The notes below the pieces were generated by a model. That model ran no database searches and was not told the DNA's origin. It was given only the letters and a program-made list of their open reading frames with translations. DNA of 64,000 bases from the NCBI RefSeq assembly GCF_019218285.1, contig NZ_JAHUZG010000001.1:558001-622000 (forward strand). Direction: 5' to 3'. The translations under genes and the position numbers were made by a program. Source of the stretch: Antarctobacter sediminis. GTDB lineage: Bacteria; Pseudomonadota; Alphaproteobacteria; Rhodobacterales; Rhodobacteraceae. This document shows positions 1 through 64,000 of this stretch, in pieces. The stretch's first letter is position 1. The number at the start of each line of letters is the position of its first letter.

Positions 1-103
1 GGGTTGCGGTCAGGCGATTGCAGGTGGTGCGCCTTGCACCACGTGGAAACGCCCGATCAGGGGGGACCGGGGCAGATGCCGCCCCGGCCCGGATGTCAGG
101 CGC
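1..103. other. Left-edge intergenic segment with two hairpins
   Basis: No gene is visible. Two perfect inverted repeats lie just past the stop of the solute-binding protein gene: a 7-bp stem at 67-73/81-87 (CCGGGGC/GCCCCGG) and a 7-bp stem at 24-30/36-42 (GTGGTGC/GCACCAC). Neither is followed by a U-tract on the minus strand. They could be 3'-end stabilisers between a binding-protein gene and downstream permease genes lying outside the window, rather than a true terminator. Confidence 0.35.
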
Positions 104-2155
104 TTACTGCTCCAGCCACCACTGCGAAGGGCGGTAGGGGTAGGTCCAGTAAAAGTCGTAGGTCTTCGACTTGATCGGCTTCACGTTTTGCAGGTCGTTG
201 CGATACAGGAAGGGCGCTACGATGTCGCCGACGGTGCCGATCTTGAGCATGTTGTCGGTGTGGATCTTTGTGATCTCGGCACCGATCTTGTTGCTTTCGT
301 CGGACCCGAAAGAGACCTGGATGAACTGTTCGGACAGGTCCCACAGTTTCTTGATGTCGGCCGGCGGCTCAATGCCTTCGGCGCCGCCCGAGGTTTTCCA
401 CGCGGCCCAGCCAAAACCGGTGCCCGGGTTGAAGTAGTCACCGAAGGGCGGGACAAAAACCGTGACATCCTGCGAAATGGTCGGACCGGCGTTGCCGTCA
501 TATTTCCACGTGGTCACGTCCAGGTCGTTGTTATTGCCCGAGGCGCGGTATTCGTCCGAAGTGACTTCCTTGACGTCGACGCGGACACCAACGGCGGTCC
601 AGTAGTCGCGCACCAGTTCCATCATCTTCACCGGCACACCCTGCGAGGAATAGACCAGCCGAACGACCAGCGGCTTGCCATCGGGACGCTCCAGCGTGCC
701 GTCGCCATCTGCGTCTTTCAGGCCCATCTCGGCCAGCAGGGCCTTGGCGGCTTGGGGATCATAGGCGATGTCGCGGTTCAGGGTCTCTTGGTCGATGAAG
801 GCCACCGTCTTGGGTTCCGCCGGAACGCCCTGCATCGGGGTGCCCTGACCGAGGTAGACGATCTCGTTGATCTCGTCGCGGTTCATGGCCAGCGACATGG
901 CACGGTTAAACCGCACATCGTTGAAGATCTGCCGCAGCACGTCGTCCTGGTGTGTGCGGTTGAAAGAGAAAAAGACGTTTTCGCCCAGCGTCGGCGCGAA
1001 CTGGATCGTGTAGCCGCCCTTGGCCTCGTTTTCTTTCAACAACGGGAAGTCTTCGAGAAAGACAGCCTGCTGTTTCCAGACCACTTCGCCGTTCATGATC
1101 TTGAGGTTCTGAACCTCCTTGTCGGCGACATAGGATTCCCAGATCTCGTTGATGTAGGGCAGTTGCTGACCCTTGGTGTCGACCTGGTGGAAGTAGGGGT
1201 TCGCGACCAGCTTGCGGCCTTCGGCGCTTTCCTCGACAACGATGTGGCTTTCCAGCGTCGGCAGCACTGCGCGGCCGATCCGGGCGGCCTTGTCGGCGTC
1301 TTTCAGCAGCGGCGAGGGCACGTCTTTCCAGTCCGAGCCGCCATAGTAGAAATCGACGGCGGCGGCCGCGTTCTCGAAACCGTATTCGGCGGCCAGCGCC
1401 TCGGCGTCGGCATTGTACTTGGGCATGAACTGGCCAAGGAAATGCTTGGGCTGGAACGGCTGGCCGAAATCCACGGCAAAGCGGTTCAGGATGCCCGGCG
1501 TGGGCACGGGAAAGATGAACTTGATGGTGGTTTCGTCAACGACCTCGGTCACGATCTTTTCGCCAGCGAACAGCCAGCGGTCCGGGGTCTTGGCGTAGAC
1601 ATCGGGATTGTAGACGATGTCGTTCATCCAGAAATCGACGTCTGCGGCGGTAAAGGGCGCGCCGTCCGACCATTTGTGCCCTTTGCGCAGGGTGATGGTC
1701 AGCTGGGTATAGTCGTCGTTCCACGCCCATGCCTTGGCGATGTTCGGCACCACGGTCTGAAGATCGTCCGAATAGCGCACAAAGTTCACGTGACGGATCG
1801 ACAGCAGGTCAGATGTGCCGGACTCCGTGCCCTTGGACAGGCCGGTGATGGTGCCTCCGTAAAGGCCGATGCGTTCATAGGGCATCACGACCAGCGGCTC
1901 GGCGGGCAGACGTTCGGCCACCGGCGGTAGATCGGCGTTGCCAAGAATGCGTGCGTTCAGATCGGCAATGGCGGGGTTCTGCGAAAAGCTGAGCTGGCAG
2001 GAGGCGGCTTGTTGCAGCTCGGCCAGTTCGAGTTGTTGCGGGTAGGCCGGTGCCAGACCCATCGGGTCTGCGACGGTTGCCACCGGACAGTCGGCAAATG
2101 CGGGGGCCGCGGCCACAACGGCAGCGGTCGAAAGAAGAAGGGTGCGGAAAGTCAT
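104..2155 (-). CDS. ABC transporter substrate-binding protein, family 5 (peptide/opine type)
   Basis: Predicted periplasmic solute-binding protein of 683 residues. The start at 2155 opens with a Sec signal peptide (MTFRTLLLSTAAVVAAAPAFA). A longer open frame to 2338 would add an implausible leader that destroys the signal. The mature part has the family-5 layout: an early segment with RKGHKWSDGAPFTAADVDFW, the classic SBP_bac_5 signature, and a C-terminal half that ends in an aromatic-rich tail (QWWLEQ). At about 680 residues it is longer than DppA/OppA (about 540), like the long subfamily often linked with opines, sugars or peptides. The substrate is not predictable. No permease or ATPase is in the window; they would lie to the left on the same strand. 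A LysR gene lies 106 bp upstream. Confidence 0.85.
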   Translation of the reverse strand: MTFRTLLLSTAAVVAAAPAFADCPVATVADPMGLAPAYPQQLELAELQQAASCQLSFSQNPAIADLNARILGNADLPPVAERLPAEPLVVMPYERIGLYGGTITGLSKGTESGTSDLLSIRHVNFVRYSDDLQTVVPNIAKAWAWNDDYTQLTITLRKGHKWSDGAPFTAADVDFWMNDIVYNPDVYAKTPDRWLFAGEKIVTEVVDETTIKFIFPVPTPGILNRFAVDFGQPFQPKHFLGQFMPKYNADAEALAAEYGFENAAAAVDFYYGGSDWKDVPSPLLKDADKAARIGRAVLPTLESHIVVEESAEGRKLVANPYFHQVDTKGQQLPYINEIWESYVADKEVQNLKIMNGEVVWKQQAVFLEDFPLLKENEAKGGYTIQFAPTLGENVFFSFNRTHQDDVLRQIFNDVRFNRAMSLAMNRDEINEIVYLGQGTPMQGVPAEPKTVAFIDQETLNRDIAYDPQAAKALLAEMGLKDADGDGTLERPDGKPLVVRLVYSSQGVPVKMMELVRDYWTAVGVRVDVKEVTSDEYRASGNNNDLDVTTWKYDGNAGPTISQDVTVFVPPFGDYFNPGTGFGWAAWKTSGGAEGIEPPADIKKLWDLSEQFIQVSFGSDESNKIGAEITKIHTDNMLKIGTVGDIVAPFLYRNDLQNVKPIKSKTYDFYWTYPYRPSQWWLEQ

Positions 2156-2261
2156 GTCAGCCTCTTGGGGTTGCCCGGGCCTTCGCATAAAGGCGCAACA
2201 TGACGTATTTATAACATGATGGTCGATATAGCTCTTTGCTATAGTGAAAGGGGCGGCGCGG

Positions 2262-3149
2262 TCAGGCGCAGATTTCCCGAGTGATTTCAAAGAACTGCTG
2301 GACCATGGATGTTTCCGCCATCGAGGGCATGGCCACAAGGAACTGGCGCGCGTTCAGTTTTTCATCGTTGATCGGCACAAAGCAAAGGTCTTCGTCGCGG
2401 GCCGACAGTTCGACGTCAAAGCCGACGCCAAGCCCGATTCCCGCGCGCACCAACGACACGATGGATCCCCACGAGCCAAGCCCGAGGATCGTATTGACAG
2501 GGGTTCCCGCCGCAGCGGCGGCGTCTTCAAAAATGCCCCGTGTGCCCGCATTGGGTTCACGCTGAATCAACGGCAGTTCGGCGACCTCCGACCAATCCAG
2601 CCGGGGCCGCCCGGCAAGCGGGCCGTCCCGCGGCACCACAAGCCCGATGCGAAACGCGGCGACGGGCAAACAGTCCAACCCTGCCAATGGTTCGCGCGAG
2701 GTGACAAAGGCCACGTCCAGTTCGCCCGCGTGCAAAAGCGGCAGCAGGTCCATCGTGGCCATCGCGCGCGCGGTCAACTGGATCGTCGGATAGGTCTGGA
2801 TAAATCGTGCGATCGGGGCCATGGCCACCTGATGCGTGGAATAGCCTACCCAGAATGCGCCGGATTTCAGGTCGCGCCGGCTTTCGATTTCTTGATCGAC
2901 CTCGGATTTCAGCGCCAGCACGGCGCGGATCTGTGGCCTGATCTTTTCGAACAGCGGTGTTGTGTGGATCTTGTTGCCGTCGCGGCGCAGGAACCGGCAC
3001 TTTGTCTGCCGTTCCAGCGAGACGATGAGGTTTGACACGGTCGGTTGGGAAACGCCCAGTTCGGCCGCTGCCTGCGTGAAACTGCCGGTGCGCGCAACGG
3101 CTTCAAGCGCGCGCAGCTGGCGGATGCTGGGTTCGGATGTGGTGGCCAA
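2262..3149 (-). CDS. LysR-family transcriptional regulator
   Basis: A 295-residue LTTR. The N-terminal winged helix-turn-helix is clear (RQLRALEAVARTGSFTQAAA, then LGVSQPTVSNLI at about residues 10-45), followed by a LysR substrate-binding domain of normal length. The frame opens with TTG at 3149, with GGAG eight bases upstream. It sits directly ahead of the solute-binding protein on the same strand, so regulation of that transporter is the simplest inference. Most LTTRs are divergent from their target, so it could instead be co-transcribed with it. It follows the amphi-Trp gene by 75 bp, and read-through from that operon is possible. Confidence 0.88.
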   Translation of the reverse strand: MATTSEPSIRQLRALEAVARTGSFTQAAAELGVSQPTVSNLIVSLERQTKCRFLRRDGNKIHTTPLFEKIRPQIRAVLALKSEVDQEIESRRDLKSGAFWVGYSTHQVAMAPIARFIQTYPTIQLTARAMATMDLLPLLHAGELDVAFVTSREPLAGLDCLPVAAFRIGLVVPRDGPLAGRPRLDWSEVAELPLIQREPNAGTRGIFEDAAAAAGTPVNTILGLGSWGSIVSLVRAGIGLGVGFDVELSARDEDLCFVPINDEKLNARQFLVAMPSMAETSMVQQFFEITREICA

Positions 3150-3224
3150 GTCCTGTGCTCCCGGGCTTTGCGCGCGGATTGATCGGGTGGTTTGGCCGTT
3201 CCTACCCCGAAGCGGACCCGGCTG

Positions 3225-3500
3225 TCAGCTTTCGATGCGGGGCTTGTTCTTGCGCGACGTCGTGGGCGTGGCCGGGTCGTCCCATGTGACTCGCAGGCTG
3301 ACGGTACAGCGGCCGTCTTCGCGTTCGCCCTTGATACGCACATTCATCAGGTCAGCGGTTTGCAGGACAAATTCGTCGTCTTCGTCGCCCAGCGTCATTT
3401 CCCCCTTGCCGAACCCTTTTGACAGGGCGGTAAGCAGGGTCTTGATCGTCTTGGCATCCTGAAGCGACTCATGCGTGAAACGCTTGTTGTTTTCGCTCAT
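3225..3500 (-). CDS. Amphi-Trp domain protein, last gene of a GAK-type operon
   Basis: A 91-residue soluble protein. Its core (about residues 15-75) alternates hydrophobic and charged residues and ends in LRVTWDD, matching the small amphi-Trp domain as I remember it: a helix that excludes strands (TIKTLLTALSKGFGKGEMTL), then EFVLQTADLMNVRIKGE, then the Trp strand. The last 20 residues are a polar, probably disordered Thr/Ser/Lys tail. The start at 3500 has GGAG seven bases upstream. It lies 13 bp after the metallophosphoesterase stop, so it is almost certainly the distal gene of the six-gene operon. Function unknown; its small size makes it a candidate carrier or substrate of the neighbouring enzymes (inference). 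Confidence 0.7.
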   Translation of the reverse strand: MSENNKRFTHESLQDAKTIKTLLTALSKGFGKGEMTLGDEDDEFVLQTADLMNVRIKGEREDGRCTVSLRVTWDDPATPTTSRKNKPRIES

Positions 3501-3513
3501 TCCGGGTCTCCGG

Positions 3514-4818
3514 TCAGTTCATGCGCTCGGGGGCAAAATGCTTGGCCCGGGGATAGTCGCGGCTCAGTCCGATCACATCTCCGGAGGGAAAGATCAAGGT
3601 CGCGCCGGCGCCGATCCCATCCAGCCCTTCAAGGGCGCGCGAGGTGCGGTCCAGCGTGACATCGCCTTCGAGGTGCAGAAGGCCGCGTTTCGCCAGCAGG
3701 CGCTGGCCCGCGTGATTGTTGACATGGCCCTGCACGACCATGTGGATGCCCGCACGGTGCAGCGCCGCCACCCCTTCATCGGTCAGCGTGCAGTCCGAGG
3801 CGCGATATTTCGTCCGCACAAGGTTTGCCAGTGGGCCGAAGTAAAAGTTCAGGGTCGCCGCCTCGGTCGCAGAACGATAACGGGCGTTGACCTCATCGGT
3901 GCCGCGCGTGGCCAGCGCCGCGCACATGTCATCGCACAACCCGGCATGTACGAACAGCAGCGACCCGCTGCGGGCCACGACATCCATCCGTTGGTAGAAC
4001 CAAGCGTATGTGCCGCCGGGGGTCACAAAGAGGTCATGACATTTCAAGAGTGCCGCCAGCAGGTCCCGGTGGCTCAGCCCGACGCGGGCGATTTCCTTGT
4101 CGAACTTGCGCAGCTTGTCCTGCAACTTGGCGATTTCCTTGCGGATCACCTTGGGGCGCAGGTCCGGTTTGGCCGCCTTGCGGAACCGGGTGGCCCAGTC
4201 GGGGCCGGGCATCAGCCGTGCCCGACAGGCCGCGTCGTCGGGCAGGGCGTTCAGATCGCCCTGTGTCACATAGCGGTCATATACTTCGCGCAGGGCGGGC
4301 AGGATCTTGCGCCCCATGCGGACGAAAAGATGTTCGTTCAGGGCGCTGCGCGGGCCACGTACCGCGGCAATCGCCATGCGCATCCGCAGATCATGGTTTC
4401 CCGCGAGGATCTGAACCTCGGCCCCTGTGTCCAGCAGATCGGCAAGCGCATCCAGCAGGGCAAGGTTGCTTGGCCCCTTGTCCAGGGTGTCGCCCCCCAG
4501 AACGATCCGTGCCTGTTGGCCAAATCCGGTCAGGACAATGCGGCCGGCTTCGCGGCGGATGACCCCGGCGGCGATCAACGAGCGCAGAAACCCCTCGGCG
4601 TCCGCGTGCGGGTCGGAAACAAAGACGACTGGCCGGTCTGGCCAACGCCAGCCGCCGTGCAAACGCGCGCGTTCCAGACAGGCCGCGACCTGCGGCTGAG
4701 TCGAGGCCTCGGGCCAGGGTTCCAATTTGCGGGGCAAGTCTGTCAGGCAGGCGTCATGATCGAAAACAGGTGGCAGAAGTTCCGCCCCCTCAAGGGAAAA
4801 TTTCCGAAGTTCCGTCAT
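3514..4818 (-). CDS. Calcineurin-like metallophosphoesterase in the GAK-type operon
   Basis: A 434-residue cytoplasmic phosphoesterase. The dimetal motifs appear in order: VFVSDPHADAEGF (D69, H71), LGGDTLDKG (D110), AGNHD (N141-D143), FVHAGL near residue 300, and VVQGHVNNH near residue 375. An insertion of about 150 residues between GNHD and the last His motifs includes a charged coiled-coil-like stretch (KEIAKLQDKLRKFDKEIA). The start at 4818 follows GGAGG closely; the open frame runs on to 4932 but that leader lacks a ribosome site. It lies 37 bp after the histidine phosphatase and 13 bp before the amphi-Trp gene. Substrate unknown. The context suggests it hydrolyses a phosphate ester made by the kinase or CofD-like partner (inference). 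Confidence 0.8.
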   Translation of the reverse strand: MTELRKFSLEGAELLPPVFDHDACLTDLPRKLEPWPEASTQPQVAACLERARLHGGWRWPDRPVVFVSDPHADAEGFLRSLIAAGVIRREAGRIVLTGFGQQARIVLGGDTLDKGPSNLALLDALADLLDTGAEVQILAGNHDLRMRMAIAAVRGPRSALNEHLFVRMGRKILPALREVYDRYVTQGDLNALPDDAACRARLMPGPDWATRFRKAAKPDLRPKVIRKEIAKLQDKLRKFDKEIARVGLSHRDLLAALLKCHDLFVTPGGTYAWFYQRMDVVARSGSLLFVHAGLCDDMCAALATRGTDEVNARYRSATEAATLNFYFGPLANLVRTKYRASDCTLTDEGVAALHRAGIHMVVQGHVNNHAGQRLLAKRGLLHLEGDVTLDRTSRALEGLDGIGAGATLIFPSGDVIGLSRDYPRAKHFAPERMN

Positions 4819-4855
4819 GTCCTGCCCTCCTGACGCGCCTCTGGCGGCGTGGGGG

Positions 4856-5542
4856 TCAGTCCTTGGGGCTGTCCCCGGCTGCCCGGATTTTCCAATCGCC
4901 TGCCAAGTGGTGCCACCTACCATGGGGATCATGACAGATCAGTGACGGCCGGGCGTGAAACATGGACAGCCGCGCAATGTCATCGCGGCCAAGCAGGCCA
5001 AGGTGGTGACAGGCATGACGGAAAGAGGCGCCATGGCCAACGTGGATCGTCAGCAGGCCGGGTTTTGCAGTGGCGCGGATGTGACGGGCCACGCGCGCAC
5101 CCGCCTGCATCAGGCTTTCGGCACCCTCCAGCGGCAGGCGGTATTCACTGTCTGATTTCCACCCCGGCGGCGGCGCGTCGTAACGGGGATCGTCGTGCAG
5201 GGCGGTTTCGATTTCGGCCAGGGTGAGATTGGCGGCGCTGCCCAAGCCACGTTCGGCCAGATCCGGTGTTTCGGCGACGGTTTCGACCGGATACCCTGCG
5301 GCTTGCAGGCCCTGAAGGATGTGTTGCGCGGTTTGCCATGCCCGCAGCTGATGCGAACTGTGCATCACCGGCGCCGGTGTCAGGCCATGGGTTTCGATCA
5401 TTCGGGCCAGCAGGATGGCGCCTTGCCGGGCCTGCGCGCTTCCGTCTTCGGTCAGGGGCCATGGCTGGCGGGCCGAGGGCACACCCTTGCGCTGATGATA
5501 GGCGCCGTGCCGAAAGAAGGCCACATAGGCGCGCTCAGCCAT
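4856..5542 (-). CDS. Histidine phosphatase family protein in the GAK-type operon
   Basis: A 228-residue branch-1-type histidine phosphatase. The phosphoacceptor RHG is at residues 11-13 (VAFFRHGAYHQ). DLAERGLGSA is in the middle, and VGHGASFRHA near residue 170 supplies the second His. The ATG at 5542 lies inside the end of the upstream kinase gene: the two share eight bases (ATGGCTGA), a sign of translational coupling. The family dephosphorylates sugars, nucleotides or phosphoproteins. Paired with an HprK-like kinase, it could reverse that kinase's product, but the sequence does not show the substrate. Confidence 0.82.
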   Translation of the reverse strand: MAERAYVAFFRHGAYHQRKGVPSARQPWPLTEDGSAQARQGAILLARMIETHGLTPAPVMHSSHQLRAWQTAQHILQGLQAAGYPVETVAETPDLAERGLGSAANLTLAEIETALHDDPRYDAPPPGWKSDSEYRLPLEGAESLMQAGARVARHIRATAKPGLLTIHVGHGASFRHACHHLGLLGRDDIARLSMFHARPSLICHDPHGRWHHLAGDWKIRAAGDSPKD

Positions 5543-6605
5543 TGAACAGGGCCCGTCCGTATTCGGCCATGGCGTCAAAGTCGATCCGGCCCGACACCTC
5601 GCAGACCCGCACGCCGGTCATGGCGTCCAGATAGGCAGCGGGGTCGGGGCTGTTGCCATTGGGTTCGAAACGCCCGTCGGGGTGCTGGTAAAAGGGGCCG
5701 GGGCTTTTCATGATGGCGCTCAGCAAGTCGGGGCGATGGGCCAGATCGACCTCCGTTACAGCTGTCGGTGCCGCGCTGTCATGGCTCCAGTTCAGGACCC
5801 AGAAATCGGTCAGCGGACCGTGATAACGGATGCGGTCGGGGCCGTAGACCTGCGGGATGATCAGGTCATGTTTGTCCTCAAGCGCCCAGAGTTCAGACAC
5901 GGGCAGGGATCGAAGCTCGGCCGTGCGTTCCGGTGTCAGCATGGCGTGCAGACGCGGATTGCCAAGGATTGTGCCCGGATTGATGCGGGGATGCTTGGGG
6001 ATGCCCAAGGCCTGCGCGGGGGCACCGGCCTGCACCAGAACGCGGTCGTTGCTGACAAAGGCGATACCGTCGATATCCATCATCCGAAGGATCGAGGTGG
6101 ATTTGCCGCCGCCCGACAAACCCGAAATCGCAAGCGTTCGCGTACCGTCGGTCACCGCGGCGGCATGGGCCAGTTGCCAGCCCGCGCGCAGGCAGGTGTT
6201 CAGAACCTGCGTATTGATGAAATTGATGACCGTGCTTTCGTTTTCGTCCAATGGGCCGAAAGCGATGGCCAGATCCGGGCCTTGCAGGAAGGTCACGCCG
6301 CTGCGGACCTTGCGGATCAGTCGCGCGCCATCGAGATCGTGGATCGCGTCCTTGCGGCCGCTTTTGCCGCCTTCGCGCAGCCAGTCTGTCCACGCTGGTT
6401 CGGTGCCAAGGGTCTGGCCCGGCAAAAGATGCACGTCGAGGTTTCCGGGCTGATCGGTCAGCGCCGCGTCGAAATACCGGATCAGGGCGCTGCGCAGCGG
6501 CTCTGGGCAATGGACAGAGACCCCAACGTGGCCGACGCGCAGATGAAAGGCGGCCTCATGCGCCACTGTCAGATCAAGATCGCTCAGGATGTCATTGACG
6601 GTCAT
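5535..6605 (-). CDS. HprK-related kinase (type B), GAK-type system
   Basis: A 356-residue kinase whose C-terminal half carries the HPr kinase/phosphorylase fold: HAAAV (H147), a P-loop GLSGGGKST at 162-170, then FVSNDRVLVQ at 183-192, matching the HprK order of His, Walker A and S-x-D. The N-terminal 140 residues are not HprK-like. No HPr or PTS gene is nearby, so catabolite repression is unlikely to be its role; NCBI-type families call such genes 'HprK-related kinase B' (recalled, not checked). The ATG at 6605 overlaps the ATP-grasp stop by ATGA, and its own stop overlaps the histidine phosphatase start. Confidence 0.78.
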   Translation of the reverse strand: MTVNDILSDLDLTVAHEAAFHLRVGHVGVSVHCPEPLRSALIRYFDAALTDQPGNLDVHLLPGQTLGTEPAWTDWLREGGKSGRKDAIHDLDGARLIRKVRSGVTFLQGPDLAIAFGPLDENESTVINFINTQVLNTCLRAGWQLAHAAAVTDGTRTLAISGLSGGGKSTSILRMMDIDGIAFVSNDRVLVQAGAPAQALGIPKHPRINPGTILGNPRLHAMLTPERTAELRSLPVSELWALEDKHDLIIPQVYGPDRIRYHGPLTDFWVLNWSHDSAAPTAVTEVDLAHRPDLLSAIMKSPGPFYQHPDGRFEPNGNSPDPAAYLDAMTGVRVCEVSGRIDFDAMAEYGRALFNG

Positions 6606-7483
6606 GCGGAAACCTCTGTCAGCACGTGGTCTGCCACCTTGGCGGCGGCGTCGATCCCGCATCCCTTGAGCGCCCCGGAATAGCCGCCAAAGGCCGAAAC
6701 CTCGAAGACGATCGGACCATCGGGGGTCATGGCTATGTCGACGGTGGTAAAGGTCAGGCCAAAGGGTGCCTGTGCGCGACGGCCCAGTTCGATCAGTTCA
6801 GGTGTTGGATCGAAGGGTTCATATTTCCCGCCCGAGTGGATCGTCGTGTTCCAGCTGCCGGTCTGGCTGACGCGGGCGTAGGTGCAGATGTAGTCGCCGT
6901 TCAGGAACACCATGCCCAGATCATGCCCGGAGAGATCTGCCTTTTGCTGGATGTACATGACCGGGTTCTCCGCCTTGAACCCTGCAATCTGCGCCTTGGC
7001 ATCGGGGGCGTCGGCCTGCAACAGCAACATGCCGCGTGCCTTGGTGGAAAAGAGCGGTTTGAACACCGCAGCACCGAAACGGGTCAGCGCGGCCTGCGCG
7101 GCGTCCAGGTCTTCGGTGATGACGGTGGCGGGCATCGGGACGCCTGCATTTGACAGGGTGACGGTACAGGCCAGCCGGTCCATCAGCCGAATGACGCTGT
7201 GCGCAGGGCTGAAGACGCGGACGCCGCGGGCCTCGGCGACGCGCAGCATCTCTAGCCGGTCAAGCGCATGGGGGCTGTAGGTTTCCGACACCTTTTTCAG
7301 GACCAGACCGTCCAGTGTGCACAGGTCCACGTCGTCGCACAGCAACTGGCCTTTGGACAGGTCCAGCGTGACCCGCGCCATGTCGATCACCTTGCGGTAT
7401 CCGGTGCGGGTTTCGAATGCGTCGGCCAAGGCTTCGGTCGACCATTTTCCGGGCGTCCCGATGACGCCGATGCGTTTACTCAT
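6602..7483 (-). CDS. RimK-like ATP-grasp ligase, GAK-type system
   Basis: A 293-residue ATP-grasp enzyme. Residues 1-95 form the pre-ATP-grasp domain (RIGVIGTPGKWST). The nucleotide-binding lid includes VFKPLFSTKARGML (140-152), and the metal-binding end is TVDIAMTPDGPIVFEVSAF (247-265). ATP-grasp ligases join a carboxylate, through an acyl phosphate, to an amine or thiol. Here the usual final E-x-N metal motif reads E261-V-S263, an Asn-to-Ser change. The start overlaps the upstream gene by eight bases and the stop overlaps HprK-B by four. It matches what databases call the 'GAK system ATP-grasp enzyme' (recalled). The ligated substrate is unknown. Confidence 0.78.
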   Translation of the reverse strand: MSKRIGVIGTPGKWSTEALADAFETRTGYRKVIDMARVTLDLSKGQLLCDDVDLCTLDGLVLKKVSETYSPHALDRLEMLRVAEARGVRVFSPAHSVIRLMDRLACTVTLSNAGVPMPATVITEDLDAAQAALTRFGAAVFKPLFSTKARGMLLLQADAPDAKAQIAGFKAENPVMYIQQKADLSGHDLGMVFLNGDYICTYARVSQTGSWNTTIHSGGKYEPFDPTPELIELGRRAQAPFGLTFTTVDIAMTPDGPIVFEVSAFGGYSGALKGCGIDAAAKVADHVLTEVSA

Positions 7484-9107
7484 CGAACAATTCCTTTATG
7501 GGCAACTTGAACCGGGCCTCGCGTCCCTCGGGCACAGCCAGCGCGGATTCAAGGATGTATCTGGCACGCAGCAGCATGCGGCGCGCGTGGGACTGGTCGA
7601 CGACAAAGCGCGTCGAACTGGCAAAGGACCGCGCCAGTCCAAGGGCGAGGCGGTATTCAAAGGTGGCGTCTTTCTGGCGGCGGGCGAACTTGGCGGCCAT
7701 TGCGTGCATCTGGGTGGCCACCGCAGAAATCCGCGCGCGGGTCTGCGCATCCAGCACTTGCAGGCGATAGTTGGATACCATGAAGACCGAAACATCCTGC
7801 ACGTAATCCATGTAGCGCGAGCGGTGCAGGTCGATGAAACGGATCTTGCGGCTGACCGGGTCATAAATCACGTTGTCGAGGTTGAAATCCCCGTGGATGT
7901 AGACCGAGAAGGGTGCCGGCAGCCGGGCCTCTCGCTTGGCCGCCGCGGCGATCAGATCGTCAAAACCCTCGATGACCAGCCCGTTCAGAACCTGACGCCC
8001 ACGGGCATGGCGTGGATGCAGGCGATAGACATCTTTCATGCGTTTGGCCAACTGGTCCATGGCGCGCATTTCGGCGGGTTCCCCGGTAAGGGTCTGCCGC
8101 CAGATGTCGCGGACGGTGCGGTGCAAGGCGTCGGTGGCTTCGGCCAGGGCCTTGTCGCTGCCGCCCAGAACGATGTCCTCAAAGGTCTCACCTTCAAGGT
8201 GTTCAATCAGCAGCGCGGCGCTTTTGCCGCTTTTTTCATAGGACAGGATTTCGGGGGCCAGACCGGGATAGACCGAGTTCCAGCTTTTGACGCCGACGCG
8301 CTCTTCCTTGACCTTGTGTTTGTCACCGTCCTTGAACACTGCGGCCACCGTCTTGCCTTTGGCATCGCGCAGCGAGACCGACGAAATGGCCGAACCCGAC
8401 CGTGTTTCGGCCAGAGGTTGCAGGGTGATTTCTTCGTCACGCGACACCCCGGCCAGAACGCTGCGCAGGGTGAAATATCTTTCGAACTGAACCGACTGCC
8501 CGATGTTGATCGACAGGATCGCCTCCGAGATCGTCTGCAAGGCTTCGCCCATGCGGGTGACTTCGTTCAGCGCCAGCAGGGCAAAGGCGAGGTCCTCGGT
8601 GTGCTTGGTGCCCTGCATGTCACGGGTGTAGGTGCGGAACAGTTGATCGTGAAAGCGGCCCATGTCGGTATGGATCTGCCCGATCTGCACCGCCAGCTTG
8701 CTGTCGCGTGCTTCCAGCGCATCGTGAATGCGGGCGACGGTCTTGCGCACTTTTTTCAGCGGGGCGACATAGGTGTCTGCCCTCAGCAATTTCTGGCGCT
8801 GGATGCGTTCGGCCTGATCCACGGCGCGACGGCCAAGCCGCGAGATCAGGTCGAGGTTCCGGGCAATCGTATCGATGCCTTGCAGGCGCAGGTTCTGCGG
8901 ATCGGGTTTCTTGCCGCGCATCATGCCGGTCAGACAGGCCTTGCGGACGCGCGACGACAGATTGTTGGAATACCCGGCCCGCTGGACCAGTTGCAGGGCT
9001 ACCTCGGATCGGGGGTCTGCGAAATAGGAGATCAGCCGGGACAACTGTCCATCCATCTCGGCAAGGAGAAAGGACATGTTCTCGGCGATGGCGTCGGGGC
9101 GTGACAC
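7476..9107 (-). CDS. PhoU-like/aminoglycoside-phosphotransferase-like fusion, first gene of the GAK-type operon
   Basis: A 543-residue two-part protein. Residues about 15-215 are nearly all helical with PhoU-like signatures (NLDLISRLGRRAVDQAER; later NEVTRMGEALQTISEAI). The C-terminal half has APH/choline-kinase-type catalytic motifs, HGDFNLDNVIYD at 405-416 and FIDLHRSRY with D426. I chose the GTG at 9107: AAGGAG sits seven bases upstream, whereas the ATG further upstream (9164) has no ribosome site and adds a non-homologous leader. It probably phosphorylates a small hydroxyl compound. The PhoU-like part could sense metal or phosphate (inference). It leads the operon and faces the CofD-like gene. 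Confidence 0.7.
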   Translation of the reverse strand: MSRPDAIAENMSFLLAEMDGQLSRLISYFADPRSEVALQLVQRAGYSNNLSSRVRKACLTGMMRGKKPDPQNLRLQGIDTIARNLDLISRLGRRAVDQAERIQRQKLLRADTYVAPLKKVRKTVARIHDALEARDSKLAVQIGQIHTDMGRFHDQLFRTYTRDMQGTKHTEDLAFALLALNEVTRMGEALQTISEAILSINIGQSVQFERYFTLRSVLAGVSRDEEITLQPLAETRSGSAISSVSLRDAKGKTVAAVFKDGDKHKVKEERVGVKSWNSVYPGLAPEILSYEKSGKSAALLIEHLEGETFEDIVLGGSDKALAEATDALHRTVRDIWRQTLTGEPAEMRAMDQLAKRMKDVYRLHPRHARGRQVLNGLVIEGFDDLIAAAAKREARLPAPFSVYIHGDFNLDNVIYDPVSRKIRFIDLHRSRYMDYVQDVSVFMVSNYRLQVLDAQTRARISAVATQMHAMAAKFARRQKDATFEYRLALGLARSFASSTRFVVDQSHARRMLLRARYILESALAVPEGREARFKLPIKELFDE

Positions 9108-9276
9108 GCTCGGGCTCCTTGTCAGTTCATGGTCCGCGCGCAATGGCAGGTTTCCGCGACACATGGATGACAGCGCGCGTCGTCGGGCGTATGAGGTGGC
9201 CGCGGTTCAAGGCGCCATATGGGCCAGCTTTGCCGCGGATGCAAAGCGACAAGCCCGCGCCCGCCCGGAGAATGCG
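9108..9276. promoter_or_regulatory. Divergent promoter region of the GAK-type cassette
   Basis: These 169 bases separate the operon's GTG start (9107) from the CofD-like ATG (9277) and must hold both promoters. Ribosome sites are visible at each end: ctcctt (AAGGAG on minus) at 9115-9120, and GGAG at 9267-9270. I see no convincing -35/-10 pair or operator palindrome. Both strands stay open across the region, so a longer N-terminus of the CofD-like protein cannot be excluded. Confidence 0.5.
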
Positions 9277-10464
9277 ATGAAACCGACCCCGATCACCGTG
9301 CAGCGCGAGGTCAGCCTGCCTGATGATCTGCGCGTGGCCCGCGCCGAAAGCGCCCCGCATCTGGGGCCTCGTATCCTGTTTTTCAGCGGGGGCAGCGCAT
9401 TGAACGGCGTGTCGCGCCGGCTCAAACGGTACAGTTTCAATTCGATGCACCTGATCACGCCGTTCGACAGCGGCGGCAGTTCGCGCGAACTGCGCGAGGC
9501 ATTTGACATGCCCGCCGTTGGCGATCTGCGGTCCCGCCTGATGGCGCTGGCCGATGAAACTGTCCTTGGGCAACCCGATGTTTATGCCCTGTTCACCCAC
9601 CGCTTTCCCAAGACCGCAGAGGCCAAGTGCCTGCGGGCCGAGGTGCAGCGCATGGCCAAGGGCAAACATGCGCTGATGTCGGCCATTGCGAAACCGATGC
9701 GCCAGTTGATCCAGAGCCAACTGGACAGCTTTCTGGCCGAGGTGCCGGACCGGTTCGACTATCGCAACGCCTCGATCGGCAACCTGATCCTTGCGGGCGG
9801 TTACCTGTCTCACGGCCGGGCGCTGGAGCCGGTGCTGTTCATGATGTCAAAAATGGTCGACGTGCGCGGCACCGTGCGGGCCGTTGTCGACGAAAACCTG
9901 CACCTTGGTGTTGATCTGAAAGACGGCCGCCGGATCATCGGCCAGCGCGCCCTGAGCGGCAAGGAAGTGCCCCCGATCAACAGCCCGGTGGTCCGCTGTT
10001 TCCTCTCTGCTTCGCCAGACGAGGAACGGCATGTCGATGTGCCGCTGCCCAAGCGGAACCGCAAGCTGATCGAGCAGGCCGATGTGATCTGCTATCCGCC
10101 GGGCAGCCTGTATTCCAGTATTATCGCCAATCTGCTGCCTTCGGGCGTGGGCAGGGCTGTGGCGGCCCGGCCTGTTCCCAAGGTCTATTTGCCCAGCGTC
10201 GGCAAGGATCCCGAAGCCATGGGCCATGACCTTGCCGATCAGGTCGCCGCGATCCTTGCGCCGCTGATGGCGGATGCCGGGGCAGGGGCGCGGGCCGTGG
10301 ACCTGATGACCCATGTGCTTTGCGATACGGATGTCCCCGAGCCGTCCTGCGCCGAAGTCACGAAACGGCACGGAATTCCCTGCATCCGTTTGCCCCTGCG
10401 ACAGCCGGGCGCGGCCCTGTACGACGATGATCTGGTCGCGCGGGTGCTGATTTCGCTCAACTGA
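9277..10464 (+). CDS. CofD-like (2-phospho-L-lactate transferase fold) protein, GAK-type system
   Basis: A 395-residue protein of the CofD/YvcK superfamily. Diagnostic motifs: FFSGGSALNGVSRRLK at 35-50 (the substrate GG-loop), a DSGGSSRELR segment at 64-73, IGNLILAG near 167-174, and YPPGSLYSSIIANLLPSG at 273-290. CofD joins a nucleotide-activated phospho-acid to a flavin during F420 synthesis, whereas YvcK-type proteins bind UDP-sugars. No other F420 gene is present. The start at 9277 has GGAG six bases upstream. It is divergent from the kinase/ATP-grasp operon, the arrangement expected for the 'GAK system CofD-like protein' family (recalled). The likely role is transfer of an activated phospho-group; the acceptor is unknown. 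Confidence 0.75.
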   Translation: MKPTPITVQREVSLPDDLRVARAESAPHLGPRILFFSGGSALNGVSRRLKRYSFNSMHLITPFDSGGSSRELREAFDMPAVGDLRSRLMALADETVLGQPDVYALFTHRFPKTAEAKCLRAEVQRMAKGKHALMSAIAKPMRQLIQSQLDSFLAEVPDRFDYRNASIGNLILAGGYLSHGRALEPVLFMMSKMVDVRGTVRAVVDENLHLGVDLKDGRRIIGQRALSGKEVPPINSPVVRCFLSASPDEERHVDVPLPKRNRKLIEQADVICYPPGSLYSSIIANLLPSGVGRAVAARPVPKVYLPSVGKDPEAMGHDLADQVAAILAPLMADAGAGARAVDLMTHVLCDTDVPEPSCAEVTKRHGIPCIRLPLRQPGAALYDDDLVARVLISLN

Positions 10465-10485
10465 CCGGCGCACGCGCCGTCCGGA

Positions 10486-12288
10486 TCAGATGAAATCCGC
10501 GGCGGTGATATCGCCCGGGGCCAGCCCCTCCAGCGTGATAAAGACTGTCGGATCGGCGGTGAGGGCGACGCGCAGGCCGTCGGTCTCGGCGGTGACGGTC
10601 AGGTCGTCGAAACTCAGGCCGCCCGTCAATTGGATGACGTCCGAGCCGTCTTCGAAATCCAGCACCCGGTCCTGGCCGGAACTGTCGCCGAAGATGAACT
10701 GGTCCGGGCCAGAGCCGCCCACCAGAATGTCATTTCCGGTACCGCCGTCGATGGTATCCGCACGACCGCCGCCATAGATCTGGTCATCGCCATCGCCGCC
10801 GCTCAGCGCGTTTCGGCCACCGTTGCCGGACAGAACATCATCGTAGTCCGAGCCGATCAGGTTGCCGATGGAGACAAGGCTGTCGCCCTCGGCATGACCG
10901 CCCGCGGCAGAGTTGCTGAACAATGCGACCGTTACCCCGGCGTCAGAGGTTTCATAGCTGGCGGTGTCCCGGCTGTAGCCGCCATAGATCTGATCCGCGC
11001 CTGCGCCGCCGATGAACACATTGTCGTTGGCGTCACCGGACAGAACATCGTCGTGGTCCGACCCCGTCAGGTTTTCGATCGAAGCAAAGCTGTCGCCCTC
11101 GGCGTCGCCGCCCGAGGCCGTGTTGTTGTAAAGCGCGACACGGATGCCGCTGTCGGAACCTGCGTAGCTGACCGTGTCGAGGCCGTCACCGCCGTCCATG
11201 ATGTCGGCACCGGCCCCGCCGACCAGCAGGTCGCTGCCGTCCCCGGCGGTCAGCGTGTCGCTGCCTGCTCCGCCGATCAGGATATCCGCGCCCGCTCCGG
11301 TCGAGATGTCGTTGGCGGCAGAGTTGCCGGTCACCGTATCGTCGCCCGATCCCGTCACCGCGTTTTCGATCACCGCGCCCCGGGCGATGCCGAAGGTTCC
11401 GACATAGCCGTCGAGGTCAGACCAGGTTTCGGCCAGCAGGCTCAGTCGCTGATCTGCTGTGCGGCTGCCAAGGTCGATGGTGTCGATGCCGTCACTGTCA
11501 AAGATCGTCACGGCATAACCCGGGGCCAGATCCATCCCTGCACTGGTCAGCGGCGTGCCATCACCATAGACCGTGTTCCCCGTATGCACGTTGTCGGGCG
11601 TGCCATAAAGTGTATGAATGGCAAGGATATCGGCCATCTGTGGCGTCGCCAGATAGGCATAAGACGCATCGACGTTCGGATTTTCCCACTGCGCGAAATA
11701 CGACATGACCGACATCTGCCAGCTGTCGTTGGCGTAATGGGCGTCAGAGGCAAAATCGCCGCTGCCATTGTAGTTGCCGCCGTGCCCCAGACCCAGAGCA
11801 TGGCCGATTTCATGGATATAGGTCTGGTAGTAATAGTCGGCGTTGCTCTGCCAGCTGACATGTACGTTGACCACGGAATAGGCGATTTCATTCCACGATG
11901 TGTAAACCGCCGAGTAGGCATAGGCCCCGGTGTCGGTGTGCTGAAAGGTGATGTCGGCATCTTCGATCGTGACGGTGAACACCAGCCCCGAAACCGCCGA
12001 CCACGCGTCCAAAGCGTCCAGTGCAGCCTGTTGGCCCATGGCGTCCAACGCGGTGATGTTCACCGAAATTTCGTCGCCGTATTGCACATCGAAGGCGCGC
12101 CAGTCGCCGCCGCCGTCCTGCCAGTAGGCATGGGTCAACTGATAGGCGACCTGATCCAGCGTGTAGACCGGCTTGGCATTGGCGGGATCATCGGATTCAC
12201 CATCCTGCGGACGCGCGGATGTTGGTCCTGTCAGGCCGTGAAAGTCATAGTCCGAACGGGGATCTAGGCTTTGGCAGAGAAAACACAT
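10486..12288 (-). CDS. Secreted M10 (serralysin-type) metallopeptidase with RTX repeats
   Basis: A 600-residue zinc protease. The metzincin site HEIGHALGLGH is at 159-169, with the Met-turn SVMSYF at 193-198. Residues about 310-530 carry GGxGxD calcium-binding RTX nonapeptides, interleaved with 70-residue units of the type 'DTASY..SDAGVTVALF'. The last 60 residues (VLDFEDGSDVIQL to the end) form the C-terminal type I secretion signal. There is no N-terminal signal peptide, as expected for type I substrates. The C-terminal 60 residues closely resemble those of the neighbouring 1032-residue RTX protein. No ABC exporter, membrane-fusion or inhibitor gene is in the window. It converges on the CofD-like gene 21 bp away. 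Confidence 0.9.
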   Translation of the reverse strand: MCFLCQSLDPRSDYDFHGLTGPTSARPQDGESDDPANAKPVYTLDQVAYQLTHAYWQDGGGDWRAFDVQYGDEISVNITALDAMGQQAALDALDAWSAVSGLVFTVTIEDADITFQHTDTGAYAYSAVYTSWNEIAYSVVNVHVSWQSNADYYYQTYIHEIGHALGLGHGGNYNGSGDFASDAHYANDSWQMSVMSYFAQWENPNVDASYAYLATPQMADILAIHTLYGTPDNVHTGNTVYGDGTPLTSAGMDLAPGYAVTIFDSDGIDTIDLGSRTADQRLSLLAETWSDLDGYVGTFGIARGAVIENAVTGSGDDTVTGNSAANDISTGAGADILIGGAGSDTLTAGDGSDLLVGGAGADIMDGGDGLDTVSYAGSDSGIRVALYNNTASGGDAEGDSFASIENLTGSDHDDVLSGDANDNVFIGGAGADQIYGGYSRDTASYETSDAGVTVALFSNSAAGGHAEGDSLVSIGNLIGSDYDDVLSGNGGRNALSGGDGDDQIYGGGRADTIDGGTGNDILVGGSGPDQFIFGDSSGQDRVLDFEDGSDVIQLTGGLSFDDLTVTAETDGLRVALTADPTVFITLEGLAPGDITAADFI

Positions 12289-12777
12289 GAGCAGGCTGTG
12301 TCCTTCGTGTCAGTGCGCGCGACCGTGGTGATCGGCGGGTGCAGAGGCGTGTCCCGGACGGGTCGCCTCTGTCAGGAGGGTGTGGCTGAACGCCGGAAAA
12401 CATGAGGTCACGAGACAAGCGGGGGCAGCGGTATGTGCAACGGCGGCAGCGAACCGTTTGTGGGCCATCATGTGTTTCATCCTGCGGCAGCGTTTCGGGC
12501 AGCGGACCGATGGCAGTTCGGTCACCGGATGATCTAGCCCCCCGAGTTTGGGATTGGCTGGGCCAGAACGTGTTGATGTTGCGTCATTGGTGAGCACATC
12601 GAAACGATGTATCGCCGTAAGGATACACCGTTTCCAAGCGGGTTGGATCGGTCCGGGCCTGCCATCGGCGGATTTTGGGCTGTTCAACTGGGGGTTGCGG
12701 CGCTTGGGCGCCGATTACCTGCCAACGGACGGATGACCCGCCGTTGGGCAAGGCGCGCCGCGGCTGGCGCGGGCGGC
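12289..12777. other. 489-bp gap between two RTX genes
   Basis: It presumably holds the promoter of the M10 peptidase (minus). A 53-codon frame at 12310-12471 (minus, starting MMAHK, with AGGA eight bases upstream) has a hydrophobic N-terminal stretch and could be a small exported peptide, but nothing else supports it. The rest shows no recognisable gene, repeat or terminator with a U-tract. Confidence 0.4.
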
Positions 12778-15700
12778 TCAGGTGAAATCGTCGGCGGTGA
12801 TATCGCCCGGGTTCAGCCCCTCAAGCGTGATATGCACGCTGGGATCGGAGGCAAGGGCGATCCTTTGCCCCGAGGCGACCGTGGTCACCGTGAGATCGGC
12901 AAAGGTCAGTCCGCCAGTCAGTTGAATCAGGTCCGTGCCGTCCTCGAAATCCAGAACGGTGTCCTGACCGCTCTGGGTGCCAAAGACAAAGTGATCCCCC
13001 CCGGGGCCGCCGCTCAACGTGTCGTTCCCGGACCCGCCGTCCAGCGTGTCGGAGGACCCGCCGCCATAGAGCTGGTCATCGCCGTCCCCCCCGATCAATA
13101 TGTTCCGTCCACCATTGCCCGACAGAACGTCGTCGTGATCCGATCCGGTCAGGTTTTCGATGGACACAAGCGTGTCGCCGGTGGCATCTCCGCCGGTGGC
13201 CGAGTTGTTGAACAGCCCGACGCGGACCCCGGCGTCGGACCCGGCATAGCTGGCCGTGTCGGCGCTGAAACCGCCATAGATCCGGTCTGCTCCGTCGCCG
13301 CCTTCGATCGTGTTGCGCCCGCTGTCGCCGGACAGTTCATCGTTGAAATCGGATCCGATCAGGTTCTCGATCGACACCAGCATATCGCCGGACGCATGGC
13401 CCCCGGAGGCGCTGTTGTTGAACAGGCCGACCCGAACCGCGGAATCCGATCCGGCATAGCTGGCCGTGTCGGAATTGAAGCCGCCATAGATCTGGTCACC
13501 GCCCGCGCCGCCTTCGATGATGTTTGCGCCGCTGTCGCCCGAAAGTTCGTCGCCAAATTCCGATCCGATCAGGTTCTCGATCGAGATCAGGCTGTCACCG
13601 GCGGCATGCCCTCCCATCGCCGTGTTGTTATAGAGCGCGACCCGTACCGGCGCGTCGGAATCGGCAAAACTTGCCGTATCCAGATCCGTACCACCGTCGA
13701 GAATGTCCTGACCCGCACCGCCATTCAGCGTGTCATGCCCGGCCTGACCTCGGATGGTGTCGTTTCCGGCATCGCCCCGGACAAGGTCATCGCCGGCACC
13801 GGCCTCGATCAGATCGCCGCCATCCGGCCCCGAACCGCCGTCGCCGCCAAGGATCGTATCATCTCCGGCACCCCCCAGAATGGTGTCATCGCCGTTGCGG
13901 CCTTCAAGCCGTCCCGGCGCCGCCAGCCCCAGCAGGATGTCGTCGGACAAGGTGCCGATCGCAGGGTTGGCCGAAAGCGTGCCGAAGTTGAAGGTCGCGC
14001 GGATGATGCCGACGGTCATGTCGTCGAATTGCAGCGCAGTGAATCCGCTGAGCTGATCCACCCCGTCCGGTCCGCTGATCTGGACGATCGGGTCCAGCAC
14101 TTGCTGAGGCGTCTGGATCACATAGTCGGACCGCAGCCCGGAAAACACCGCAACGCTGGAATAGGCGGCAAAGGACAGCCAACTGCCCGTCAGGATGTCA
14201 TTGCCGGGGCCGCCATCAATGATCGAATTTCCAATCGACGCGGAAATCGTATCATCGCCCATGCCGCCTTCGGCACTGCCTGTGCCACTTAGAACCGTCA
14301 TGAAAATCAGGTCATCGGCAAGCCGGCGGCTGCCATCGGAAAAGAGGATGTCCCCCAGCAGCGGCGGCGCGCCGTCACCGGTTTGGATCTGTACGATGCG
14401 ATTGTCAAAGACCAGCCGTTCGACGTTGGTCAGCGTATCGGTGCCTTCGGGGCCGTCGACCTGCACATACCGTATCCCGCCTTGCTGATAGGTGGTGACG
14501 GTGTATTCGGATCTGCGGCCGGAATAGATGGCAAGGTCCAGCCCGGGGCCGCCATCTATCGTGTCGTCTCCCGGTCCGCCGATCAGCGCGTCATTGTCTG
14601 CGCCGCCTTCCAGCAGGTCATTGCCTTCGTTACCTTCGAGCCTGTCGCCACCCGATCCACCCTGAACGGTATCGTTGCCTTCCATGCCGCGGATCAGGTC
14701 CGGATCGCCGCCGCCTTGCAAGAGATCATGACCGTCATTGCCAACGATCAGATCATCGCCATCGGTTCCGACAATGGTGCCGTCGTTTTCAAAGCCTGGA
14801 ATGCTGGGCAGGACAAATTGTTCGCCGTCCGTCAGGTCACGGAACCCGGCGATGGTTTCGGCAAAGGCCGCGCGGTCGATCCCGAACCATTGCAGCGTCT
14901 GCTCGATGACCCATGCTTCCATTTCGGCGCGCCAGAGATCAAGGCCGGAACGGGCGTCGGGATGTGTTGACGCGACCGGGTTGCCGGCGCTGTCGTAATA
15001 GCGGCTTTCCTGGATCGTGATAATCCTGTCCAGTGATGGCAGGTAATAATCGTTTGGCGACCCGTCGATCTGGTAGGGACCTTCGAAATCTTCGGCGGTC
15101 ACACCGGCCGGATCGAAGATGAACGGCGAGCCCCCGTAGCCATAGGCGCTTCGGCCTTCGATCTGATCGAACCCGGCGCTGTAGAATTCGGGAAAGGGAG
15201 CACCGTCGAGATAGGCTTCGTACCGGAAGTTTGAAATCGGGACAGCGGTCACGCGGGTCAGGACATATTCCACGACGTCTTCAAAGAAGGCCATGACATC
15301 CTCGATCTGTCGCGAGATCTTGTCCGATGCGATTTCATCTCCTTCGAGTTCGCGCGCGACTTCCATCCGGACGTAAAGCGTATAGGCAACCGCGGCGATA
15401 CCTGCCTTGAGCGCGTTCAGCGCCGTGGGCGGATCGCTGGGTTCCATCATCTGCGTCGCCTGTGCAAGCGCGTCACGCAAGGCCCGCGAGGCATCTGCGA
15501 TGATCTCGGCGCGGTCGATATCAGGGTCAATCGAATATGAGGCCAAGAGATCCAGAGCACTGGCCGCGCGGGATTGCGCGCTGGCCAGCAATTGCTGCTG
15601 GAGATCGGAAAACTCGGAAATGATGAGCTCGGTCAGGGCGCGCTCCATTTCGACGATATCGTCCTGAAGCTGTTCGATCTCGTCTTTCAGCTCGGCAATT

Positions 15701-15876
15701 GCGGCAAGGTTGGGATCCTCGACGTCATTGAAGGTGCCGTTGCCGTTCACATGAGCATAAATCTCGGACGCGATGGTGTAGACCGTTCCGGCAATGGTGA
15801 GAACATTGGCGATGGAACTGAAACCATTTCCGCCCAAAAGCCCGGAAACACCTTTATCGATCTGAAAGAATGGCAT
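12778..15876 (-). CDS. Large RTX protein with a helical N-terminal domain, type I secretion substrate
   Basis: A 1032-residue protein. Residues 20-42 are a hydrophobic helix. Residues about 55-205 form long charged helices (coiled-coil-like, EIEQLQDDIVEMERALTEL), and 210-365 is a mixed domain without RTX repeats. From about 370 to 970 there are many GGxGxDxL calcium-binding repeats and three tandem 70-residue units. The last 60 residues match the secretion tail of the adjacent M10 peptidase. It is therefore very likely exported by a type I system encoded elsewhere. The N-terminal half shows no enzyme motif I know; adhesin, S-layer or pore-forming roles are all open. It starts at 15876 and is preceded by an AT-rich gap. 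Confidence 0.8.
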   Translation of the reverse strand: MPFFQIDKGVSGLLGGNGFSSIANVLTIAGTVYTIASEIYAHVNGNGTFNDVEDPNLAAIAELKDEIEQLQDDIVEMERALTELIISEFSDLQQQLLASAQSRAASALDLLASYSIDPDIDRAEIIADASRALRDALAQATQMMEPSDPPTALNALKAGIAAVAYTLYVRMEVARELEGDEIASDKISRQIEDVMAFFEDVVEYVLTRVTAVPISNFRYEAYLDGAPFPEFYSAGFDQIEGRSAYGYGGSPFIFDPAGVTAEDFEGPYQIDGSPNDYYLPSLDRIITIQESRYYDSAGNPVASTHPDARSGLDLWRAEMEAWVIEQTLQWFGIDRAAFAETIAGFRDLTDGEQFVLPSIPGFENDGTIVGTDGDDLIVGNDGHDLLQGGGDPDLIRGMEGNDTVQGGSGGDRLEGNEGNDLLEGGADNDALIGGPGDDTIDGGPGLDLAIYSGRRSEYTVTTYQQGGIRYVQVDGPEGTDTLTNVERLVFDNRIVQIQTGDGAPPLLGDILFSDGSRRLADDLIFMTVLSGTGSAEGGMGDDTISASIGNSIIDGGPGNDILTGSWLSFAAYSSVAVFSGLRSDYVIQTPQQVLDPIVQISGPDGVDQLSGFTALQFDDMTVGIIRATFNFGTLSANPAIGTLSDDILLGLAAPGRLEGRNGDDTILGGAGDDTILGGDGGSGPDGGDLIEAGAGDDLVRGDAGNDTIRGQAGHDTLNGGAGQDILDGGTDLDTASFADSDAPVRVALYNNTAMGGHAAGDSLISIENLIGSEFGDELSGDSGANIIEGGAGGDQIYGGFNSDTASYAGSDSAVRVGLFNNSASGGHASGDMLVSIENLIGSDFNDELSGDSGRNTIEGGDGADRIYGGFSADTASYAGSDAGVRVGLFNNSATGGDATGDTLVSIENLTGSDHDDVLSGNGGRNILIGGDGDDQLYGGGSSDTLDGGSGNDTLSGGPGGDHFVFGTQSGQDTVLDFEDGTDLIQLTGGLTFADLTVTTVASGQRIALASDPSVHITLEGLNPGDITADDFT
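13061..13690 (-). repeat. Three tandem 210-bp (70-residue) repeats in the RTX gene
   Basis: The marker ccgccataga recurs at 13061, 13271 and 13481, exactly 210 bases apart. Each unit encodes a segment containing 'DTASYAGSD..VRVGLFNNSA', then 'SIENLIGSD', then RTX nonapeptides. A more diverged fourth copy lies to the right (to about 13.75 kb), and related units are in the M10 peptidase. The repetition is internal protein duplication, not a CRISPR or an element. Confidence 0.85.
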
Positions 15877-16360
15877 GGTCGTCTATCCCCCTTGGCGCGG
15901 TCTGTTCATGCTTTGCGCCAGGATCGACCGCCGAGGCCTGTCCCGTGTGCAGGGAAGGACGCTGTTCGGAACCACCTTTGTGACAATGTAAACCGCAAAT
16001 TATTTTATATCTTTTACGTTAGGGAAAGTTCCTTTGCAGGTCGAGGGCAATACAGGATTTTCAATGCGATCAGGGGCAGGGCGCAACCAGCCGTAAATTG
16101 GCGCGAACCATCAAAGGCAATGCAGCGAACACAGCAGGGCTCAATACGCTGCACATCCCGGACTTCAAAAACCTGAGGGAAGACAGCGACGACGCAAATG
16201 TCGGGCCCAAGGCCAAGCCGGTACAGAAGCATGATCGGGCTACTATGGGCTGACTTTCGGACGCCAAAGGCTCTTGCGATCGCAGCCGCCACAGCCACAC
16301 GGCGACAGGTGGCCGGGAATGGGGTAGGCTCGGACAACCGAGCCAGACCGGAGCCCCGAC
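15877..16360. other. 484-bp gap between the RTX gene and the 800-residue protein
   Basis: The gap separates divergent genes and should hold both promoters. An AT-rich patch at about 15978-16022 is the most promoter-like part. Frames of about 100 codons exist on the minus strand between 16014 and 16369, but they resemble no family I know. No repeat or RNA was recognised. Confidence 0.4.
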
Positions 16361-18763
16361 ATGAAGCAACTATTCGCAGTCTTGTTTGCCTGTCTTATCG
16401 CTCCTCCGCTGCTGGCTCAAACCGGGACCGAGTGCCCCATTCCCGAGGTTCGGTTCGACCCGACGGCAAGCCATGCCGAAAGGCTGGATGCCGCGATCAT
16501 CTCGCAGACCTTTGTGATCTGCACGCAGCGTCAATCGCTCAGGGACACGGCCCGCATCAAGCCAGAGGGGGACGCAGAGCTGGTCCGGTCGATGCTTGAT
16601 GCGTTCGAAGCGGACCTTGATCTCTTGACCTCGCGCCTCACCATGCCGCCGATCGAAGACTACCGTGCGGCGTTCGCCCGCATCGGGCGCGACAAACAGG
16701 CGGTGGCCTGGGCGGACTACCTATCGGCCACGGCCGCCCTGCATTTCTACGACACCTGCAACCGAGCCAAAGGCGAATGCGCCATCGACTTGCCGATCAT
16801 GAAGGCCGTACCAGACCGGCACGGCATGGCGCCGCGACCCTGGGTTGCGATGATTGCCCGCACGATGCGCCCCGAACCGATGCCGCCCTGGTTCCGCTTG
16901 GGGTCGGTTTCGATGCGCTACGAACCCGACAGCCTCGCCTTTCTGCGGATCAAGTCCAAGCTGGACGAGGCGACCCGCGCCCGGGATGAGGCAATCCGGG
17001 TGCTGGACAAGGCAAAGGCCGATCTTGCTGCGCAGCTGGACAAGCGGGCCGGGGTGCTGGCGCCGCTTCGACAGCGGATCGAAAAGGATCGTCAGACCCT
17101 GTTCCGGATGGAGATGCAGCGCAAACCCGACAGTAACAAAGTGATGAAGGACCCGGGGTGGCAGGCACGGGCAGACATCGCGCGGCGTGCCGAGAAGCGG
17201 GTGGATGAGTTGGATAGGGCTATGGCCTCTGTCTTTGCCACCGAAGGGAATACCGCCGCCGGGCAAAAGCGCTTGCGCGAGATGCAGGATGAACGCGACG
17301 CAGAGGCTTTGCGCGCAGATACGGCATGGGCCGAACGCATTGCCATGTTGCAACCCGACTATACGGCAGAAGAACGCGCTATCCGCGAGAAACTGGAACA
17401 GGAAATAGGTGTGAACCAGCGCGATCACGACCGCAGGCAAGCGATCTATGACGGCTGGATCAGAGAGGCGGAAATTAAACTCGTCAAGGCTCAGGTCACG
17501 CTGGACGCGGCCTATGAAGTGCTCGGCGCCGCCCAAAAAGAGATGCAGAAGTGGTACGCCGGTCAATCCGTTGCGAGCGTCCTGCTGATCGAAACCGATC
17601 ATGCCCGTTTCGTGCCCGCGAAAGGGGACGAGCTGGACAAGCTCCGCACCGAGATCGCAAGGCTGGAAGCCGAGATTGCGGACAGAGAGGCACGACGCGC
17701 CGACCTTCAAGCTAAGCGCGAAGAGGCCCGTCAGGCGATGTTGGCCGCTGGACAAACCGCAGACCGCATGAATGACCGTTTGGCGGCTGCGGGCCTGGCT
17801 TCGATGATGGCGCAATATGCCGTGGAGGCGGGGTTTTCCGCCCGCGATTTCATCAAGTCGATCCGCGGCGGACCGGCGGCCATGTTGGCCGAGGCCGCGC
17901 GGCAGGGGGTCGGCATCTACCTGTCGCCGCCCAGTTACTATGATGCCTCCACGAAACGGCTCTCTGACTATGCTCGTGGTCAGGATACCCCCAGCGACTG
18001 GGCGCTTGTCGATCTTGATAGCCTGACCAGTCGTGAAACGCTGGTCAAAACCGTCGAGAAAAACTGGGCCAACCTCCCGCTCAAGACACTTGTCCAAAGT
18101 CTGACGCAGGAAAACCTGTGGCGGGACCAGCGGATCGGTTGGAAACAGTTCAAAACCGTCGACGGCAACATGTGGCAACAGCTCAGGAAAATCGGTGAGA
18201 CCGAGGTTGAGCTGGAGAAAGTCACCAAGGAATTGCGCGCAATGACTGGCCGGGCCGGGGCATTTGCCGCCGTCAAATCGTTCACCACGAAACTGGGCGA
18301 AGGCGTTGCCAAAAGCATCGCAAAGGAGGCCACGAAAAAGGCCATGGCCGAGATCCTCGAAGGCAGCCAGTTCGAGGAATACATGTTGGCGCAGGTCGAT
18401 CTAAGCCAAGCGGTGGCGCGTTTCCAGCACGCCGGGGGCCTGTATTGGAGCAATGAGGACCTGCTTGCGCTTGCACGGGCCAAACTCTCGGGACTTTTGC
18501 AACGCGATCTGGGCCCAAGCCTGTTGATAGACGAGCGCAATGAACCGTTTTATCCGCAAGAGGGTTATGCGCTCCGGTTCGAGTTCTCGGCCAGCAGCGC
18601 GGCACAACTGCGGGACGCCAAGATCGAGGTATTCCTTGCGGGCCTGAAACTGGAGCGCGATCAGGGAACGACACAATTTATCTGGCGTCTTTCGGCAGAG
18701 GCCGCCGAACGCTTGCACAGGGGTCTGCCAGAGGCGCTGCCGATCGAGATCTTGGTACAATAG
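16361..18763 (+). CDS. Exported coiled-coil protein of unknown function
   Basis: 800 residues with a clear Sec signal peptide (MKQLFAVLFACLIAPPLLAQ). After about 180 residues with several Cys, two long heptad-rich regions follow (about 200-400 and 420-480: repeated LDEATRARDEAIRVLDKA-type and LRTEIARLEAEIADREARR-type helices). A less charged C-terminal 300 residues ends in a beta-rich segment. Start: GGAG lies seven bases before ATG 16361. I recognise no family or catalytic motif. It is monocistronic and stands between the RTX genes and an integrative-element remnant. A periplasmic scaffold role is possible but is only a guess. Confidence 0.75.
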   Translation: MKQLFAVLFACLIAPPLLAQTGTECPIPEVRFDPTASHAERLDAAIISQTFVICTQRQSLRDTARIKPEGDAELVRSMLDAFEADLDLLTSRLTMPPIEDYRAAFARIGRDKQAVAWADYLSATAALHFYDTCNRAKGECAIDLPIMKAVPDRHGMAPRPWVAMIARTMRPEPMPPWFRLGSVSMRYEPDSLAFLRIKSKLDEATRARDEAIRVLDKAKADLAAQLDKRAGVLAPLRQRIEKDRQTLFRMEMQRKPDSNKVMKDPGWQARADIARRAEKRVDELDRAMASVFATEGNTAAGQKRLREMQDERDAEALRADTAWAERIAMLQPDYTAEERAIREKLEQEIGVNQRDHDRRQAIYDGWIREAEIKLVKAQVTLDAAYEVLGAAQKEMQKWYAGQSVASVLLIETDHARFVPAKGDELDKLRTEIARLEAEIADREARRADLQAKREEARQAMLAAGQTADRMNDRLAAAGLASMMAQYAVEAGFSARDFIKSIRGGPAAMLAEAARQGVGIYLSPPSYYDASTKRLSDYARGQDTPSDWALVDLDSLTSRETLVKTVEKNWANLPLKTLVQSLTQENLWRDQRIGWKQFKTVDGNMWQQLRKIGETEVELEKVTKELRAMTGRAGAFAAVKSFTTKLGEGVAKSIAKEATKKAMAEILEGSQFEEYMLAQVDLSQAVARFQHAGGLYWSNEDLLALARAKLSGLLQRDLGPSLLIDERNEPFYPQEGYALRFEFSASSAAQLRDAKIEVFLAGLKLERDQGTTQFIWRLSAEAAERLHRGLPEALPIEILVQ

Positions 18764-18877
18764 GCGACGATCCAGCGCAGTTTCACAAGAATTCCGGGCG
18801 AAGAGATCGTCAATAGAATGCCCTTGCCGACCCCGCCGTTCCGTAGCGCTGAGGCGCGACTTCCAAACCCGGCAAGA

Positions 18878-18898
18878 CCGCCCTTTGGCGGCCGTTTT
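18878..18898 (+). terminator. Short terminator-like hairpin
   Basis: A 5-bp GC stem (CCGCC at 18878-18882, GGCGG at 18887-18891, loop cttt) is followed within a few bases by TTTT. It lies about 115 bp past the stop of the 800-residue gene and 21 bp before the duplicated tRNA end. Confidence 0.45.
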
Positions 18899-18918
18899 GG
18901 TCACATTTCTTGGGGAGT

Positions 18919-18934
18919 TATGGCGGAGAGACAG
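18919..18934. repeat. Distal attachment-site copy (tRNA-Ser 3' end duplication)
   Basis: The 16-mer tatggcggagagacag here is identical, in the same orientation, to 20376-20391, where it is the last 14 bases of a tRNA-Ser gene (with CCA) plus two flanking bases. Such duplications are left by tyrosine-recombinase elements that integrate into tRNA 3' ends. Confidence 0.75.
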
Positions 18935-19091
18935 CCCGCCAAGGTTAGGTTGCGACTTTTCGCACATCGTCGCGATTGTCCGTTTCTTGTCAGTGGGATG
19001 CTCCAGAAGTTTGCGAATCCGACCCCTCCATCCGTTGCAATCTGTCGCAAAACAACGCATTGATTTAGGCGGGTGAGTTGATGGGTATGAG

Positions 19092-19184
19092 ATGCCGCGT
19101 GTAGCCAAAGAGCTGTCAGCACTAGATGTAAAGAGGTTGCAGCACCCCGGAAGGGGAAGCAACGCGCTCTTTGCCGTGGGTGGG
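19092..19184 (+). pseudogene. Integrase N-terminal stub (truncated)
   Basis: Reading from ATG 19092 gives about 32 residues ([19 protein letters not shown], then FAVGGV) typical of the arm-binding N-terminus of P4-like tyrosine integrases, which usually continue 'GLYLQV'. After GGV the frame loses similarity and soon stops, exactly where IS66-like coding begins in another frame. The catalytic domain (R..HxxR..Y) is missing, so it is inactive. Its position 158 bp from the 16-bp repeat fits an element-encoded integrase. Confidence 0.65.
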
Positions 19185-19833
19185 GTACACCGGCACCGTA
19201 CATGCCGATGGGTTCACGGGCTTCAATGGTTTGTTCGGTGAGGGCAAGGCACACGAACAGGCCTGCCTCGTGCATGTGCGTCGTAAATTTGTAGACGAGT
19301 TTGAGCGTACCGGCTCGGAGATCGCCAAGGGGGCTATCGAACGGATTGCACAGCTCTACGCCGTCGAGAAGATGGCAAAGGGCAAATCCGCTGATGCGCG
19401 AGCAGCACTGCGTACTGAGCACGCTATGGCGATCTTCGATGAGCTGGAGACATGGCTGGCGGTACAGCTTCCCAAAATCTCCGGCAAAACCAAACTGGCC
19501 GAGGCCATACGTTATGCCCGTGGCCGCTTGCCCAAAGCCCGCGCCTACTTGAGCGATGGCCACTTGGAACCGGATAACAACATCTGCGAACGCTCCATTC
19601 GTCCAGTTGCTTTAGGCCGCAAGAACTACCTCTTCATGGGCTCCATCGGTGGCGGCAAAGCAGCCGCCATCGCATACACGCTGATCGAAACAGCCAAGAT
19701 GAACGGCGTCGATCCAGAGGCCTGGCTCACTTGGGTCTTGGAGCGCCTTCCAGATCACAAGATCAACCGCCTCGGTGAACTGATGCCGTGGGTTTGGACG
19801 GAGGTCGCAGGTTGTCAAAGCGTGGGAACATGA
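19183..19833 (+). pseudogene. IS66-family transposase (TnpC), C-terminal fragment
   Basis: About 215 residues matching the C-terminal part of IS66 Tnp[23 protein letters not shown], the conserved [35 protein letters not shown], and [19 protein letters not shown] near the end. Normal TnpC is about 500 residues, so the zinc-finger and first catalytic Asp regions are absent. No companion tnpA/tnpB or terminal inverted repeat is visible. The fragment begins at the junction with the integrase stub; its stop overlaps the next gene's ATG by ATGA. Confidence 0.85.
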
Positions 19834-20249
19834 ACCTCGTACTCTCCCTGATCGCCTGCTTTGCTTCTGTCGAAGCAGGTGCTTTGGTCGTCTGCATCGG
19901 GATCATGATCCTCGATAGCGGTCTGTTGTCTGTGTTGGAAGGCGTCGCCGTCTGGGCAATCGCGCAACCTGTGATCCTCCCAATAGCCCTGCTGTCGTCC
20001 CCGGTTGGTGCATTATTGCGAATGGTGCTCGGCTTGGTGTTTGAGCAACCCGCCAAGGTCGCAATGACTGCCGGGGTGGCTGTGGGTATCATTGGCGCAG
20101 CGGCCTTCGCACATTCGACAAAAGATGGCGTAGCCGCCTGGGGGCCAATCCTGTTGATAGGTTCTCTTGCAGGGTTTTGCGGCGGCCTACCATGGTGGCG
20201 GATCGAAAAGCCGTACTTGGATCGACTCAATACAGAGCGTCAGCGATAA
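19830..20249 (+). CDS. Small integral membrane protein inside the element remnant
   Basis: 139 residues with about four hydrophobic segments ([39 protein letters not shown]; the [16 protein letters not shown] region; [16 protein letters not shown]). The start at 19830 overlaps the transposase-fragment stop by ATGA; a longer frame from 19788 would add a polar leader. No family recognised. It is followed by a hairpin with a T-run at 20338-20355. As the only intact gene of the remnant it may be cargo. Confidence 0.55.
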
Positions 20250-20337
20250 AACGCGGGTTCAACGGACGGATACTGAGCATGTCGCATGGCGTTGCGTTCA
20301 AGCGCAAATGGTATGGCGGGCACTTTGGCGGGTGTGG

Positions 20338-20355
20338 CCGCTTGAAGCGGTTTTT
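20338..20355 (+). terminator. Intrinsic terminator after the membrane-protein gene
   Basis: A CCGCT/AGCGG stem with a three-base loop (20338-20350) is followed by TTTTT. It ends plus-strand transcription before the oppositely oriented tRNA-Ser. Confidence 0.55.
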
Positions 20356-20375
20356 ATCGCTTAAAATCAAAGATG

Positions 20376-20391
20376 TATGGCGGAGAGACAG
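20376..20391. repeat. tRNA-proximal attachment-site copy
   Basis: Identical 16-mer to 18919-18934. It overlaps the 3' end of tRNA-Ser, so the tRNA stays intact after integration, as is usual for such sites. Confidence 0.75.
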
Positions 20392-20467
20392 GGATTCGAA
20401 CCCTGGGTCCCCGTGAAGGGACAACGGTTTTCGAGACCGCCCCGTTCGACCACTCCGGCACCTCTCC
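20378..20467 (-). tRNA. tRNA-Ser(CGA)
   Basis: 90 bases including an encoded CCA. The acceptor GGAGAGG pairs with the 3' end. The anticodon loop ctCGAaa lies in a GCGGT/ACCGT-type stem, there is a long variable arm (class II tRNA), and a GGTTCGAATCC T-loop follows. The anticodon CGA reads UCG. The closely similar E. coli tRNA-Ser(CGA) supports the call. Confidence 0.95.
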
Positions 20468-20670
20468 GCGGGGGTCTTGGTAAGGGGGGCGTTTAGACAA
20501 TTCATTCGGGCTGTGCAACAACCAAACTGAGGTTTTTTGAACTTCCTTGCGTCACCCGTGTTCGATCCGGTGAATTGTCTGGCATCCCGCCGCCAGCACG
20601 CGCGTTGCACAGTTGTTGCGGCAGCGCGGCTGGTTTACGTCTTGTGCAACCCATAATGCGTGAGGACGTC

Positions 20671-21525
20671 ATGACACAGAAGAGACTGCGCGATTCCACC
20701 CCGGCGGCCCGCTGGGTGATGCGGGCGGCCTGCACTTGGATGGCCTGCCTGTGCCTCGCGTTACCGGTCCGGGCGGCCCCGATCGACGATCTCATGGGGG
20801 CGTTGCGGATCAGCGAGATGGTCGAGGTCATGCGCGACGAAGGCATGACATATGGGTCGGAACTGGCGGATGATCTGCTGCCCGGCGGCGACAGCCTTGC
20901 CTGGCAGGTGCTGGTTTCGGACATCTATGACAATGAAAGTATGCTGGCAGTTGTCGAAAAGGGCTTTGCCGGCGCAATCGCGGAAACCGATGTGGATCCG
21001 CTGATGGCGTTTTTTAACTCCGATCTTGGCAAGCGCATCGTCGACCTGGAACTTTCGGCGCGCAAGGCCATGGTCGACGACGCCGTTGAAGAGGCCGCGC
21101 GCGAGAAATACCGGAGCCTTCAGGGCAGCGAAGATCCCCGGCTGGCGCAGATCCAGCGGTTTGTCGAGGTGAACGATCTGCTGGAAGCCAATGTCAGCGG
21201 AGCGCTGAATGCCTCTTACCGGTTTTACAGCGGGCTGGTGGATGGCGGCGCGCTGCGCCTGTCCGAGTCGGAAATCCTCTCTGACGTTTGGCAGCAGGAG
21301 GAAAGCACCCGCGAAGATACCCGCGAATGGGTCTATGCCTATCTTCTTCTGGCTTATGAACCGCTAAGTGATGAGGATCTGGAGGCATATATCGCCCTGA
21401 CCGAAACCGCGCAGGGCCGGGCATTGAATCAGGCGCTCTTTGCCGGTTTCAACAATATGTATGACACGATTTCCTATGCGCTTGGCCTTGCGGCAGCACG
21501 GTTGATGCAACAGCAGGAACTGTGA
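20671..21525 (+). CDS. DUF2059-type exported protein
   Basis: 284 residues with an N-terminal signal (VMRAACTWMACLCLALPVRAA) and a helical mature part. The segments ESMLAVVEKGFAGAIA and DVDPLMAFFNSDLGKRIVDLE match the DUF2059 pattern in which a 'F..S..G..i' helix is conserved. I chose ATG 20671, which has GAGG six bases upstream; the frame is open from 20575. Function unknown. It lies between tRNA-Ser and the ribosomal protein operon. Confidence 0.65.
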   Translation: MTQKRLRDSTPAARWVMRAACTWMACLCLALPVRAAPIDDLMGALRISEMVEVMRDEGMTYGSELADDLLPGGDSLAWQVLVSDIYDNESMLAVVEKGFAGAIAETDVDPLMAFFNSDLGKRIVDLELSARKAMVDDAVEEAAREKYRSLQGSEDPRLAQIQRFVEVNDLLEANVSGALNASYRFYSGLVDGGALRLSESEILSDVWQQEESTREDTREWVYAYLLLAYEPLSDEDLEAYIALTETAQGRALNQALFAGFNNMYDTISYALGLAAARLMQQQEL

Positions 21526-21582
21526 CAGCCTGCAAGGGGCGATCCGGTTTCGGGCCGCCCCGATACAAAGGGCAACATTCCC

Positions 21583-21612
21583 TTGACAACGGCAGGTCCG
21601 ACAGACCATAAG
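21583..21612 (+). promoter_or_regulatory. Candidate rplU promoter
   Basis: TTGACA at 21583-21588 is a consensus -35. CCATAA (21606-21611), 17 bases downstream, is a weak -10. Transcripts from here would pass through the hairpin at 21629 before reaching rplU at 21759. Confidence 0.4.
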
Positions 21613-21628
21613 CCGCGCACGAGAAGGA

Positions 21629-21660
21629 CGGGGCTTTTGGCCCCGCCTTTTGTTTTTGTT
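21629..21660 (+). terminator. Intrinsic terminator in the rplU leader
   Basis: A CGGGGC/GCCCCG stem (21629-21634/21640-21645) with a TTTTG loop is followed by cctttTGTTTTTG. It either ends DUF2059 transcripts or, because a consensus -35 lies upstream of it, acts as an attenuator in the rplU-rpmA leader. Confidence 0.65.
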
Positions 21661-21758
21661 CAATGATCGTCCGAGAGGGCGCGCTGTTCGAGGCGGGGAT
21701 GACCCCGGAAACACCGGAAACGGGGCCGAAGAACGCGGCAGAAAAGGAAAGACGCACT

Positions 21759-22337
21759 ATGTTCGCGGTGATGAAAACCGGCGGCAAGCAATACAAGGTT
21801 CAGTCGGGCGATACGCTCCGGGTGGAAAAGCTGGCCGCAGACGCGGGTGAGACCGTGCAGTTCAACGACATCCTGATGCTGAGCGGTGACAGCACCGTTG
21901 TCGGCGCGCCCTTCGTGGCCGGCGCCGCCGTTCAGGCCGAGGTCATCGACCAGGTCAAGGGCGACAAGCTGATCCATTTCGTCAAGCGTCGTCGTAAGCA
22001 CAGCTCGCAGCGTACCAAGGGCCACCGCCAGCAACTGACGCTGGTGCGTGTGACCGAAATTCTCGCCGAAGGCGCAGACGCAACCGGCGTCAAGGCTGCG
22101 ATCGGTGCTGGTTCGGCCCCGAAGGCAGCAGCCCCGGCGGCGGCTCCGAAAGCAGCCGCAGCGGTTGAATCCGGTGATGACCTGACCCAGATCAATGGTG
22201 TCGGCCCCGCCGCAGCCAAGAAGCTGGTCGAAGCCGGTATCGCCACTTTCGCCCAGCTGGCGGCCGTGGATCCCGAAACCTTCGAGGCCACCAAGGTCAA
22301 GCCCGAGTGGGTCGAACAGGCCAAGACGCTGGTCTGA
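21759..22337 (+). CDS. rplU: 50S ribosomal protein bL21 with C-terminal HhH extension
   Basis: 192 residues. Residues 1-103 are canonical bL21 (FAVMKTGGKQYKVQSGD, then VKRRRKHSSQRTKGHRQQL), which binds 23S rRNA. An Ala/Pro/Lys linker follows, then a helix-hairpin-helix segment (LTQINGVGPAAAKKLVEAGI at about 144-163). E. coli L21 has only 103 residues; the extension is, to my knowledge, common in alphaproteobacteria. ATG 21759 was chosen as the canonical MFAV start. rpmA follows 21 bp later in the standard operon order. Confidence 0.95.
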   Translation: MFAVMKTGGKQYKVQSGDTLRVEKLAADAGETVQFNDILMLSGDSTVVGAPFVAGAAVQAEVIDQVKGDKLIHFVKRRRKHSSQRTKGHRQQLTLVRVTEILAEGADATGVKAAIGAGSAPKAAAPAAAPKAAAAVESGDDLTQINGVGPAAAKKLVEAGIATFAQLAAVDPETFEATKVKPEWVEQAKTLV

Positions 22338-22358
22338 GACAGTTAAGGAGAGAGACTT

Positions 22359-22628
22359 ATGGCACATAAAAAAGCAGGCGGTTCCTCCCGCAACGGTCGC
22401 GACTCCGCTGGACGTCGCCTTGGTGTAAAGCTGTACGGTGGCCAGGCCGCCATCCCCGGCAACATCATCGTGCGTCAGCGCGGCACCAAGTTCTGGCCGG
22501 GTGAAGGCGTTGGCATGGGCAAGGATCACACCATCTTTGCAACTGCCGAGGGCGCCGTGACCTTCCGCAAAGGTCTGAAGGGTCGCACCTTTATTTCGGT
22601 TCTGCCGGTGGCGGAAGCCGCGGAGTAA
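22359..22628 (+). CDS. rpmA: 50S ribosomal protein bL27
   Basis: 89 residues with the invariant [17 protein letters not shown]-terminus, which reaches the peptidyl-transferase centre, and the downstream [20 protein letters not shown]. No N-terminal cleavable extension of the Firmicutes type is present. A ribosome site (AAGGAGAGAG) precedes the ATG, and a strong terminator follows at 22656. Confidence 0.97.
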
Positions 22629-22655
22629 CGCCGAGATCATCGCACGGAAACGGAC

Positions 22656-22696
22656 GGGGGATCGGCGGCAAGACCGCCGGTCCCCCTGACTTTTTT
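22656..22696 (+). terminator. Strong intrinsic terminator after rpmA
   Basis: A 13-bp stem (22656-22668/22674-22686, one G-U pair, loop caaga) is followed by tgacTTTTTT. Confidence 0.85.
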
Positions 22697-22784
22697 GGGC
22701 CCGGATCGGACAAGTTCATTTTGGAAAGACCTGCGAAAGACAGGCGTCCTCCTGATCCGGTGATTGCACAAGAGGAGAGTGCAC

Positions 22785-23324
22785 ATGGGCCTTGTTGCAG
22801 GTCACACCCAACCCGTTGTTTCGACCGACCGTTTCGATCTGCGCCCGGTTCGTAAATCGGACATCGGCCTGATGGAATTGTATACGGGCGACGAGCGCGT
22901 TGCCCGCATGACGACCTCGATTCCACATCCGCTGCCGCCGGGCGCGGCCGAGGCTTTTGTCACCCGCGTGACGGCACCGGTGCGCGACGAAGACGTCTGG
23001 GCGATGGATGCGACCAAGGTTGGCGGGTCCGAGCTGATGGGGCTGATCGCGCTGGATCGCATGGACCGCAACCAGTCCGAGGTTGGTTATTGGGTGGCGC
23101 CGGCCTTCTGGAACACGGGGCTGGCCTCCGAGGCGGTGCGTGCGCTGGTCGAGGCAAATCCCATGGGCAATGCCACCATGTTTGCCAGCGTTTTTCAGGA
23201 CAACGCGGCCTCGGCCCGGGTTCTGGTGAACTGTGGCTTTGAATACATCGGCGATGCCGAGGCATATTCGGTCGCCCGTAGTGCCAAGGTCCCGACATGG
23301 ACCTATATCCGCAAGCTGGGCTGA
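22785..23324 (+). CDS. GNAT-family N-acetyltransferase (RimJ-like)
   Basis: 179 residues. The GNAT fold is seen in DRFDLRPVRKSDIGLMELY at the N-terminus, the SEVGYWVAPAFWNTGLASEA segment (motif A, where the acetyl-CoA loop is the less usual WNTGLA), and ASVFQDNAASARVLVNCGFE (motif B). The ATG at 22785 follows AGAGGAGAG. It lies between rpmA and obgE, a linkage often seen in Rhodobacterales. The acceptor (protein N-terminus or small amine) is unknown. Confidence 0.85.
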   Translation: MGLVAGHTQPVVSTDRFDLRPVRKSDIGLMELYTGDERVARMTTSIPHPLPPGAAEAFVTRVTAPVRDEDVWAMDATKVGGSELMGLIALDRMDRNQSEVGYWVAPAFWNTGLASEAVRALVEANPMGNATMFASVFQDNAASARVLVNCGFEYIGDAEAYSVARSAKVPTWTYIRKLG

Positions 23325-23430
23325 CGGCGCCTTTGGGGGCGATGCGCGGCCTGCGACATTGATCGGCACGCTGAAACTCACGGGGCTTTGGCTGTGCTGC
23401 AACCCAAGCCCTGTCTTGAGCGTGGCCTGA

Positions 23431-25613
<2,183 letters not shown>

Positions 25614-25684
25614 CGGCTTGTTTTGACGCCTCGCCGCCTTCTCACTAGAAAGACATAAACTCCAACGGCCAGAGGGTTCTTGCG

Positions 25685-26950
25685 ATGAAAGATCTCGAAA
25701 ACATCCCCGCCCTGATGCAGGACATCGGTGAAAAGGCACGTGCTGCCGCAGCGGATCTGGCCTTTGCACCAGCCGAGACCAAGCGTCAGGCGCTGGAAGC
25801 GGCCGCCGACAAGGTCTGGGCGGCGCGTGCCCAGATCATCGAGGCCAACGCCAAGGACATGGAGTTCGGGCGCGAAAAGGGCCTGAGCGACGCGATGATG
25901 GACCGGCTGATGCTGGATGAGGCGCGGATCAAGGGCATCTGCGACAGCCTGCGCATGGTCGCCGCACAAGACGATCCGGTCGGAGCCGTGATGGAAGAAT
26001 GGGACCGTCCTTCGGGGCTGCACATTCAGCGCGTGCGCACCCCCTTGGGTGTGGTTGGGGTGATCTATGAATCGCGGCCCAACGTGACCGCGGATGCCGG
26101 TGCGCTTTGTCTGAAGGCCGGGAATGCGGTGATCCTGCGCGGTGGTTCGGAAAGCTTTCATTCCTCCGGCGCGATCCACGCCTGCCTTGTCGACGGGCTG
26201 CGCGAGGCTGGATTGCCGGAAACGGCGATCCAACTGGTGCCGACCCGCGACCGTGCGGCGGTCAGCGAGATGTTGAAGATGACCGATCACATTGACGTCA
26301 TTGTGCCCCGGGGCGGCAAAGGACTGGTGGGACTGGTCCAGCGCGAGGCGCGTGTGCCGGTCTTTGCCCATCTCGAAGGCATCGTACATGTCTACGTCGA
26401 CAAGGAGGCCGATCCCGTCAAATCGCTGGCCGTGGTGCGCAACGCCAAGACGCGGCGGACAGGGATCTGCGGCTCGGCCGAGTGTTTGCTGATCCATCGC
26501 GACATTGCCGACACCATCGGGCAGGGCATCATCCGCTCGCTGATCGAGGCCGGGGTCGAGGTGCGGGCCGATGCCGAATTGCAGACCATTCCCGGGACCG
26601 TGCCCGCCACGGCAGAGGACTGGGGCCACGAATATCTGGACAGCATCATTGCCGCGCGGGTGGTGGATGACATCGATCAGGCCATCGCGCATATCCGCAA
26701 GTACGGTTCGAACCACACGGATGCGATCCTGACCGAGGATGACGCCGCCGCCGAACGGTTCTTTCAACGGCTCGATTCCGCCATCCTGATGCGCAATGCC
26801 TCGACCCAGTTCGCCGATGGCGGCGAGTTTGGCATGGGCGCAGAGATCGGGATTGCCACGGGCAAGATGCACGCGCGCGGCCCGGTCGGGGCCGAACAGC
26901 TGACAAGTTTCAAGTATCTGGTGACCGGTGACGGCACGGTGCGGGCCTAG
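25685..26950 (+). CDS. proA: Gamma-glutamyl phosphate reductase
   Basis: 421 residues of the aldehyde-dehydrogenase superfamily. Catalytic Cys lies in [19 protein letters not shown]-binding and oligomerisation regions include [20 protein letters not shown] and [11 protein letters not shown], and the end [18 protein letters not shown] is typical. It reduces glutamyl-5-phosphate to the semialdehyde, the second step of proline synthesis after proB. The stop codon lies at the centre of a 22-base palindrome. Confidence 0.96.
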
Positions 26951-26959
26951 GCCCGCACC
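26938..26959. terminator. 22-base perfect palindrome spanning the proA stop
   Basis: The arms GGTGCGGGC and GCCCGCACC flank a central CTAG that contains the TAG stop. It lies between convergent proA and chpT. No U-tract follows on either strand, so it may act as a bidirectional 3'-end structure rather than a classic terminator. Confidence 0.5.
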
Positions 26960-26970
26960 GGAATGCCCGG

Positions 26971-27576
26971 TCAGGCGATCTTGATCGAGATGGTGTCATC
27001 CCGCTGGGTGGCATAGATCTTGTGGCCAGCGGCCTCGGCCAGGATCGGAAGCATGGCAAAATGCACCCGGTTCGCCGCCGGGTCATCCAGCGCGACGCTG
27101 CCGTTCAGATGATCCCACAGGGGTTGGTCGATGGATAGCCGCGGCCCGCGTGCCGTGATCGTCCAACCTGCCGGATCACGGTCGAATTGCAGGGTGCCGC
27201 CGGCAGGCAGCGCGGTTTCGCAGCAAAGATAGGCAAGAAAGGCCACTTGAACCTCGGTCCGGGGCAAATCCTCGGTTGGGGCCCATTCGACCTGAAGCTT
27301 GCCGCCCTTGCCAAGGGCTGACAGGGTGGACGTGATCTCGCGCCGGCCCATCATCTGCTGGGACCCGGCAAGGCCAAAGGCCACGCGAAAGAACCGGATA
27401 CGGGCAGCCGCGCTTTCGCAGCTGTCCTGGATAAGGTCCATTTCCGGGCTGGTATCGGCTTGTCCCGCTAGGGCAATCAGTTCCAGCCCGTTCTGAATGG
27501 CGCCGATGGGGCTGATGAGGTCGTGGCACAGGCGCGACCCGACAAGGGCGGCGAGCTGGGCGTGGGGCAGGGACAT
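26971..27576 (-). CDS. chpT: ChpT-like histidine phosphotransferase
   Basis: 201 residues. SRLCHDLISPIGAIQNGLEL at 14-33 holds the phospho-acceptor H18 of the ChpT dimerisation helix pair. The rest resembles a degenerate histidine-kinase ATPase-like domain. In Caulobacter, ChpT passes phosphate from CckA to CtrA and CpdR; in Rhodobacterales this controls motility, gene-transfer agents and division-related genes. The start at 27576 follows GGAG by six bases. It is convergent with proA. Confidence 0.88.
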   Translation of the reverse strand: MSLPHAQLAALVGSRLCHDLISPIGAIQNGLELIALAGQADTSPEMDLIQDSCESAAARIRFFRVAFGLAGSQQMMGRREITSTLSALGKGGKLQVEWAPTEDLPRTEVQVAFLAYLCCETALPAGGTLQFDRDPAGWTITARGPRLSIDQPLWDHLNGSVALDDPAANRVHFAMLPILAEAAGHKIYATQRDDTISIKIA

Positions 27577-27604
27577 GGGAAACTCCGATCAGGAGGAGAC
27601 AGGA

Positions 27605-27787
27605 ATGACAGAACTCAACTCGTTACTCGAACCCGGGATGCTGGTGCAGCACCCGGACCAACCGGATTGGGGTACAGGGCAGGTGCAGTCCAACATTGGC
27701 GGTCGCATCACCGTTAACTTCCGGGAGCAGGGCAAGGTTGTACTGGACAGTGCCCGTGTGACCTTGATCCCTGTTTTCGATGGTTAA
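27605..27787 (+). CDS. DUF3553 small protein
   Basis: 60 residues (PGMLVQHPDQPDWGTGQVQS, then NFREQGKVVL). This is the small SH3/tudor-like beta barrel found alone in alphaproteobacteria and at the ends of some UvrD/CarD-type proteins. It starts at 27605 after AGGAGGAGACAGGA. It is divergent from chpT, with only 28 bp between the starts, so the two promoters overlap the coding ends. Function unknown. Confidence 0.8.
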   Translation: MTELNSLLEPGMLVQHPDQPDWGTGQVQSNIGGRITVNFREQGKVVLDSARVTLIPVFDG

Positions 27788-27822
27788 CGTATTCGCCGAC
27801 TGGTTTAAGAATGGTTAACCAG
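27781..27822. promoter_or_regulatory. TTAA-rich CtrA-like motif cluster upstream of olsB
   Basis: TGGTTAAC occurs at 27781-27788 and again at 27812-27819, where it extends to the palindrome TGGTTAACCA. TTAA at 27805 and 27815 are six bases apart, one short of the CtrA TTAA-N7-TTAA rule. It may be a diverged CtrA site or another regulator's operator. Confidence 0.3.
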
Positions 27823-27911
27823 AGGCTTGGTAACACGGCAAACGTTGCACTCCAACGGTGGCTTGCCTATGACCTCGGGACGTCAGGCAGGCAGGCGCGG
27901 GGGACATCGCA

Positions 27912-28664
27912 ATGACAGAGGCTTTCTCGGTTGGGCTGGCGCGGGGCGCGGCCGACATCGAGGCGGCTCAGCGGCTGCGGTACGAGGTGTTCGTTGCCGA
28001 GCTGGGCGGCGACGGGCCGCTGGTCGATCACGACGCCCGGCTGGAAAAGGATCGCTTCGACCCGTTTTTCGACCATCTGTTGGTGCGTGACGAAACCAAG
28101 GGCGGCGAGGTCGTGGGCGTTTATCGCCTGCTGCGCGACGATCAGGCCAAGGCCGCCGGGCAATTCTACTCCGAGGACGAATACGACCTCACCGCGCTGC
28201 GCAATAGCGGGCGGCGCCTGTTGGAACTGGGGCGGTCCTGCCTGCACCGCGACTATCGAGGTGGCGCGGCGATGTTCCATCTCTGGCAAGGATTGGCGGC
28301 CTATGTTCTGGAACACAAGGTCGAGGTGATGTTCGGAGTGGCCAGTTTTCACGGCAATGACGTGCAGGCGCTGGCCGAACCGCTGTCGCTGTTGCACCAC
28401 CGCCACCTGGCCCCGCCGGATCTGCGAACCCGCGCGCGGGAGTTCCAATCCATGGACCTGATCCCGGAGGCCGATATCGACCGCCGCAGCGCCATGTTGC
28501 AGGTGCCCGCGCTGATCAAGGCCTATCTCCGCCTGGGCGGTTTCGTTGGCGAGGGCGCATTCATTGACCATGAATTCAACACCGTGGACGTCTGCCTGAT
28601 CATGGACACCGAACGGATGAATGCCCGCCAGCGTGCGATGTACACGCAGGACCGTGGCCAGTGA
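27912..28664 (+). CDS. olsB: Ornithine N-acyltransferase (ornithine-lipid synthesis, first step)
   Basis: 250 residues of the OlsB/GNAT-like hemolysin-family acyltransferase: RLRYEVFVAELGG near residues 23-35, EVVGVYRLLRDDQA, GRRLLELGRSCLHRDYRGG and VEVMFGVASFHGND are hallmarks. It transfers a 3-hydroxyacyl chain from ACP to ornithine, giving lyso-ornithine lipid for the membrane. olsA follows seven bases later, so the pair is an operon. Confidence 0.9.
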   Translation: MTEAFSVGLARGAADIEAAQRLRYEVFVAELGGDGPLVDHDARLEKDRFDPFFDHLLVRDETKGGEVVGVYRLLRDDQAKAAGQFYSEDEYDLTALRNSGRRLLELGRSCLHRDYRGGAAMFHLWQGLAAYVLEHKVEVMFGVASFHGNDVQALAEPLSLLHHRHLAPPDLRTRAREFQSMDLIPEADIDRRSAMLQVPALIKAYLRLGGFVGEGAFIDHEFNTVDVCLIMDTERMNARQRAMYTQDRGQ

Positions 28665-28671
28665 GCCGGTC

Positions 28672-29529
28672 ATGAGTCAGACATGGACCGGCGCAAAAGA
28701 ACCTGACTGGCCGCCCATCGGCTTTGGGGGCTGGTGCCGCATAGCGTGGCGGGCACCTTTGATGGTCGTGGTGATCTTTGGTTGTCTGGGTATCCTGCTG
28801 GCCCTGCGCCTGGTGGAACGCCCGATCTTTGGCGCAGGCCGCCCGGTGACGCCGCATATCACGCGGTTTGTCTGCCGGTCCGTGCTGACGATCATGGGGC
28901 TGCCCGTCGAAATGCGCGGCCAACGGATGAGAGGCCCGGGCGCCATCGTGGCCAACCATACCTCATGGCTGGATATTTTCGTATTGAACAGCCGCAAGAC
29001 GATCTACTTCGTTTCCAAGGCCGAGGTGGCGGGATGGCCGGGGATCGGCTGGCTTGCGCGGGCGACAGGCACGCTGTTCATCAACCGCGACCGGCGTGAG
29101 GCGCAGGCCCAGACCGAAGCCTTCGAGGACCGGCTTCTGAATGGCCACCGTCTGCTGTTTTTCCCCGAAGGCACCTCGACCGACGGGCTTCGCGTGCTGC
29201 CGTTCAAGACCACGCTGTTCGCAGCCTTTTTTTCGGAACGTCTGCACCATCAGTTACAGGTGCAACCGGTCAGCGTGGTCTATCACCCACCCGCAGGCGC
29301 GCATCCACGGTTCTACGGCTGGTGGGGCGAAATGGAATTTGGCCCTGCCTTGCTGCGTATACTCGCGCAGCGCAAACAGGGGCGGGTGGTGTTGGACTAT
29401 CATCCGCCGGTGCGGGTCGATGACTATGCCAACCGCAAGAGCCTTGCCCATGCCCTGGAAACCCGCGTGCGCGAAGGGCATGCGGCTGAACTGGGGCCGG
29501 TTCCGGCAGAGTTTCTGGAAGGGCGCTGA
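28672..29529 (+). CDS. olsA: Lyso-ornithine lipid O-acyltransferase
   Basis: 285 residues of the PlsC family. One N-terminal membrane helix (about residues 27-46) is followed by acyltransferase motif NHTSWLD and, further on, FPEGTSTDG. It adds the second acyl chain to lyso-ornithine lipid. The ATG at 28672 has no strong ribosome site; coupling to olsB translation is likely. Part of the gene's 3' end and its stop lie in a hairpin. Confidence 0.88.
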   Translation: MSQTWTGAKEPDWPPIGFGGWCRIAWRAPLMVVVIFGCLGILLALRLVERPIFGAGRPVTPHITRFVCRSVLTIMGLPVEMRGQRMRGPGAIVANHTSWLDIFVLNSRKTIYFVSKAEVAGWPGIGWLARATGTLFINRDRREAQAQTEAFEDRLLNGHRLLFFPEGTSTDGLRVLPFKTTLFAAFFSERLHHQLQVQPVSVVYHPPAGAHPRFYGWWGEMEFGPALLRILAQRKQGRVVLDYHPPVRVDDYANRKSLAHALETRVREGHAAELGPVPAEFLEGR

Positions 29530-29545
29530 CGTAGCACCAGCGCCC
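29521..29545. terminator. Hairpin spanning the olsA stop
   Basis: GGGCGCTG (29521-29528) pairs with CAGCGCCC (29538-29545), enclosing the stop TGA, and a T-rich stretch (ggtttcggtatcttttcg) follows. It lies between convergent genes. Confidence 0.55.
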
Positions 29546-29564
29546 GGTTTCGGTATCTTTTCGT

Positions 29565-30191
29565 TCAGCCCGCCATTGCGGCCCGAAGCGCCTTGAGCGT
29601 CGCCAGCGGATCTTCCTGGCTCCAGATCTCTTCACCGATGGCAAAGAAGTCGGTGACAGGGGCAAGGGTGCGGACCAGTTCGGGGGTCAGCCCGCCTTCG
29701 GCAACAACGGGAACCTCGATCATTTCGGTCCACCATGCGAACAGCTCGGTTTCGGCTGTTTCACCGTCCCCAAGTTCACCCGAGACCGGGCCGAAGGAAA
29801 CATAGTCCGCGCCGCTTTCGCCTGCGGACATGCCATCATGGCGCGACTGGCGGCAGTAGGCCCCGACGATGGCATCCGGCCCCAGCGTCTTGCGCGCCGA
29901 GCGAACCGACCGCGCGCCATCCAGCAGGTGCACCCCGTCCAGCCCCAGCCGATCGGCCAGCACGACATGTGTGTCGATGACCAAGGCGACATCCGCGCGA
30001 TGTGCCACCTCGCGAACCGCATCCGCGGCGCGCATCAGGCGATCTTCGTCGCGGGTGGCAAGGCTCAACCGGAGGCAGGCTGTGTCCACCTCACCGATGA
30101 CCCGGCCCAAAAGCTCGGGGAAACTGCCAAGGTCGAACTCGGGTGGAGTGACCAGGTAGATCTGCGGGGTATCGGGGTCTTGGGTCGTCAT
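29565..30191 (-). CDS. Thiamine-phosphate-synthase-like protein (ThiE/TenI superfamily)
   Basis: 208 residues of TIM-barrel ThiE type: QIYLVTPPEFDL, GLDGVHLLDG, then SGADYVSFGPV and VPVVAEGGLTPE. The family joins hydroxymethylpyrimidine diphosphate and thiazole phosphate. Here the usual 'GP-F-T-x-T-K' phosphate loop after GADY is replaced by VSGELGDGET, and the VHLGQ motif reads VHLLD. It may therefore be a non-thiamine paralogue. It stands alone, facing olsA, with no other thiamine gene nearby. Confidence 0.7.
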   Translation of the reverse strand: MTTQDPDTPQIYLVTPPEFDLGSFPELLGRVIGEVDTACLRLSLATRDEDRLMRAADAVREVAHRADVALVIDTHVVLADRLGLDGVHLLDGARSVRSARKTLGPDAIVGAYCRQSRHDGMSAGESGADYVSFGPVSGELGDGETAETELFAWWTEMIEVPVVAEGGLTPELVRTLAPVTDFFAIGEEIWSQEDPLATLKALRAAMAG

Positions 30192-30318
30192 TCTGTTCTC
30201 CTGAACCGACCGTCCTATTAGCGCGGCTCAGCGGCTAATGCACCCGGCTTTTTCGTTTCATGCCATTGCCCCCGGGTCTTTCGCGCATTACCCCTCCGCC
30301 GATCCGACGGAGAGAATG

Positions 30319-31068
30319 ATGGCGACAGGTACACCTCAGCCGGCCTTTGTGCTGGTGCGGCCCCAGATGGGCGAAAACATCGGCGCAGCGGCACGGGCGA
30401 TGTGGAATTTCGGTCTGGACCGGATGCGGATCGTTGATCCGCGCGACGGTTGGCCCAATTCCCGCGCCGTCGCGATGTCCAGCGGGGCGGGACGGCTGTT
30501 GGACGAGGCGCAGCTTTCCGAGGACCTGCCCGGAGCGATCGGGGATTGTTCTTTTGTTCTGGCCACCACGGCGCGGCCACGTGACCTGACCAAGACGGTC
30601 TGGACACCCGAGGCCGCCATGACGGAATGCGCCCGGCGAATCGCGGCTGGTGAGAAAGTGGCGGTAATCTTTGGTCCCGAAAGGGCAGGCCTTGAGAACG
30701 AGGATATCGCCCCGGCCAACGGCATCATTTCGGTGCCGGTCAACCCGGACTTCGCCTCGCTCAACCTCGCCCAATGCGTGTTGTTGTGCGCCTATGAATG
30801 GCGCCGGGCCAGCGAAACGGTGCCGGCAGTTATCGAGTCGATGGCCGGAACCGAGGTGGCGCAACAGCACGAGGTCGAACATCTTGCCCGCCATTACGAA
30901 GACCGCATGGACGAGGCGGGGTTCTTCTTTCCCGAACACAAGGCCGAAAGCATGAAGGTCAACCTGCGCAACATGTGGTCGCGCCTGCCGTTGACCCGCG
31001 CCGATGTGCAGATGCTGCACGGCATGATGCGGCAGATGGTGCGCTGGAAAGACAAGAAAACGGACTGA
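30319..31068 (+). CDS. trmJ: tRNA (cytidine/uridine-2'-O-)-methyltransferase
   Basis: 249 residues of the SPOUT class: FVLVRPQMGENIGAAARAM at the N-terminus, then ATTARPRDLTK, and the knot motifs VAVIFGPERAGLENED and VNPDFASLNLAQCVLL. TrmJ methylates position 32 of several tRNAs. ATG 30319 (GGAG six bases upstream) is favoured over the adjacent ATG 30316. The stop codon lies in a hairpin that also serves the oppositely oriented SH3 gene. Confidence 0.93.
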   Translation: MATGTPQPAFVLVRPQMGENIGAAARAMWNFGLDRMRIVDPRDGWPNSRAVAMSSGAGRLLDEAQLSEDLPGAIGDCSFVLATTARPRDLTKTVWTPEAAMTECARRIAAGEKVAVIFGPERAGLENEDIAPANGIISVPVNPDFASLNLAQCVLLCAYEWRRASETVPAVIESMAGTEVAQQHEVEHLARHYEDRMDEAGFFFPEHKAESMKVNLRNMWSRLPLTRADVQMLHGMMRQMVRWKDKKTD

Positions 31069-31087
31069 TCCGTGGGGGATCAGTCCG
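31051..31087 (-). terminator. Intrinsic terminator of SH3 gene 1, embedded in the trmJ 3' end
   Basis: An 11-bp stem (31061-31071/31077-31087, CGGACTGATCC/GGATCAGTCCG, loop gtggg) is followed on the minus strand by TTTTCTTG. It contains the trmJ stop. Confidence 0.8.
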
Positions 31088-31142
31088 CAAGTTGGCCGGG
31101 CCGGACAGGGAGGGGAACCGGCGCCGGGGGTGTCAGGCGCGA

Positions 31143-31517
31143 TCAGTAGTTGCTGCCGCCGCCCGAGTAGCCACCCGAATAGCCGCCGGAGTAGCCATTC
31201 TTCTTGGGGGCCGAATAAGTCTGCTTCGGAGCGGTATAGACCTTCTTCGGCGGCGTGTAGGTGCAGGCGTAGTTCACGATGTAATCGCCGTGGACCCAGT
31301 AATACTGGCCCTGATACTGGATCTGCACCCAGCCATATTGCGTGTCATAGGTGTCCAGCGCGGTGCAGGGGGTAAATGTGCCTGCCACCGGATAATTCTG
31401 GCCGGGGCCGGTGCGGTAATTCAGGTGGCTCTGGCCAACCCAGGCCTGACCGGCCGAGGCGGCGGTCCCGGCAAGCGTTGCGGCGGCGACGGCGGCGGAG
31501 ATGATCAAGGTTTTCAT
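31143..31517 (-). CDS. Secreted SH3-domain protein with Gly/Tyr-rich tail
   Basis: 124 residues: signal peptide (MKTLIISAAVAAATLAGTAASA), a bacterial SH3 domain (about 24-85: SHLNYRTGPGQNYPVAGTF, WVQIQYQGQYYWVHGDYI), then a low-complexity tail with repeated SGGY units. Such domains bind cell-wall peptides or other ligands. It is the first of three paralogues here, more diverged than the other two. ATG 31517 has AAGGACAAC upstream. Confidence 0.8.
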   Translation of the reverse strand: MKTLIISAAVAAATLAGTAASAGQAWVGQSHLNYRTGPGQNYPVAGTFTPCTALDTYDTQYGWVQIQYQGQYYWVHGDYIVNYACTYTPPKKVYTAPKQTYSAPKKNGYSGGYSGGYSGGGSNY

Positions 31518-31661
31518 GTCTGTTGTCCTTTGGGATCTATGATCGGTCGTCTAGGCAATGGAAGGGGCGAACTCTTGAACTTGTGGTCTCAACCTACGTT
31601 GTTCCGGCGCAGGTCATAAGTCAGGCATTCCTGACCGAAGGGAAACCACCCGCTTGTTCCC

Positions 31662-31702
31662 GCCCAAAAAGAAACGGACCGATCCGTTTTGGGATCGGTC
31701 CG
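31662..31702 (-). terminator. Intrinsic terminator of SH3 gene 2
   Basis: An 11-bp stem (31675-31685/31692-31702, CGGACCGATCC/GGATCGGTCCG) is followed on the minus strand by TTTCTTTTTG. It is homologous to the terminator at 31051, with one compensatory pair change. Confidence 0.85.
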
Positions 31703-31753
31703 CGAGGGGATCCGGGGCCAGCCGGGAGGAGGAACTGGCCACCAGAGGAAGGA

Positions 31754-32095
31754 TCAGTAGTGGTTCCAGTGCTTTTTCGGGGCCCAGTGCTGGACGTGCT
31801 TCTTCTTCTTCGGGGCCCAGTGGCAGGCGTGGCCCTGCACGTAGTCGGCTTTCACCCAGTAGTACTTGTGGTTGAAGGCCACCTTGTACCAGGTCGGGTT
31901 GCCGTAGTGGTCCGTGGTGTATTTGACGATATGGACCGGGGTGCAGGGGTTGAAGACACCCAGCTTGTGGTACTGGACACCGGGGCCGGAGCGCGCATTC
32001 AGATGGTTGTGACCGATCCAGGCCTGCGTGGCGGAAGCTGCCGAAGCGGTCATTGCGGTTGCGGCGATGATGGCGGAGAGGATGATCTTTTTCAT
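31754..32095 (-). CDS. Secreted SH3-domain protein, copy 1 of an identical pair
   Basis: 113 residues: signal peptide (MKKIILSAIIAATAMTASAASA), SH3 domain with NHLNARSGPGVQYHKLGVF and TWYKVAFNHKYYWVKADYV, and a basic His/Trp/Lys-rich tail with the repeated WAPKK motif. The protein is identical to the one at 32586-32927; the two genes differ only at three synonymous sites I could find. The positive tail suggests binding to wall or anionic surface polymers (inference). Confidence 0.85.
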   Translation of the reverse strand: MKKIILSAIIAATAMTASAASATQAWIGHNHLNARSGPGVQYHKLGVFNPCTPVHIVKYTTDHYGNPTWYKVAFNHKYYWVKADYVQGHACHWAPKKKKHVQHWAPKKHWNHY

Positions 32096-32585
32096 GGGTC
32101 AAGTCCTTTGGGTAAGTCGTTGATCTGTTGTGCTGTCTTGGCTTGGTGGTCGTCTTGTCCTGTGCCCTCAATCTAGGCTTTTGCGCCCCGGCCCATAAGT
32201 CCGGCATTCCTGACGGAGGTATTCCCGACCGACTGCGGGTTTTCCCTACCTTTCAGACGGATAGGGGCGGATTTTCACGCGGTTTGGGCTTGTGCTGGTT
32301 GCCGACTTTGGCTTCGGTGAAAGCCATTCGGTCCGCGCCGCCGCGCCGGACGGCTCCCCGCTTTGGCGGACGTGCAACGGCAGTGGTTTTCGTCTGAACG
32401 GTGGAACAAAGTGGCGCGCATCCCGCCGACAACCGCCGCGTCTGGCCCTTTGCATTCTGGACCGGCGCGGCCGGAAACCACCCGCTTGCTCCCGCCCAAA
32501 AAGAAACGGACCGATCCGTTTTGGGATCGGTCCGCGAGGGGATCCGGGGCCAGCCGGGAGGAGGAACTGGCCGCCAGAGGAAGGA
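32096..32585. other. Gap between the duplicated SH3 genes
   Basis: The gap holds the end of repeat copy 1 (to 32230), a unique 242-bp spacer (32231-32472) with no recognisable gene, and the start of repeat copy 2 with its terminator. The spacer carries short frames only. Confidence 0.6.
32494..32534 (-). terminator. Intrinsic terminator of SH3 gene 3
   Basis: Exact counterpart of 31662-31702, with the same 11-bp stem and T-rich tract on the minus strand. Confidence 0.85.
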
Positions 32586-32927
32586 TCAGTAGTGGTTCCA
32601 GTGCTTTTTCGGGGCCCAGTGCTGGACGTGCTTCTTCTTCTTCGGGGCCCAGTGGCAGGCGTGGCCCTGCACGTAGTCGGCCTTCACCCAGTAGTACTTG
32701 TGGTTGAAGGCCACCTTGTACCAGGTCGGGTTGCCGTAGTGGTCCGTGGTGTACTTGACGATATGGACCGGGGTGCAGGGGTTGAAGACACCCAGCTTGT
32801 GGTACTGGACACCGGGGCCGGAGCGCGCATTCAGATGGTTGTGACCGATCCAGGCCTGCGTGGCGGAAGCTGCCGAAGCGGTCATTGCAGTTGCGGCGAT
32901 GATGGCGGAGAGGATGATCTTTTTCAT
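32586..32927 (-). CDS. Secreted SH3-domain protein, copy 2 of an identical pair
   Basis: The protein is identical in all 113 residues to the copy at 31754-32095. The synonymous differences seen are AAA/AAG (twice) and ACC/ACT. Each copy retains its own ribosome site (AAGGACTTGACCC before ATG) and terminator, so both should be expressed. Confidence 0.85.
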   Translation of the reverse strand: MKKIILSAIIAATAMTASAASATQAWIGHNHLNARSGPGVQYHKLGVFNPCTPVHIVKYTTDHYGNPTWYKVAFNHKYYWVKADYVQGHACHWAPKKKKHVQHWAPKKHWNHY

Positions 32928-33139
32928 GGGTCAAGTCCTTTGGGTAAGTCGTTGATCTGTTGGGCTGTCTTGGCTTGGTGGTCGTCTTGTCCTGTGCCCT
33001 CAATCTAGGCTTTTGCGTCCCGGCCCATAAGTCCGGCATTCCTGACGGAGGTATTCCCGACCCCGGCCTGCCTCAGAGTGCCGCGCTTGAAGGCACTGGG
33101 CGGTCGCTCTACTGTCCGCGAAAATTGGCGGAGGCTGGA

Positions 33140-34285
33140 ATGGCAGAGAAACGCAAGCTGTTCGAAGAAGTGGGAGAAGGGGCCAAGACGCCGGCGGCCC
33201 CGGCAGGCGGCATGATCGACGCGGGAAAGCGCGGCGCGCGGGGCGCGGTGCGCCTGTGGCTCATGCTGTTGTTCGTTCTGGTGATGGTGATGATCGCGGT
33301 GGGCGGTCTGACACGTCTGACGGATTCCGGCCTGTCCATCACCGAATGGAAGCCGATCACCGGGGCCTTGCCGCCGATGAACGCCGAAACATGGGACGCC
33401 GAGTTCGAGAAATACAAACAGATCCCCGAGTACCAGTTGCAGAACAAGGGTATGAGCCTGTCCGAGTTCAAGGCGATCTATTGGTGGGAATGGGGCCACC
33501 GTCAGTTGGGCCGGGTGATCGGCCTTGTCTGGGCCATCGGCTTTCTTGGGTTCCTTGTTGCCGGGTCAATCCCGAAGGGCTGGACCGGGCGGCTGTTCGG
33601 ACTTGGCGTCCTTGGCGGGCTGCAAGGGGCGATCGGCTGGTGGATGGTTTACTCCGGCCTTGGCGGCGAGATGCTGGATGTGGCCTCTTATCGGCTGGCC
33701 ACGCATCTGGGTCTAGCTTTTGTGATCCTCGGTCTGATCGCCTGGTATGTCTATAACCTGACTTTCGAGGAACGCGCCCTGATGCAGGCGCGACGCAGCG
33801 CCGAACCCAAGCTGTTCTCGATGTCCACGGGGCTGATGCATTTTGCCTTTTTGCAGATCCTTCTGGGCGCATTGGTGGCCGGGATCGATGCGGGGCGCAG
33901 CTATAACGACTGGCCTCTCATGGGGGGCGAGCTGTTTCCGTCGAATGCCTTTGACCTAGAGCCGGTCTGGCGCAACTACTTTGAAAACGCGGGCCTTGTG
34001 CAGTTCATTCACCGGGTATCGGGTTACCTGTTGTTTGTCTTCGGGATCGTGGTGTGGCTGCGGGCGCGTCGCTCTCCGAACACGGATACACGGTTCCGGT
34101 TCAATGCGGTTTTTGCGGTCTTGCTGCTACAGGTTGTGCTGGGTATCGTCACGGTTGTGTATGCCGCGCCCTGGCATATTGCCATCGTGCATCAGCTGGG
34201 GGCGGTTGCACTTTGGGCATTGATCTTGCGGGCGCGCTTTGCGGCGCGATACCCCGCACCACAAAGCATAAGAGGGACAGCCTGA
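33140..34285 (+). CDS. ctaA: Heme A synthase
   Basis: 381 residues with about eight membrane helices. Conserved CtaA features include GLTRLTDSGLSITEWKPITG, EFKAIYWWEWGHRQLGR (heme His), RLATHLGLAF, DWPLMGGELFP, FIHRVSGYLLF and IVHQLGAVAL. It oxidises heme O to heme A for aa3-type cytochrome oxidase. ATG 33140 was chosen; a cytoplasmic leader of about 30 residues precedes helix 1. It abuts the M32 peptidase gene (stop and start adjacent). Confidence 0.95.
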   Translation: MAEKRKLFEEVGEGAKTPAAPAGGMIDAGKRGARGAVRLWLMLLFVLVMVMIAVGGLTRLTDSGLSITEWKPITGALPPMNAETWDAEFEKYKQIPEYQLQNKGMSLSEFKAIYWWEWGHRQLGRVIGLVWAIGFLGFLVAGSIPKGWTGRLFGLGVLGGLQGAIGWWMVYSGLGGEMLDVASYRLATHLGLAFVILGLIAWYVYNLTFEERALMQARRSAEPKLFSMSTGLMHFAFLQILLGALVAGIDAGRSYNDWPLMGGELFPSNAFDLEPVWRNYFENAGLVQFIHRVSGYLLFVFGIVVWLRARRSPNTDTRFRFNAVFAVLLLQVVLGIVTVVYAAPWHIAIVHQLGAVALWALILRARFAARYPAPQSIRGTA

Positions 34286-35761
34286 ATGGGTGCCTACGAA
34301 GAATTGATGGCCTTCCAGCGCGAAACAGAGGCGCTGGCACAGGTCGCAGGGCGGTTGAGCTGGGATCAGGAGACCATGATGCCGCGGGGGGCGGCGGACC
34401 AGCGCAGTGACGAACGCGCGGCGATGGAGGCGGTGTTACACCAACGGCGCACCGACCCGCGGATCGGAGAGTGGCTTGAGGCCAGCGCAGAGGCCGCGCA
34501 GGATCCGGTTGCCAAGGCGCAACTGCGCCACATCCGCCGCAGCCATGAACGCAGCGTCCGCGTGCCCGAAAGATTGGCCTCGGAAATCGCGCGTATGGTC
34601 AGCCGCTGCCATGTCATCTGGGCCGAAGCCCGGGCCGATGACGATTTCGCGGCCTTTGCTCCCGCGCTGAAAGAGATCATCGCGCTGCGGCAGGAAGAAG
34701 GGGCGGCACTGGCTGCGGGTGGCGATGTCTATGACGCGCTGCTGGATGACTACGAGCCGGGTGCCAAGGCCGCAGATCTTGAGGCCATGTTCGGCGCATT
34801 GCGGCCGCGATTGGTGGCCCTGCGCGAGGCCGTTCTGGCTCAACCGCAACCGCAGGGTCTGAACGGAGCCTTCGATGAAGCCGGCCAGATGAAACTTGCC
34901 CGCCTGCTGGCCAAGACCTTTGGCTATGACATGAAACGCGGGCGCGTGGACAAGGCGGTGCATCCGTTCAGTTCGGGATCGGGCGATGATGTTCGCATCA
35001 CCACGCGGACCGTCGCGCTGGAGCCGTTCAACTGTTTCTATTCGACAATCCACGAGGTCGGCCACGCCAGCTATGAGCAGAACATCAACCCGGCGTATCG
35101 GTTGACCCCGCTGGGTGCGGGCGTGTCCATGGGTGTACACGAAAGCCAAAGCAGGATTTACGAGAACCAGATCGGGCGCTCTCGGGCGTTTACCGGTTGG
35201 CTGTACGGCCAGATGCGCGACACCTTTGGCGATTTCGGGATCGCGGACGAAGATGGATTTTATGCCGCGGTGAATCAGGTTCGGAACGGTTATATCCGCA
35301 CCGAGGCCGACGAATTGCAGTATAACCTGCATGTGCTCTTGCGGTTCGATCTGGAACGGGCGCTGATCTCGGGCGATCTGCTGGTCGATGATCTTGAAAC
35401 CGCGTGGAACGACCGGTTCCTTGCCGATTTCGGCTTTGCCGTCGACAAGCCTTCGGACGGCGTTTTGCAGGACGTCCATTGGTCCGCGGGACTGTTTGGC
35501 TACTTCCCGACCTATTCATTGGGCAATGTCTATGCGGGGTGCCTGTACAAGGCGCTGCGGGCGGCCGTTCCCGCGCTGGACGACCAGTTGGCGCAGGGCG
35601 ACACCTCTGGCGCGACGGGTTGGCTCAAGGAGAGCCTGCAACAGCATGGGGGTCTGTTCACCCCGCGCGAGGTGATTGAACGCGCCAGTGGGGCCGCCCC
35701 GTCCGAGGCCCCCTTGCTGGATTATCTCGAAGAGAAATTCTCGGGCCTCTACGGGCTTTGA
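34286..35761 (+). CDS. M32-family metallocarboxypeptidase
   Basis: 491 residues. The zinc motif HEVGH (in TIHEVGHASYEQN, near residue 256) and the following MGVHESQSRIYENQIGRS are diagnostic of M32 (thermostable carboxypeptidase 1/Taq type), as is the C-terminal YFPTYSLGNVYAGCLYKAL. It is cytoplasmic and removes C-terminal residues from peptides. Its ATG directly follows the ctaA stop. Confidence 0.94.
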   Translation: MGAYEELMAFQRETEALAQVAGRLSWDQETMMPRGAADQRSDERAAMEAVLHQRRTDPRIGEWLEASAEAAQDPVAKAQLRHIRRSHERSVRVPERLASEIARMVSRCHVIWAEARADDDFAAFAPALKEIIALRQEEGAALAAGGDVYDALLDDYEPGAKAADLEAMFGALRPRLVALREAVLAQPQPQGLNGAFDEAGQMKLARLLAKTFGYDMKRGRVDKAVHPFSSGSGDDVRITTRTVALEPFNCFYSTIHEVGHASYEQNINPAYRLTPLGAGVSMGVHESQSRIYENQIGRSRAFTGWLYGQMRDTFGDFGIADEDGFYAAVNQVRNGYIRTEADELQYNLHVLLRFDLERALISGDLLVDDLETAWNDRFLADFGFAVDKPSDGVLQDVHWSAGLFGYFPTYSLGNVYAGCLYKALRAAVPALDDQLAQGDTSGATGWLKESLQQHGGLFTPREVIERASGAAPSEAPLLDYLEEKFSGLYGL

Positions 35762-35882
35762 ACGTCTGTCTGGAAGGATTGGTTGCGCCACGGGTGATCC
35801 TGTGGCGCGATTTTTCCCGGTGACCCTGCACCCCGCCACATGTCAGATTTGTGACACCAAGGTGGAAAGGGGAGTAAACGCG

Positions 35883-36197
35883 ATGAAAACATTCATTGCC
35901 AGCGTGGCGCTATTGGCCGGATTGGCCCAAGGGGCGCAGGCGCAATCTACAACAGAGGCCCGTGTGCTGGGGCCGTCTGGCGTGCCGGTTTATACGGTGC
36001 AGGTTCTGGGGCAGGATGGTGTGACCTACAACTGCCGCCCGGAGACCGAACAGCGCGACGGGCAAGAGATCCGCTATTGCCGGCGCGTGGCGGGGGGCGG
36101 CGTAGTGTCCGGCGATCCCTTTCCAATCGGAGCGGGCGCCGTGATTGCAGGGGTTATCGCCTTGATTGCGGTGTCCTCGGCCTCGGGCACCGACTGA
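35883..36197 (+). CDS. Small exported protein of unknown function
   Basis: 104 residues: signal peptide (MKTFIASVALLAGLAQGAQA), a central part with two Cys (YNCRPETEQ, IRYCRRV) that could form a disulfide, and a hydrophobic C-terminal segment (GAGAVIAGVIALIAVSSAS), possibly a membrane anchor. ATG 35883 follows GGGGAGTAAACG. A bidirectional hairpin follows. No family recognised. Confidence 0.6.
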   Translation: MKTFIASVALLAGLAQGAQAQSTTEARVLGPSGVPVYTVQVLGQDGVTYNCRPETEQRDGQEIRYCRRVAGGGVVSGDPFPIGAGAVIAGVIALIAVSSASGTD

Positions 36198-36204
36198 TGG
36201 CAAA

Positions 36205-36233
36205 CGGGGCGGACCCTTTCGTGGTCCGCCCCG
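36205..36233. terminator. Bidirectional hairpin between convergent genes
   Basis: An 11-bp perfect stem (CGGGGCGGACC, 36205-36215, with 36223-36233) and loop ctttcgt lie between the small exported protein and the DoxX gene. Only short T-runs flank it. Confidence 0.6.
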
Positions 36234-36248
36234 ACAGGTCGCTCAGGT

Positions 36249-36659
36249 TCAGGCGCGCTGCGGCGCAGCCCCGCCCATCACGCGATCAAGAGACCAGTCG
36301 CCCGGACCGGCAATGGCCAGTGCAAGATAGCCACCGGTCAGCGCGATGTTCTTGAGGAACATGGTCATCTGCATCTGGTCGCCGGGCACGTAGTGATACA
36401 GCACGCCAGAGGCCAGTGAAAACAGGCCAAGCGCCAGCGCCGCAAGGCGGGTTTGAAAACCGACGATCAGGGCAAGGCCGCCGATGATTTCCAGCAGGAT
36501 CACGGGCCAGGCCAGAATGGCGGGCACACCGCCGCTGGCCATGTAACCGGCAAAGCCCTGCACATCGCCAAGCTTGCCGATCCCGGCCATCACAAACAAA
36601 ACGCCCAGCAGGATACGGGCGACGAGCAAACCGCTGGTTTGGGTCATTGAGGTGGACAT
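36249..36659 (-). CDS. DoxX-family membrane protein
   Basis: 136 residues with four hydrophobic helices and DoxX signatures (ARILLGVLFVMAGIGKL, AWPVILLEIIGGLALIVGF, then FLKNIALTGGYLALAIAG). ATG 36659 was chosen because GGAGATG lies just upstream; the frame is open to 36692. DoxX proteins are inner-membrane redox-associated subunits of varied roles. Function here unknown. Confidence 0.85.
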   Translation of the reverse strand: MSTSMTQTSGLLVARILLGVLFVMAGIGKLGDVQGFAGYMASGGVPAILAWPVILLEIIGGLALIVGFQTRLAALALGLFSLASGVLYHYVPGDQMQMTMFLKNIALTGGYLALAIAGPGDWSLDRVMGGAAPQRA

Positions 36660-36779
36660 GGTGCATCTCCTATTGGTCCGATGCACACCCACATAGCGAT
36701 CCCTGCGAAAATGAAACCTCGCGCTTTTTCACAGGATCTGTGCGCTTTCGGGCAAAGGAAACCCCTGTGCCCGATGCGT

Positions 36780-37355
36780 TTAGCCGTTGGGATAGATATA
36801 GGCCCTGCGCGCCGATTCCAGACCATCCAACCCGCGGTTGATGGCAGGAATGGCCCGGTTCATCATCGGTGTGACCTGCGGGTTCAGCGCGGCCCGGGCG
36901 GATTGCGACCCCGCGGCCTTAAGCAATTGGTAGGCCGCCTCGAAATCCGACGCTTGGCTGCGATAGGTTTCGACAAGCGCCCGCGCCTCGGAGAGGAACT
37001 TGGTCCGTCCGGCCACGCCGTCGTCTTCGTTGGCCAACCCGGCAATAACGTCAGTGGCCTTCGTCGCCTCGGTGGTCATGCTCTTGCCGCAGGTCTCACC
37101 AAAGAACAGGGCCACATTTGCGGTTGTGGCCTCTTGTTCGAAGGTTCCGGTGGTCAGGCCGATCATGTAGTCGGTGCAGCTGCGCGAATGACGGTCCATG
37201 GCGTTGATCGCCTTGACCACCTTGTTCGCGTCCGATTTGCGGAGGTTTTGCGCTTCGATCCGATTATTTTGCTGATACCGCTCATAGCGCGACACCATGA
37301 ACATGACGCCTGCCGCAAAAGCGGCAAGCGTGATCAGCAAGGACAGAATACGCAT
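36780..37355 (-). CDS. Membrane-anchored helical protein, unknown
   Basis: 191 residues: an N-terminal membrane anchor (LLITLAAFAAGVMFMVSRY) and an otherwise helical periplasmic part, with Cys in RSCTDYM and GETCGKSM. It lies 27 bp past gyrA on the same strand and may be transcribed with it. No family recognised. Confidence 0.6.
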   Translation of the reverse strand: MRILSLLITLAAFAAGVMFMVSRYERYQQNNRIEAQNLRKSDANKVVKAINAMDRHSRSCTDYMIGLTTGTFEQEATTANVALFFGETCGKSMTTEATKATDVIAGLANEDDGVAGRTKFLSEARALVETYRSQASDFEAAYQLLKAAGSQSARAALNPQVTPMMNRAIPAINRGLDGLESARRAYIYPNG

Positions 37356-37382
37356 TTACACAAACCCTTTTCAGTTCACTGG

Positions 37383-40121
37383 TTACTCAGAGGCGTTTTC
37401 TTCGCCGTCTTCGCCCTGGTCCGCGATCCATGCAACCGACACCACGGTTTCGCCGGCCCCGGTGTTAAAGACCTTGACCCCGCCGGCGCTGCGCGAGCGG
37501 AACGAAATCCCGTCCACCGGCACCCGGATCGACTGGCCCGTCGATGTGGCAAGCATGATCTGATCGTCCATTTCCACCGGGAAAGAGGCGACAATTTCAC
37601 CGCCGCGCATGGATTTCTCCCAAGCGGTCACACCCATGCCGCCACGGCCCCGGACCGGATAGTCGTGGCTGGAGGACAGTTTGCCCAAGCCTTTTGCGGT
37701 GATCGTCAGGATCAGGTTCTCTGCCGCCGACATTTCGGCATAGCGGTCCTGCGGCAGCGCGCTGTCGGCGTTGCCGTCTTCCTCTTCCGGTGCCTCGGCA
37801 TCATCGGTCAGACCGGCCATGGCGCGGCGCATCTTGAGGTAAGACGCACGTTCGTCAGACGAGGCATCGAAGTGCCGGATGATCGACATCGATACGACCT
37901 CGTCGCCATTCGACAGGCGGATACCGCGCACGCCGGTGGAATTGCGCGAGTTGAAGACACGCACCTCAGGCACCGGAAAGCGGATCGCACGGCCAGAGTT
38001 CGTCACCAGCATCACGTCGTCATCCTCGGAACAGATGCGCGCGTTGATCAGGCGGGTGTTCTCATCCTCACCTTCGAATTTCATCGCGATCTTGCCGTTG
38101 CGCATGACGTTGGTGAAATCCGACAACCGGTTGCGGCGGACGCTGCCCTTGGAGGTAGCAAAGACGATTTGCAGATCGTCCCATTCGCTTTCGTCGCGGT
38201 CGACCGGCATGATGGCGGCAATCGACACGCCCGCCGGGATCGGCAGGATATTGACGATGGCCTTGCCCTTGGACGTCCGTCCACCCAGCGGCAGGCGCCA
38301 AGTCTTGAGCTTGTAAACCATGCCTTCGGTGGTGAAGAACAACAGCTGCGTATGCGTGTTGGCGACGAAAAGCGTGGTCACCACGTCGTCGTCCTTGGTG
38401 GCCATGCCGGACAGCCCCTTGCCGCCGCGTTTTTGCGCGCGGAAGTCGGCCAGCGCGGTGCGCTTGATATAGCCGGATTGAGTGACCGTGACGACCATGT
38501 CCTCACGCTCGATCAGATCCTCGTCCTCCAGATCGCCAGCCCATTCGGTGATCTCGGTCCGGCGCGGCACGGCAAATTCATCGCGGATCGCGCGCATTTC
38601 GTCGCTGATGATCTGCATGATGCGTTCGCGCGACGACAGGATGTCGAGGTAGTCCTTGATCTTGGCAGCAAGGTCTTCCAGCTCGTCCGTGACTTCCTTG
38701 ACGCCCAGTTGGGTGAGGCGCTGCAACCGCAGTTCAAGGATTGCACGCGCCTGTGCCTCGGAGAGGTTATAGGTGCCGTCCTCGTTTTCGCGGTGGGTCG
38801 GATCGTCGATCAGCCGGATATACGGCAGGATTTCTTCGGCGGGCCAGCGGCGCTCCATCAGCTTTTCGCGGGCCTCGGCGGCGTCGGCGCTGGCACGGAT
38901 GGTGGCGACAACCTCATCCACGTTGGATACGGCAACCGCCAGTCCGCAAAGAATGTGCGAGCGTTCGCGGGCCTTGCGCAGCAGATAGGCGGTGCGGCGG
39001 GCAACCACATCCTCGCGGAAATCGATAAAGGCGCTGAGGAAACCGTACAGGGTCAATTGTTCCGGCTTGCCGCCGTTCAATGCCAGCATGTTGCAGCCAA
39101 AGCTGACCTGCATCGGCGTAAAGCGGAAAAGCTGGTTCAGCACAACTTCGCCGGTCGCATCGCGCTTGAGTTCGACAACCACGCGCACGCCGTCCCGGTC
39201 GGATTCGTCCTGTACGTGGGCGATGCCCTCGATCTTTTTGTCGCGGGCCGCTTCGGCGATCCGTTCGATCATCGTGGCCTTGTTCACCTGATAGGGGATC
39301 TCGTCGATGACGATGGCAAAGCGATCCTTGCGGATCTCCTCGATCCGGGTCTTGGCGCGGATGATGACGCTGCCGCGACCTTCGAGATAGGCCTTGCGCG
39401 CGCCGGAACGTCCAAGGATCACGCCGCCGGTCGGAAAATCCGGGGCGGGGATATAGTCGATCAATTCCTCGGTCGACAGGTCGGGGTTTTCGATCAAGGC
39501 CAGCGTGGCGTCGATGACTTCACCCAGGTTATGCGGCGGAATCCGGGTGGCCATGCCGACGGCGATGCCTTCGGCACCATTGACCAGCACGTTGGGATAG
39601 CGCGCCGGCAGGACCGTAGGTTCGCGTTCCTTGCCGTCATAGTTGTCTTGAAAATCGACGGTTTCCTTGTCGATATCCGCGAGCAGGGACAGCGCAGATT
39701 TCGCCAGACGGCTTTCGGTGTAACGCATCGCGGCCGGCGGATCGCCGTCCATCGAGCCAAAGTTGCCCTGTCCGTCGATCAGCGGCAGCGACATGGAGAA
39801 ATCCTGCGCCATGCGGACCAGCGCATCGTAAATCGCGGAATCGCCGTGGGGGTGATAGTTGCCCATCACCTCACCCACGGATTTCGCCGACTTCCGGTAG
39901 GCCTTGTCGGGCGTATAGTTGCCCTCGTACATGGCATATAGGATGCGGCGGTGCACAGGTTTTAGGCCGTCGCGCAGATCGGGGATCGCCCGGCTGACGA
40001 TCACGGACATGGCATAGTCGAGGTAGCTCGACTTCATCTCCGTTTCGATCGAGATCGAAGGACCGCGATACTCTGGCGGATTTTGTTCTGTATTTTCAGG
40101 TGTTTCTGGCGTGTCGCTCAC
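37383..40121 (-). CDS. gyrA: DNA gyrase subunit A
   Basis: 912 residues. The catalytic Tyr is Y134 ([14 protein letters not shown]). The quinolone-resistance region [10 protein letters not shown] (90-99) has Ser95 and Asp99, the wild-type residues matching E. coli S83/D87. The C-terminal beta-pinwheel carries the GyrA box-like [10 protein letters not shown], and an acidic insert ([14 protein letters not shown]) is present. The frame opens with GTG at 40121 and no strong ribosome site is visible. A 1086-codon antisense open frame over this gene is not real. Confidence 0.97.
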
Positions 40122-40315
40122 GTAAGGGGCCTGTCGGTTTGTCTGCCATATCTTGTTGGAGGTCTTATATCAGAGACTATCTGTAGGGCGCAATGGCGGC
40201 ACGGGTCACGCAGTTTGGCAGCCAGCGGTGCACAGTGCTAACATGCTGTTTTTATTGAAAAGTAAACACTCGCTTGGCAGCATTTCGGAACGAGTTGTCA
40301 AAAGAGGTAAAAACG

Positions 40316-40585
40316 ATGCAGGAGTCCGAAACCGAACTGATGCTGAAGGGCTATGGGCTGACCACGGCGGAATTCTTCTACCGGATCCCGGATTACAGGA
40401 ACGTACTGAACACCTTCATCTGGCAAGAATACGATCTGGCGCCGGATCATCCCAAATTGTTCGAGTTTATCGAATTCTGGCGCGATGAGATCGAAGGACC
40501 GTTGCATTCGGTCCGCTTTACGCACCGCAAGATGATCTCGCCCGGGGAATGGCAGAACGTGGTTGGCGAGTTCCGCTATCATTGA
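40316..40585 (+). CDS. Usg-family protein
   Basis: 89 residues: LMLKGYGLTTAEFFYRIPDY, FIWQEYDLAPDHPKL and VRFTHRKMISPGEW match the alphaproteobacterial 'usg' protein first noted beside the Caulobacter trpFBA operon. Role unknown. ATG 40316 follows AGAGGTAAAAACG. It is divergent from gyrA across 194 bp. Confidence 0.85.
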   Translation: MQESETELMLKGYGLTTAEFFYRIPDYRNVLNTFIWQEYDLAPDHPKLFEFIEFWRDEIEGPLHSVRFTHRKMISPGEWQNVVGEFRYH

Positions 40586-40594
40586 GGAAGGGCA

Positions 40595-40617
40595 GGACCG
40601 GGACGTTGCCCCGGTCC
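40595..40617. terminator. Hairpin between convergent usg and SYLF genes
   Basis: GGACCGGG (40595-40602) pairs with CCCGGTCC (40610-40617). No long T-run follows. Confidence 0.5.
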
Positions 40618-40637
40618 GTTCGGATGTTTTGGGACGA

Positions 40638-41189
40638 TCAGGGAATGATGCGCGTGTATTTCACGCCTTCCAGCGTCGCGCCAACGCGCAGGCCGGCCTG
40701 ACCAAAGATCACCGCGATGACCGGCGCCAGCGACGTGGTGGTTTCCGCTGCCAGCGTTTCGCCGCGTTCAAGCACCGCGTATTCGAGGTTCGCACCGGCG
40801 GCAAAACCGGGCGACCGGCGGAAGGTTTGCAGCGCGTCATCGGTCATGAAGAACAGCACGTGCGAATATTGTTGCGCGCCAATCTGAAGCCCGCCCGAGG
40901 CCTTGGCGACCGAGTAGTAGTCTACCGAAGCGCCACCAACGCGCAGCGCGCCGCGGCCATAACCGCCACCAAAGCCCAGTCCGGCCTCGGTGACGACGGG
41001 CATCACCAACATGCCCACCGATTTCTCGGCAAGGCTGCGGGTGGCGGGGTAATCGCCGTAAAGCCGCGCCAGCGTCTGGTCCACACGCGCGTCGATCCGC
41101 GCGCCGCCATTGCTGCCGACGCCGTTGCAAGCGCCAAGCGCCAGGGTTGCGCCCAGTCCGAGGGTCACATTTCGTCTGTTGAGTGTCAT
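40638..41189 (-). CDS. SYLF/YSC84-domain lipoprotein
   Basis: 183 residues. The lipobox LALGAC gives a lipidated Cys near residue 21. The rest is a Ysc84/SYLF lipid-binding domain (AEKSVGMLVMPVVTEAGLGF, GGLQIGAQQYSHVLFFMTDD, then AVIFGQAGLRVGATLEG). Bacterial members are envelope lipoproteins of unclear function. ATG 41189 keeps the Tat/Sec-like leader TLNRRNVTLGLGATLALGAC. Confidence 0.82.
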   Translation of the reverse strand: MTLNRRNVTLGLGATLALGACNGVGSNGGARIDARVDQTLARLYGDYPATRSLAEKSVGMLVMPVVTEAGLGFGGGYGRGALRVGGASVDYYSVAKASGGLQIGAQQYSHVLFFMTDDALQTFRRSPGFAAGANLEYAVLERGETLAAETTTSLAPVIAVIFGQAGLRVGATLEGVKYTRIIP

Positions 41190-41298
41190 GGGTCCGCCTG
41201 TTCCTCGCATAGCCTCAGATCCGGCTGTCTCGCCGGTTGCGCGGCAATATAGGCACGGGGGCAGGGGATGTCACGAGATGTTGTGGCCCACCGGCAAG

Positions 41299-41324
41299 AG
41301 ATCGCGCGTCCGCTCGCGCGATCT
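41299..41324 (-). terminator. Hairpin downstream of hemB
   Basis: A 10-bp perfect stem AGATCGCGCG/CGCGCGATCT with a six-base loop begins 15 bases past the hemB stop. The flanking minus-strand sequence is only weakly T-rich. Confidence 0.55.
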
Positions 41325-41339
41325 TGACAGGCCGGTGAC

Positions 41340-42338
41340 TCAGCCGTTCAGCAAACGGGCGGCGGCGGGGGCGAAATAGGTCAGCACGCCGTCGCAACCT
41401 GCGCGTTTGAAGCTCATCAGGCTTTCCATCATGACCTTTTCGCCATCGACCCAGCCGCGCTCTCCGGCGCCTGCCAGCATCGCGTATTCACCTGAGACCT
41501 GGTAGGCAAAGGTCGGCGCGCCGAACATCTCCTTGGCGCGGCGGCAGATGTCCAGATAGGGCATCCCCGGTTTCACCATGACCATATCGGCGCCTTCGTT
41601 TAGATCGCGTGCAATCAGGCGCATGGCCTCGTCGGAATTGCCGGGGTCCTGCTGGTAGGTCTTCTTGTCGCCCTTCAACGCGCCCGAAGCGCCGACTGCA
41701 TCGCGGAACGGGCCGTAAAAGGCGCTGGCGTATTTCGCGGCGTAGGACAACAACAACACGTTCTGATGACCCGCGCTTTCCAACGCGTCGCGCAGCGCGC
41801 CGATGCGCCCGTCCATCATGTCCGATGGCCCGATGATGTCCGCGCCGGCGTCTGCCTGCGACAGCGCCTGTTTCACCAGTGCCTCGACCGTCCGGTCATT
41901 GACGATCTCGCCAGCTTCGACAAAGCCGTCGTGTCCGTTGATATTGTAGGGGTCCAGCGCCACATCGGTCATCACCGCGATGTTCGGCGCGGCGGCCTTG
42001 ATCGCCCGCGTGGCGCGGTTCGACAGGTTGTCCGGATTCCATGCCTCGGCGCAATCCTCGGTCTTGAGCGCGGGATCGGTATAGGGAAAGAGGCAGATTG
42101 CCGGGATGCCAAGCGCCTGTGCCTCGATTGCGGCCTCGGCCACTTTATCCACGGACAAGCGGTTCACGCCGGGCATCGAGGCAATGGGTTCCACCACGCC
42201 TTCTCCGTCCCGTACGAACACCGGCCAGATGAAATCCGCGGGGCTTAGCGTGGTTTCCTGCACCAGCGCGCGGATGGCGGGGGTGCGGCGCAGGCGGCGC
42301 AGGCGCGTGGCGGGAAAGGGGGCAAGGGTCGGCTGCAT
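41340..42338 (-). CDS. hemB: Delta-aminolevulinic acid dehydratase (porphobilinogen synthase)
   Basis: 332 residues. The two active-site lysines lie in SYAAKYASAFYGPFRDA and DMVMVKPGMPYLD. The metal-site region is DVALDPYNINGHDG, with Asp/Asn rather than the Cys-rich zinc site, so it is the Mg-type enzyme usual in alphaproteobacteria. It condenses two ALA molecules to porphobilinogen. ATG 42338 has GGAG six bases upstream. Confidence 0.95.
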   Translation of the reverse strand: MQPTLAPFPATRLRRLRRTPAIRALVQETTLSPADFIWPVFVRDGEGVVEPIASMPGVNRLSVDKVAEAAIEAQALGIPAICLFPYTDPALKTEDCAEAWNPDNLSNRATRAIKAAAPNIAVMTDVALDPYNINGHDGFVEAGEIVNDRTVEALVKQALSQADAGADIIGPSDMMDGRIGALRDALESAGHQNVLLLSYAAKYASAFYGPFRDAVGASGALKGDKKTYQQDPGNSDEAMRLIARDLNEGADMVMVKPGMPYLDICRRAKEMFGAPTFAYQVSGEYAMLAGAGERGWVDGEKVMMESLMSFKRAGCDGVLTYFAPAAARLLNG

Positions 42339-42461
42339 GGGGCGCTCCGTCATTGGTCGCGGACAGGGATGCACCCTGAGGCGCGCGCTTGTCCAGTCCC
42401 TGCCTCTGGGCATTTGGAATCCTGCGCGTTATGACGCTGGATACAGGCAAGGACAAAGAGC

Positions 42462-42983
42462 ATGGACTGGTACGATACCGTATTCGAACTGATCGATCTG
42501 CGGAGCTTTTCGAACCTGTGGTTCTGGATCGTTCTTGCGGTGCTGTGGTCATCGACCAGCCATTGGGTGCTGGGTGTGCCCTATGACATGGTGGCCCGCG
42601 CACGCCGTCACGGTGGACAGGCCGCGCAGGATCTTGAGGATCTTGTGCGGATCAACACCAACCGGTTGCTGTTCATCGTGGATGAGTCGGGCCTGTGGGT
42701 GGCGGCGATCGGATCGGCCTTTCTGACCGGGGCGGCGGTCCTTGGGTTCTGGTACTGGGTTGAATTCGCCCAGGCGGTGTTCCTGCTGGGGTGTCCCATG
42801 ACCATTGTCGGCCTGCTGAGCATCAATTCCGCACGCCGCATCCAGCTTGGCGAAGGCGAGGGCGAAGCGCTTTGGCGGCGGTTGCGCATTCACCGCACGC
42901 TGACCCAGCTGATTGGCATGGTGTCGATCTTCTGCACCGCGATGTGGGGCATGTACATGAACCTGACGGTGCTGGCCTTCTGA
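42462..42983 (+). CDS. Conserved Rhodobacterales membrane protein
   Basis: 173 residues with about four membrane helices (LWFWIVLAVLWSSTSHWVLG; LWVAAIGSAFLTGAAVLGFW; AQAVFLLGCPMTIVGLL; LIGMVSIFCTAMWGMYM) and a cytoplasmic loop with RINTNRLLFI. I recall close homologues being labelled 'component of SufBCD complex', but nothing in the sequence supports an Fe-S role. It lies 52 bp ahead of mfd and is likely co-transcribed. Confidence 0.7.
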   Translation: MDWYDTVFELIDLRSFSNLWFWIVLAVLWSSTSHWVLGVPYDMVARARRHGGQAAQDLEDLVRINTNRLLFIVDESGLWVAAIGSAFLTGAAVLGFWYWVEFAQAVFLLGCPMTIVGLLSINSARRIQLGEGEGEALWRRLRIHRTLTQLIGMVSIFCTAMWGMYMNLTVLAF

Positions 42984-43035
42984 TCGGGTGTCTTGCCGGT
43001 TGACGCTGCCCGCGCGGCGCGCCATTTGAGCCTTC

Positions 43036-46000
43036 ATGACACAGCAGCGGATCACGATGGGCGGCGCGCCCGAGGGCTATGACGCCCGGTTGGTGCTGCG
43101 TGAGGTGGAAAAGACCGGCGGGCCGGTCATCCACATCGCGCGTGACGACAAGCGGCTTGCGGCCATGCGCGATGCGCTTGCCTTCTTTGCCCCGGACATG
43201 CCGGTGGTGGTCTTTCCCGCTTGGGATTGCCTGCCATATGACCGGGTTTCCCCGAACGCAGACATCTCGGCGGCGCGGATGGCGACACTGGCCGGGCTGG
43301 TACATGGCGGGCCGAAACACTTTGTGCTGCTGACGACGCTGTCGGCGGCGATGCAATACCTGCCGGCACGCAACGTCCTGCGCGAGGCAGCCTTTGCCGC
43401 GCGCGTCGGCGATCGGGTCGACGAGACAGCCCTGCGCGGCTTTCTCGTCCGCATGGGGTTTAGCCAGGCGCCGACGGTGACAGAACCCGGTGACTATGCC
43501 GTGCGCGGCGGGATCATCGATATTTTCCCGCCGGGGGATGGCGGTCCGGTGCGTCTTGATTTCTTTGGGGATGTGCTGGACGGCGCACGCCGGTTTGATG
43601 CCGCCACGCAGCGGACCACCGAAAAGTTGGAAATCGTGGAGCTGGCCCCGGTGTCTGAAGTCATCCTTGATGACAGCGCGATCACGCGGTTCCGCCAGAA
43701 CTATCGGATCGAATTCGGCGCGGCGGGCACCGACGACCCGCTGTACGAGGCCGTCAGCGCGGGACGGAAACATCAGGGTGTCGAACATTGGTTGCCGTTC
43801 TTTCACGAACGTCTGGAAACCCTGTTCGACTATCTGCCCGGCGCGCCTGTCCTGATGGACGACCAACTGACGCCCGCCCGCCTGTCGCGTTGGGATTCGA
43901 TTGCCGATCAATACGATGCCCGCCGTCACGCGATGAGCCAGAAAAAGACGCTGGGCAGCACGGTTTACAAACCGATCCCCCCGGAAACGCTGTATATGGA
44001 TGACGCGGCATGGTTGCGCGCCGTGGGGGACCGGCGCGAGGTCCAGTTCCATCCGCTGCAACAGGCCTCTGGCCCCGGCGTGGTGGATGCAGGCGGGCGC
44101 ATCGGGCGCAATTTCTCGCCCGAACGGCAGCAGGAAAACATCAGCCTGTTCAAGACGCTGGCCGACCACGTCAAGACCTGCATGACTGACGGGCCTGTTC
44201 TGATCGCGTCCTATTCCGAAGGGGCGCGTGAACGCCTGACCGGGTTGCTCGAGGATGAGGGGCTGGCCGAGGCGATCCCGATCATCAATGGCACCCGGAT
44301 CGGCAAGCGCGGTCTGCACCTTGCGGTCTGGTCATTGGAGGCGGGCTTTACCGCTCCGTGGGAAGCGGCGGGTGACAAGGGGCGGCTGACCGTTATCTCG
44401 GAACAGGATGTTCTGGGTGACAGGCTGATCCGCCAGCCCAAGAAGCGCCGCAAGGCCGAGAATTTCCTGACCGAGCATCAGTCGCTTGCGCCGGGCGACC
44501 TTGTGGTTCACGTCGACCACGGGATCGGTCGCTACATGGGCCTTGAGGTCGTTACGGCGGCCGGGGCGGCGCATGAATGCATCGCGCTGGAATATGCCGA
44601 TGGCGCCAAGCTTTACCTGCCGGTCGAGAATATCGAACTGCTGTCCAAATACGGCCACGAAGAGGGGCTGCTGGACAAGCTGGGAGGCGGTGCCTGGCAG
44701 GCCAAGAAGGCCAAGCTGAAACAACGTATCCGCGAGATGGCCGACCGGCTGATCCGCATCGCCGCCGAACGTGCGCTGCGCAAGGCTCCGATCATGGACC
44801 CGCCGCCGGGATCTTACGAAAGCTTTGCCGCGCGGTTCCCCTATCAAGAGACCGACGATCAGTTGCGCGCCATCGAGGATGTCATGGAGGACATGCACTC
44901 GGGCCAGCCGATGGATCGCCTGATCTGCGGCGACGTGGGCTTCGGCAAGACCGAGGTCGCCATGCGCGCGGCCTTTGTCGCCGCCATGTCCGGTGTACAG
45001 GTGGCGGTCATCGCGCCGACCACCTTGTTGGCACGCCAGCACTACAACAGCTTTGCCGAACGTTTCCGGGGCTTCCCGCTTCAGGTCGCGCCGCTGTCGC
45101 GCTTTGTCTCGCAAAAACAATCCGCGCTGACGCGTGACGGGATCTCTAGGGGCACGGTCGACATTGCCGTGGGCACCCATGCCTTGCTGGCGAAGGGTAT
45201 CCGGTTCAACAACCTTGGGCTGCTGATCATCGACGAAGAACAGCGTTTCGGCGTTCAGCACAAAGAACGCCTGAAACAGCTTCGCTCGGACATTCACGTG
45301 CTGACGCTAACGGCGACGCCCATTCCGCGTACCCTGCAACTTTCGCTGACCGGGGTGCGCGACCTGTCGATCATCGGGACGCCGCCGGTCGATCGATTGT
45401 CGATCCGCACTTATGTGTCGGAATTCGATCCGATGACCATCCGTGAGGCGCTGTTGCGCGAACATTATCGCGGCGGGCAGTCCTTCTTTGTCGTTCCGCG
45501 CCTGACGGATCTCCCCGAGGTGGAGGAGTTCCTGAGGGAACAAGTGCCCGAGGTGTCCTATGTGGTCGCGCACGGCCAGATGGCGGCGGGCGAATTGGAC
45601 GAACGGATGAACGCCTTTTACGACGGCAAATATGACGTGCTGCTGGCGACGACCATCGTGGAATCCGGTCTGGATATCCCCACTGCCAACACGATGATCG
45701 TGCATCGCGCCGATATGTTCGGCCTGTCGCAGCTTTACCAGATTCGGGGCAGGGTGGGCCGGTCCAAGACCCGCGCCTATTGCTATCTGACCACGAAACC
45801 GCGGATGAAACTGACGGCCACCGCCGAAAAGCGTCTGCGCGTTCTTGGCGCTATTGACACTCTGGGCGCAGGGTTCAGCCTTGCTTCGCAGGATCTGGAC
45901 ATTCGCGGCGCAGGCAACCTTTTGGGTGAGGAGCAGTCCGGCCAGATGCGCGACGTGGGCTATGAACTGTACCAGTCGATGCTGGAAGAGGCGATTGCCA

Positions 46001-46518
46001 AGATCCGCTCGGGCGAAATGGAAGGTCTGGCCGAAGCCGACGACCAATGGGCACCGCAGATCAACCTTGGTGTGCCGGTCCTGATCCCCGAGGATTACGT
46101 ACCCGATCTGGATGTGCGTCTGGGGCTGTATCGCCGCCTGTCCTCCCTGACCACCAAGGTGGAACTGGAAGGTTTTGCCGCCGAACTGATCGACCGCTTT
46201 GGCAAGTTGCCGCGAGAGGTCAATACGCTGCTGCTGGTCGTGCGGATCAAGGCCATGTGCAAGAAGGCCGGAATTTCCAAGCTGGATGGCGGGCCGAAAG
46301 GGGCGACCATTCAATTCCACAATGACAAGTTTGCTTCCCCGCAAGGACTGGTGGAATTCATCAAGGCGCAGGATGGTTTGGCCAAGGTCAAAGACAACAA
46401 GATCGTCGTGCGCCGCGATTGGAAACGCGACAAGGACAAGATCCAGGGCGCTTTCGCCATTGCCCGCGATCTGGCCGAAAAGGTGGTTGCCGAAAGGAAA
46501 AAGGCGAGGGCCGGATAG
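43036..46518 (+). CDS. mfd: Transcription-repair coupling factor
   Basis: 1160 residues. The UvrB-like N-terminal module (DCLPYDRVSPNADISAAR) is followed by the RNA-polymerase-interaction domain (PGDLVVHVDHGIGRYMGLE near 490), then the RecG-like translocase with Walker A GDVGFGKTE (near 632), DEEQRFG, TATPIPRTLQLSL and QIRGRVGRSKTRAYCY, and the TRCF C-terminal domain. It displaces stalled RNA polymerase and recruits UvrA. Full length. Confidence 0.97.
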   Translation: MTQQRITMGGAPEGYDARLVLREVEKTGGPVIHIARDDKRLAAMRDALAFFAPDMPVVVFPAWDCLPYDRVSPNADISAARMATLAGLVHGGPKHFVLLTTLSAAMQYLPARNVLREAAFAARVGDRVDETALRGFLVRMGFSQAPTVTEPGDYAVRGGIIDIFPPGDGGPVRLDFFGDVLDGARRFDAATQRTTEKLEIVELAPVSEVILDDSAITRFRQNYRIEFGAAGTDDPLYEAVSAGRKHQGVEHWLPFFHERLETLFDYLPGAPVLMDDQLTPARLSRWDSIADQYDARRHAMSQKKTLGSTVYKPIPPETLYMDDAAWLRAVGDRREVQFHPLQQASGPGVVDAGGRIGRNFSPERQQENISLFKTLADHVKTCMTDGPVLIASYSEGARERLTGLLEDEGLAEAIPIINGTRIGKRGLHLAVWSLEAGFTAPWEAAGDKGRLTVISEQDVLGDRLIRQPKKRRKAENFLTEHQSLAPGDLVVHVDHGIGRYMGLEVVTAAGAAHECIALEYADGAKLYLPVENIELLSKYGHEEGLLDKLGGGAWQAKKAKLKQRIREMADRLIRIAAERALRKAPIMDPPPGSYESFAARFPYQETDDQLRAIEDVMEDMHSGQPMDRLICGDVGFGKTEVAMRAAFVAAMSGVQVAVIAPTTLLARQHYNSFAERFRGFPLQVAPLSRFVSQKQSALTRDGISRGTVDIAVGTHALLAKGIRFNNLGLLIIDEEQRFGVQHKERLKQLRSDIHVLTLTATPIPRTLQLSLTGVRDLSIIGTPPVDRLSIRTYVSEFDPMTIREALLREHYRGGQSFFVVPRLTDLPEVEEFLREQVPEVSYVVAHGQMAAGELDERMNAFYDGKYDVLLATTIVESGLDIPTANTMIVHRADMFGLSQLYQIRGRVGRSKTRAYCYLTTKPRMKLTATAEKRLRVLGAIDTLGAGFSLASQDLDIRGAGNLLGEEQSGQMRDVGYELYQSMLEEAIAKIRSGEMEGLAEADDQWAPQINLGVPVLIPEDYVPDLDVRLGLYRRLSSLTTKVELEGFAAELIDRFGKLPREVNTLLLVVRIKAMCKKAGISKLDGGPKGATIQFHNDKFASPQGLVEFIKAQDGLAKVKDNKIVVRRDWKRDKDKIQGAFAIARDLAEKVVAERKKARAG

Positions 46519-46875
46519 GTCGTCGCCCCTGTGTGCTGATGATCCATCGTGCTTTTATCGACACCCCGGCGGGTCGGAAACTCTCGGGGTGATTTGCGTC
46601 GTCGACCGTCATTTGTTCCAATTGAAATTGACCGATTGGTTTAAAAGTTAATAAGGCAAGTTTATTGATTGATTTACCCCGAGAGGCTAATAGGGGAATT
46701 GGTTGACCTGTCAATTTCAGCATAATTAACGATATCTAAAAAAATTGTCCGGCATATGCTCCCGTTTTTTCTGTGCTTTTTTCGGGGGCGCATTTCTGCC
46801 ACATTTCTGCCGCCAATCGGCCATCCAGCCTAATCAACCTTTAATTGATGTATGAGATTTTGAGGTTTTGGCGCA
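46519..46875. other. AT-rich 357-bp regulatory gap before tadE
   Basis: The gap is visibly AT-richer than its surroundings. It holds a CtrA-like TTAA-N7-TAAA at 46726-46740, a 9-bp inverted repeat (GAAATTGAC 46624-46632 and GTCAATTTC 46710-46718), and the direct repeat catttctgcc at 46791-46800 and 46802-46811 (11-bp period). No gene is visible. A weak hairpin (CACCCCG/CGGGGTG, 46562-46591) may end mfd. Confidence 0.5.
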
Positions 46876-47325
46876 ATGACAAGGTTGACAGGCAAACGAT
46901 CAAAAAACTTCCTCATGGCGGAAGACGGTAGCGCGACGGTCGAGTTCGCAATCCTCTTTCCCGCTTTCATCACTTTCGTCATCGGTTGTTGTTGGGTCGG
47001 CCTGTTCGCGGTGACCGTCGCCAATGTGCAGCAACTGACCTACGAGGTGGCGCGTCAAACGTTGCAATACCGTGTTGCGCCGCGCGACGATCTCGATTTC
47101 TGTCAGCACGTGGGCGAAACCGTTGTGCCCGCCATCGCGAAATCCTTTGTGGCCATTGATCCATCTCGGATCACCGCGACCGAATGTGTGCCGGGCAACC
47201 ATCCCGGGTGGGTGCAACTGACGCTGCACTACGACGGGTCGGGGTATGGGTTTGCCCCGCTTGTACGCGCCGTGAACAATGGGTCGGACATGATCGTCGG
47301 TTCGGCCATGATCGTTGGGGGTTGA
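46876..47325 (+). CDS. TadE-like pilus assembly protein
   Basis: 149 residues. The class III pseudopilin-like N-terminus is seen (AEDGSATVEFAILFPAFITFVIG, with the conserved Glu in ATVEFAIL), then an exported domain with two Cys (FCQHV, ATECV). TadE-type pseudopilins assist Flp/Tad pilus assembly. It is followed one base after its stop by a TadG-like gene. No tadA, tadB/C or flp gene is in the window. Confidence 0.82.
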   Translation: MTRLTGKRSKNFLMAEDGSATVEFAILFPAFITFVIGCCWVGLFAVTVANVQQLTYEVARQTLQYRVAPRDDLDFCQHVGETVVPAIAKSFVAIDPSRITATECVPGNHPGWVQLTLHYDGSGYGFAPLVRAVNNGSDMIVGSAMIVGG

Positions 47326-47326
47326 A

Positions 47327-48811
47327 ATGACTCCGGGCAAAGAAGACGGATCTATCACCACTGCCACGCTTTTCATCTTCATCGCGTTTTGCCTTGGCGC
47401 GGCAATGGCCATCGACATGTTGATCCTGAATGCGCATCGCAGCCACGTTCAGGCGCAGGCGGATTTCTCGGCGCTGGAGGCTGTCCGACATGTCAACCAC
47501 GAGCCACGAGCCTATAAACAGGCGTCGCGGTCGGTCGATTACAACGATCTTTTTCCGGCGCGGCCTCTGGCCCCTGCGCAACTGGTTCTGGGCCGCTACG
47601 AGTCCGGCGTCTTTACACCACGGAACCAGTCCGAGGGCCGGGTGAATGCGGCGCATGTGACGGCTGTTTCGGATGCGCGTATGCAGGTGGCATCGCTGTT
47701 GGGAGATGAGAGCCGCACCGTGATCACCCGTCAGGCCGTCGCCGTGGTGCAGGAAAGGGTGAGCTTTAGTCTGGCGAACTGTCTTTTGTCGCTGAACCTG
47801 TTTCACGGTGCGCTCAGACCGATCCTTGGGACCGAACTGGATGCCATTTGTTCCGAGGGCGCGCTTTTCCTGCGGACGGACGCGCTATTGGAGACGCTCA
47901 GTCTGAATCTGGATGCGCCGATGACCTATGGCGATGTGCTTGATGCCGATATCGCAGTGTCACGCATTTTGTCCGCCGCAGTCGGGGCAGAGGTGAATGC
48001 GCCGGATGCGGTCCTGCGGCTGTCTGATTTTGTCCATCTGGATTCCGGTGCCCGGGGGATGTTGATCGGTACGGAAATTCCCGGATCCTTCATCAGCAAA
48101 TCAGACCTTGTCTTTGGTACGGTCGAACTTTTCGGGGAACATGTTCTGGACCTTGGCCTGCGTGCTGATCTTGGCCCCGTTGCCGATGTGCCGGTACGTC
48201 TGACCGTGGTGGAACCGCGCCGGATCGTTGCCAGTGTCGAACCCGGCACGCCCGAGGCCTACGCGGAAACTGCCCAGATACGGTTGGATGTCGATGGTCT
48301 GGATCTTTTGGGACTGGTGGGTTTGGACCTGTCCTTGCGGATCGCCCATGCCGAGGCCCGTCTGACCGACCGCGCCTCTGCCTGCCATGCGGCGCGCAGC
48401 GAAACGGCAGCAATTTTCGACCCGGCCCAGGCAGGTTTGCTAAGTCTGGATATTCGGCTTAGCGCGCTTGGCCTGACGGTCCGTGATGAAATCGACCTCG
48501 TTCAGACCGAGGAACTGGAGATCGCTTTTTCCGCCCGGGACATCCAGCAACAACGCACGGCCACATTCTCGCCGCGTCTCGAAGGCACGCTGGCCGACGT
48601 GGACAGCGCCCTTGCCGGTTTGCTGGGGCAACTGCCCTTGTCGGGTCTCACCACGGGGCTGGTCGGCGGTCTGGTATCTCCGGCGCTGGACAGCCTGTCC
48701 CCGGTCGAAAACCTCCTTGCCGCCGTGGTGCATGATTTCGTCGGTTTGGCCATTGCCCCGGCGCGACTGACGCCGCTTGGCTTCGATTGCCGGATTGCCT
48801 TGGTGCAATAA
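47327..48811 (+). CDS. TadG-like exported protein
   Basis: 494 residues. The N-terminal membrane helix (ITTATLFIFIAFCLGAAMAIDM) and following NAHRSHVQAQADFSALEAV match the Tad_N region of TadG. The long remainder is beta-rich and shows no von Willebrand A motif. The start at 47327 directly follows the tadE-like stop, so the pair is co-translated. Its long C-terminal part may form a surface structure. Confidence 0.72.
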   Translation: MTPGKEDGSITTATLFIFIAFCLGAAMAIDMLILNAHRSHVQAQADFSALEAVRHVNHEPRAYKQASRSVDYNDLFPARPLAPAQLVLGRYESGVFTPRNQSEGRVNAAHVTAVSDARMQVASLLGDESRTVITRQAVAVVQERVSFSLANCLLSLNLFHGALRPILGTELDAICSEGALFLRTDALLETLSLNLDAPMTYGDVLDADIAVSRILSAAVGAEVNAPDAVLRLSDFVHLDSGARGMLIGTEIPGSFISKSDLVFGTVELFGEHVLDLGLRADLGPVADVPVRLTVVEPRRIVASVEPGTPEAYAETAQIRLDVDGLDLLGLVGLDLSLRIAHAEARLTDRASACHAARSETAAIFDPAQAGLLSLDIRLSALGLTVRDEIDLVQTEELEIAFSARDIQQQRTATFSPRLEGTLADVDSALAGLLGQLPLSGLTTGLVGGLVSPALDSLSPVENLLAAVVHDFVGLAIAPARLTPLGFDCRIALVQ

Positions 48812-48820
48812 GACCCGCTG

Positions 48821-49831
48821 TCAGTATGGCAGTTGGGCCAAACGGGTCGACGGATCCAGAACCTGCACCAGAGGGACAAAGCCACTTTGCACCTGGTTCA
48901 ACGGCACCGATTTGCGCTGCGCTGCGCCCTTGGGCAGAAAAAACGCGCAGCTTTCGCCGGTCATGTCATTGGTGATGATCTCGACCTTGTCGCTCCATTC
49001 ATCTGAGACCCAATTGACGAAATACTGATCCCAATAGGGGTCTTCGGTGGCGGTTTCGTCCGCCTCCCAGGCTTTTTGATTGGCGCAGGTACGGCGGAAA
49101 TCCATTTCGGTCATGATGCGCCCGCTGTCGCGCAGTGGTCCGATCTGGATTCCCCATCGTCCGGCCTGATCGACGGTGTCGATATAGAACATGCTGTCCG
49201 GCGGGGTCCGCAGCATGGTTGCGATCAGCGAAGGTTTCAGATGTTCGCCATCCTCGAAACCCCGGTTCTGCATCAGATCCTCGATTGTGCGGGCCAAGGT
49301 TTCCATCGCCAGTGCATAGGCCCGGGTGACAGTGGCCCCGTCATATTGACCGCGCCCTACCTGAAGCGAAGGCGCGTGAAAGCCCAGCTTGGCCGTGGGG
49401 TGCATGACCCGCCATTTGTAGTAACCGCTTTCATGGGCGTAAAAACTGCCCGCCATGAACAGCAGCGCGCAGGCGCTTTCGCAACGTGCCCCGGCTTCCA
49501 GTTTTGTGCCCACGGCCATTTCGCGCAGGGCGGCGCCCAGTTTCAGTGCCTCGGCGATGGACCCGCCCGGGCTGTCAAGGCAGATGACGGATTTGCCCCA
49601 TTTGTTCTGCTTGCGCCAGTCTTCGATGGAGTTGCGCAAGATCCCGGCCATTCGATCGCCGTCGCCGGGCGCGAACTGCCCGGTCAGCCGGTGGGTGCAG
49701 GCAATGTTGGGATCAGCCCCCTGAATGTCAAAGGCGTCGTTGGTCATTCCAACCACGCGGAAATCGGCAGCAAGGGCAGGGGGCACGGAAAGGGACAGTG
49801 CGGCGCATAGCGCCATGGCAAAGCGTTTCAT
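48821..49831 (-). CDS. Periplasmic ClpP/crotonase-fold protein
   Basis: 336 residues with a signal peptide (MKRFAMALCAALSLSVPPALA). SVICLDSPGGSIAEALKLGA and LEAGARCESACALLFMAG match the ClpP-like fold (COG3904-type): GG oxyanion turn, then a candidate nucleophile Ser in ESACALLF; a later His lies in FHAPSL. The substrate is unknown. ATG 49831 has GGGAG at good spacing; a TTG at 49837 also opens the frame. It is convergent with the TadG gene. Confidence 0.75.
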   Translation of the reverse strand: MKRFAMALCAALSLSVPPALAADFRVVGMTNDAFDIQGADPNIACTHRLTGQFAPGDGDRMAGILRNSIEDWRKQNKWGKSVICLDSPGGSIAEALKLGAALREMAVGTKLEAGARCESACALLFMAGSFYAHESGYYKWRVMHPTAKLGFHAPSLQVGRGQYDGATVTRAYALAMETLARTIEDLMQNRGFEDGEHLKPSLIATMLRTPPDSMFYIDTVDQAGRWGIQIGPLRDSGRIMTEMDFRRTCANQKAWEADETATEDPYWDQYFVNWVSDEWSDKVEIITNDMTGESCAFFLPKGAAQRKSVPLNQVQSGFVPLVQVLDPSTRLAQLPY

Positions 49832-49930
49832 GAACAAACTCCCGGAAATTCAGTCTCAGTATTCCGCCACAAGCGATTCCGGTCAAACGCGATGGTTGAC
49901 CAAAGCCCGCCCCTGACCCGAGGGTGAACC

Positions 49931-50809
49931 ATGCGGATTGCCAGTCTGAACATGCAGAACCTGCGATTGATGCCCGGAGGCGCGCTTTTTGGCGCACGGG
50001 ACCGCGATGATGTCGAAGATGCGGGTCTGGATTGGGCGGACCGCCGGTTGACCGCCGATCTGTTGGCGCAGGCGAACGCGGATGTGCTTGCGCTGCAAGA
50101 GGTTTTTGATGCCGATAGCCTGAATGCCTTTCACGAGCGCTTTCTTGTGGCGCGGACCGGCCCCTACGCGCATCGTCTTTGTTTGCCGGGCAATGATGGG
50201 CGCGGTCTGGATGTTGCGGTCATGTCGCGAAGACCCTGGGACGCTGTCCATAGTCATGCCGGGCTGTCACCCGTGGATCTGGGTCTGTCCACACCGGAAG
50301 GGATGGATCCGCAAGCGCCGGTGTTCCGGCGGGATTGCCTCGAAGTGCGTTTTGGCGCGCTGAGGTTGTTCGTGGTGCATTTCAAGGCCCCCTATCCAGA
50401 CGCGGCACGGGCCTGGGCCGTTCGGCGGCTGGAGGCCAAAGCCGTGTCCCGTCTGGTCGCGGAGGCCGGGCCGCTCTGGCTGGTTGCGGGGGATCTGAAC
50501 GAACCGGACGGGGACAATCGCGCTGTCGGGCCGTTGGAAGCCATGGGTGAAAACCTGATGCAGCGACTGCCACGGAATGATCGGTGGAGCTACTTCCAGT
50601 CTCAGGAAAAATACCGTGACACGCCGGACGGGTTGATTGCCTCGCCACTCTTGGCGGGCCAGCTAAGGGGCATCGCCCCCAGAGTGCTGAGGATCGGGAT
50701 GGGCCATGAAGCCGGAGCGCTTGGCGCCGCCCGCCTGAAAGGAACCGGCTATCATCGTCCACATGCAAGCGATCACGCGGCGGTTGTTCTGGATCTGCCG
50801 GGGCTATGA
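49931..50809 (+). CDS. Endonuclease/exonuclease/phosphatase-family protein
   Basis: 292 residues with the EEP signature: RIASLNMQNLRL (metal Asn), LALQEVFD (metal Glu), VVHFKAP, VAGDLNEPDG (catalytic Asp/Asn) and C-terminal ASDHAAV (catalytic Asp-His). No signal peptide, so probably cytoplasmic. The family cleaves DNA, phospholipids or inositol phosphates; the substrate here is unknown. Confidence 0.85.
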   Translation: MRIASLNMQNLRLMPGGALFGARDRDDVEDAGLDWADRRLTADLLAQANADVLALQEVFDADSLNAFHERFLVARTGPYAHRLCLPGNDGRGLDVAVMSRRPWDAVHSHAGLSPVDLGLSTPEGMDPQAPVFRRDCLEVRFGALRLFVVHFKAPYPDAARAWAVRRLEAKAVSRLVAEAGPLWLVAGDLNEPDGDNRAVGPLEAMGENLMQRLPRNDRWSYFQSQEKYRDTPDGLIASPLLAGQLRGIAPRVLRIGMGHEAGALGAARLKGTGYHRPHASDHAAVVLDLPGL

Positions 50810-50892
50810 GTAAGGGGCGATCCGGTCGGTGATTGGCGCTATACTGCTTACGGGCCGAATTGGTCGGCGCACCTTTCAGCGGAGGAAGGCAG

Positions 50893-51318
50893 ATGGCGGA
50901 TGCCCAAGACCTGATCGGATCGTGGAGGATGGTTTCGTGGACGCGGCAGGCGTTGGCGACCGGAGCGGTGACCGATGCGCAGGGACCGAACCCGCTGGGC
51001 TATATCGCCTATCATGGCGATGGGCGCATGATGGCGACGGTGTTCCAGCGAAACCGCCCGGTGCGCGATTCAGCGCGATGGAGCACCGAGCAAAAGGCCG
51101 AGTTGTTCGATACGATGCTGGCCTATGTCGCTGCCTACACGCTGGACGGAGACAAGATCATCCACCATGTCGAAGGCGCATGGAACCCGGATTGGGAAAT
51201 CGACCTGACGCGGCCTTTCACCTTGTCCGGAACCCGGCTGGTCATTAGCGGTGCGCCCGGCGTCGATCCTGTGACCGGGGAACAGGTGATTTATCGGATG
51301 GAATTCGAAAAGGTCTGA
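50893..51318 (+). CDS. Lipocalin-like domain protein
   Basis: 141 residues: DLIGSWRMVSW at the N-terminus, PLGYIAYHGDGRMMATVF in the middle and a beta-strand-rich end, matching the small Lipocalin_5 type often found near polyketide or degradation genes. No signal peptide. GGAGGAAGGCAG precedes ATG 50893. Ligand unknown. Its stop lies in a hairpin shared with the convergent cyclase gene. Confidence 0.75.
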   Translation: MADAQDLIGSWRMVSWTRQALATGAVTDAQGPNPLGYIAYHGDGRMMATVFQRNRPVRDSARWSTEQKAELFDTMLAYVAAYTLDGDKIIHHVEGAWNPDWEIDLTRPFTLSGTRLVISGAPGVDPVTGEQVIYRMEFEKV

Positions 51319-51354
51319 CCGGGCAGAGAGTGGGGCTGGTCCTCCGCCCGGTCA
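51316..51354. terminator. Hairpin from the lipocalin-like stop
   Basis: TGACCGGGC (51316-51324, beginning at the stop codon) pairs with GCCCGGTCA (51346-51354), with a 21-base loop, between convergent genes. Confidence 0.4.
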
Positions 51355-51367
51355 GGTCGCTTTGGGA

Positions 51368-52312
51368 TCAATACGCCGCCAATGGCGCACCCGGCGATCC
51401 GGTGGCCCCGGCGATCGGAACCGGGGCAAAGATATAGGCGAATTCGGACACACCCGCCGCGATCAACCGTTGGGTTGCGATGTTCTCATGGATGAATATC
51501 CCGTTCTTCGGGATCAACTCCATGTGGACGGGAAAAGCGACGGTGTTGTCCGGGTTCGGCAGCACTTCGATGGTCCAGGTGTCCGCTCCGACGATGGCGA
51601 TGTCCCGCGCGATCAACCATGCCGCGGCCTCAAGCCCGATGCCCGGTTCGCCCGAGTTGAAGGTCACGTTGTCAGCGATCCAGTGGCGACCCCAACCCGT
51701 ATGCAGCAGGACCACATCACCGGTGCCCGGTTCGGCCAGCCCCTGCGCTTTCAGCGCGTCTTCGATGTCGGCGACGGTGATCTCTTCGCCCGCTTCCAGA
51801 TTGCGCCCTTTCAGTGCTACGAAATCCAGCACGATACCGCGGGTGAAAAACGGTTTGACGTGCTCGATTCCCAATTTCCGGGTGCCGGTGCCGCCAAAGA
51901 CCTCCTCCATCGGGGTGCCGTTGTAGAACAGGTTGTGATCGCCGCCGATCCCGATATGGCTCAGCCCGTCGAACTGGGTACCAACCTGTCCGATCTCTGT
52001 GGCGATGAAATCATCCATCCAGATGATGCTGTTGGACCCCAGCGGTCCGCCGGCCAGTCCACGGGTGCCGCGCACGGCAAAGACCCGCGCCCCGAAAAGC
52101 GGCATGTCCGCGGTGTAATCGCGCCCGAGAGACAGGACAGAGCCGGTTTTGATCAAGGCCGTCGCCTGCAAAGCCTTGTCAGGGGTCATCAGGTTGGACG
52201 CGCCGGCCATATCGGTCGAGCCGTATTTCGACTCGGTCCATGATTGGGCTTCGGCGCATGCGGCGAGAAAACTGAAAATCGTTACCACACAAGCAAGTTT
52301 GACGAATTTCAT
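51368..52312 (-). CDS. Exported cyclase/kynurenine-formamidase-fold protein
   Basis: 314 residues with a signal peptide that could be a lipoprotein leader (VTIFSFLAACAEAQS). The metal-binding region reads GQVGTQFDGLSHIGIGGDH, where classical members have H-x-GTH-x-D-x-P-x-H: both early His are Gln, but Asp and the last His remain. This is a known variant subgroup (recalled), so hydrolase activity is plausible but not proven. AGGAAGAA precedes ATG 52312. Confidence 0.75.
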   Translation of the reverse strand: MKFVKLACVVTIFSFLAACAEAQSWTESKYGSTDMAGASNLMTPDKALQATALIKTGSVLSLGRDYTADMPLFGARVFAVRGTRGLAGGPLGSNSIIWMDDFIATEIGQVGTQFDGLSHIGIGGDHNLFYNGTPMEEVFGGTGTRKLGIEHVKPFFTRGIVLDFVALKGRNLEAGEEITVADIEDALKAQGLAEPGTGDVVLLHTGWGRHWIADNVTFNSGEPGIGLEAAAWLIARDIAIVGADTWTIEVLPNPDNTVAFPVHMELIPKNGIFIHENIATQRLIAAGVSEFAYIFAPVPIAGATGSPGAPLAAY

Positions 52313-52527
52313 TTCTTCCTCCCATTTTGCCCGAAAAATCGGGCCGTCGGCAAAGACCGACAGGAGGCAGTCTACATCATTTCATGTAATTGACGTAGGG
52401 TAAGGTGTCTGCGTGGTTGCGATTGGAACTTGGCTCGACAGGGCCTCATCGGATCACATGCGCGGGAAACCGGCGCTATGAGTGGCCTGTGTTTTGTCTT
52501 GCCTCGGAAGGACTGTGGGTTCAAAGG

Positions 52528-52542
52528 TTAACAATTCGTTAA
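52528..52542. promoter_or_regulatory. Perfect CtrA-box-type motif (TTAA-N7-TTAA)
   Basis: TTAACAATTCGTTAA matches the full CtrA consensus spacing. It ends 15 bases before the start of the small Cys-rich gene at 52558. The ChpT homologue in this window shows that the CckA-ChpT-CtrA relay exists in the organism. Confidence 0.5.
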
Positions 52543-52557
52543 TGCAAGAGTGAGCAC

Positions 52558-52809
52558 ATGGGACGTTTATCCCTTTTGACCTTTTTCCTTGTCAGCAGCA
52601 CAGCCTTCGCGCAGCCCGATCAACCCAGCCCGATGGAACGGCTTGACCAGTTCCGGACCGCGCAGGCATTTGATTGTCGCAACGTCAGTTGCAAGCGGCT
52701 GCGATCATGTGCCGAGGCCTGTTACAAGCTACTGCAATGCGGGCAGAGCAAGCGGGATGGCGACAAGGACGGCATCCCCTGCGAAAACCTGTGCAAGCGG
52801 CGCTGCTAG
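52558..52809 (+). CDS. Small secreted Cys-rich protein with excalibur-like motif
   Basis: 83 residues: signal peptide (MGRLSLLTFFLVSSTAFA), then nine Cys. The C-terminal DGDKDGIPCENLCKRRC matches the excalibur calcium-binding signature (DxDxDGxxCE). Earlier CRNVSCKRLRSCAEACYKLL suggests disulfide bonding. It is probably extracellular or periplasmic. A CtrA-type box lies just upstream. Confidence 0.75.
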   Translation: MGRLSLLTFFLVSSTAFAQPDQPSPMERLDQFRTAQAFDCRNVSCKRLRSCAEACYKLLQCGQSKRDGDKDGIPCENLCKRRC

Positions 52810-52815
52810 TCAGCC

Positions 52816-53232
52816 TCAGAACGGCGAGCCCGGCACCGCTCCCAGTTGCCGTTTCACGGCATCCACGTCGCCCAGAACCCAAAGCTCGGACAGTTTGCCC
52901 TTGGCGATCGTGAAAAAGGCGGCACCGGCCCATTCGATTTCCTTGTGGGTTGGCGCGACGCCGAAGAACGTGCCGCGATGTTTGCCGCGAAAGGTCATCC
53001 GGGCGGCGACCCGGTCGCCGGTGCAAACCATGTCCTCGATTGTGCAGGTGTAATTCCCAAGGGCCGCGTGGACGTCATCGACGTAATCAAGGAACCCGGC
53101 AAGGCCACGCTTTTCCGGTCCGAGCGATCCGCGAAACCGAAAATCCGAGGCGATGATGTCACGGGCCGTGTCATGATCGCGCCGGTTCCAGACATCTGCG
53201 TAAAAGCGCTCGACCAAGTCTTTTGGTGTCAT
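52816..53232 (-). CDS. SnoaL-like ester cyclase-fold protein
   Basis: 138 residues of the NTF2/SnoaL fold: LVERFYADVWNRRDHDTARD, FRGSLGPEKRGLAGFLDYV, and a C-terminal IEWAGAAFFTIAKGKLSELW. ATG 53232 was chosen over the longer frame to 53289. Such proteins isomerise or hydrolyse small molecules; the substrate is unknown. It lies beyond the terminator of the methyltransferase operon, so it is separately expressed. Confidence 0.75.
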   Translation of the reverse strand: MTPKDLVERFYADVWNRRDHDTARDIIASDFRFRGSLGPEKRGLAGFLDYVDDVHAALGNYTCTIEDMVCTGDRVAARMTFRGKHRGTFFGVAPTHKEIEWAGAAFFTIAKGKLSELWVLGDVDAVKRQLGAVPGSPF

Positions 53233-53284
53233 TTCTGTTTCCCGGTTGGTGAGGTTTCTCCGCCGTGGCAGAGGCGGCGCGCAA

Positions 53285-53318
53285 AGCAAAAAAGGCCCGG
53301 TGTGAAACCGGGCCTTTT
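53285..53318 (-). terminator. Strong intrinsic terminator of the methyltransferase operon
   Basis: A 10-bp stem AAAGGCCCGG/CCGGGCCTTT (53291-53300/53308-53317). On the minus strand it runs into TTTTTTGCTTTG; on the plus strand TTTTCG follows, so it may work in both directions. Confidence 0.85.
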
Positions 53319-53336
53319 CGTGTTGGGTTACGCGGC

Positions 53337-54413
53337 TCAGGCGCGGCGGCGACGGCCACCGCCACGGCGGCCCCGGCCACCTTCGCCATCGGCGGACGGC
53401 GGTTTGTTGAAGGCGATCCAGTTGGCGCCGCCCTCGTCGTTGTTGGTCAGGAAGTTGGCAGCGCGGATCGCTTCCATTTCCTTGCCGGCGCGCGGTTTGG
53501 TCGATCCCATGCCAAAAAGCGTGACAAAGGTTTCGTCGTCCATGTCCTCGGGGAGGATGATGCCAGCCGCGGCCACTTCGGCCTTTTTCTCGGCAATTTT
53601 GGTGGCGTTGATCGGCAGGGCGACCGGGTTCATGATCGCCGAAGTCATGCCTGCGCCCATGGCCATCGGCAGAAAGGCGTTGTTGATGCCGTGACGGTTG
53701 GGCAGGCCAAAAGAGATATTCGACGCACCGCAGGTGGTGTTGACGCCCAGTTCCTCACGCAGGCGACGGACGAGGGTAAAGACCTGAAGCCCGGCGGTGC
53801 CCATTGCGCCAATCGGCATGACCAGCGGGTCAACCACGATGTCATGCGCGGGAATGCCGTAATCGGCGGCGCGCTCGACGATCTTTTTCGCCACCGCAAA
53901 GCGGACTTCGGGATCTTCGGAAATGCCGGTATCGTCGTTCGAGATCGCCACAACGGGCACATTGTATTTCTTGACCAGCGGCAGCACCATTTCAAGGCGT
54001 TCTTCTTCGCCGGTGACCGAGTTCAGCAGCGGACGGCCCTCGGCGGCGGCAAGGCCGTTTTCCAGCGCGCCGGGGACCGAACTGTCGATGCACAGGGGGA
54101 CGTCGACGGTTTTTTGGACCACTTCTACAAGCTGCTTCATCAGCGTCGGTTCGACAAAGTTGTTGTCCGCATAGCGCGGGTCTTCGGCCATTTTGTTGGA
54201 GAAGACGGCGCCCGAGTTGATGTCCAGCACTGTGGCACCCGCGGCGACCTGCGCAAGCGCGTCCGCTTCGACGCGGCTGAAATCGCCAGCTTCCAGTTCG
54301 ACGTTCAGGATCTTGCGGCCCGTGGGGTTGATCCGTTCACCGATCACGCAGAACGGTTCGTCAAAGCCGATGACGGCGGTTTTTGTTTTCGACTCGACGA
54401 TGGTGCGGGTCAT
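53337..54413 (-). CDS. Methyltetrahydrofolate:corrinoid methyltransferase-type protein
   Basis: 358 residues of the pterin-binding (DHPS-like) fold: FCVIGERINPTGRKILN (25-40 region), VLDINSGAVFSN, PLCIDSSVPGALENGL, VVAISNDDTGI, HDIVVDPLVMPIGAM and TTCGASNISFGLPNR. It moves methyl groups between methyl-THF and a corrinoid protein. The last 17 residues are an Arg/Gly-rich basic tail (RGRRGGGRRRRA), unusual for the family. ATG 54413 overlaps the HAD stop by ATGA. No corrinoid protein gene is adjacent. Confidence 0.85.
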   Translation of the reverse strand: MTRTIVESKTKTAVIGFDEPFCVIGERINPTGRKILNVELEAGDFSRVEADALAQVAAGATVLDINSGAVFSNKMAEDPRYADNNFVEPTLMKQLVEVVQKTVDVPLCIDSSVPGALENGLAAAEGRPLLNSVTGEEERLEMVLPLVKKYNVPVVAISNDDTGISEDPEVRFAVAKKIVERAADYGIPAHDIVVDPLVMPIGAMGTAGLQVFTLVRRLREELGVNTTCGASNISFGLPNRHGINNAFLPMAMGAGMTSAIMNPVALPINATKIAEKKAEVAAAGIILPEDMDDETFVTLFGMGSTKPRAGKEMEAIRAANFLTNNDEGGANWIAFNKPPSADGEGGRGRRGGGRRRRA

Positions 54414-55078
54414 TGAACTGGCTCTCCTGTCAGGCGCGCTAGGATTGTTTCCAGCGCGGGGTCGTTGAAATCTGCAATTGTGTCTCGTGCGCCATGGGCG
54501 CGCAGGTCTGTATCCGAAAGGCCGGAGCGGACCCCGACGGTGTAAGCACCGGACCCTGCTGCCGCGCGCAGGCCCGAGGCGCTGTCCTCGAAGGCGACGG
54601 CCTGTTCCGGGGCTACGTCCAGCGCGCGCATGGCGGCCAGATAAGGCTCCGGGTCGGGTTTTCCGCGCGCGCATTCTTCGCCGATAATCAGCAACTCGAA
54701 AGCATCGCGCAGACCCACGGCACCCAGCATCGCCTCGGCGTTCAGCCGGTTGGCGTTGGTCACAACCGCCAGCGCCCATCCTTCGGCGCGGGCCCGTTCG
54801 ATCAGCGCCTCGACACCCGGCATGGCCGGGTAGGGACGGGGCAGGCGGTCGCGGAACTGTGCCTCCTTGAGGTCGGACAGGCCCTGCGGATCTTCGAGCT
54901 CGGGCAGGAACTCGGCAAAGAAATCCGTGTTCAGCCGCCCGTGGACATGCGCCATGTAAAAGGACTCGGTCACCTTGATGCCATAGGGCTGCATCAGGTC
55001 GACAAAGACCTCCCGATGAATGTCATCGGTCATCAACATGGTGCCGTCCAGATCGAACAGCAGGGCCGGTCGCGTCAT
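54410..55078 (-). CDS. HAD-family phosphatase
   Basis: 222 residues of the beta-phosphoglucomutase/phosphatase type: LLFDLDGTMLMTDDIHRE (motif I, both Asp), VVTNANRLNAEAML (motif II Thr), KPDPEPYLAAM (Lys) and VAFEDSASGLRAA (motif IV). It lies in the MetF-methyltransferase operon, four bases after MetF and overlapping the methyltransferase. Substrate unknown. Confidence 0.88.
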   Translation of the reverse strand: MTRPALLFDLDGTMLMTDDIHREVFVDLMQPYGIKVTESFYMAHVHGRLNTDFFAEFLPELEDPQGLSDLKEAQFRDRLPRPYPAMPGVEALIERARAEGWALAVVTNANRLNAEAMLGAVGLRDAFELLIIGEECARGKPDPEPYLAAMRALDVAPEQAVAFEDSASGLRAAAGSGAYTVGVRSGLSDTDLRAHGARDTIADFNDPALETILARLTGEPVQ

Positions 55079-55082
55079 GTCC

Positions 55083-56012
55083 TCAGCCGTGCGCCGCAGC
55101 GGGGCGGGCGTTTTCGCCGCCGTTGTTGATCGCCCATTCCGCGTTGGTCTTGATGCCGCCCAGCGGGAAGAAATGGACCTGCTCGATGTTGAAGTCCGGG
55201 TTTGCGGCCTTGTGCGCGGCCAGCTGTTCCAGAACCTCGGTCGGCTCGTAAGGCAGAAGCAGCTTGGACACGTCCATCGCGCGTTTCTGCAGAACCTTGA
55301 GCGAAGGGCCGACGCCGCAGGCGATGGCGAACTTGATCAGGGTTTGCAGCTTGGCCGGACCGGCGATGCCGATATGAACGGGCAGGTGGATGCCCTCGGC
55401 GGTCAGCCGGTTGGCCCAGTCGATGATCGGACCGGCGTCAAAGGCGAACTGCGTGGCCAGCGCCATCTGCGCGTCCGTCCGTTCCGAGAAGGACTGTTTC
55501 CAGCGCAGCGCCTCCATCACGACCTCGTCGCCGCCGTTGGGGTCAATGTCCTTGTTGCCCTCGGGGTGGCCGGCCACGTGCAGGCGCTTGAAGCCCGCCT
55601 TGTCGAAGAGGCCGGTTTCCATGAGCTGCATGGACGAGTGGAAATCGCCGTGCGGATTGGTGACGCCACCGGCCAGCAGCAGCGCCTGTTCGACGCCGGC
55701 CTCACCCTGGTACATGGCGATCCAGTTTTCCAGCGTGGCGGTATCTTTGATGATGCGGGCCGGGAAATGCGGCATGACGTTGAAGCCGTCCGCCGAGAGG
55801 CGCTTGGCCGTATCAACCATTTCCTCGATCGGGGTGCCCTCGATATGGGCGATGTAGACGCGGGTGCCCTCGGGCAGCAGCGCGCGGAAATCCTCGACCT
55901 TGGCGGCGGTGCGCGGCATCACCTCGATCGAGTAATTGGCCATGAAGGCCTCGAGGTCGGGGTTGCCGGTCCGCGGGGCGGTGTCGCGCTTGCGGAAGTT
56001 CAAGAGGGCCAT
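55083..56012 (-). CDS. Methylenetetrahydrofolate-reductase-like protein
   Basis: 309 residues with MetF-type TIM-barrel features: YSIEVMPRTAAKVEDF, YIAHIEGTPIEEM, ALLLAGGVTNPHGDF, ATQFAFDAGPIIDWANRL and PVHIGIAGPAKLQTLIKFA. It presumably interconverts methyl- and methylene-THF. ATG 56012 was chosen (GGAG six bases upstream) rather than 56033. Its sequence is distinct from housekeeping MetF; the neighbours suggest a role in oxidising methyl groups delivered by the methyltransferase. Confidence 0.83.
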   Translation of the reverse strand: MALLNFRKRDTAPRTGNPDLEAFMANYSIEVMPRTAAKVEDFRALLPEGTRVYIAHIEGTPIEEMVDTAKRLSADGFNVMPHFPARIIKDTATLENWIAMYQGEAGVEQALLLAGGVTNPHGDFHSSMQLMETGLFDKAGFKRLHVAGHPEGNKDIDPNGGDEVVMEALRWKQSFSERTDAQMALATQFAFDAGPIIDWANRLTAEGIHLPVHIGIAGPAKLQTLIKFAIACGVGPSLKVLQKRAMDVSKLLLPYEPTEVLEQLAAHKAANPDFNIEQVHFFPLGGIKTNAEWAINNGGENARPAAAHG

Positions 56013-56048
56013 CAGCGTCTCCTTCAGGGTCATGTCGGGGGCAGGGCC

Positions 56049-56345
56049 TCAGGCCCAGCCGTCGTTGGCAATAAGCGCCTTGATGCGCTCGGCGTCGAAT
56101 TCGGCCTCCAGCCGCGCGGCGGCGGCATTGGCGGCTTCCTGGGGATCGCCCTCGACCGTCCCCGAGGCCACCTTGCGCCATTCGGCAAGATAGGCGTCGG
56201 TTTCGGCGGCGCCGGTCTTCATTGCGGCACGGTCGATGGCCTGTTCGAACCGCTCGGGCAGCTGGACCTTGGCGCCGCGACGGCCCTTGCCCACGATGAC
56301 CTGTGCGGGGATGTCGCGCCAGTAGACGATGGTCAGCTCTGCCAT
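56049..56345 (-). CDS. 'Virulence factor' domain small protein
   Basis: 98 residues (LTIVYWRDIPAQVIVGKGRR, then VQLPERFEQAIDRAAMKTG). It matches a small domain family labelled 'virulence factor' that sits beside MetF/methyltransferase genes in roseobacters (recalled). It is the first gene of the operon, 36 bp ahead of the MetF-like gene. Biochemical role unknown; the label should not be read as pathogenicity. Confidence 0.7.
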   Translation of the reverse strand: MAELTIVYWRDIPAQVIVGKGRRGAKVQLPERFEQAIDRAAMKTGAAETDAYLAEWRKVASGTVEGDPQEAANAAAARLEAEFDAERIKALIANDGWA

Positions 56346-56578
56346 GGGTCCGATTCCCTTGTTCCTTCATGACTCTTTACGCGTGGTGCGCGTCTGGTAT
56401 GGGTCGGTTTTCGACTTGTCCCGCACCATGCGCGACAGCTTAGGCGGTGCGAGTGCGGGTTCCAACCGCCACGGAGACCAGAAGTTTTCAGCATCTAGAT
56501 GAGGAAAATTAAGGTTTCTGCCCGATTCCTGCCATATGCCCTTGGTAGGGCCGGTATGCGTTACGAAAGGAAAAACTG

Positions 56579-57271
56579 TTGGTCATTGCCGTCGATGCCT
56601 GGAAACTTGCCTATGTCGCCTTGCCCAAGGCGGGGTGTTCCTCGGTGAAACAGGCCTTGGCGATGCTGGATCCCTGGGTGATCGTGCCGGATCAGCCCGA
56701 TGTGCAGACGTGGCACCAGATCTATCAGACACGGCGGTTCAACGGCGCGCTTTGGGCGCAATATTCAGATTTCTTTCGGTTCTGCGTGGTCCGCGATCCC
56801 GCGAAACGGCTGATGTCCTGTTACACGGATATTGTCGTCAAGCGGCGCGCGCTGAAGGACAGTCCGCGGGTCCGCGCGGCCAGCGGCCTGCCGCTGGATC
56901 CCGATCCCGATACGTTCTTCATGCGTTTGTCGCGCTATCGTCGCAAATCCTCGATTGTGAAACATCACGTTCTTGGCGCAGAGCTTTTCCTTGGCCCTGA
57001 CCTGCGGGCGAATTTCGACCGGGTTTACCGAACCAGTGAACTGGGCCAACTGGCCTGCGACCTCTCGCGACAAACGGGGGAAACGGTGACGATGCCGCAT
57101 GCCAATTCCAGCGGTGGCAAACTGTCGATTTTCGATCTTGAGGGGCGCACCATCGACCGGCTGCGTCCGCTACTGGAAGATCAATACGACTACCTTGCGG
57201 ACTACTTCACCAATCCACTGGGGGCGAAGATACATGATGCTTGCGCGATCCCGGAACGGCGCGTATCGTGA
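56579..57271 (+). CDS. Sulfotransferase-like protein
   Basis: 230 residues. LAYVALPKAGCSSVKQAL near residues 10-27 is a 5'-phosphosulfate-binding loop of the type 2 family (usual 'PKxGxTS'), and FCVVRDPAKRLMSCY is the 3'-phosphate motif. I accept the TTG start at 56579 because AAGGA lies eight bases upstream. It probably transfers sulfate to a surface glycan. It lies 33 bp ahead of ppx. Confidence 0.75.
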   Translation: MVIAVDAWKLAYVALPKAGCSSVKQALAMLDPWVIVPDQPDVQTWHQIYQTRRFNGALWAQYSDFFRFCVVRDPAKRLMSCYTDIVVKRRALKDSPRVRAASGLPLDPDPDTFFMRLSRYRRKSSIVKHHVLGAELFLGPDLRANFDRVYRTSELGQLACDLSRQTGETVTMPHANSSGGKLSIFDLEGRTIDRLRPLLEDQYDYLADYFTNPLGAKIHDACAIPERRVS

Positions 57272-57303
57272 AGGCAAGTTGATCTCGGAAAAGGCGCAAC
57301 ATC

Positions 57304-58416
57304 ATGGCGCCAAAGCGTCCCAAGGCTGCGGGCGCTTTCCCGAAACCGGTCGAGAGCCCCGCGCCGTCAAGGCCAGATCCCAACGCGCTCTATGCCGCTC
57401 TGGATCTGGGTACAAATAGTTGCCGCATGCTGATTGCCCAGCCGAAGGGCAGCCAGTTCCATGTGGTTGATAGTTTCTCAAAGTCTGTCCAGCTGGGACA
57501 TGGGCTTGAGAAAACTGGCCGACTAAGCCGGGCGTCCATGGGGCGCACCGTATCGGCCCTGCACGTATGCAGACAAAAGATCGAACGTCACAAGGTCACG
57601 CGCATGCGTCTTGTGGCCACCGAGGCATGCCGCAGGGCGCGCAACGCCCGCGAATTCATCCGGCATATCAAGCGGGAAACCGGGCTGAAGATGGAAATCA
57701 TCCAGCCCGAGGAAGAAGCGCGTCTTGCCGTGATTTCCTGCGCACCGCTGGTGTCTACCAAGACCGAACAGCTTTTGGTGGTGGATATTGGCGGCGGGTC
57801 GACGGAGCTGGTCTGGATCGACCTCAGCAAAGTGGCGCCACGGGATCGCCCGCGTGCAATCATGCGGCTGCATGCCGGGTTTCATCCTCCGGACAGCCCG
57901 TTCCCCTCGGCCAAGGTGGTGGACTGGATCAGCGTTCCGCTGGGGGTGGCGACGCTGCGCGACCAATTTTCGGACGTGATGGATGATGCCGCCCGATATG
58001 CCTTGATGAGCTGGTATTTCGAGGAAAACCTGTCTGAATTCGCGCCGTATCAAGATGAACAGGCGCGAGAGGGTTTCCAGATTGTCGGCACCTCCGGCAC
58101 GGTGACGACGGTCGCCGCCTCGCATCTGGGGTTGCGCCGTTACGACCGGACCAAGGTGGACGGTCTGCGCATGTCTTCGGACCAGATCGAGTCGGTGATC
58201 CAGCGCTATCTGGAAATGGGACCGGCGGGCCGCCGCAAGGATCCTCGGATCGGGCCGGACCGCCACGCGCTGATCATGAGCGGCAGCGCCATTCTTCAGG
58301 CCCTGTTGCGGATCTGGCCGACGGATCGGTTGTCGGTCGCCGACCGTGGCCTGCGCGAAGGATTGCTTTACGCCCAGATGTCAGCCGACGGCGTTCTGGA
58401 GGATGGGCCCCTGTAA
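57304..58416 (+). CDS. Exopolyphosphatase/guanosine pentaphosphate phosphatase family
   Basis: 370 residues of the ASKHA fold: ALYAALDLGTNSCRMLIAQ (phosphate 1 loop), ATEACRRARNAREF, QPEEEARLA (catalytic Glu), VVDIGGGSTELVW (phosphate 2) and IVGTSGTVTTVAA. At 370 residues it is the short two-domain form without the C-terminal HD domain of E. coli Ppx. It degrades polyphosphate or pppGpp. Its stop lies in a hairpin. Confidence 0.92.
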   Translation: MAPKRPKAAGAFPKPVESPAPSRPDPNALYAALDLGTNSCRMLIAQPKGSQFHVVDSFSKSVQLGHGLEKTGRLSRASMGRTVSALHVCRQKIERHKVTRMRLVATEACRRARNAREFIRHIKRETGLKMEIIQPEEEARLAVISCAPLVSTKTEQLLVVDIGGGSTELVWIDLSKVAPRDRPRAIMRLHAGFHPPDSPFPSAKVVDWISVPLGVATLRDQFSDVMDDAARYALMSWYFEENLSEFAPYQDEQAREGFQIVGTSGTVTTVAASHLGLRRYDRTKVDGLRMSSDQIESVIQRYLEMGPAGRRKDPRIGPDRHALIMSGSAILQALLRIWPTDRLSVADRGLREGLLYAQMSADGVLEDGPL

Positions 58417-58426
58417 AGGCCCATCC
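58401..58426 (+). terminator. Hairpin spanning the ppx/gppA stop
   Basis: GGATGGGCC (58401-58409) pairs with GGCCCATCC (58418-58426), enclosing the stop TAA in the loop. No T-run follows. Confidence 0.5.
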
Positions 58427-58447
58427 GGTGCGTTACAGGCCGCCGCG

Positions 58448-58795
58448 TCAGGCGCGGGTGCGCAGCAATTCGTCGAAACCGCCAAATATCATGCGCTTGC
58501 CGTCAAAAGGCATTTCGAATTGCGGTTCGTCGTTCATCATCTTGGCCCAGCCCGCATCGCGGACCTCTTTTGACGGCCAGACGATGTATCCGGCCGCAAC
58601 GCTTTCGCCCGCCTCCAGCTTGACCGCCAGTGGCAGGGAGGTCAGTTCGCCCTCTGGCACATCGCTGGGCCAGAGGTCGACGACCTCGCTTGCGCCAAAG
58701 CCGATGAACATCTCATGCGTGGTTTTGACAAAGGCGTCATAGTCCGCACGTTTGGCATCAAGGACCGGGGCAAGAAAAATATCGTAATAGGGCAT
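58448..58795 (-). CDS. DUF1428 (YbaA-like) protein
   Basis: 115 residues closely resembling E. coli YbaA: DLWPSDVPEGELTSLPLAVK, WPSKEVRDAGWAKMMNDE and MPFDGKRMIFGGFDELL. It is a dimeric alpha/beta-barrel-like fold; function unknown. ATG 58795 (MPYYD) was chosen over 58807. Confidence 0.88.
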   Translation of the reverse strand: MPYYDIFLAPVLDAKRADYDAFVKTTHEMFIGFGASEVVDLWPSDVPEGELTSLPLAVKLEAGESVAAGYIVWPSKEVRDAGWAKMMNDEPQFEMPFDGKRMIFGGFDELLRTRA

Positions 58796-58925
58796 CACAG
58801 CCTCCACCTGTTCGCAATGCCTGACGCTAACACGGCTGTGACGTCAGGCGAGTAACAATCGGCAGCGGGTGGTTGCCGGGCGGCGGTGCTTTGGCGTATG
58901 GCTTTGGTTCCGTCACAGGAAGCGT

Positions 58926-59663
58926 ATGGATATGGCTAAGACACCTACCGGCAAAGGTTCGAGCAGCAAGAACACCTCGGGGCGCGGGCAACGCGACCTG
59001 AAGGTCAAGGTCAAGACAGCGCGCGGGCGCAAGCTGTCCTCGACCCGCTGGCTGCAACGGCAGTTGAACGATCCCTACGTCAAGCGCGCCAAGGATGAGG
59101 GGTTTCGTGGACGCGCGGCCTTCAAGATCCTTGAGATCGACGAAAAATACCGTTTTCTCGTGCCCGGGGCGCGGGTGGTCGATCTGGGCTGTGCTCCGGG
59201 TGGCTGGTGTCAGGTGGCTGTGCCGCGCGTCAACGCGCTTGGCGACAGGCCGGGCAAGGCGCAGGGTTTTGTTCTGGGGGTCGATCTGCAAGAGGTCGAA
59301 CCGATTGCCGGGGCCGAAATTCACCAGCTTGATTTCATGGAAGACGGAGCCGACGACAAGGTAAAGGCGTGGTTGGGCGGCAAGGCCCATGTGGTCATGT
59401 CCGATATGGCCGCGGCCTCGTCCGGGCACAAACAGACAGATCACCTGCGGATCATCGCCCTGTGCGAAGCGGCGGCACATCTGGCGTTTGACGTGCTGGA
59501 AGAGGGCGGCACCTTTGTCGCCAAAGTCTTGCAGGGCGGGGCCGAAGGCAGCCTTCAGGCCGAATTGAAACGCCGTTTTGAGAAGGTGGCCAATTTCAAA
59601 CCGCCGGCCAGCCGCTCCGACTCTTCCGAAAAATTCGTTGTCGCAACGGGGTTCCGCGGCTGA
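58926..59663 (+). CDS. rlmE: 23S rRNA (uridine-2'-O-)-methyltransferase
   Basis: 245 residues: basic Ser/Lys-rich N-terminus of about 35 residues, then FtsJ fold with [19 protein letters not shown] (first catalytic Lys), [13 protein letters not shown] (SAM loop), [18 protein letters not shown] (catalytic Asp) and FVAKVLQGG (second Lys). It methylates U2552 (E. coli numbering) in 50S maturation. ATG 58926 follows AGGA by five bases. It often follows ppx in this order. Confidence 0.94.
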
Positions 59664-59992
59664 GCGAGGCGATGGCCCGGCGTTGCAGGCCGATGGCCTG
59701 TTCCTTGGTCAGCGTCTGCTCTTTAGCGGGACGCAGGTCATCGTCTGGCGGGCTCTCTTGCTGAAATAGCGAGAAGAGCCGCGCATGGCGGGCAGGGCGC
59801 AAAGGCGCCTCTTGGGATTTGTCGTCTCGCATGGTGGCCTCTCATGTGGCAGCGGGCCTTAGGGTGCGAATGTCCCTCAGCAGCGCGCTCTATGCGCGAT
59901 GAAGGCGGAAAAAACAAGTCTCCACCATGCATTTGAGGGATTGACGCCCAGTGGCTGCTTCGTCTGGATGGGCGAAACCAAGGGAGAGCGGC
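59664..59992. other. 329-bp gap between rlmE and the SGNH hydrolase gene
   Basis: A 78-codon frame on the minus strand (59596-59832, starting MRDDKSQ) overlaps the rlmE end by 68 bases and is rich in charged residues; it could be a real small gene but nothing confirms it. The promoter of the downstream three-gene operon should lie at about 59850-59980. Confidence 0.35.
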
Positions 59993-60619
59993 ATGAAAAC
60001 GATCCTGTGCTATGGCGACAGCAACACCCATGGCACCGCGCCATTGCCCGCGCCGGGTGTGGATCTGCGGCATGGCCCGGGGGACCGTTGGCCCGATGCG
60101 ATGGCGGCAGGTCTGGGGGCGGGCATCCGCGTGATCGACGAAGGGTTGCCGGGTCGCACCACGGTGCATGATGACATGGTCGAAGGCGGTATGCGCAACG
60201 GGGCGACCGTGCTGCCCGCCATTCTGCACAGCCACAAACCCATCGACGTGATGGTCCTTATGCTGGGCACCAATGACCTGAAGACCCGGTTTTCGGTCAG
60301 CGCGTGGGAAATTGCCCGGTCGGTCGAACGTCTGGGCCTGATGGCACAGGCCGAAAACGTGGTGCAAGATATCGTTCTGGTGTCCCCGGCCCCTGTCCGC
60401 GAGATCGGCGCACTGCAAGAGGTTTTCGCCGGGGCCGAAACGCGCCAGCAAGGGCTTAACGGGTTCATCGAGGCGGCGGCAAAGCGGCATGGCTGGGGGT
60501 ATGTAGATGCGGCCGCGCATGTCGAGGTTTCGCCCACGGATGGCGTGCATTGGGAGCCGGACGCGCATCGACGCTTTGGGGCGCATATGGCCATGGTTGT
60601 GGCCGGGCGGTTGGGGTGA
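59993..60619 (+). CDS. SGNH/GDSL-type hydrolase
   Basis: 208 residues: block I ILCYGDSNTHG with nucleophile Ser9, block II Gly in DEGLPGRTT, block III LMLGTNDLK, and block V Asp/His in SPTDGVHWEPDAHR. No signal peptide. This GDSNTHG subgroup includes small arylesterases and acyl-CoA thioesterases; the substrate is unknown. GGGAGAGCGGC precedes ATG 59993. Its stop overlaps the next gene's GTG (GTGA). Confidence 0.88.
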   Translation: MKTILCYGDSNTHGTAPLPAPGVDLRHGPGDRWPDAMAAGLGAGIRVIDEGLPGRTTVHDDMVEGGMRNGATVLPAILHSHKPIDVMVLMLGTNDLKTRFSVSAWEIARSVERLGLMAQAENVVQDIVLVSPAPVREIGALQEVFAGAETRQQGLNGFIEAAAKRHGWGYVDAAAHVEVSPTDGVHWEPDAHRRFGAHMAMVVAGRLG

Positions 60620-61056
60620 AGCGTCTCTGCCTGCTTTTGATGCTGGCGGGATGCGCGGCGGCGCCGGTTCCGCGCGATGTGCCGTTGCGCAATCCGACCG
60701 CGCCGGTGGCCTCGCAAGTGGATGCAACCCTGACTCGGCTGACGGGGGACTGGCGTGTCGTGCAGGGGGCCGGTGTGGCGCCGGGGTCGTCGGTGAACGT
60801 GTCTTCAAATCAGGTGTCACTGGCGGGGCAGGTTCGGACCGTGCGCGACGACGGCCAAGGGCGGCTGTCACTGGATGGCGCGCCGCTGTGGATCTACTGG
60901 ATCGACGCCGACAACCGGACGGCGGCGCTTGGCGATCCGGACGGTCGGCGGGTCTGGATCATGGATCGAACCGGACAGCCGGGCGAGCGTCTGCGTGCCG
61001 CACGCGAGATTCTTGAATGGTACGGCTATGATCTGACACGGCTGGAGGGCCTATGA
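60616..61056 (+). CDS. Lipoprotein with lipocalin-like beta domain
   Basis: 146 residues. I chose the GTG at 60616: it overlaps the upstream stop (GTGA) and opens a lipobox leader (MKRLCLLLMLAGC). The mature part starts after about 50 residues with LTGDWRVVQG and is beta-rich, like small lipocalins. It is co-transcribed with the SGNH hydrolase and the SDR, each joined by a four-base overlap. Ligand unknown. Confidence 0.72.
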   Translation: MKRLCLLLMLAGCAAAPVPRDVPLRNPTAPVASQVDATLTRLTGDWRVVQGAGVAPGSSVNVSSNQVSLAGQVRTVRDDGQGRLSLDGAPLWIYWIDADNRTAALGDPDGRRVWIMDRTGQPGERLRAAREILEWYGYDLTRLEGL

Positions 61057-61814
61057 AACGCGTTGTCATCACGGCCGGAGCCGCGGGCCTGGGGCTTGCC
61101 ATGGCGCAGGGCTTTCTTGCGCGGGGCGATCGGGTTGCCATTTGCGATGTGGATGCGGAGGCGGTCGGGCGGTTCCGTCATGCGCATCCTGAGGCCATCG
61201 CAGAAGTGGTCGATGTCACGAATGAAGCGGAAATCTCCGCCTTCCTCGATCAGGTCGAACAGCGGTTTGGCGGCGCGGACGTGGTTTGCGCCAATGCGGG
61301 CACTGGCGGGCCTGCCGGACGGATTGAAACACTGGATCTGGATGCCTGGCGCGCCTGTGTCGATGTGAATGTGACCGGGGCTTTCCTGACATGCCGCTGG
61401 GCGGCGCGGGTCATGCGGGCCCAGAAAAGCGGCCTGATCGTCCTGACCAGTTCGACCGCAGGGCTGTTTGGCTACCCCTTGCGCGCCCCTTATGCGGCGG
61501 CGAAATGGGCCATCGTCGGGCTGACCAAAACGCTTGCCATGGAACTGGGCCCGGACGGCATCCGGGTCAACGCCATCTGCCCGGGCGCCGTGGAAGGCGA
61601 CCGGATGGACCGTGTTGTCGCGATGGAAGCCGCCGCCTCGGGCAAGACCGAGGATGACGTGCGCGCGGCTTATGTCAAAGGCGTGTCCATGCGCAGTTGG
61701 GTGACAGGCGAAGAGGTGGCCGACACGGTGCTTTGGCTGGCGTCGCCGCAGGCGCGAAAGATCTCGGGTCAGATCATGGCCATCGACGGGCATACTGAAA
61801 CGCTGGTCCCGTGA
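61053..61814 (+). CDS. Short-chain dehydrogenase/reductase
   Basis: 253 residues: N-terminal TAGAAGLGLAMAQ in place of the usual TGxxxGIG, DVDAEAV acidic turn favouring NAD, CANAG, Ser in TSSTAGLFG, catalytic Tyr-Lys in YAAAKWAIVGLT, and PGAVEGDRMD. It overlaps the lipoprotein stop by ATGA. It lies 95 bp ahead of carnitine dehydrogenase, so a role in carnitine or related catabolism is possible but unproven. Confidence 0.88.
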   Translation: MKRVVITAGAAGLGLAMAQGFLARGDRVAICDVDAEAVGRFRHAHPEAIAEVVDVTNEAEISAFLDQVEQRFGGADVVCANAGTGGPAGRIETLDLDAWRACVDVNVTGAFLTCRWAARVMRAQKSGLIVLTSSTAGLFGYPLRAPYAAAKWAIVGLTKTLAMELGPDGIRVNAICPGAVEGDRMDRVVAMEAAASGKTEDDVRAAYVKGVSMRSWVTGEEVADTVLWLASPQARKISGQIMAIDGHTETLVP

Positions 61815-61909
61815 CGGAAACTGCACGGTTCTTGCCGTGTTCTGCCGGACGCTACCCGGCAAGGGCTGCAATCTAGGCGCGGGATCACCGTTCAAAAAGG
61901 GAGAGACAG

Positions 61910-63316
61910 GTGGCAAATCGGGCAGCGATCATCGGCGGCGGTGTCATTGGCGGCGGCTGGGCGGCGCGCTTTGCGTTGATGGGCTGGGAGGTCCGGGTTT
62001 TTGATCCCGACCCCGAGGCAGAGCGCAAGATCGGTGAGGTCATGGCCGGTGCGGCCCGCGCCCTGCCCATGCTCTACGAAGCTCCGATGCCCGCCCGTGG
62101 CCCCATTGTCTTTTGCAAAACCTTGGCCGAGGCGGTCGAGGGGGCAAGCTATATTCAGGAAAGCGTGCCAGAGCGGTTGGATCTGAAACACAAGGTCTAT
62201 GCCCAGATCCAGGCGGCTTGCGATCCGCTGGCGGCGCTTGCCTCGTCGACCAGTGGCTTTACCCCGACGCAACTGCAAGAGGGCTCGGCCCGGCCCGGTC
62301 AGATCGTCGTCGCGCATCCATTCAACCCGGTCTACCTCTTGCCGCTGGTCGAACTGGTGCCGGGGCCGGGGGCCGCGCAAGAGACCGTCGAGTCCGCGCG
62401 CAAGACGCTGAGCGCGATTGGCATGTACCCGCTGCATGTGCGTGCCGAGATCGACGCGCATATCGCCGACCGCTTTCTTGAGGCGGTCTGGCGTGAGGCA
62501 CTGTGGTTGGTCAAGGACGGCATTGCCACCACCGAAGAGATCGACAATGCGATCCGCTATGGTTTTGGGCTGCGTTGGGCGCAGATGGGGCTTTTCGAAA
62601 CCTACCGTGTGGCGGGGGGCGAAGCCGGAATGCGGCACTTTATGGCGCAATTCGGCCCTGCGCTGGAGTGGCCCTGGACCAAACTTATGGACGTTCCAGA
62701 GTTCACCGATGAGCTGGTTGACCTGATCGCGGATCAATCCGATGCACAATCGGGACACATGTCGATCCGGGAACTGGAACGTTTGCGTGACAATAACTTG
62801 GTGGCCATTCTTCGCGCTCTGAAAATGCAGGACGCCGCGGCGGGTAAGCTGATACGGGATCACGATGACAGCCTGCGTGGCCCGTTGGACGAGGCTGTTC
62901 CGATGGTCACGGTGCGACGGATCGTGCCGGTGGATTGGACCGACGCCAATGGCCACATGAACGAAGGCCGCTACGGGCAGGTCTTCTCGGACGCATCCGA
63001 GGAACTGATGGCCCATGTCGGCGCGGACCGCGCGTATATCGAGGCTGGCAACAGCTATTTTACCGCGGAAACCAACGTTAAGTATCTTGCGGAAACCCTT
63101 GCAGGCGAAGACATTATTGTCGAAACCAAGGTTCTGTTGGGCGAGGGGAAGAAACTGCGTTTGTGGCATGAGATGAAACGCGCCGAGGACGGCGAGCTTA
63201 TGGCCACATGCGATCAGTTCCTGCTGCATGTATCTTTGGAAAGCCGGAAAAGCTGTCCGCCTCTGGACCATGTACGCGAAAACGTCGAACGGCTGGCCAA
63301 TTTGCACGCCGGTTGA
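61910..63316 (+). CDS. L-carnitine 3-dehydrogenase fused to a thioesterase
   Basis: 468 residues. Residues 1-about 310 match 3-hydroxyacyl-CoA-dehydrogenase-like carnitine dehydrogenase (AAIIGGGVIGGGWAARFAL for NAD, ESVPERLDLKHKVYAQ, SSTSGFTPTQLQ, AHPFNPVYLLPLVELVP). Residues about 325-460 are a hot-dog thioesterase (VDWTDANGHMNEGRYGQVF, then FTAETNVKYLAE). The enzyme oxidises carnitine to 3-dehydrocarnitine; the fused thioesterase probably releases betaine from betainyl-CoA. The frame opens with GTG 61910 after GGGAGAGACAG. Confidence 0.88.
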   Translation: MANRAAIIGGGVIGGGWAARFALMGWEVRVFDPDPEAERKIGEVMAGAARALPMLYEAPMPARGPIVFCKTLAEAVEGASYIQESVPERLDLKHKVYAQIQAACDPLAALASSTSGFTPTQLQEGSARPGQIVVAHPFNPVYLLPLVELVPGPGAAQETVESARKTLSAIGMYPLHVRAEIDAHIADRFLEAVWREALWLVKDGIATTEEIDNAIRYGFGLRWAQMGLFETYRVAGGEAGMRHFMAQFGPALEWPWTKLMDVPEFTDELVDLIADQSDAQSGHMSIRELERLRDNNLVAILRALKMQDAAAGKLIRDHDDSLRGPLDEAVPMVTVRRIVPVDWTDANGHMNEGRYGQVFSDASEELMAHVGADRAYIEAGNSYFTAETNVKYLAETLAGEDIIVETKVLLGEGKKLRLWHEMKRAEDGELMATCDQFLLHVSLESRKSCPPLDHVRENVERLANLHAG

Positions 63317-63374
63317 TTGCCTGCGGGGTGAGTTGTTGAAACTCTCCTGCTTACAATCGCTTACAGGTCGACCT

Positions 63375-64000
63375 TCAGTCGTACCGAAAGCCGAGCCGCT
63401 CTTCGGTTTCAAGGTCAAGGGCACCGCGCAAAAACGAAAGATCCTCGGCGGGAAAACTGTCGGGGGTTTGGGGACGTTCATCCACCGAGGGCAGAAACTT
63501 GGACCCCAGCCTTTTGACAATGGGGCGGTAGGGTTTCTCTGGCGTTGGCAGGTCATAGGCCGTCAGCAGTGCCGACAGAAACCCCTGAGGGTCGTGCTGA
63601 ACCGTCTCCATCCGGCACAGGACGACAGCGCAACCTCGGTTCAGGAAGGACAGCAGCCCCGACAACTTGGCCCGTCGCAGGGCAAAGAGGTTGGGGAACA
63701 CCTGTCCGGTGATCGGATGGCGGTCATGCTGCAACGGTTGCCCGACCCCGCCGATGGCCTGAACCTGCGGGAAATATCTTTTGCGATCCGCAATGGTGGC
63801 CCATTCCGCCCGAATGAACCTTGGAAAGGGCAGCACCTGCATCTGCGGCGGACAATGCCAGGGCTTTGAATGCATGGACAGCGCCCAGGCTCGAGCATCG
63901 CGAACGCAACAGACCACCAGAACCTGCGGCGGGATCGCGGTCATATGCGGGAACCCGTGCTTCCAGCCAAGATCCTCTGTCGGGGTCAGACCCGTGTTCC
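63375..64000 (-). CDS. Sulfotransferase-like protein, 5' end outside the window
   Basis: At least 207 residues; the frame stays open through the right edge, so the ATG at 63944 is probably internal. The edge part reads KHGFPH, then VLVVCCVRDARAWALSMHSK, resembling the 3'-phosphate-binding motif of PAPS-dependent sulfotransferases (RD-x-RA). The rest (LLSFLNRGCAVVLCRMETV, then YDLP) fits the same fold loosely. It converges on the carnitine dehydrogenase gene. Confidence 0.45.
   Translation of the reverse strand, partial: NTGLTPTEDLGWKHGFPHMTAIPPQVLVVCCVRDARAWALSMHSKPWHCPPQMQVLPFPRFIRAEWATIADRKRYFPQVQAIGGVGQPLQHDRHPITGQVFPNLFALRRAKLSGLLSFLNRGCAVVLCRMETVQHDPQGFLSALLTAYDLPTPEKPYRPIVKRLGSKFLPSVDERPQTPDSFPAEDLSFLRGALDLETEERLGFRYD

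Follow-up and report, generated by a model that had tools for sequence, protein, structure and literature searches.

What do the seven genes at positions 3225-10464 of the window make or control? The window is the whole stretch of DNA that was analysed, 64,000 nucleotides from a contig of Antarctobacter sediminis, and the genes are intact open reading frames, six on the minus strand and one divergent on the plus strand. The minus-strand operon starts with P (7476..9164, start within 9110-9164), which encodes a kinase of the APH type joined in one protein to PhoU-like helices (Pfam PhoU and APH). It is followed by G (6602..7483), a RimK/MptN-like GAK system ATP-grasp enzyme (TIGR04356, 436.9 bits, cut-off 300), by K (5535..6605), an HprK-related kinase B (TIGR04355, 284.8 bits, cut-off 200), by H (4856..5542), a histidine phosphatase of branch 1 (Pfam His_Phos_1, 56.1 bits), and by M (3514..4818), a calcineurin-like (PPP-type) metallophosphatase (Pfam Metallophos, 22.7 bits, just above the cut-off of 21.5). 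The last gene of the operon is A (3225..3500), which encodes an amphi-Trp protein of 91 residues (TIGR04354, 59.2 bits, cut-off 31). The divergent plus-strand gene is C (9277..10464), a GAK system CofD-like protein (TIGR04357, 492.4 bits, cut-off 340). Starts inside longer reading frames were chosen by reading the translations and the relatives.

The profile search places four proteins above the cut-offs of the NCBIfam GAK models, and the cassette therefore belongs to the named GAK system, in agreement with the preliminary description. The system is named but apparently unstudied; a literature search of open-access PMC found no paper on it. The cassette is real and common to many marine bacteria; Tritonibacter mobilis and Roseibium are among the non-pathogenic carriers that can be cultured. 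The survey of relatives, in which 80 were kept from at least 494, covers 84 loci, and the order P-G-K-H-M-A is kept in 77 of these. Since the lengths of the reading frames and their order recur in the relatives, the cassette is not the product of chance. All seven genes have a dN/dS of 0.11-0.25 against the Mameliella relative L036. A phage origin was rejected, since none of the 30 pattern matches in viral contigs was confirmed as a relative. In a promoter scan, 0 sigma-70-like sites were found against 1.7 expected, and 14 terminator-like sites (7.1 expected) are dispersed within genes; neither result is informative.

The coordinates give overlaps of 8 bases between P and G, 4 between G and K and 8 between K and H, exactly as first described. 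Among the relatives, the P/G overlap of 8 bases is found in 82/83 loci and the G/K overlap of 4 bases in 78/84, with start codons that are themselves inferred (the one closest to the junction was taken, ATG being preferred). On the evidence of the sequences, these recurring overlaps show conserved translational coupling, and not the selection for stoichiometric expression that had been read into them.

The core of the cassette was delimited in a phylum sample of 299 genomes. P and G are present in the identical 12 genomes, and K accompanies them in all 12 and occurs in one more, truncated case, G140, where the gene lies at a contig edge (Fisher p 1.5e-20 for the co-occurrence of the ATP-grasp enzyme and HprK_B). 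The amphi-Trp protein is encoded in 84/84 loci and in 11 of the 12 core genomes, the remaining one being interrupted by a contig end; no amphi-Trp gene was found in G140 within 6 kb beyond M. The core is P, G, K and, one exception aside, A, and the co-occurrence first claimed holds across genomes. The two phosphatases H and M are lost or kept jointly and are dispensable: both are missing or broken in 7/84 loci, which retain K and A. CofD is optional and detachable. It adjoins the cassette in 49/84 loci; of the 34 genomes without an adjacent copy, 29 carry CofD on another contig or at another place (in one of these, L129, contig ends divide what is a single cassette) and five are without CofD. 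In the phylum sample, it is found in 5 of the 12 core genomes and absent from 7, so it is not defining for GAK. Accessory genes encode a NUDIX protein (45/84 loci) or a SixA-NUDIX fusion (30/84), and the NUDIX-box pattern is present in 22 of 28 sequences. Neither type is found in the window cassette, nor is a SixA-NUDIX gene found elsewhere in its own genome. The locus had been called a complete cassette; this wording does not fit an optional CofD, phosphatases that may be absent and accessories that had been missed. The survey resolves a vague neighbourhood into a core, paired phosphatases, a CofD that can be detached and accessory hydrolases of two kinds.

Computation yields these families, the operon, the core and optional parts, and the predicted fold of K. 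By analogy with the tails of F420 or methanopterin, GAK may tentatively be read as a small-molecule line that builds and controls a phosphorylated organic acid with an amino acid attached, the most likely of the readings considered, though at less than even chances. What follows on the class of substrate, the sequence of steps and the part played by A is inferred. K, with its PEP-carboxykinase/HprK-type fold, and P would phosphorylate a carboxylate-bearing metabolite. G, whose nearest relatives are MptN- and RimK-type ligases, would attach an amino acid to the carboxyl group of this metabolite. C, if present, would act on the phosphorylated acid in the manner of CofD/GlmR-type enzymes, by activating or transferring it; the absence of C from 7/12 core genomes means that any step depending on it is not obligatory. 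H, M, the accessory NUDIX and the SixA-NUDIX would clear phosphorylated and nucleotide-activated forms that are dead ends or in excess, and A would be a dedicated partner protein, perhaps the holder of an intermediate or of the enzymes.

The predicted fold of K points to a small carboxylate substrate. K is predicted to have the two-domain fold of PEP carboxykinase and to resemble this enzyme over its full length, whereas the similarity to HprK is confined to the core. The alignment with the ATP-dependent phosphoenolpyruvate carboxykinase covers PEPCK residues 97-465 only; its high rmsd of 4.9 and identity of about 10% count against the small-molecule reading. Of the catalytic Lys213, His232 and Asp269, the His and one Asp have counterparts in K; the metal-binding Lys213 falls near Asn128 of K by residue counting, a placement that is unreliable for the Lys. 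A sequence search with the K profile reached HprK at E 0.48 only, and PEPCK was not among the matches listed. The kinase had first been described as HprK-like, which stands for the core; over the full length, the predicted match is to PEPCK.

A protein phospho-switch explains part of the same evidence and is possible, if rather doubtful. K would be a serine kinase, like HprK, acting on the invariant Ser12 of A, M (and H) would remove the phosphate, and the two states of A would control P and G. The HprK core of K is in line with this (hhalign 97.9% over 54 columns, with an 11-row profile from which L184 was dropped by a stricter pattern). K also has the P-loop and the conserved His of the HprK kinase core. 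Against the switch, the N-terminal half of K resembles PEPCK and not HprK, no HprK match to residues 1-141 of the K model was among the matches listed, and the Asp-Asp that follows the P-loop of HprK is Asn-Asp in 82/84 K. In favour of the switch, A is the sole small non-enzyme of the cassette and is present in every locus. It bears a motif of the GAK class, F-x-H-x-S-L-Q-D, near the N-terminus; F.H.S is found in 83/84 cassette copies and in 0/7 stand-alone ones, Ser12 in 44/44 aligned cassette copies and 0/7 stand-alone ones, and His10, Gln14 and Asp39 are likewise specific to the cassette class. The exception, L099, is an A copy without F.H.S and counts against the switch, and so do the seven loci that retain K and A in the absence of both phosphatases. 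The partial distance correlation of K and M, 0.42, is among the highest, but that of K and A is low, 0.13 (resampled 0.00-0.26); such mirror-tree values are confounded by species history, and they leave out 9/84 loci (the seven without H and M, L095 and L096). Ser12 of A is a residue that separates the small-molecule model from the phospho-switch model.

Seven genomes hold stand-alone amphi-Trp loci, in which no gene recurs in all, and no conclusion is drawn from them. Two of these loci adjoin a gpsA-like gene, as read from the translation; one lies near Ppx/GppA and heparinase genes, and another in a contig of 5 kb.

The runner-up family of G, after the GAK model, is MptN, with which it aligns over the full length at 137.1 bits (cut-off 350); RimK (98.6, cut-off 143.4), LysX (78.9, cut-off 275.6) and CofF (31.7, cut-off 300) also remain under their cut-offs. 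The alignment of G with the RimK family and with solved chains of RimK and LysX is likewise over the full length. P matches Pfam APH at 48.6 bits and PhoU at 29.0 bits overall, yet no single stretch passes for PhoU, and the motif HGDFN.DN is found in 83/83 P. It is unlikely, but conceivable, that a K of the PEPCK kind rather than a protein kinase of the HPr type, an APH-type P under PhoU regulation and an MptN-like G form the coupled three-enzyme core of an unrecognised pathway for a cofactor tail or conjugate. On this reading the core would yield a phosphorylated, amino-acylated organic acid so far not known from marine Proteobacteria, repair would fall to interchangeable sets of hydrolases, and in some lineages a CofD/GlmR-like step, itself detachable, would extend the product.

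The cassette could instead make and destroy a pyrophosphate-type signal, Ap4A-like or inositol-pyrophosphate-like, with the ATP-grasp enzyme in the part of a kinase. The frequent NUDIX and SixA-NUDIX genes, the PhoU-like helices of P and an M that is ApaH-like agree with this, though M scores 24.1 bits against the symmetrical Ap4A hydrolase model, far below the cut-off of 176. M keeps its motifs in the intact copies (D.HAD 77/77, GD..DKG 76/77, GNHD 77/77), and so does H (RHG.Y.Q in 73/77). The turnover of such a signal is nevertheless improbable: among the matches listed, families and solved chains, G is akin to amino-acid ligases and not to inositol phosphate kinases, H and M are dispensable, the window cassette lacks both NUDIX types, and the genome that carries it yielded no SixA-NUDIX.

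The yvc operons, too, encode a NUDIX protein, together with an HPr-like one. Control of envelope precursors as in the GlmR (YvcK) neighbourhood of Firmicutes, in which C would sense or make a UDP-sugar and K would adjust activity to the state of carbon metabolism, gains from this and from the YvcK/GlmR-like character of C, but it is very unlikely given that C is outside the obligatory core and that 49/49 C have a substitution at one of the three residues of GlmR.

If the small-molecule model is true, a new phosphorylated metabolite is to be discovered in culturable marine bacteria. C scores 125.9 bits with Pfam CofD and 99.9 bits with the YvcK family, under the cut-off of 196, and its nearest solved structures are the YvcK/GlmR-type chains 2o2z (E 2.8e-22) and 2hzb. 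According to PMC10128056, GlmR is an accessory uridyltransferase with D40, D41 and N198 as predicted catalytic residues. D40 and N198 correspond to D65 and N286 of C, whereas the position of D41 is Ser66; FDSGGSS, and not the Asp-Asp motif, is present in 49/49 adjacent C copies, and NLL in 45/49. In a similar manner, the EVN of RimK and LysX is EVS in G, within an EVSAFGG found in 84/84 copies, and the Asn replaced is the usual third metal ligand. With a Ser at each of these positions, both C and G may have drifted in function. Stand-alone CofD was followed at 16 of the 29 places, which were fetched; five related loci of Roseibium type have a glycerate-2-kinase-like gene upstream, as read from translation, and this neighbour, being limited to one clade, is not used as a clue.

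The LysW/LysX carrier system likewise places a small protein beside a RimK-like ligase. LysW ends in an invariant C-terminal acceptor residue, whereas the final residue of A is Ser in 24 of 44 sequences and one of nine other residues in the remainder, and a LysW-type C-terminal carrier was thus rejected for A. For the GAK system itself, the NCBIfam models name four genes, all matched here. Beyond these, P, H and M emerge from the survey as regular members and the NUDIX and SixA-NUDIX genes as accessories, and CofD, one of the four named genes, proves to be optional.

The core of the GAK cassette is formed by a PhoU-like/APH fusion (P), an ATP-grasp enzyme (G), an HprK-related kinase (K) and, nearly always, an amphi-Trp protein (A). 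The window carries these together with a histidine phosphatase (H), a calcineurin-like metallophosphatase (M) and a CofD-like protein (C), and all seven genes (3225-10464) are intact. Four of the seven proteins exceed the curated cut-offs of the NCBIfam GAK models (TIGR04354-TIGR04357), the remaining three being P, H and M. The dN/dS values against the Mameliella locus L036 are 0.11-0.25 across all seven genes. The locus looks chromosomal, given that the contig measures 1.58 Mb and that genes resembling obg, proB and proA lie at 23.5-26.9 kb of the window; in three annotated relatives the cassette is plasmid-borne. GAK is already known as a named family set, of which the window locus is a typical member. 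No paper on the system was found in open-access PMC with the terms used and, as far as these searches show, neither the division into core and accessory genes nor the added members nor the predicted fold of the kinase has been published.

An ARAGORN tRNA-Ala (agc) call at 4183-4269 (+ strand), within the metallophosphatase gene and opposite to it, is probably false. Next to the cassette, a gene at 10486-12288 (- strand) encodes a 600-aa protein that has RTX repeats and matches a serralysin-type family (Peptidase_M10_C); a second neighbour, a 1032-aa protein (12778-15876, - strand), has an RTX-repeat-like sequence by reading. Two long + strand ORFs, of 800 aa (16361-18763) and 1086 aa (36681-39941), are without Pfam hits at E 1e-5. 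An opposite-strand ORF of 912 aa overlaps the latter, which may therefore not be the gene.

Twelve aligned ATP-grasp proteins served as the query for a scan of genome contigs. The best 80 of at least 494 relatives were kept and, with the three plasmid loci and the window, make up 84 loci (T. mobilis is represented by two). The record titles of the 80 name Alpha- or Gammaproteobacteria or their unclassified relatives, except for one Actinobacterium label (L040), which we infer to mark a mislabelled genome. With profiles iterated from the window proteins, A, G and K are each detected in 84/84 loci and P in 83, the exception (L096) being cut by its contig. C lies within ~10 kb of the cassette in 49/84. 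The order P-G-K-H-M-A is kept in 77/84 loci, a count that takes in two loci with a split P and one cut by its contig. P and G overlap by 8 bases in 82/83 loci, and G and K by 4 bases in 78/84. Hydrogenase-like genes neighbour seven loci in the cluster table; in the Roseibium-type L075, L087, L089, L090 and L097, hydrogenase maturation- and NiFe hydrogenase-like genes (by reading) lie a few kb downstream. The carriers are related genomes, so this neighbourhood perhaps reflects shared descent only.

In 299 genomes drawn evenly from the phylum, G exceeds its cut-off in 12 and P occurs in the identical 12. K occurs in these and in G140, where it lies 157 bases from the end of a contig. G033 and G184 have partial K or G copies under the cut-offs. 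A is found in 19 genomes: 11 of the 12 core genomes, G184 (beside its partial cassette) and seven without the core; in the twelfth core genome the contig stops inside M. G140 has K, SixA-NUDIX, H and M and no A within the next 6 kb, which counts against A as obligatory. C is found in six genomes, five with the core and the coreless G006. By Fisher test, association with G gives p = 1.5e-20 for K, 2.5e-14 for A and 2.4e-7 for C. In 34 genomes no C adjoins the cassette; five of these lack C altogether, and in 29 it lies at another place, one of them having a split cassette. The distribution is patchy (7/198 genomes of the window's own family), and no relative was found on viral contigs.

Arrangements also vary. 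In G014 (L147) C lies 3' of A on the same strand, not divergently, and in G116 an insertion of ~4 kb (L150:10927-15089) separates M from the amphi-Trp gene. In five Roseibium-type genomes (L131-L135) a glycerate 2-kinase-like gene (by reading) precedes a stand-alone CofD on the same strand. An uncultured Tropicimonas genome has a second, diverged ATP-grasp copy (L141:6351-7253, - strand; 322 bits), divergent from a stand-alone CofD; because its conserved metal- and phosphate-binding stretches differ from those encoded in cassettes, this copy may be inactive.

The two hydrolases look dispensable. M was detected in 81/84 loci and H in 78/84 before remnants (three M and one H among those counts, plus a fourth M) were set aside, and both are intact in 77. 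The seven others (L058, L066, L069, L071, L073, L076, L081) are those off the common order; their P, G, K and A genes are undamaged. No locus among the 84 carries just one intact hydrolase; beyond them, G158 (L145) has M without H. Six of the seven loss genomes were searched and yielded no additional full H or M, only a C-terminal M piece in three and a broken H in one. In the P+G+K tree the seven are not monophyletic, their common ancestor spanning 15 tips, eight of them intact. Barring regain, H and M have thus been lost on at least two and up to five occasions. A SixA-NUDIX gene is retained beside the cassette in 6/7.

Clustering of the leftover ORFs of the 84 loci gave two recurrent accessory genes. 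A NUDIX gene, co-oriented with P, lies immediately 5' of it in 45/84; in Qingshengfaniella (L035:6908-7366) this NUDIX gene stands between the divergent CofD and P, overlapping P by 8 bases as at other coupled junctions. The second, a SixA-NUDIX fusion by Pfam, occurs in 30/84, within the K-H gap in 17 (mostly Gammaproteobacteria) and 5' of the cassette in 13. The NUDIX-box pattern fits 22/28 full-length fusions. RHG near the start is absent from 14/28, at least three of which have a doubtful start, so true losses of the SixA histidine are fewer. A genome search found the fusion in 16/48 genomes (two being positive controls), with an internal stop in four. The window has neither gene, and the search of its own genome found no fusion, only a general NUDIX match (87.8 bits).

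The motifs counted are HGDFN.DN in P (83/83), EVSAFGG in G (84/84; RimK and LysX have EVN instead of EVS) and GGGKST in K (84/84), followed by Asn-Asp in 82/84 where HprK has Asp-Asp. C has FDSGGSS in 49/49 adjacent copies. PMC10128056 reports that joint mutation of D40, D41 and N198 lowers the activity of Listeria GlmR ~100-fold. When this numbering is carried onto C through the alignment of 2o2z, a YvcK/GlmR-type solved chain, the second residue is replaced by Ser, and the N198 counterpart is retained in 45/49 copies by a simple NLL count.

A has F.H.S in 83/84 cassette copies. Comparison of 44 aligned cassette copies with seven stand-alone ones gives His10 (43), Ser12 (44), Gln14 (42) and Asp39 (44) as cassette-specific, and Gly33 and Trp73 as common to both. 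Over 75 loci, three gene pairs (K-M, K-P and H-G) share the top partial distance correlation of 0.42, and K-A has a low value (0.13). This covariation is at most a hint that M opposes K and that H goes with G. The favoured, tentative reading of GAK is a small-molecule line acting on a carboxylate-bearing metabolite; its best-supported rival, a serine switch on A, is rather unlikely. In the small-molecule line K and P would phosphorylate the metabolite, G would ligate an amino acid, C would act only in cassettes or genomes having it, and the hydrolases would clear surplus forms. Such a line would parallel the tail building of F420 and methanopterin, in which phospho-hydroxy-acid esters and glutamate are handled by CofD, CofF and MptN.
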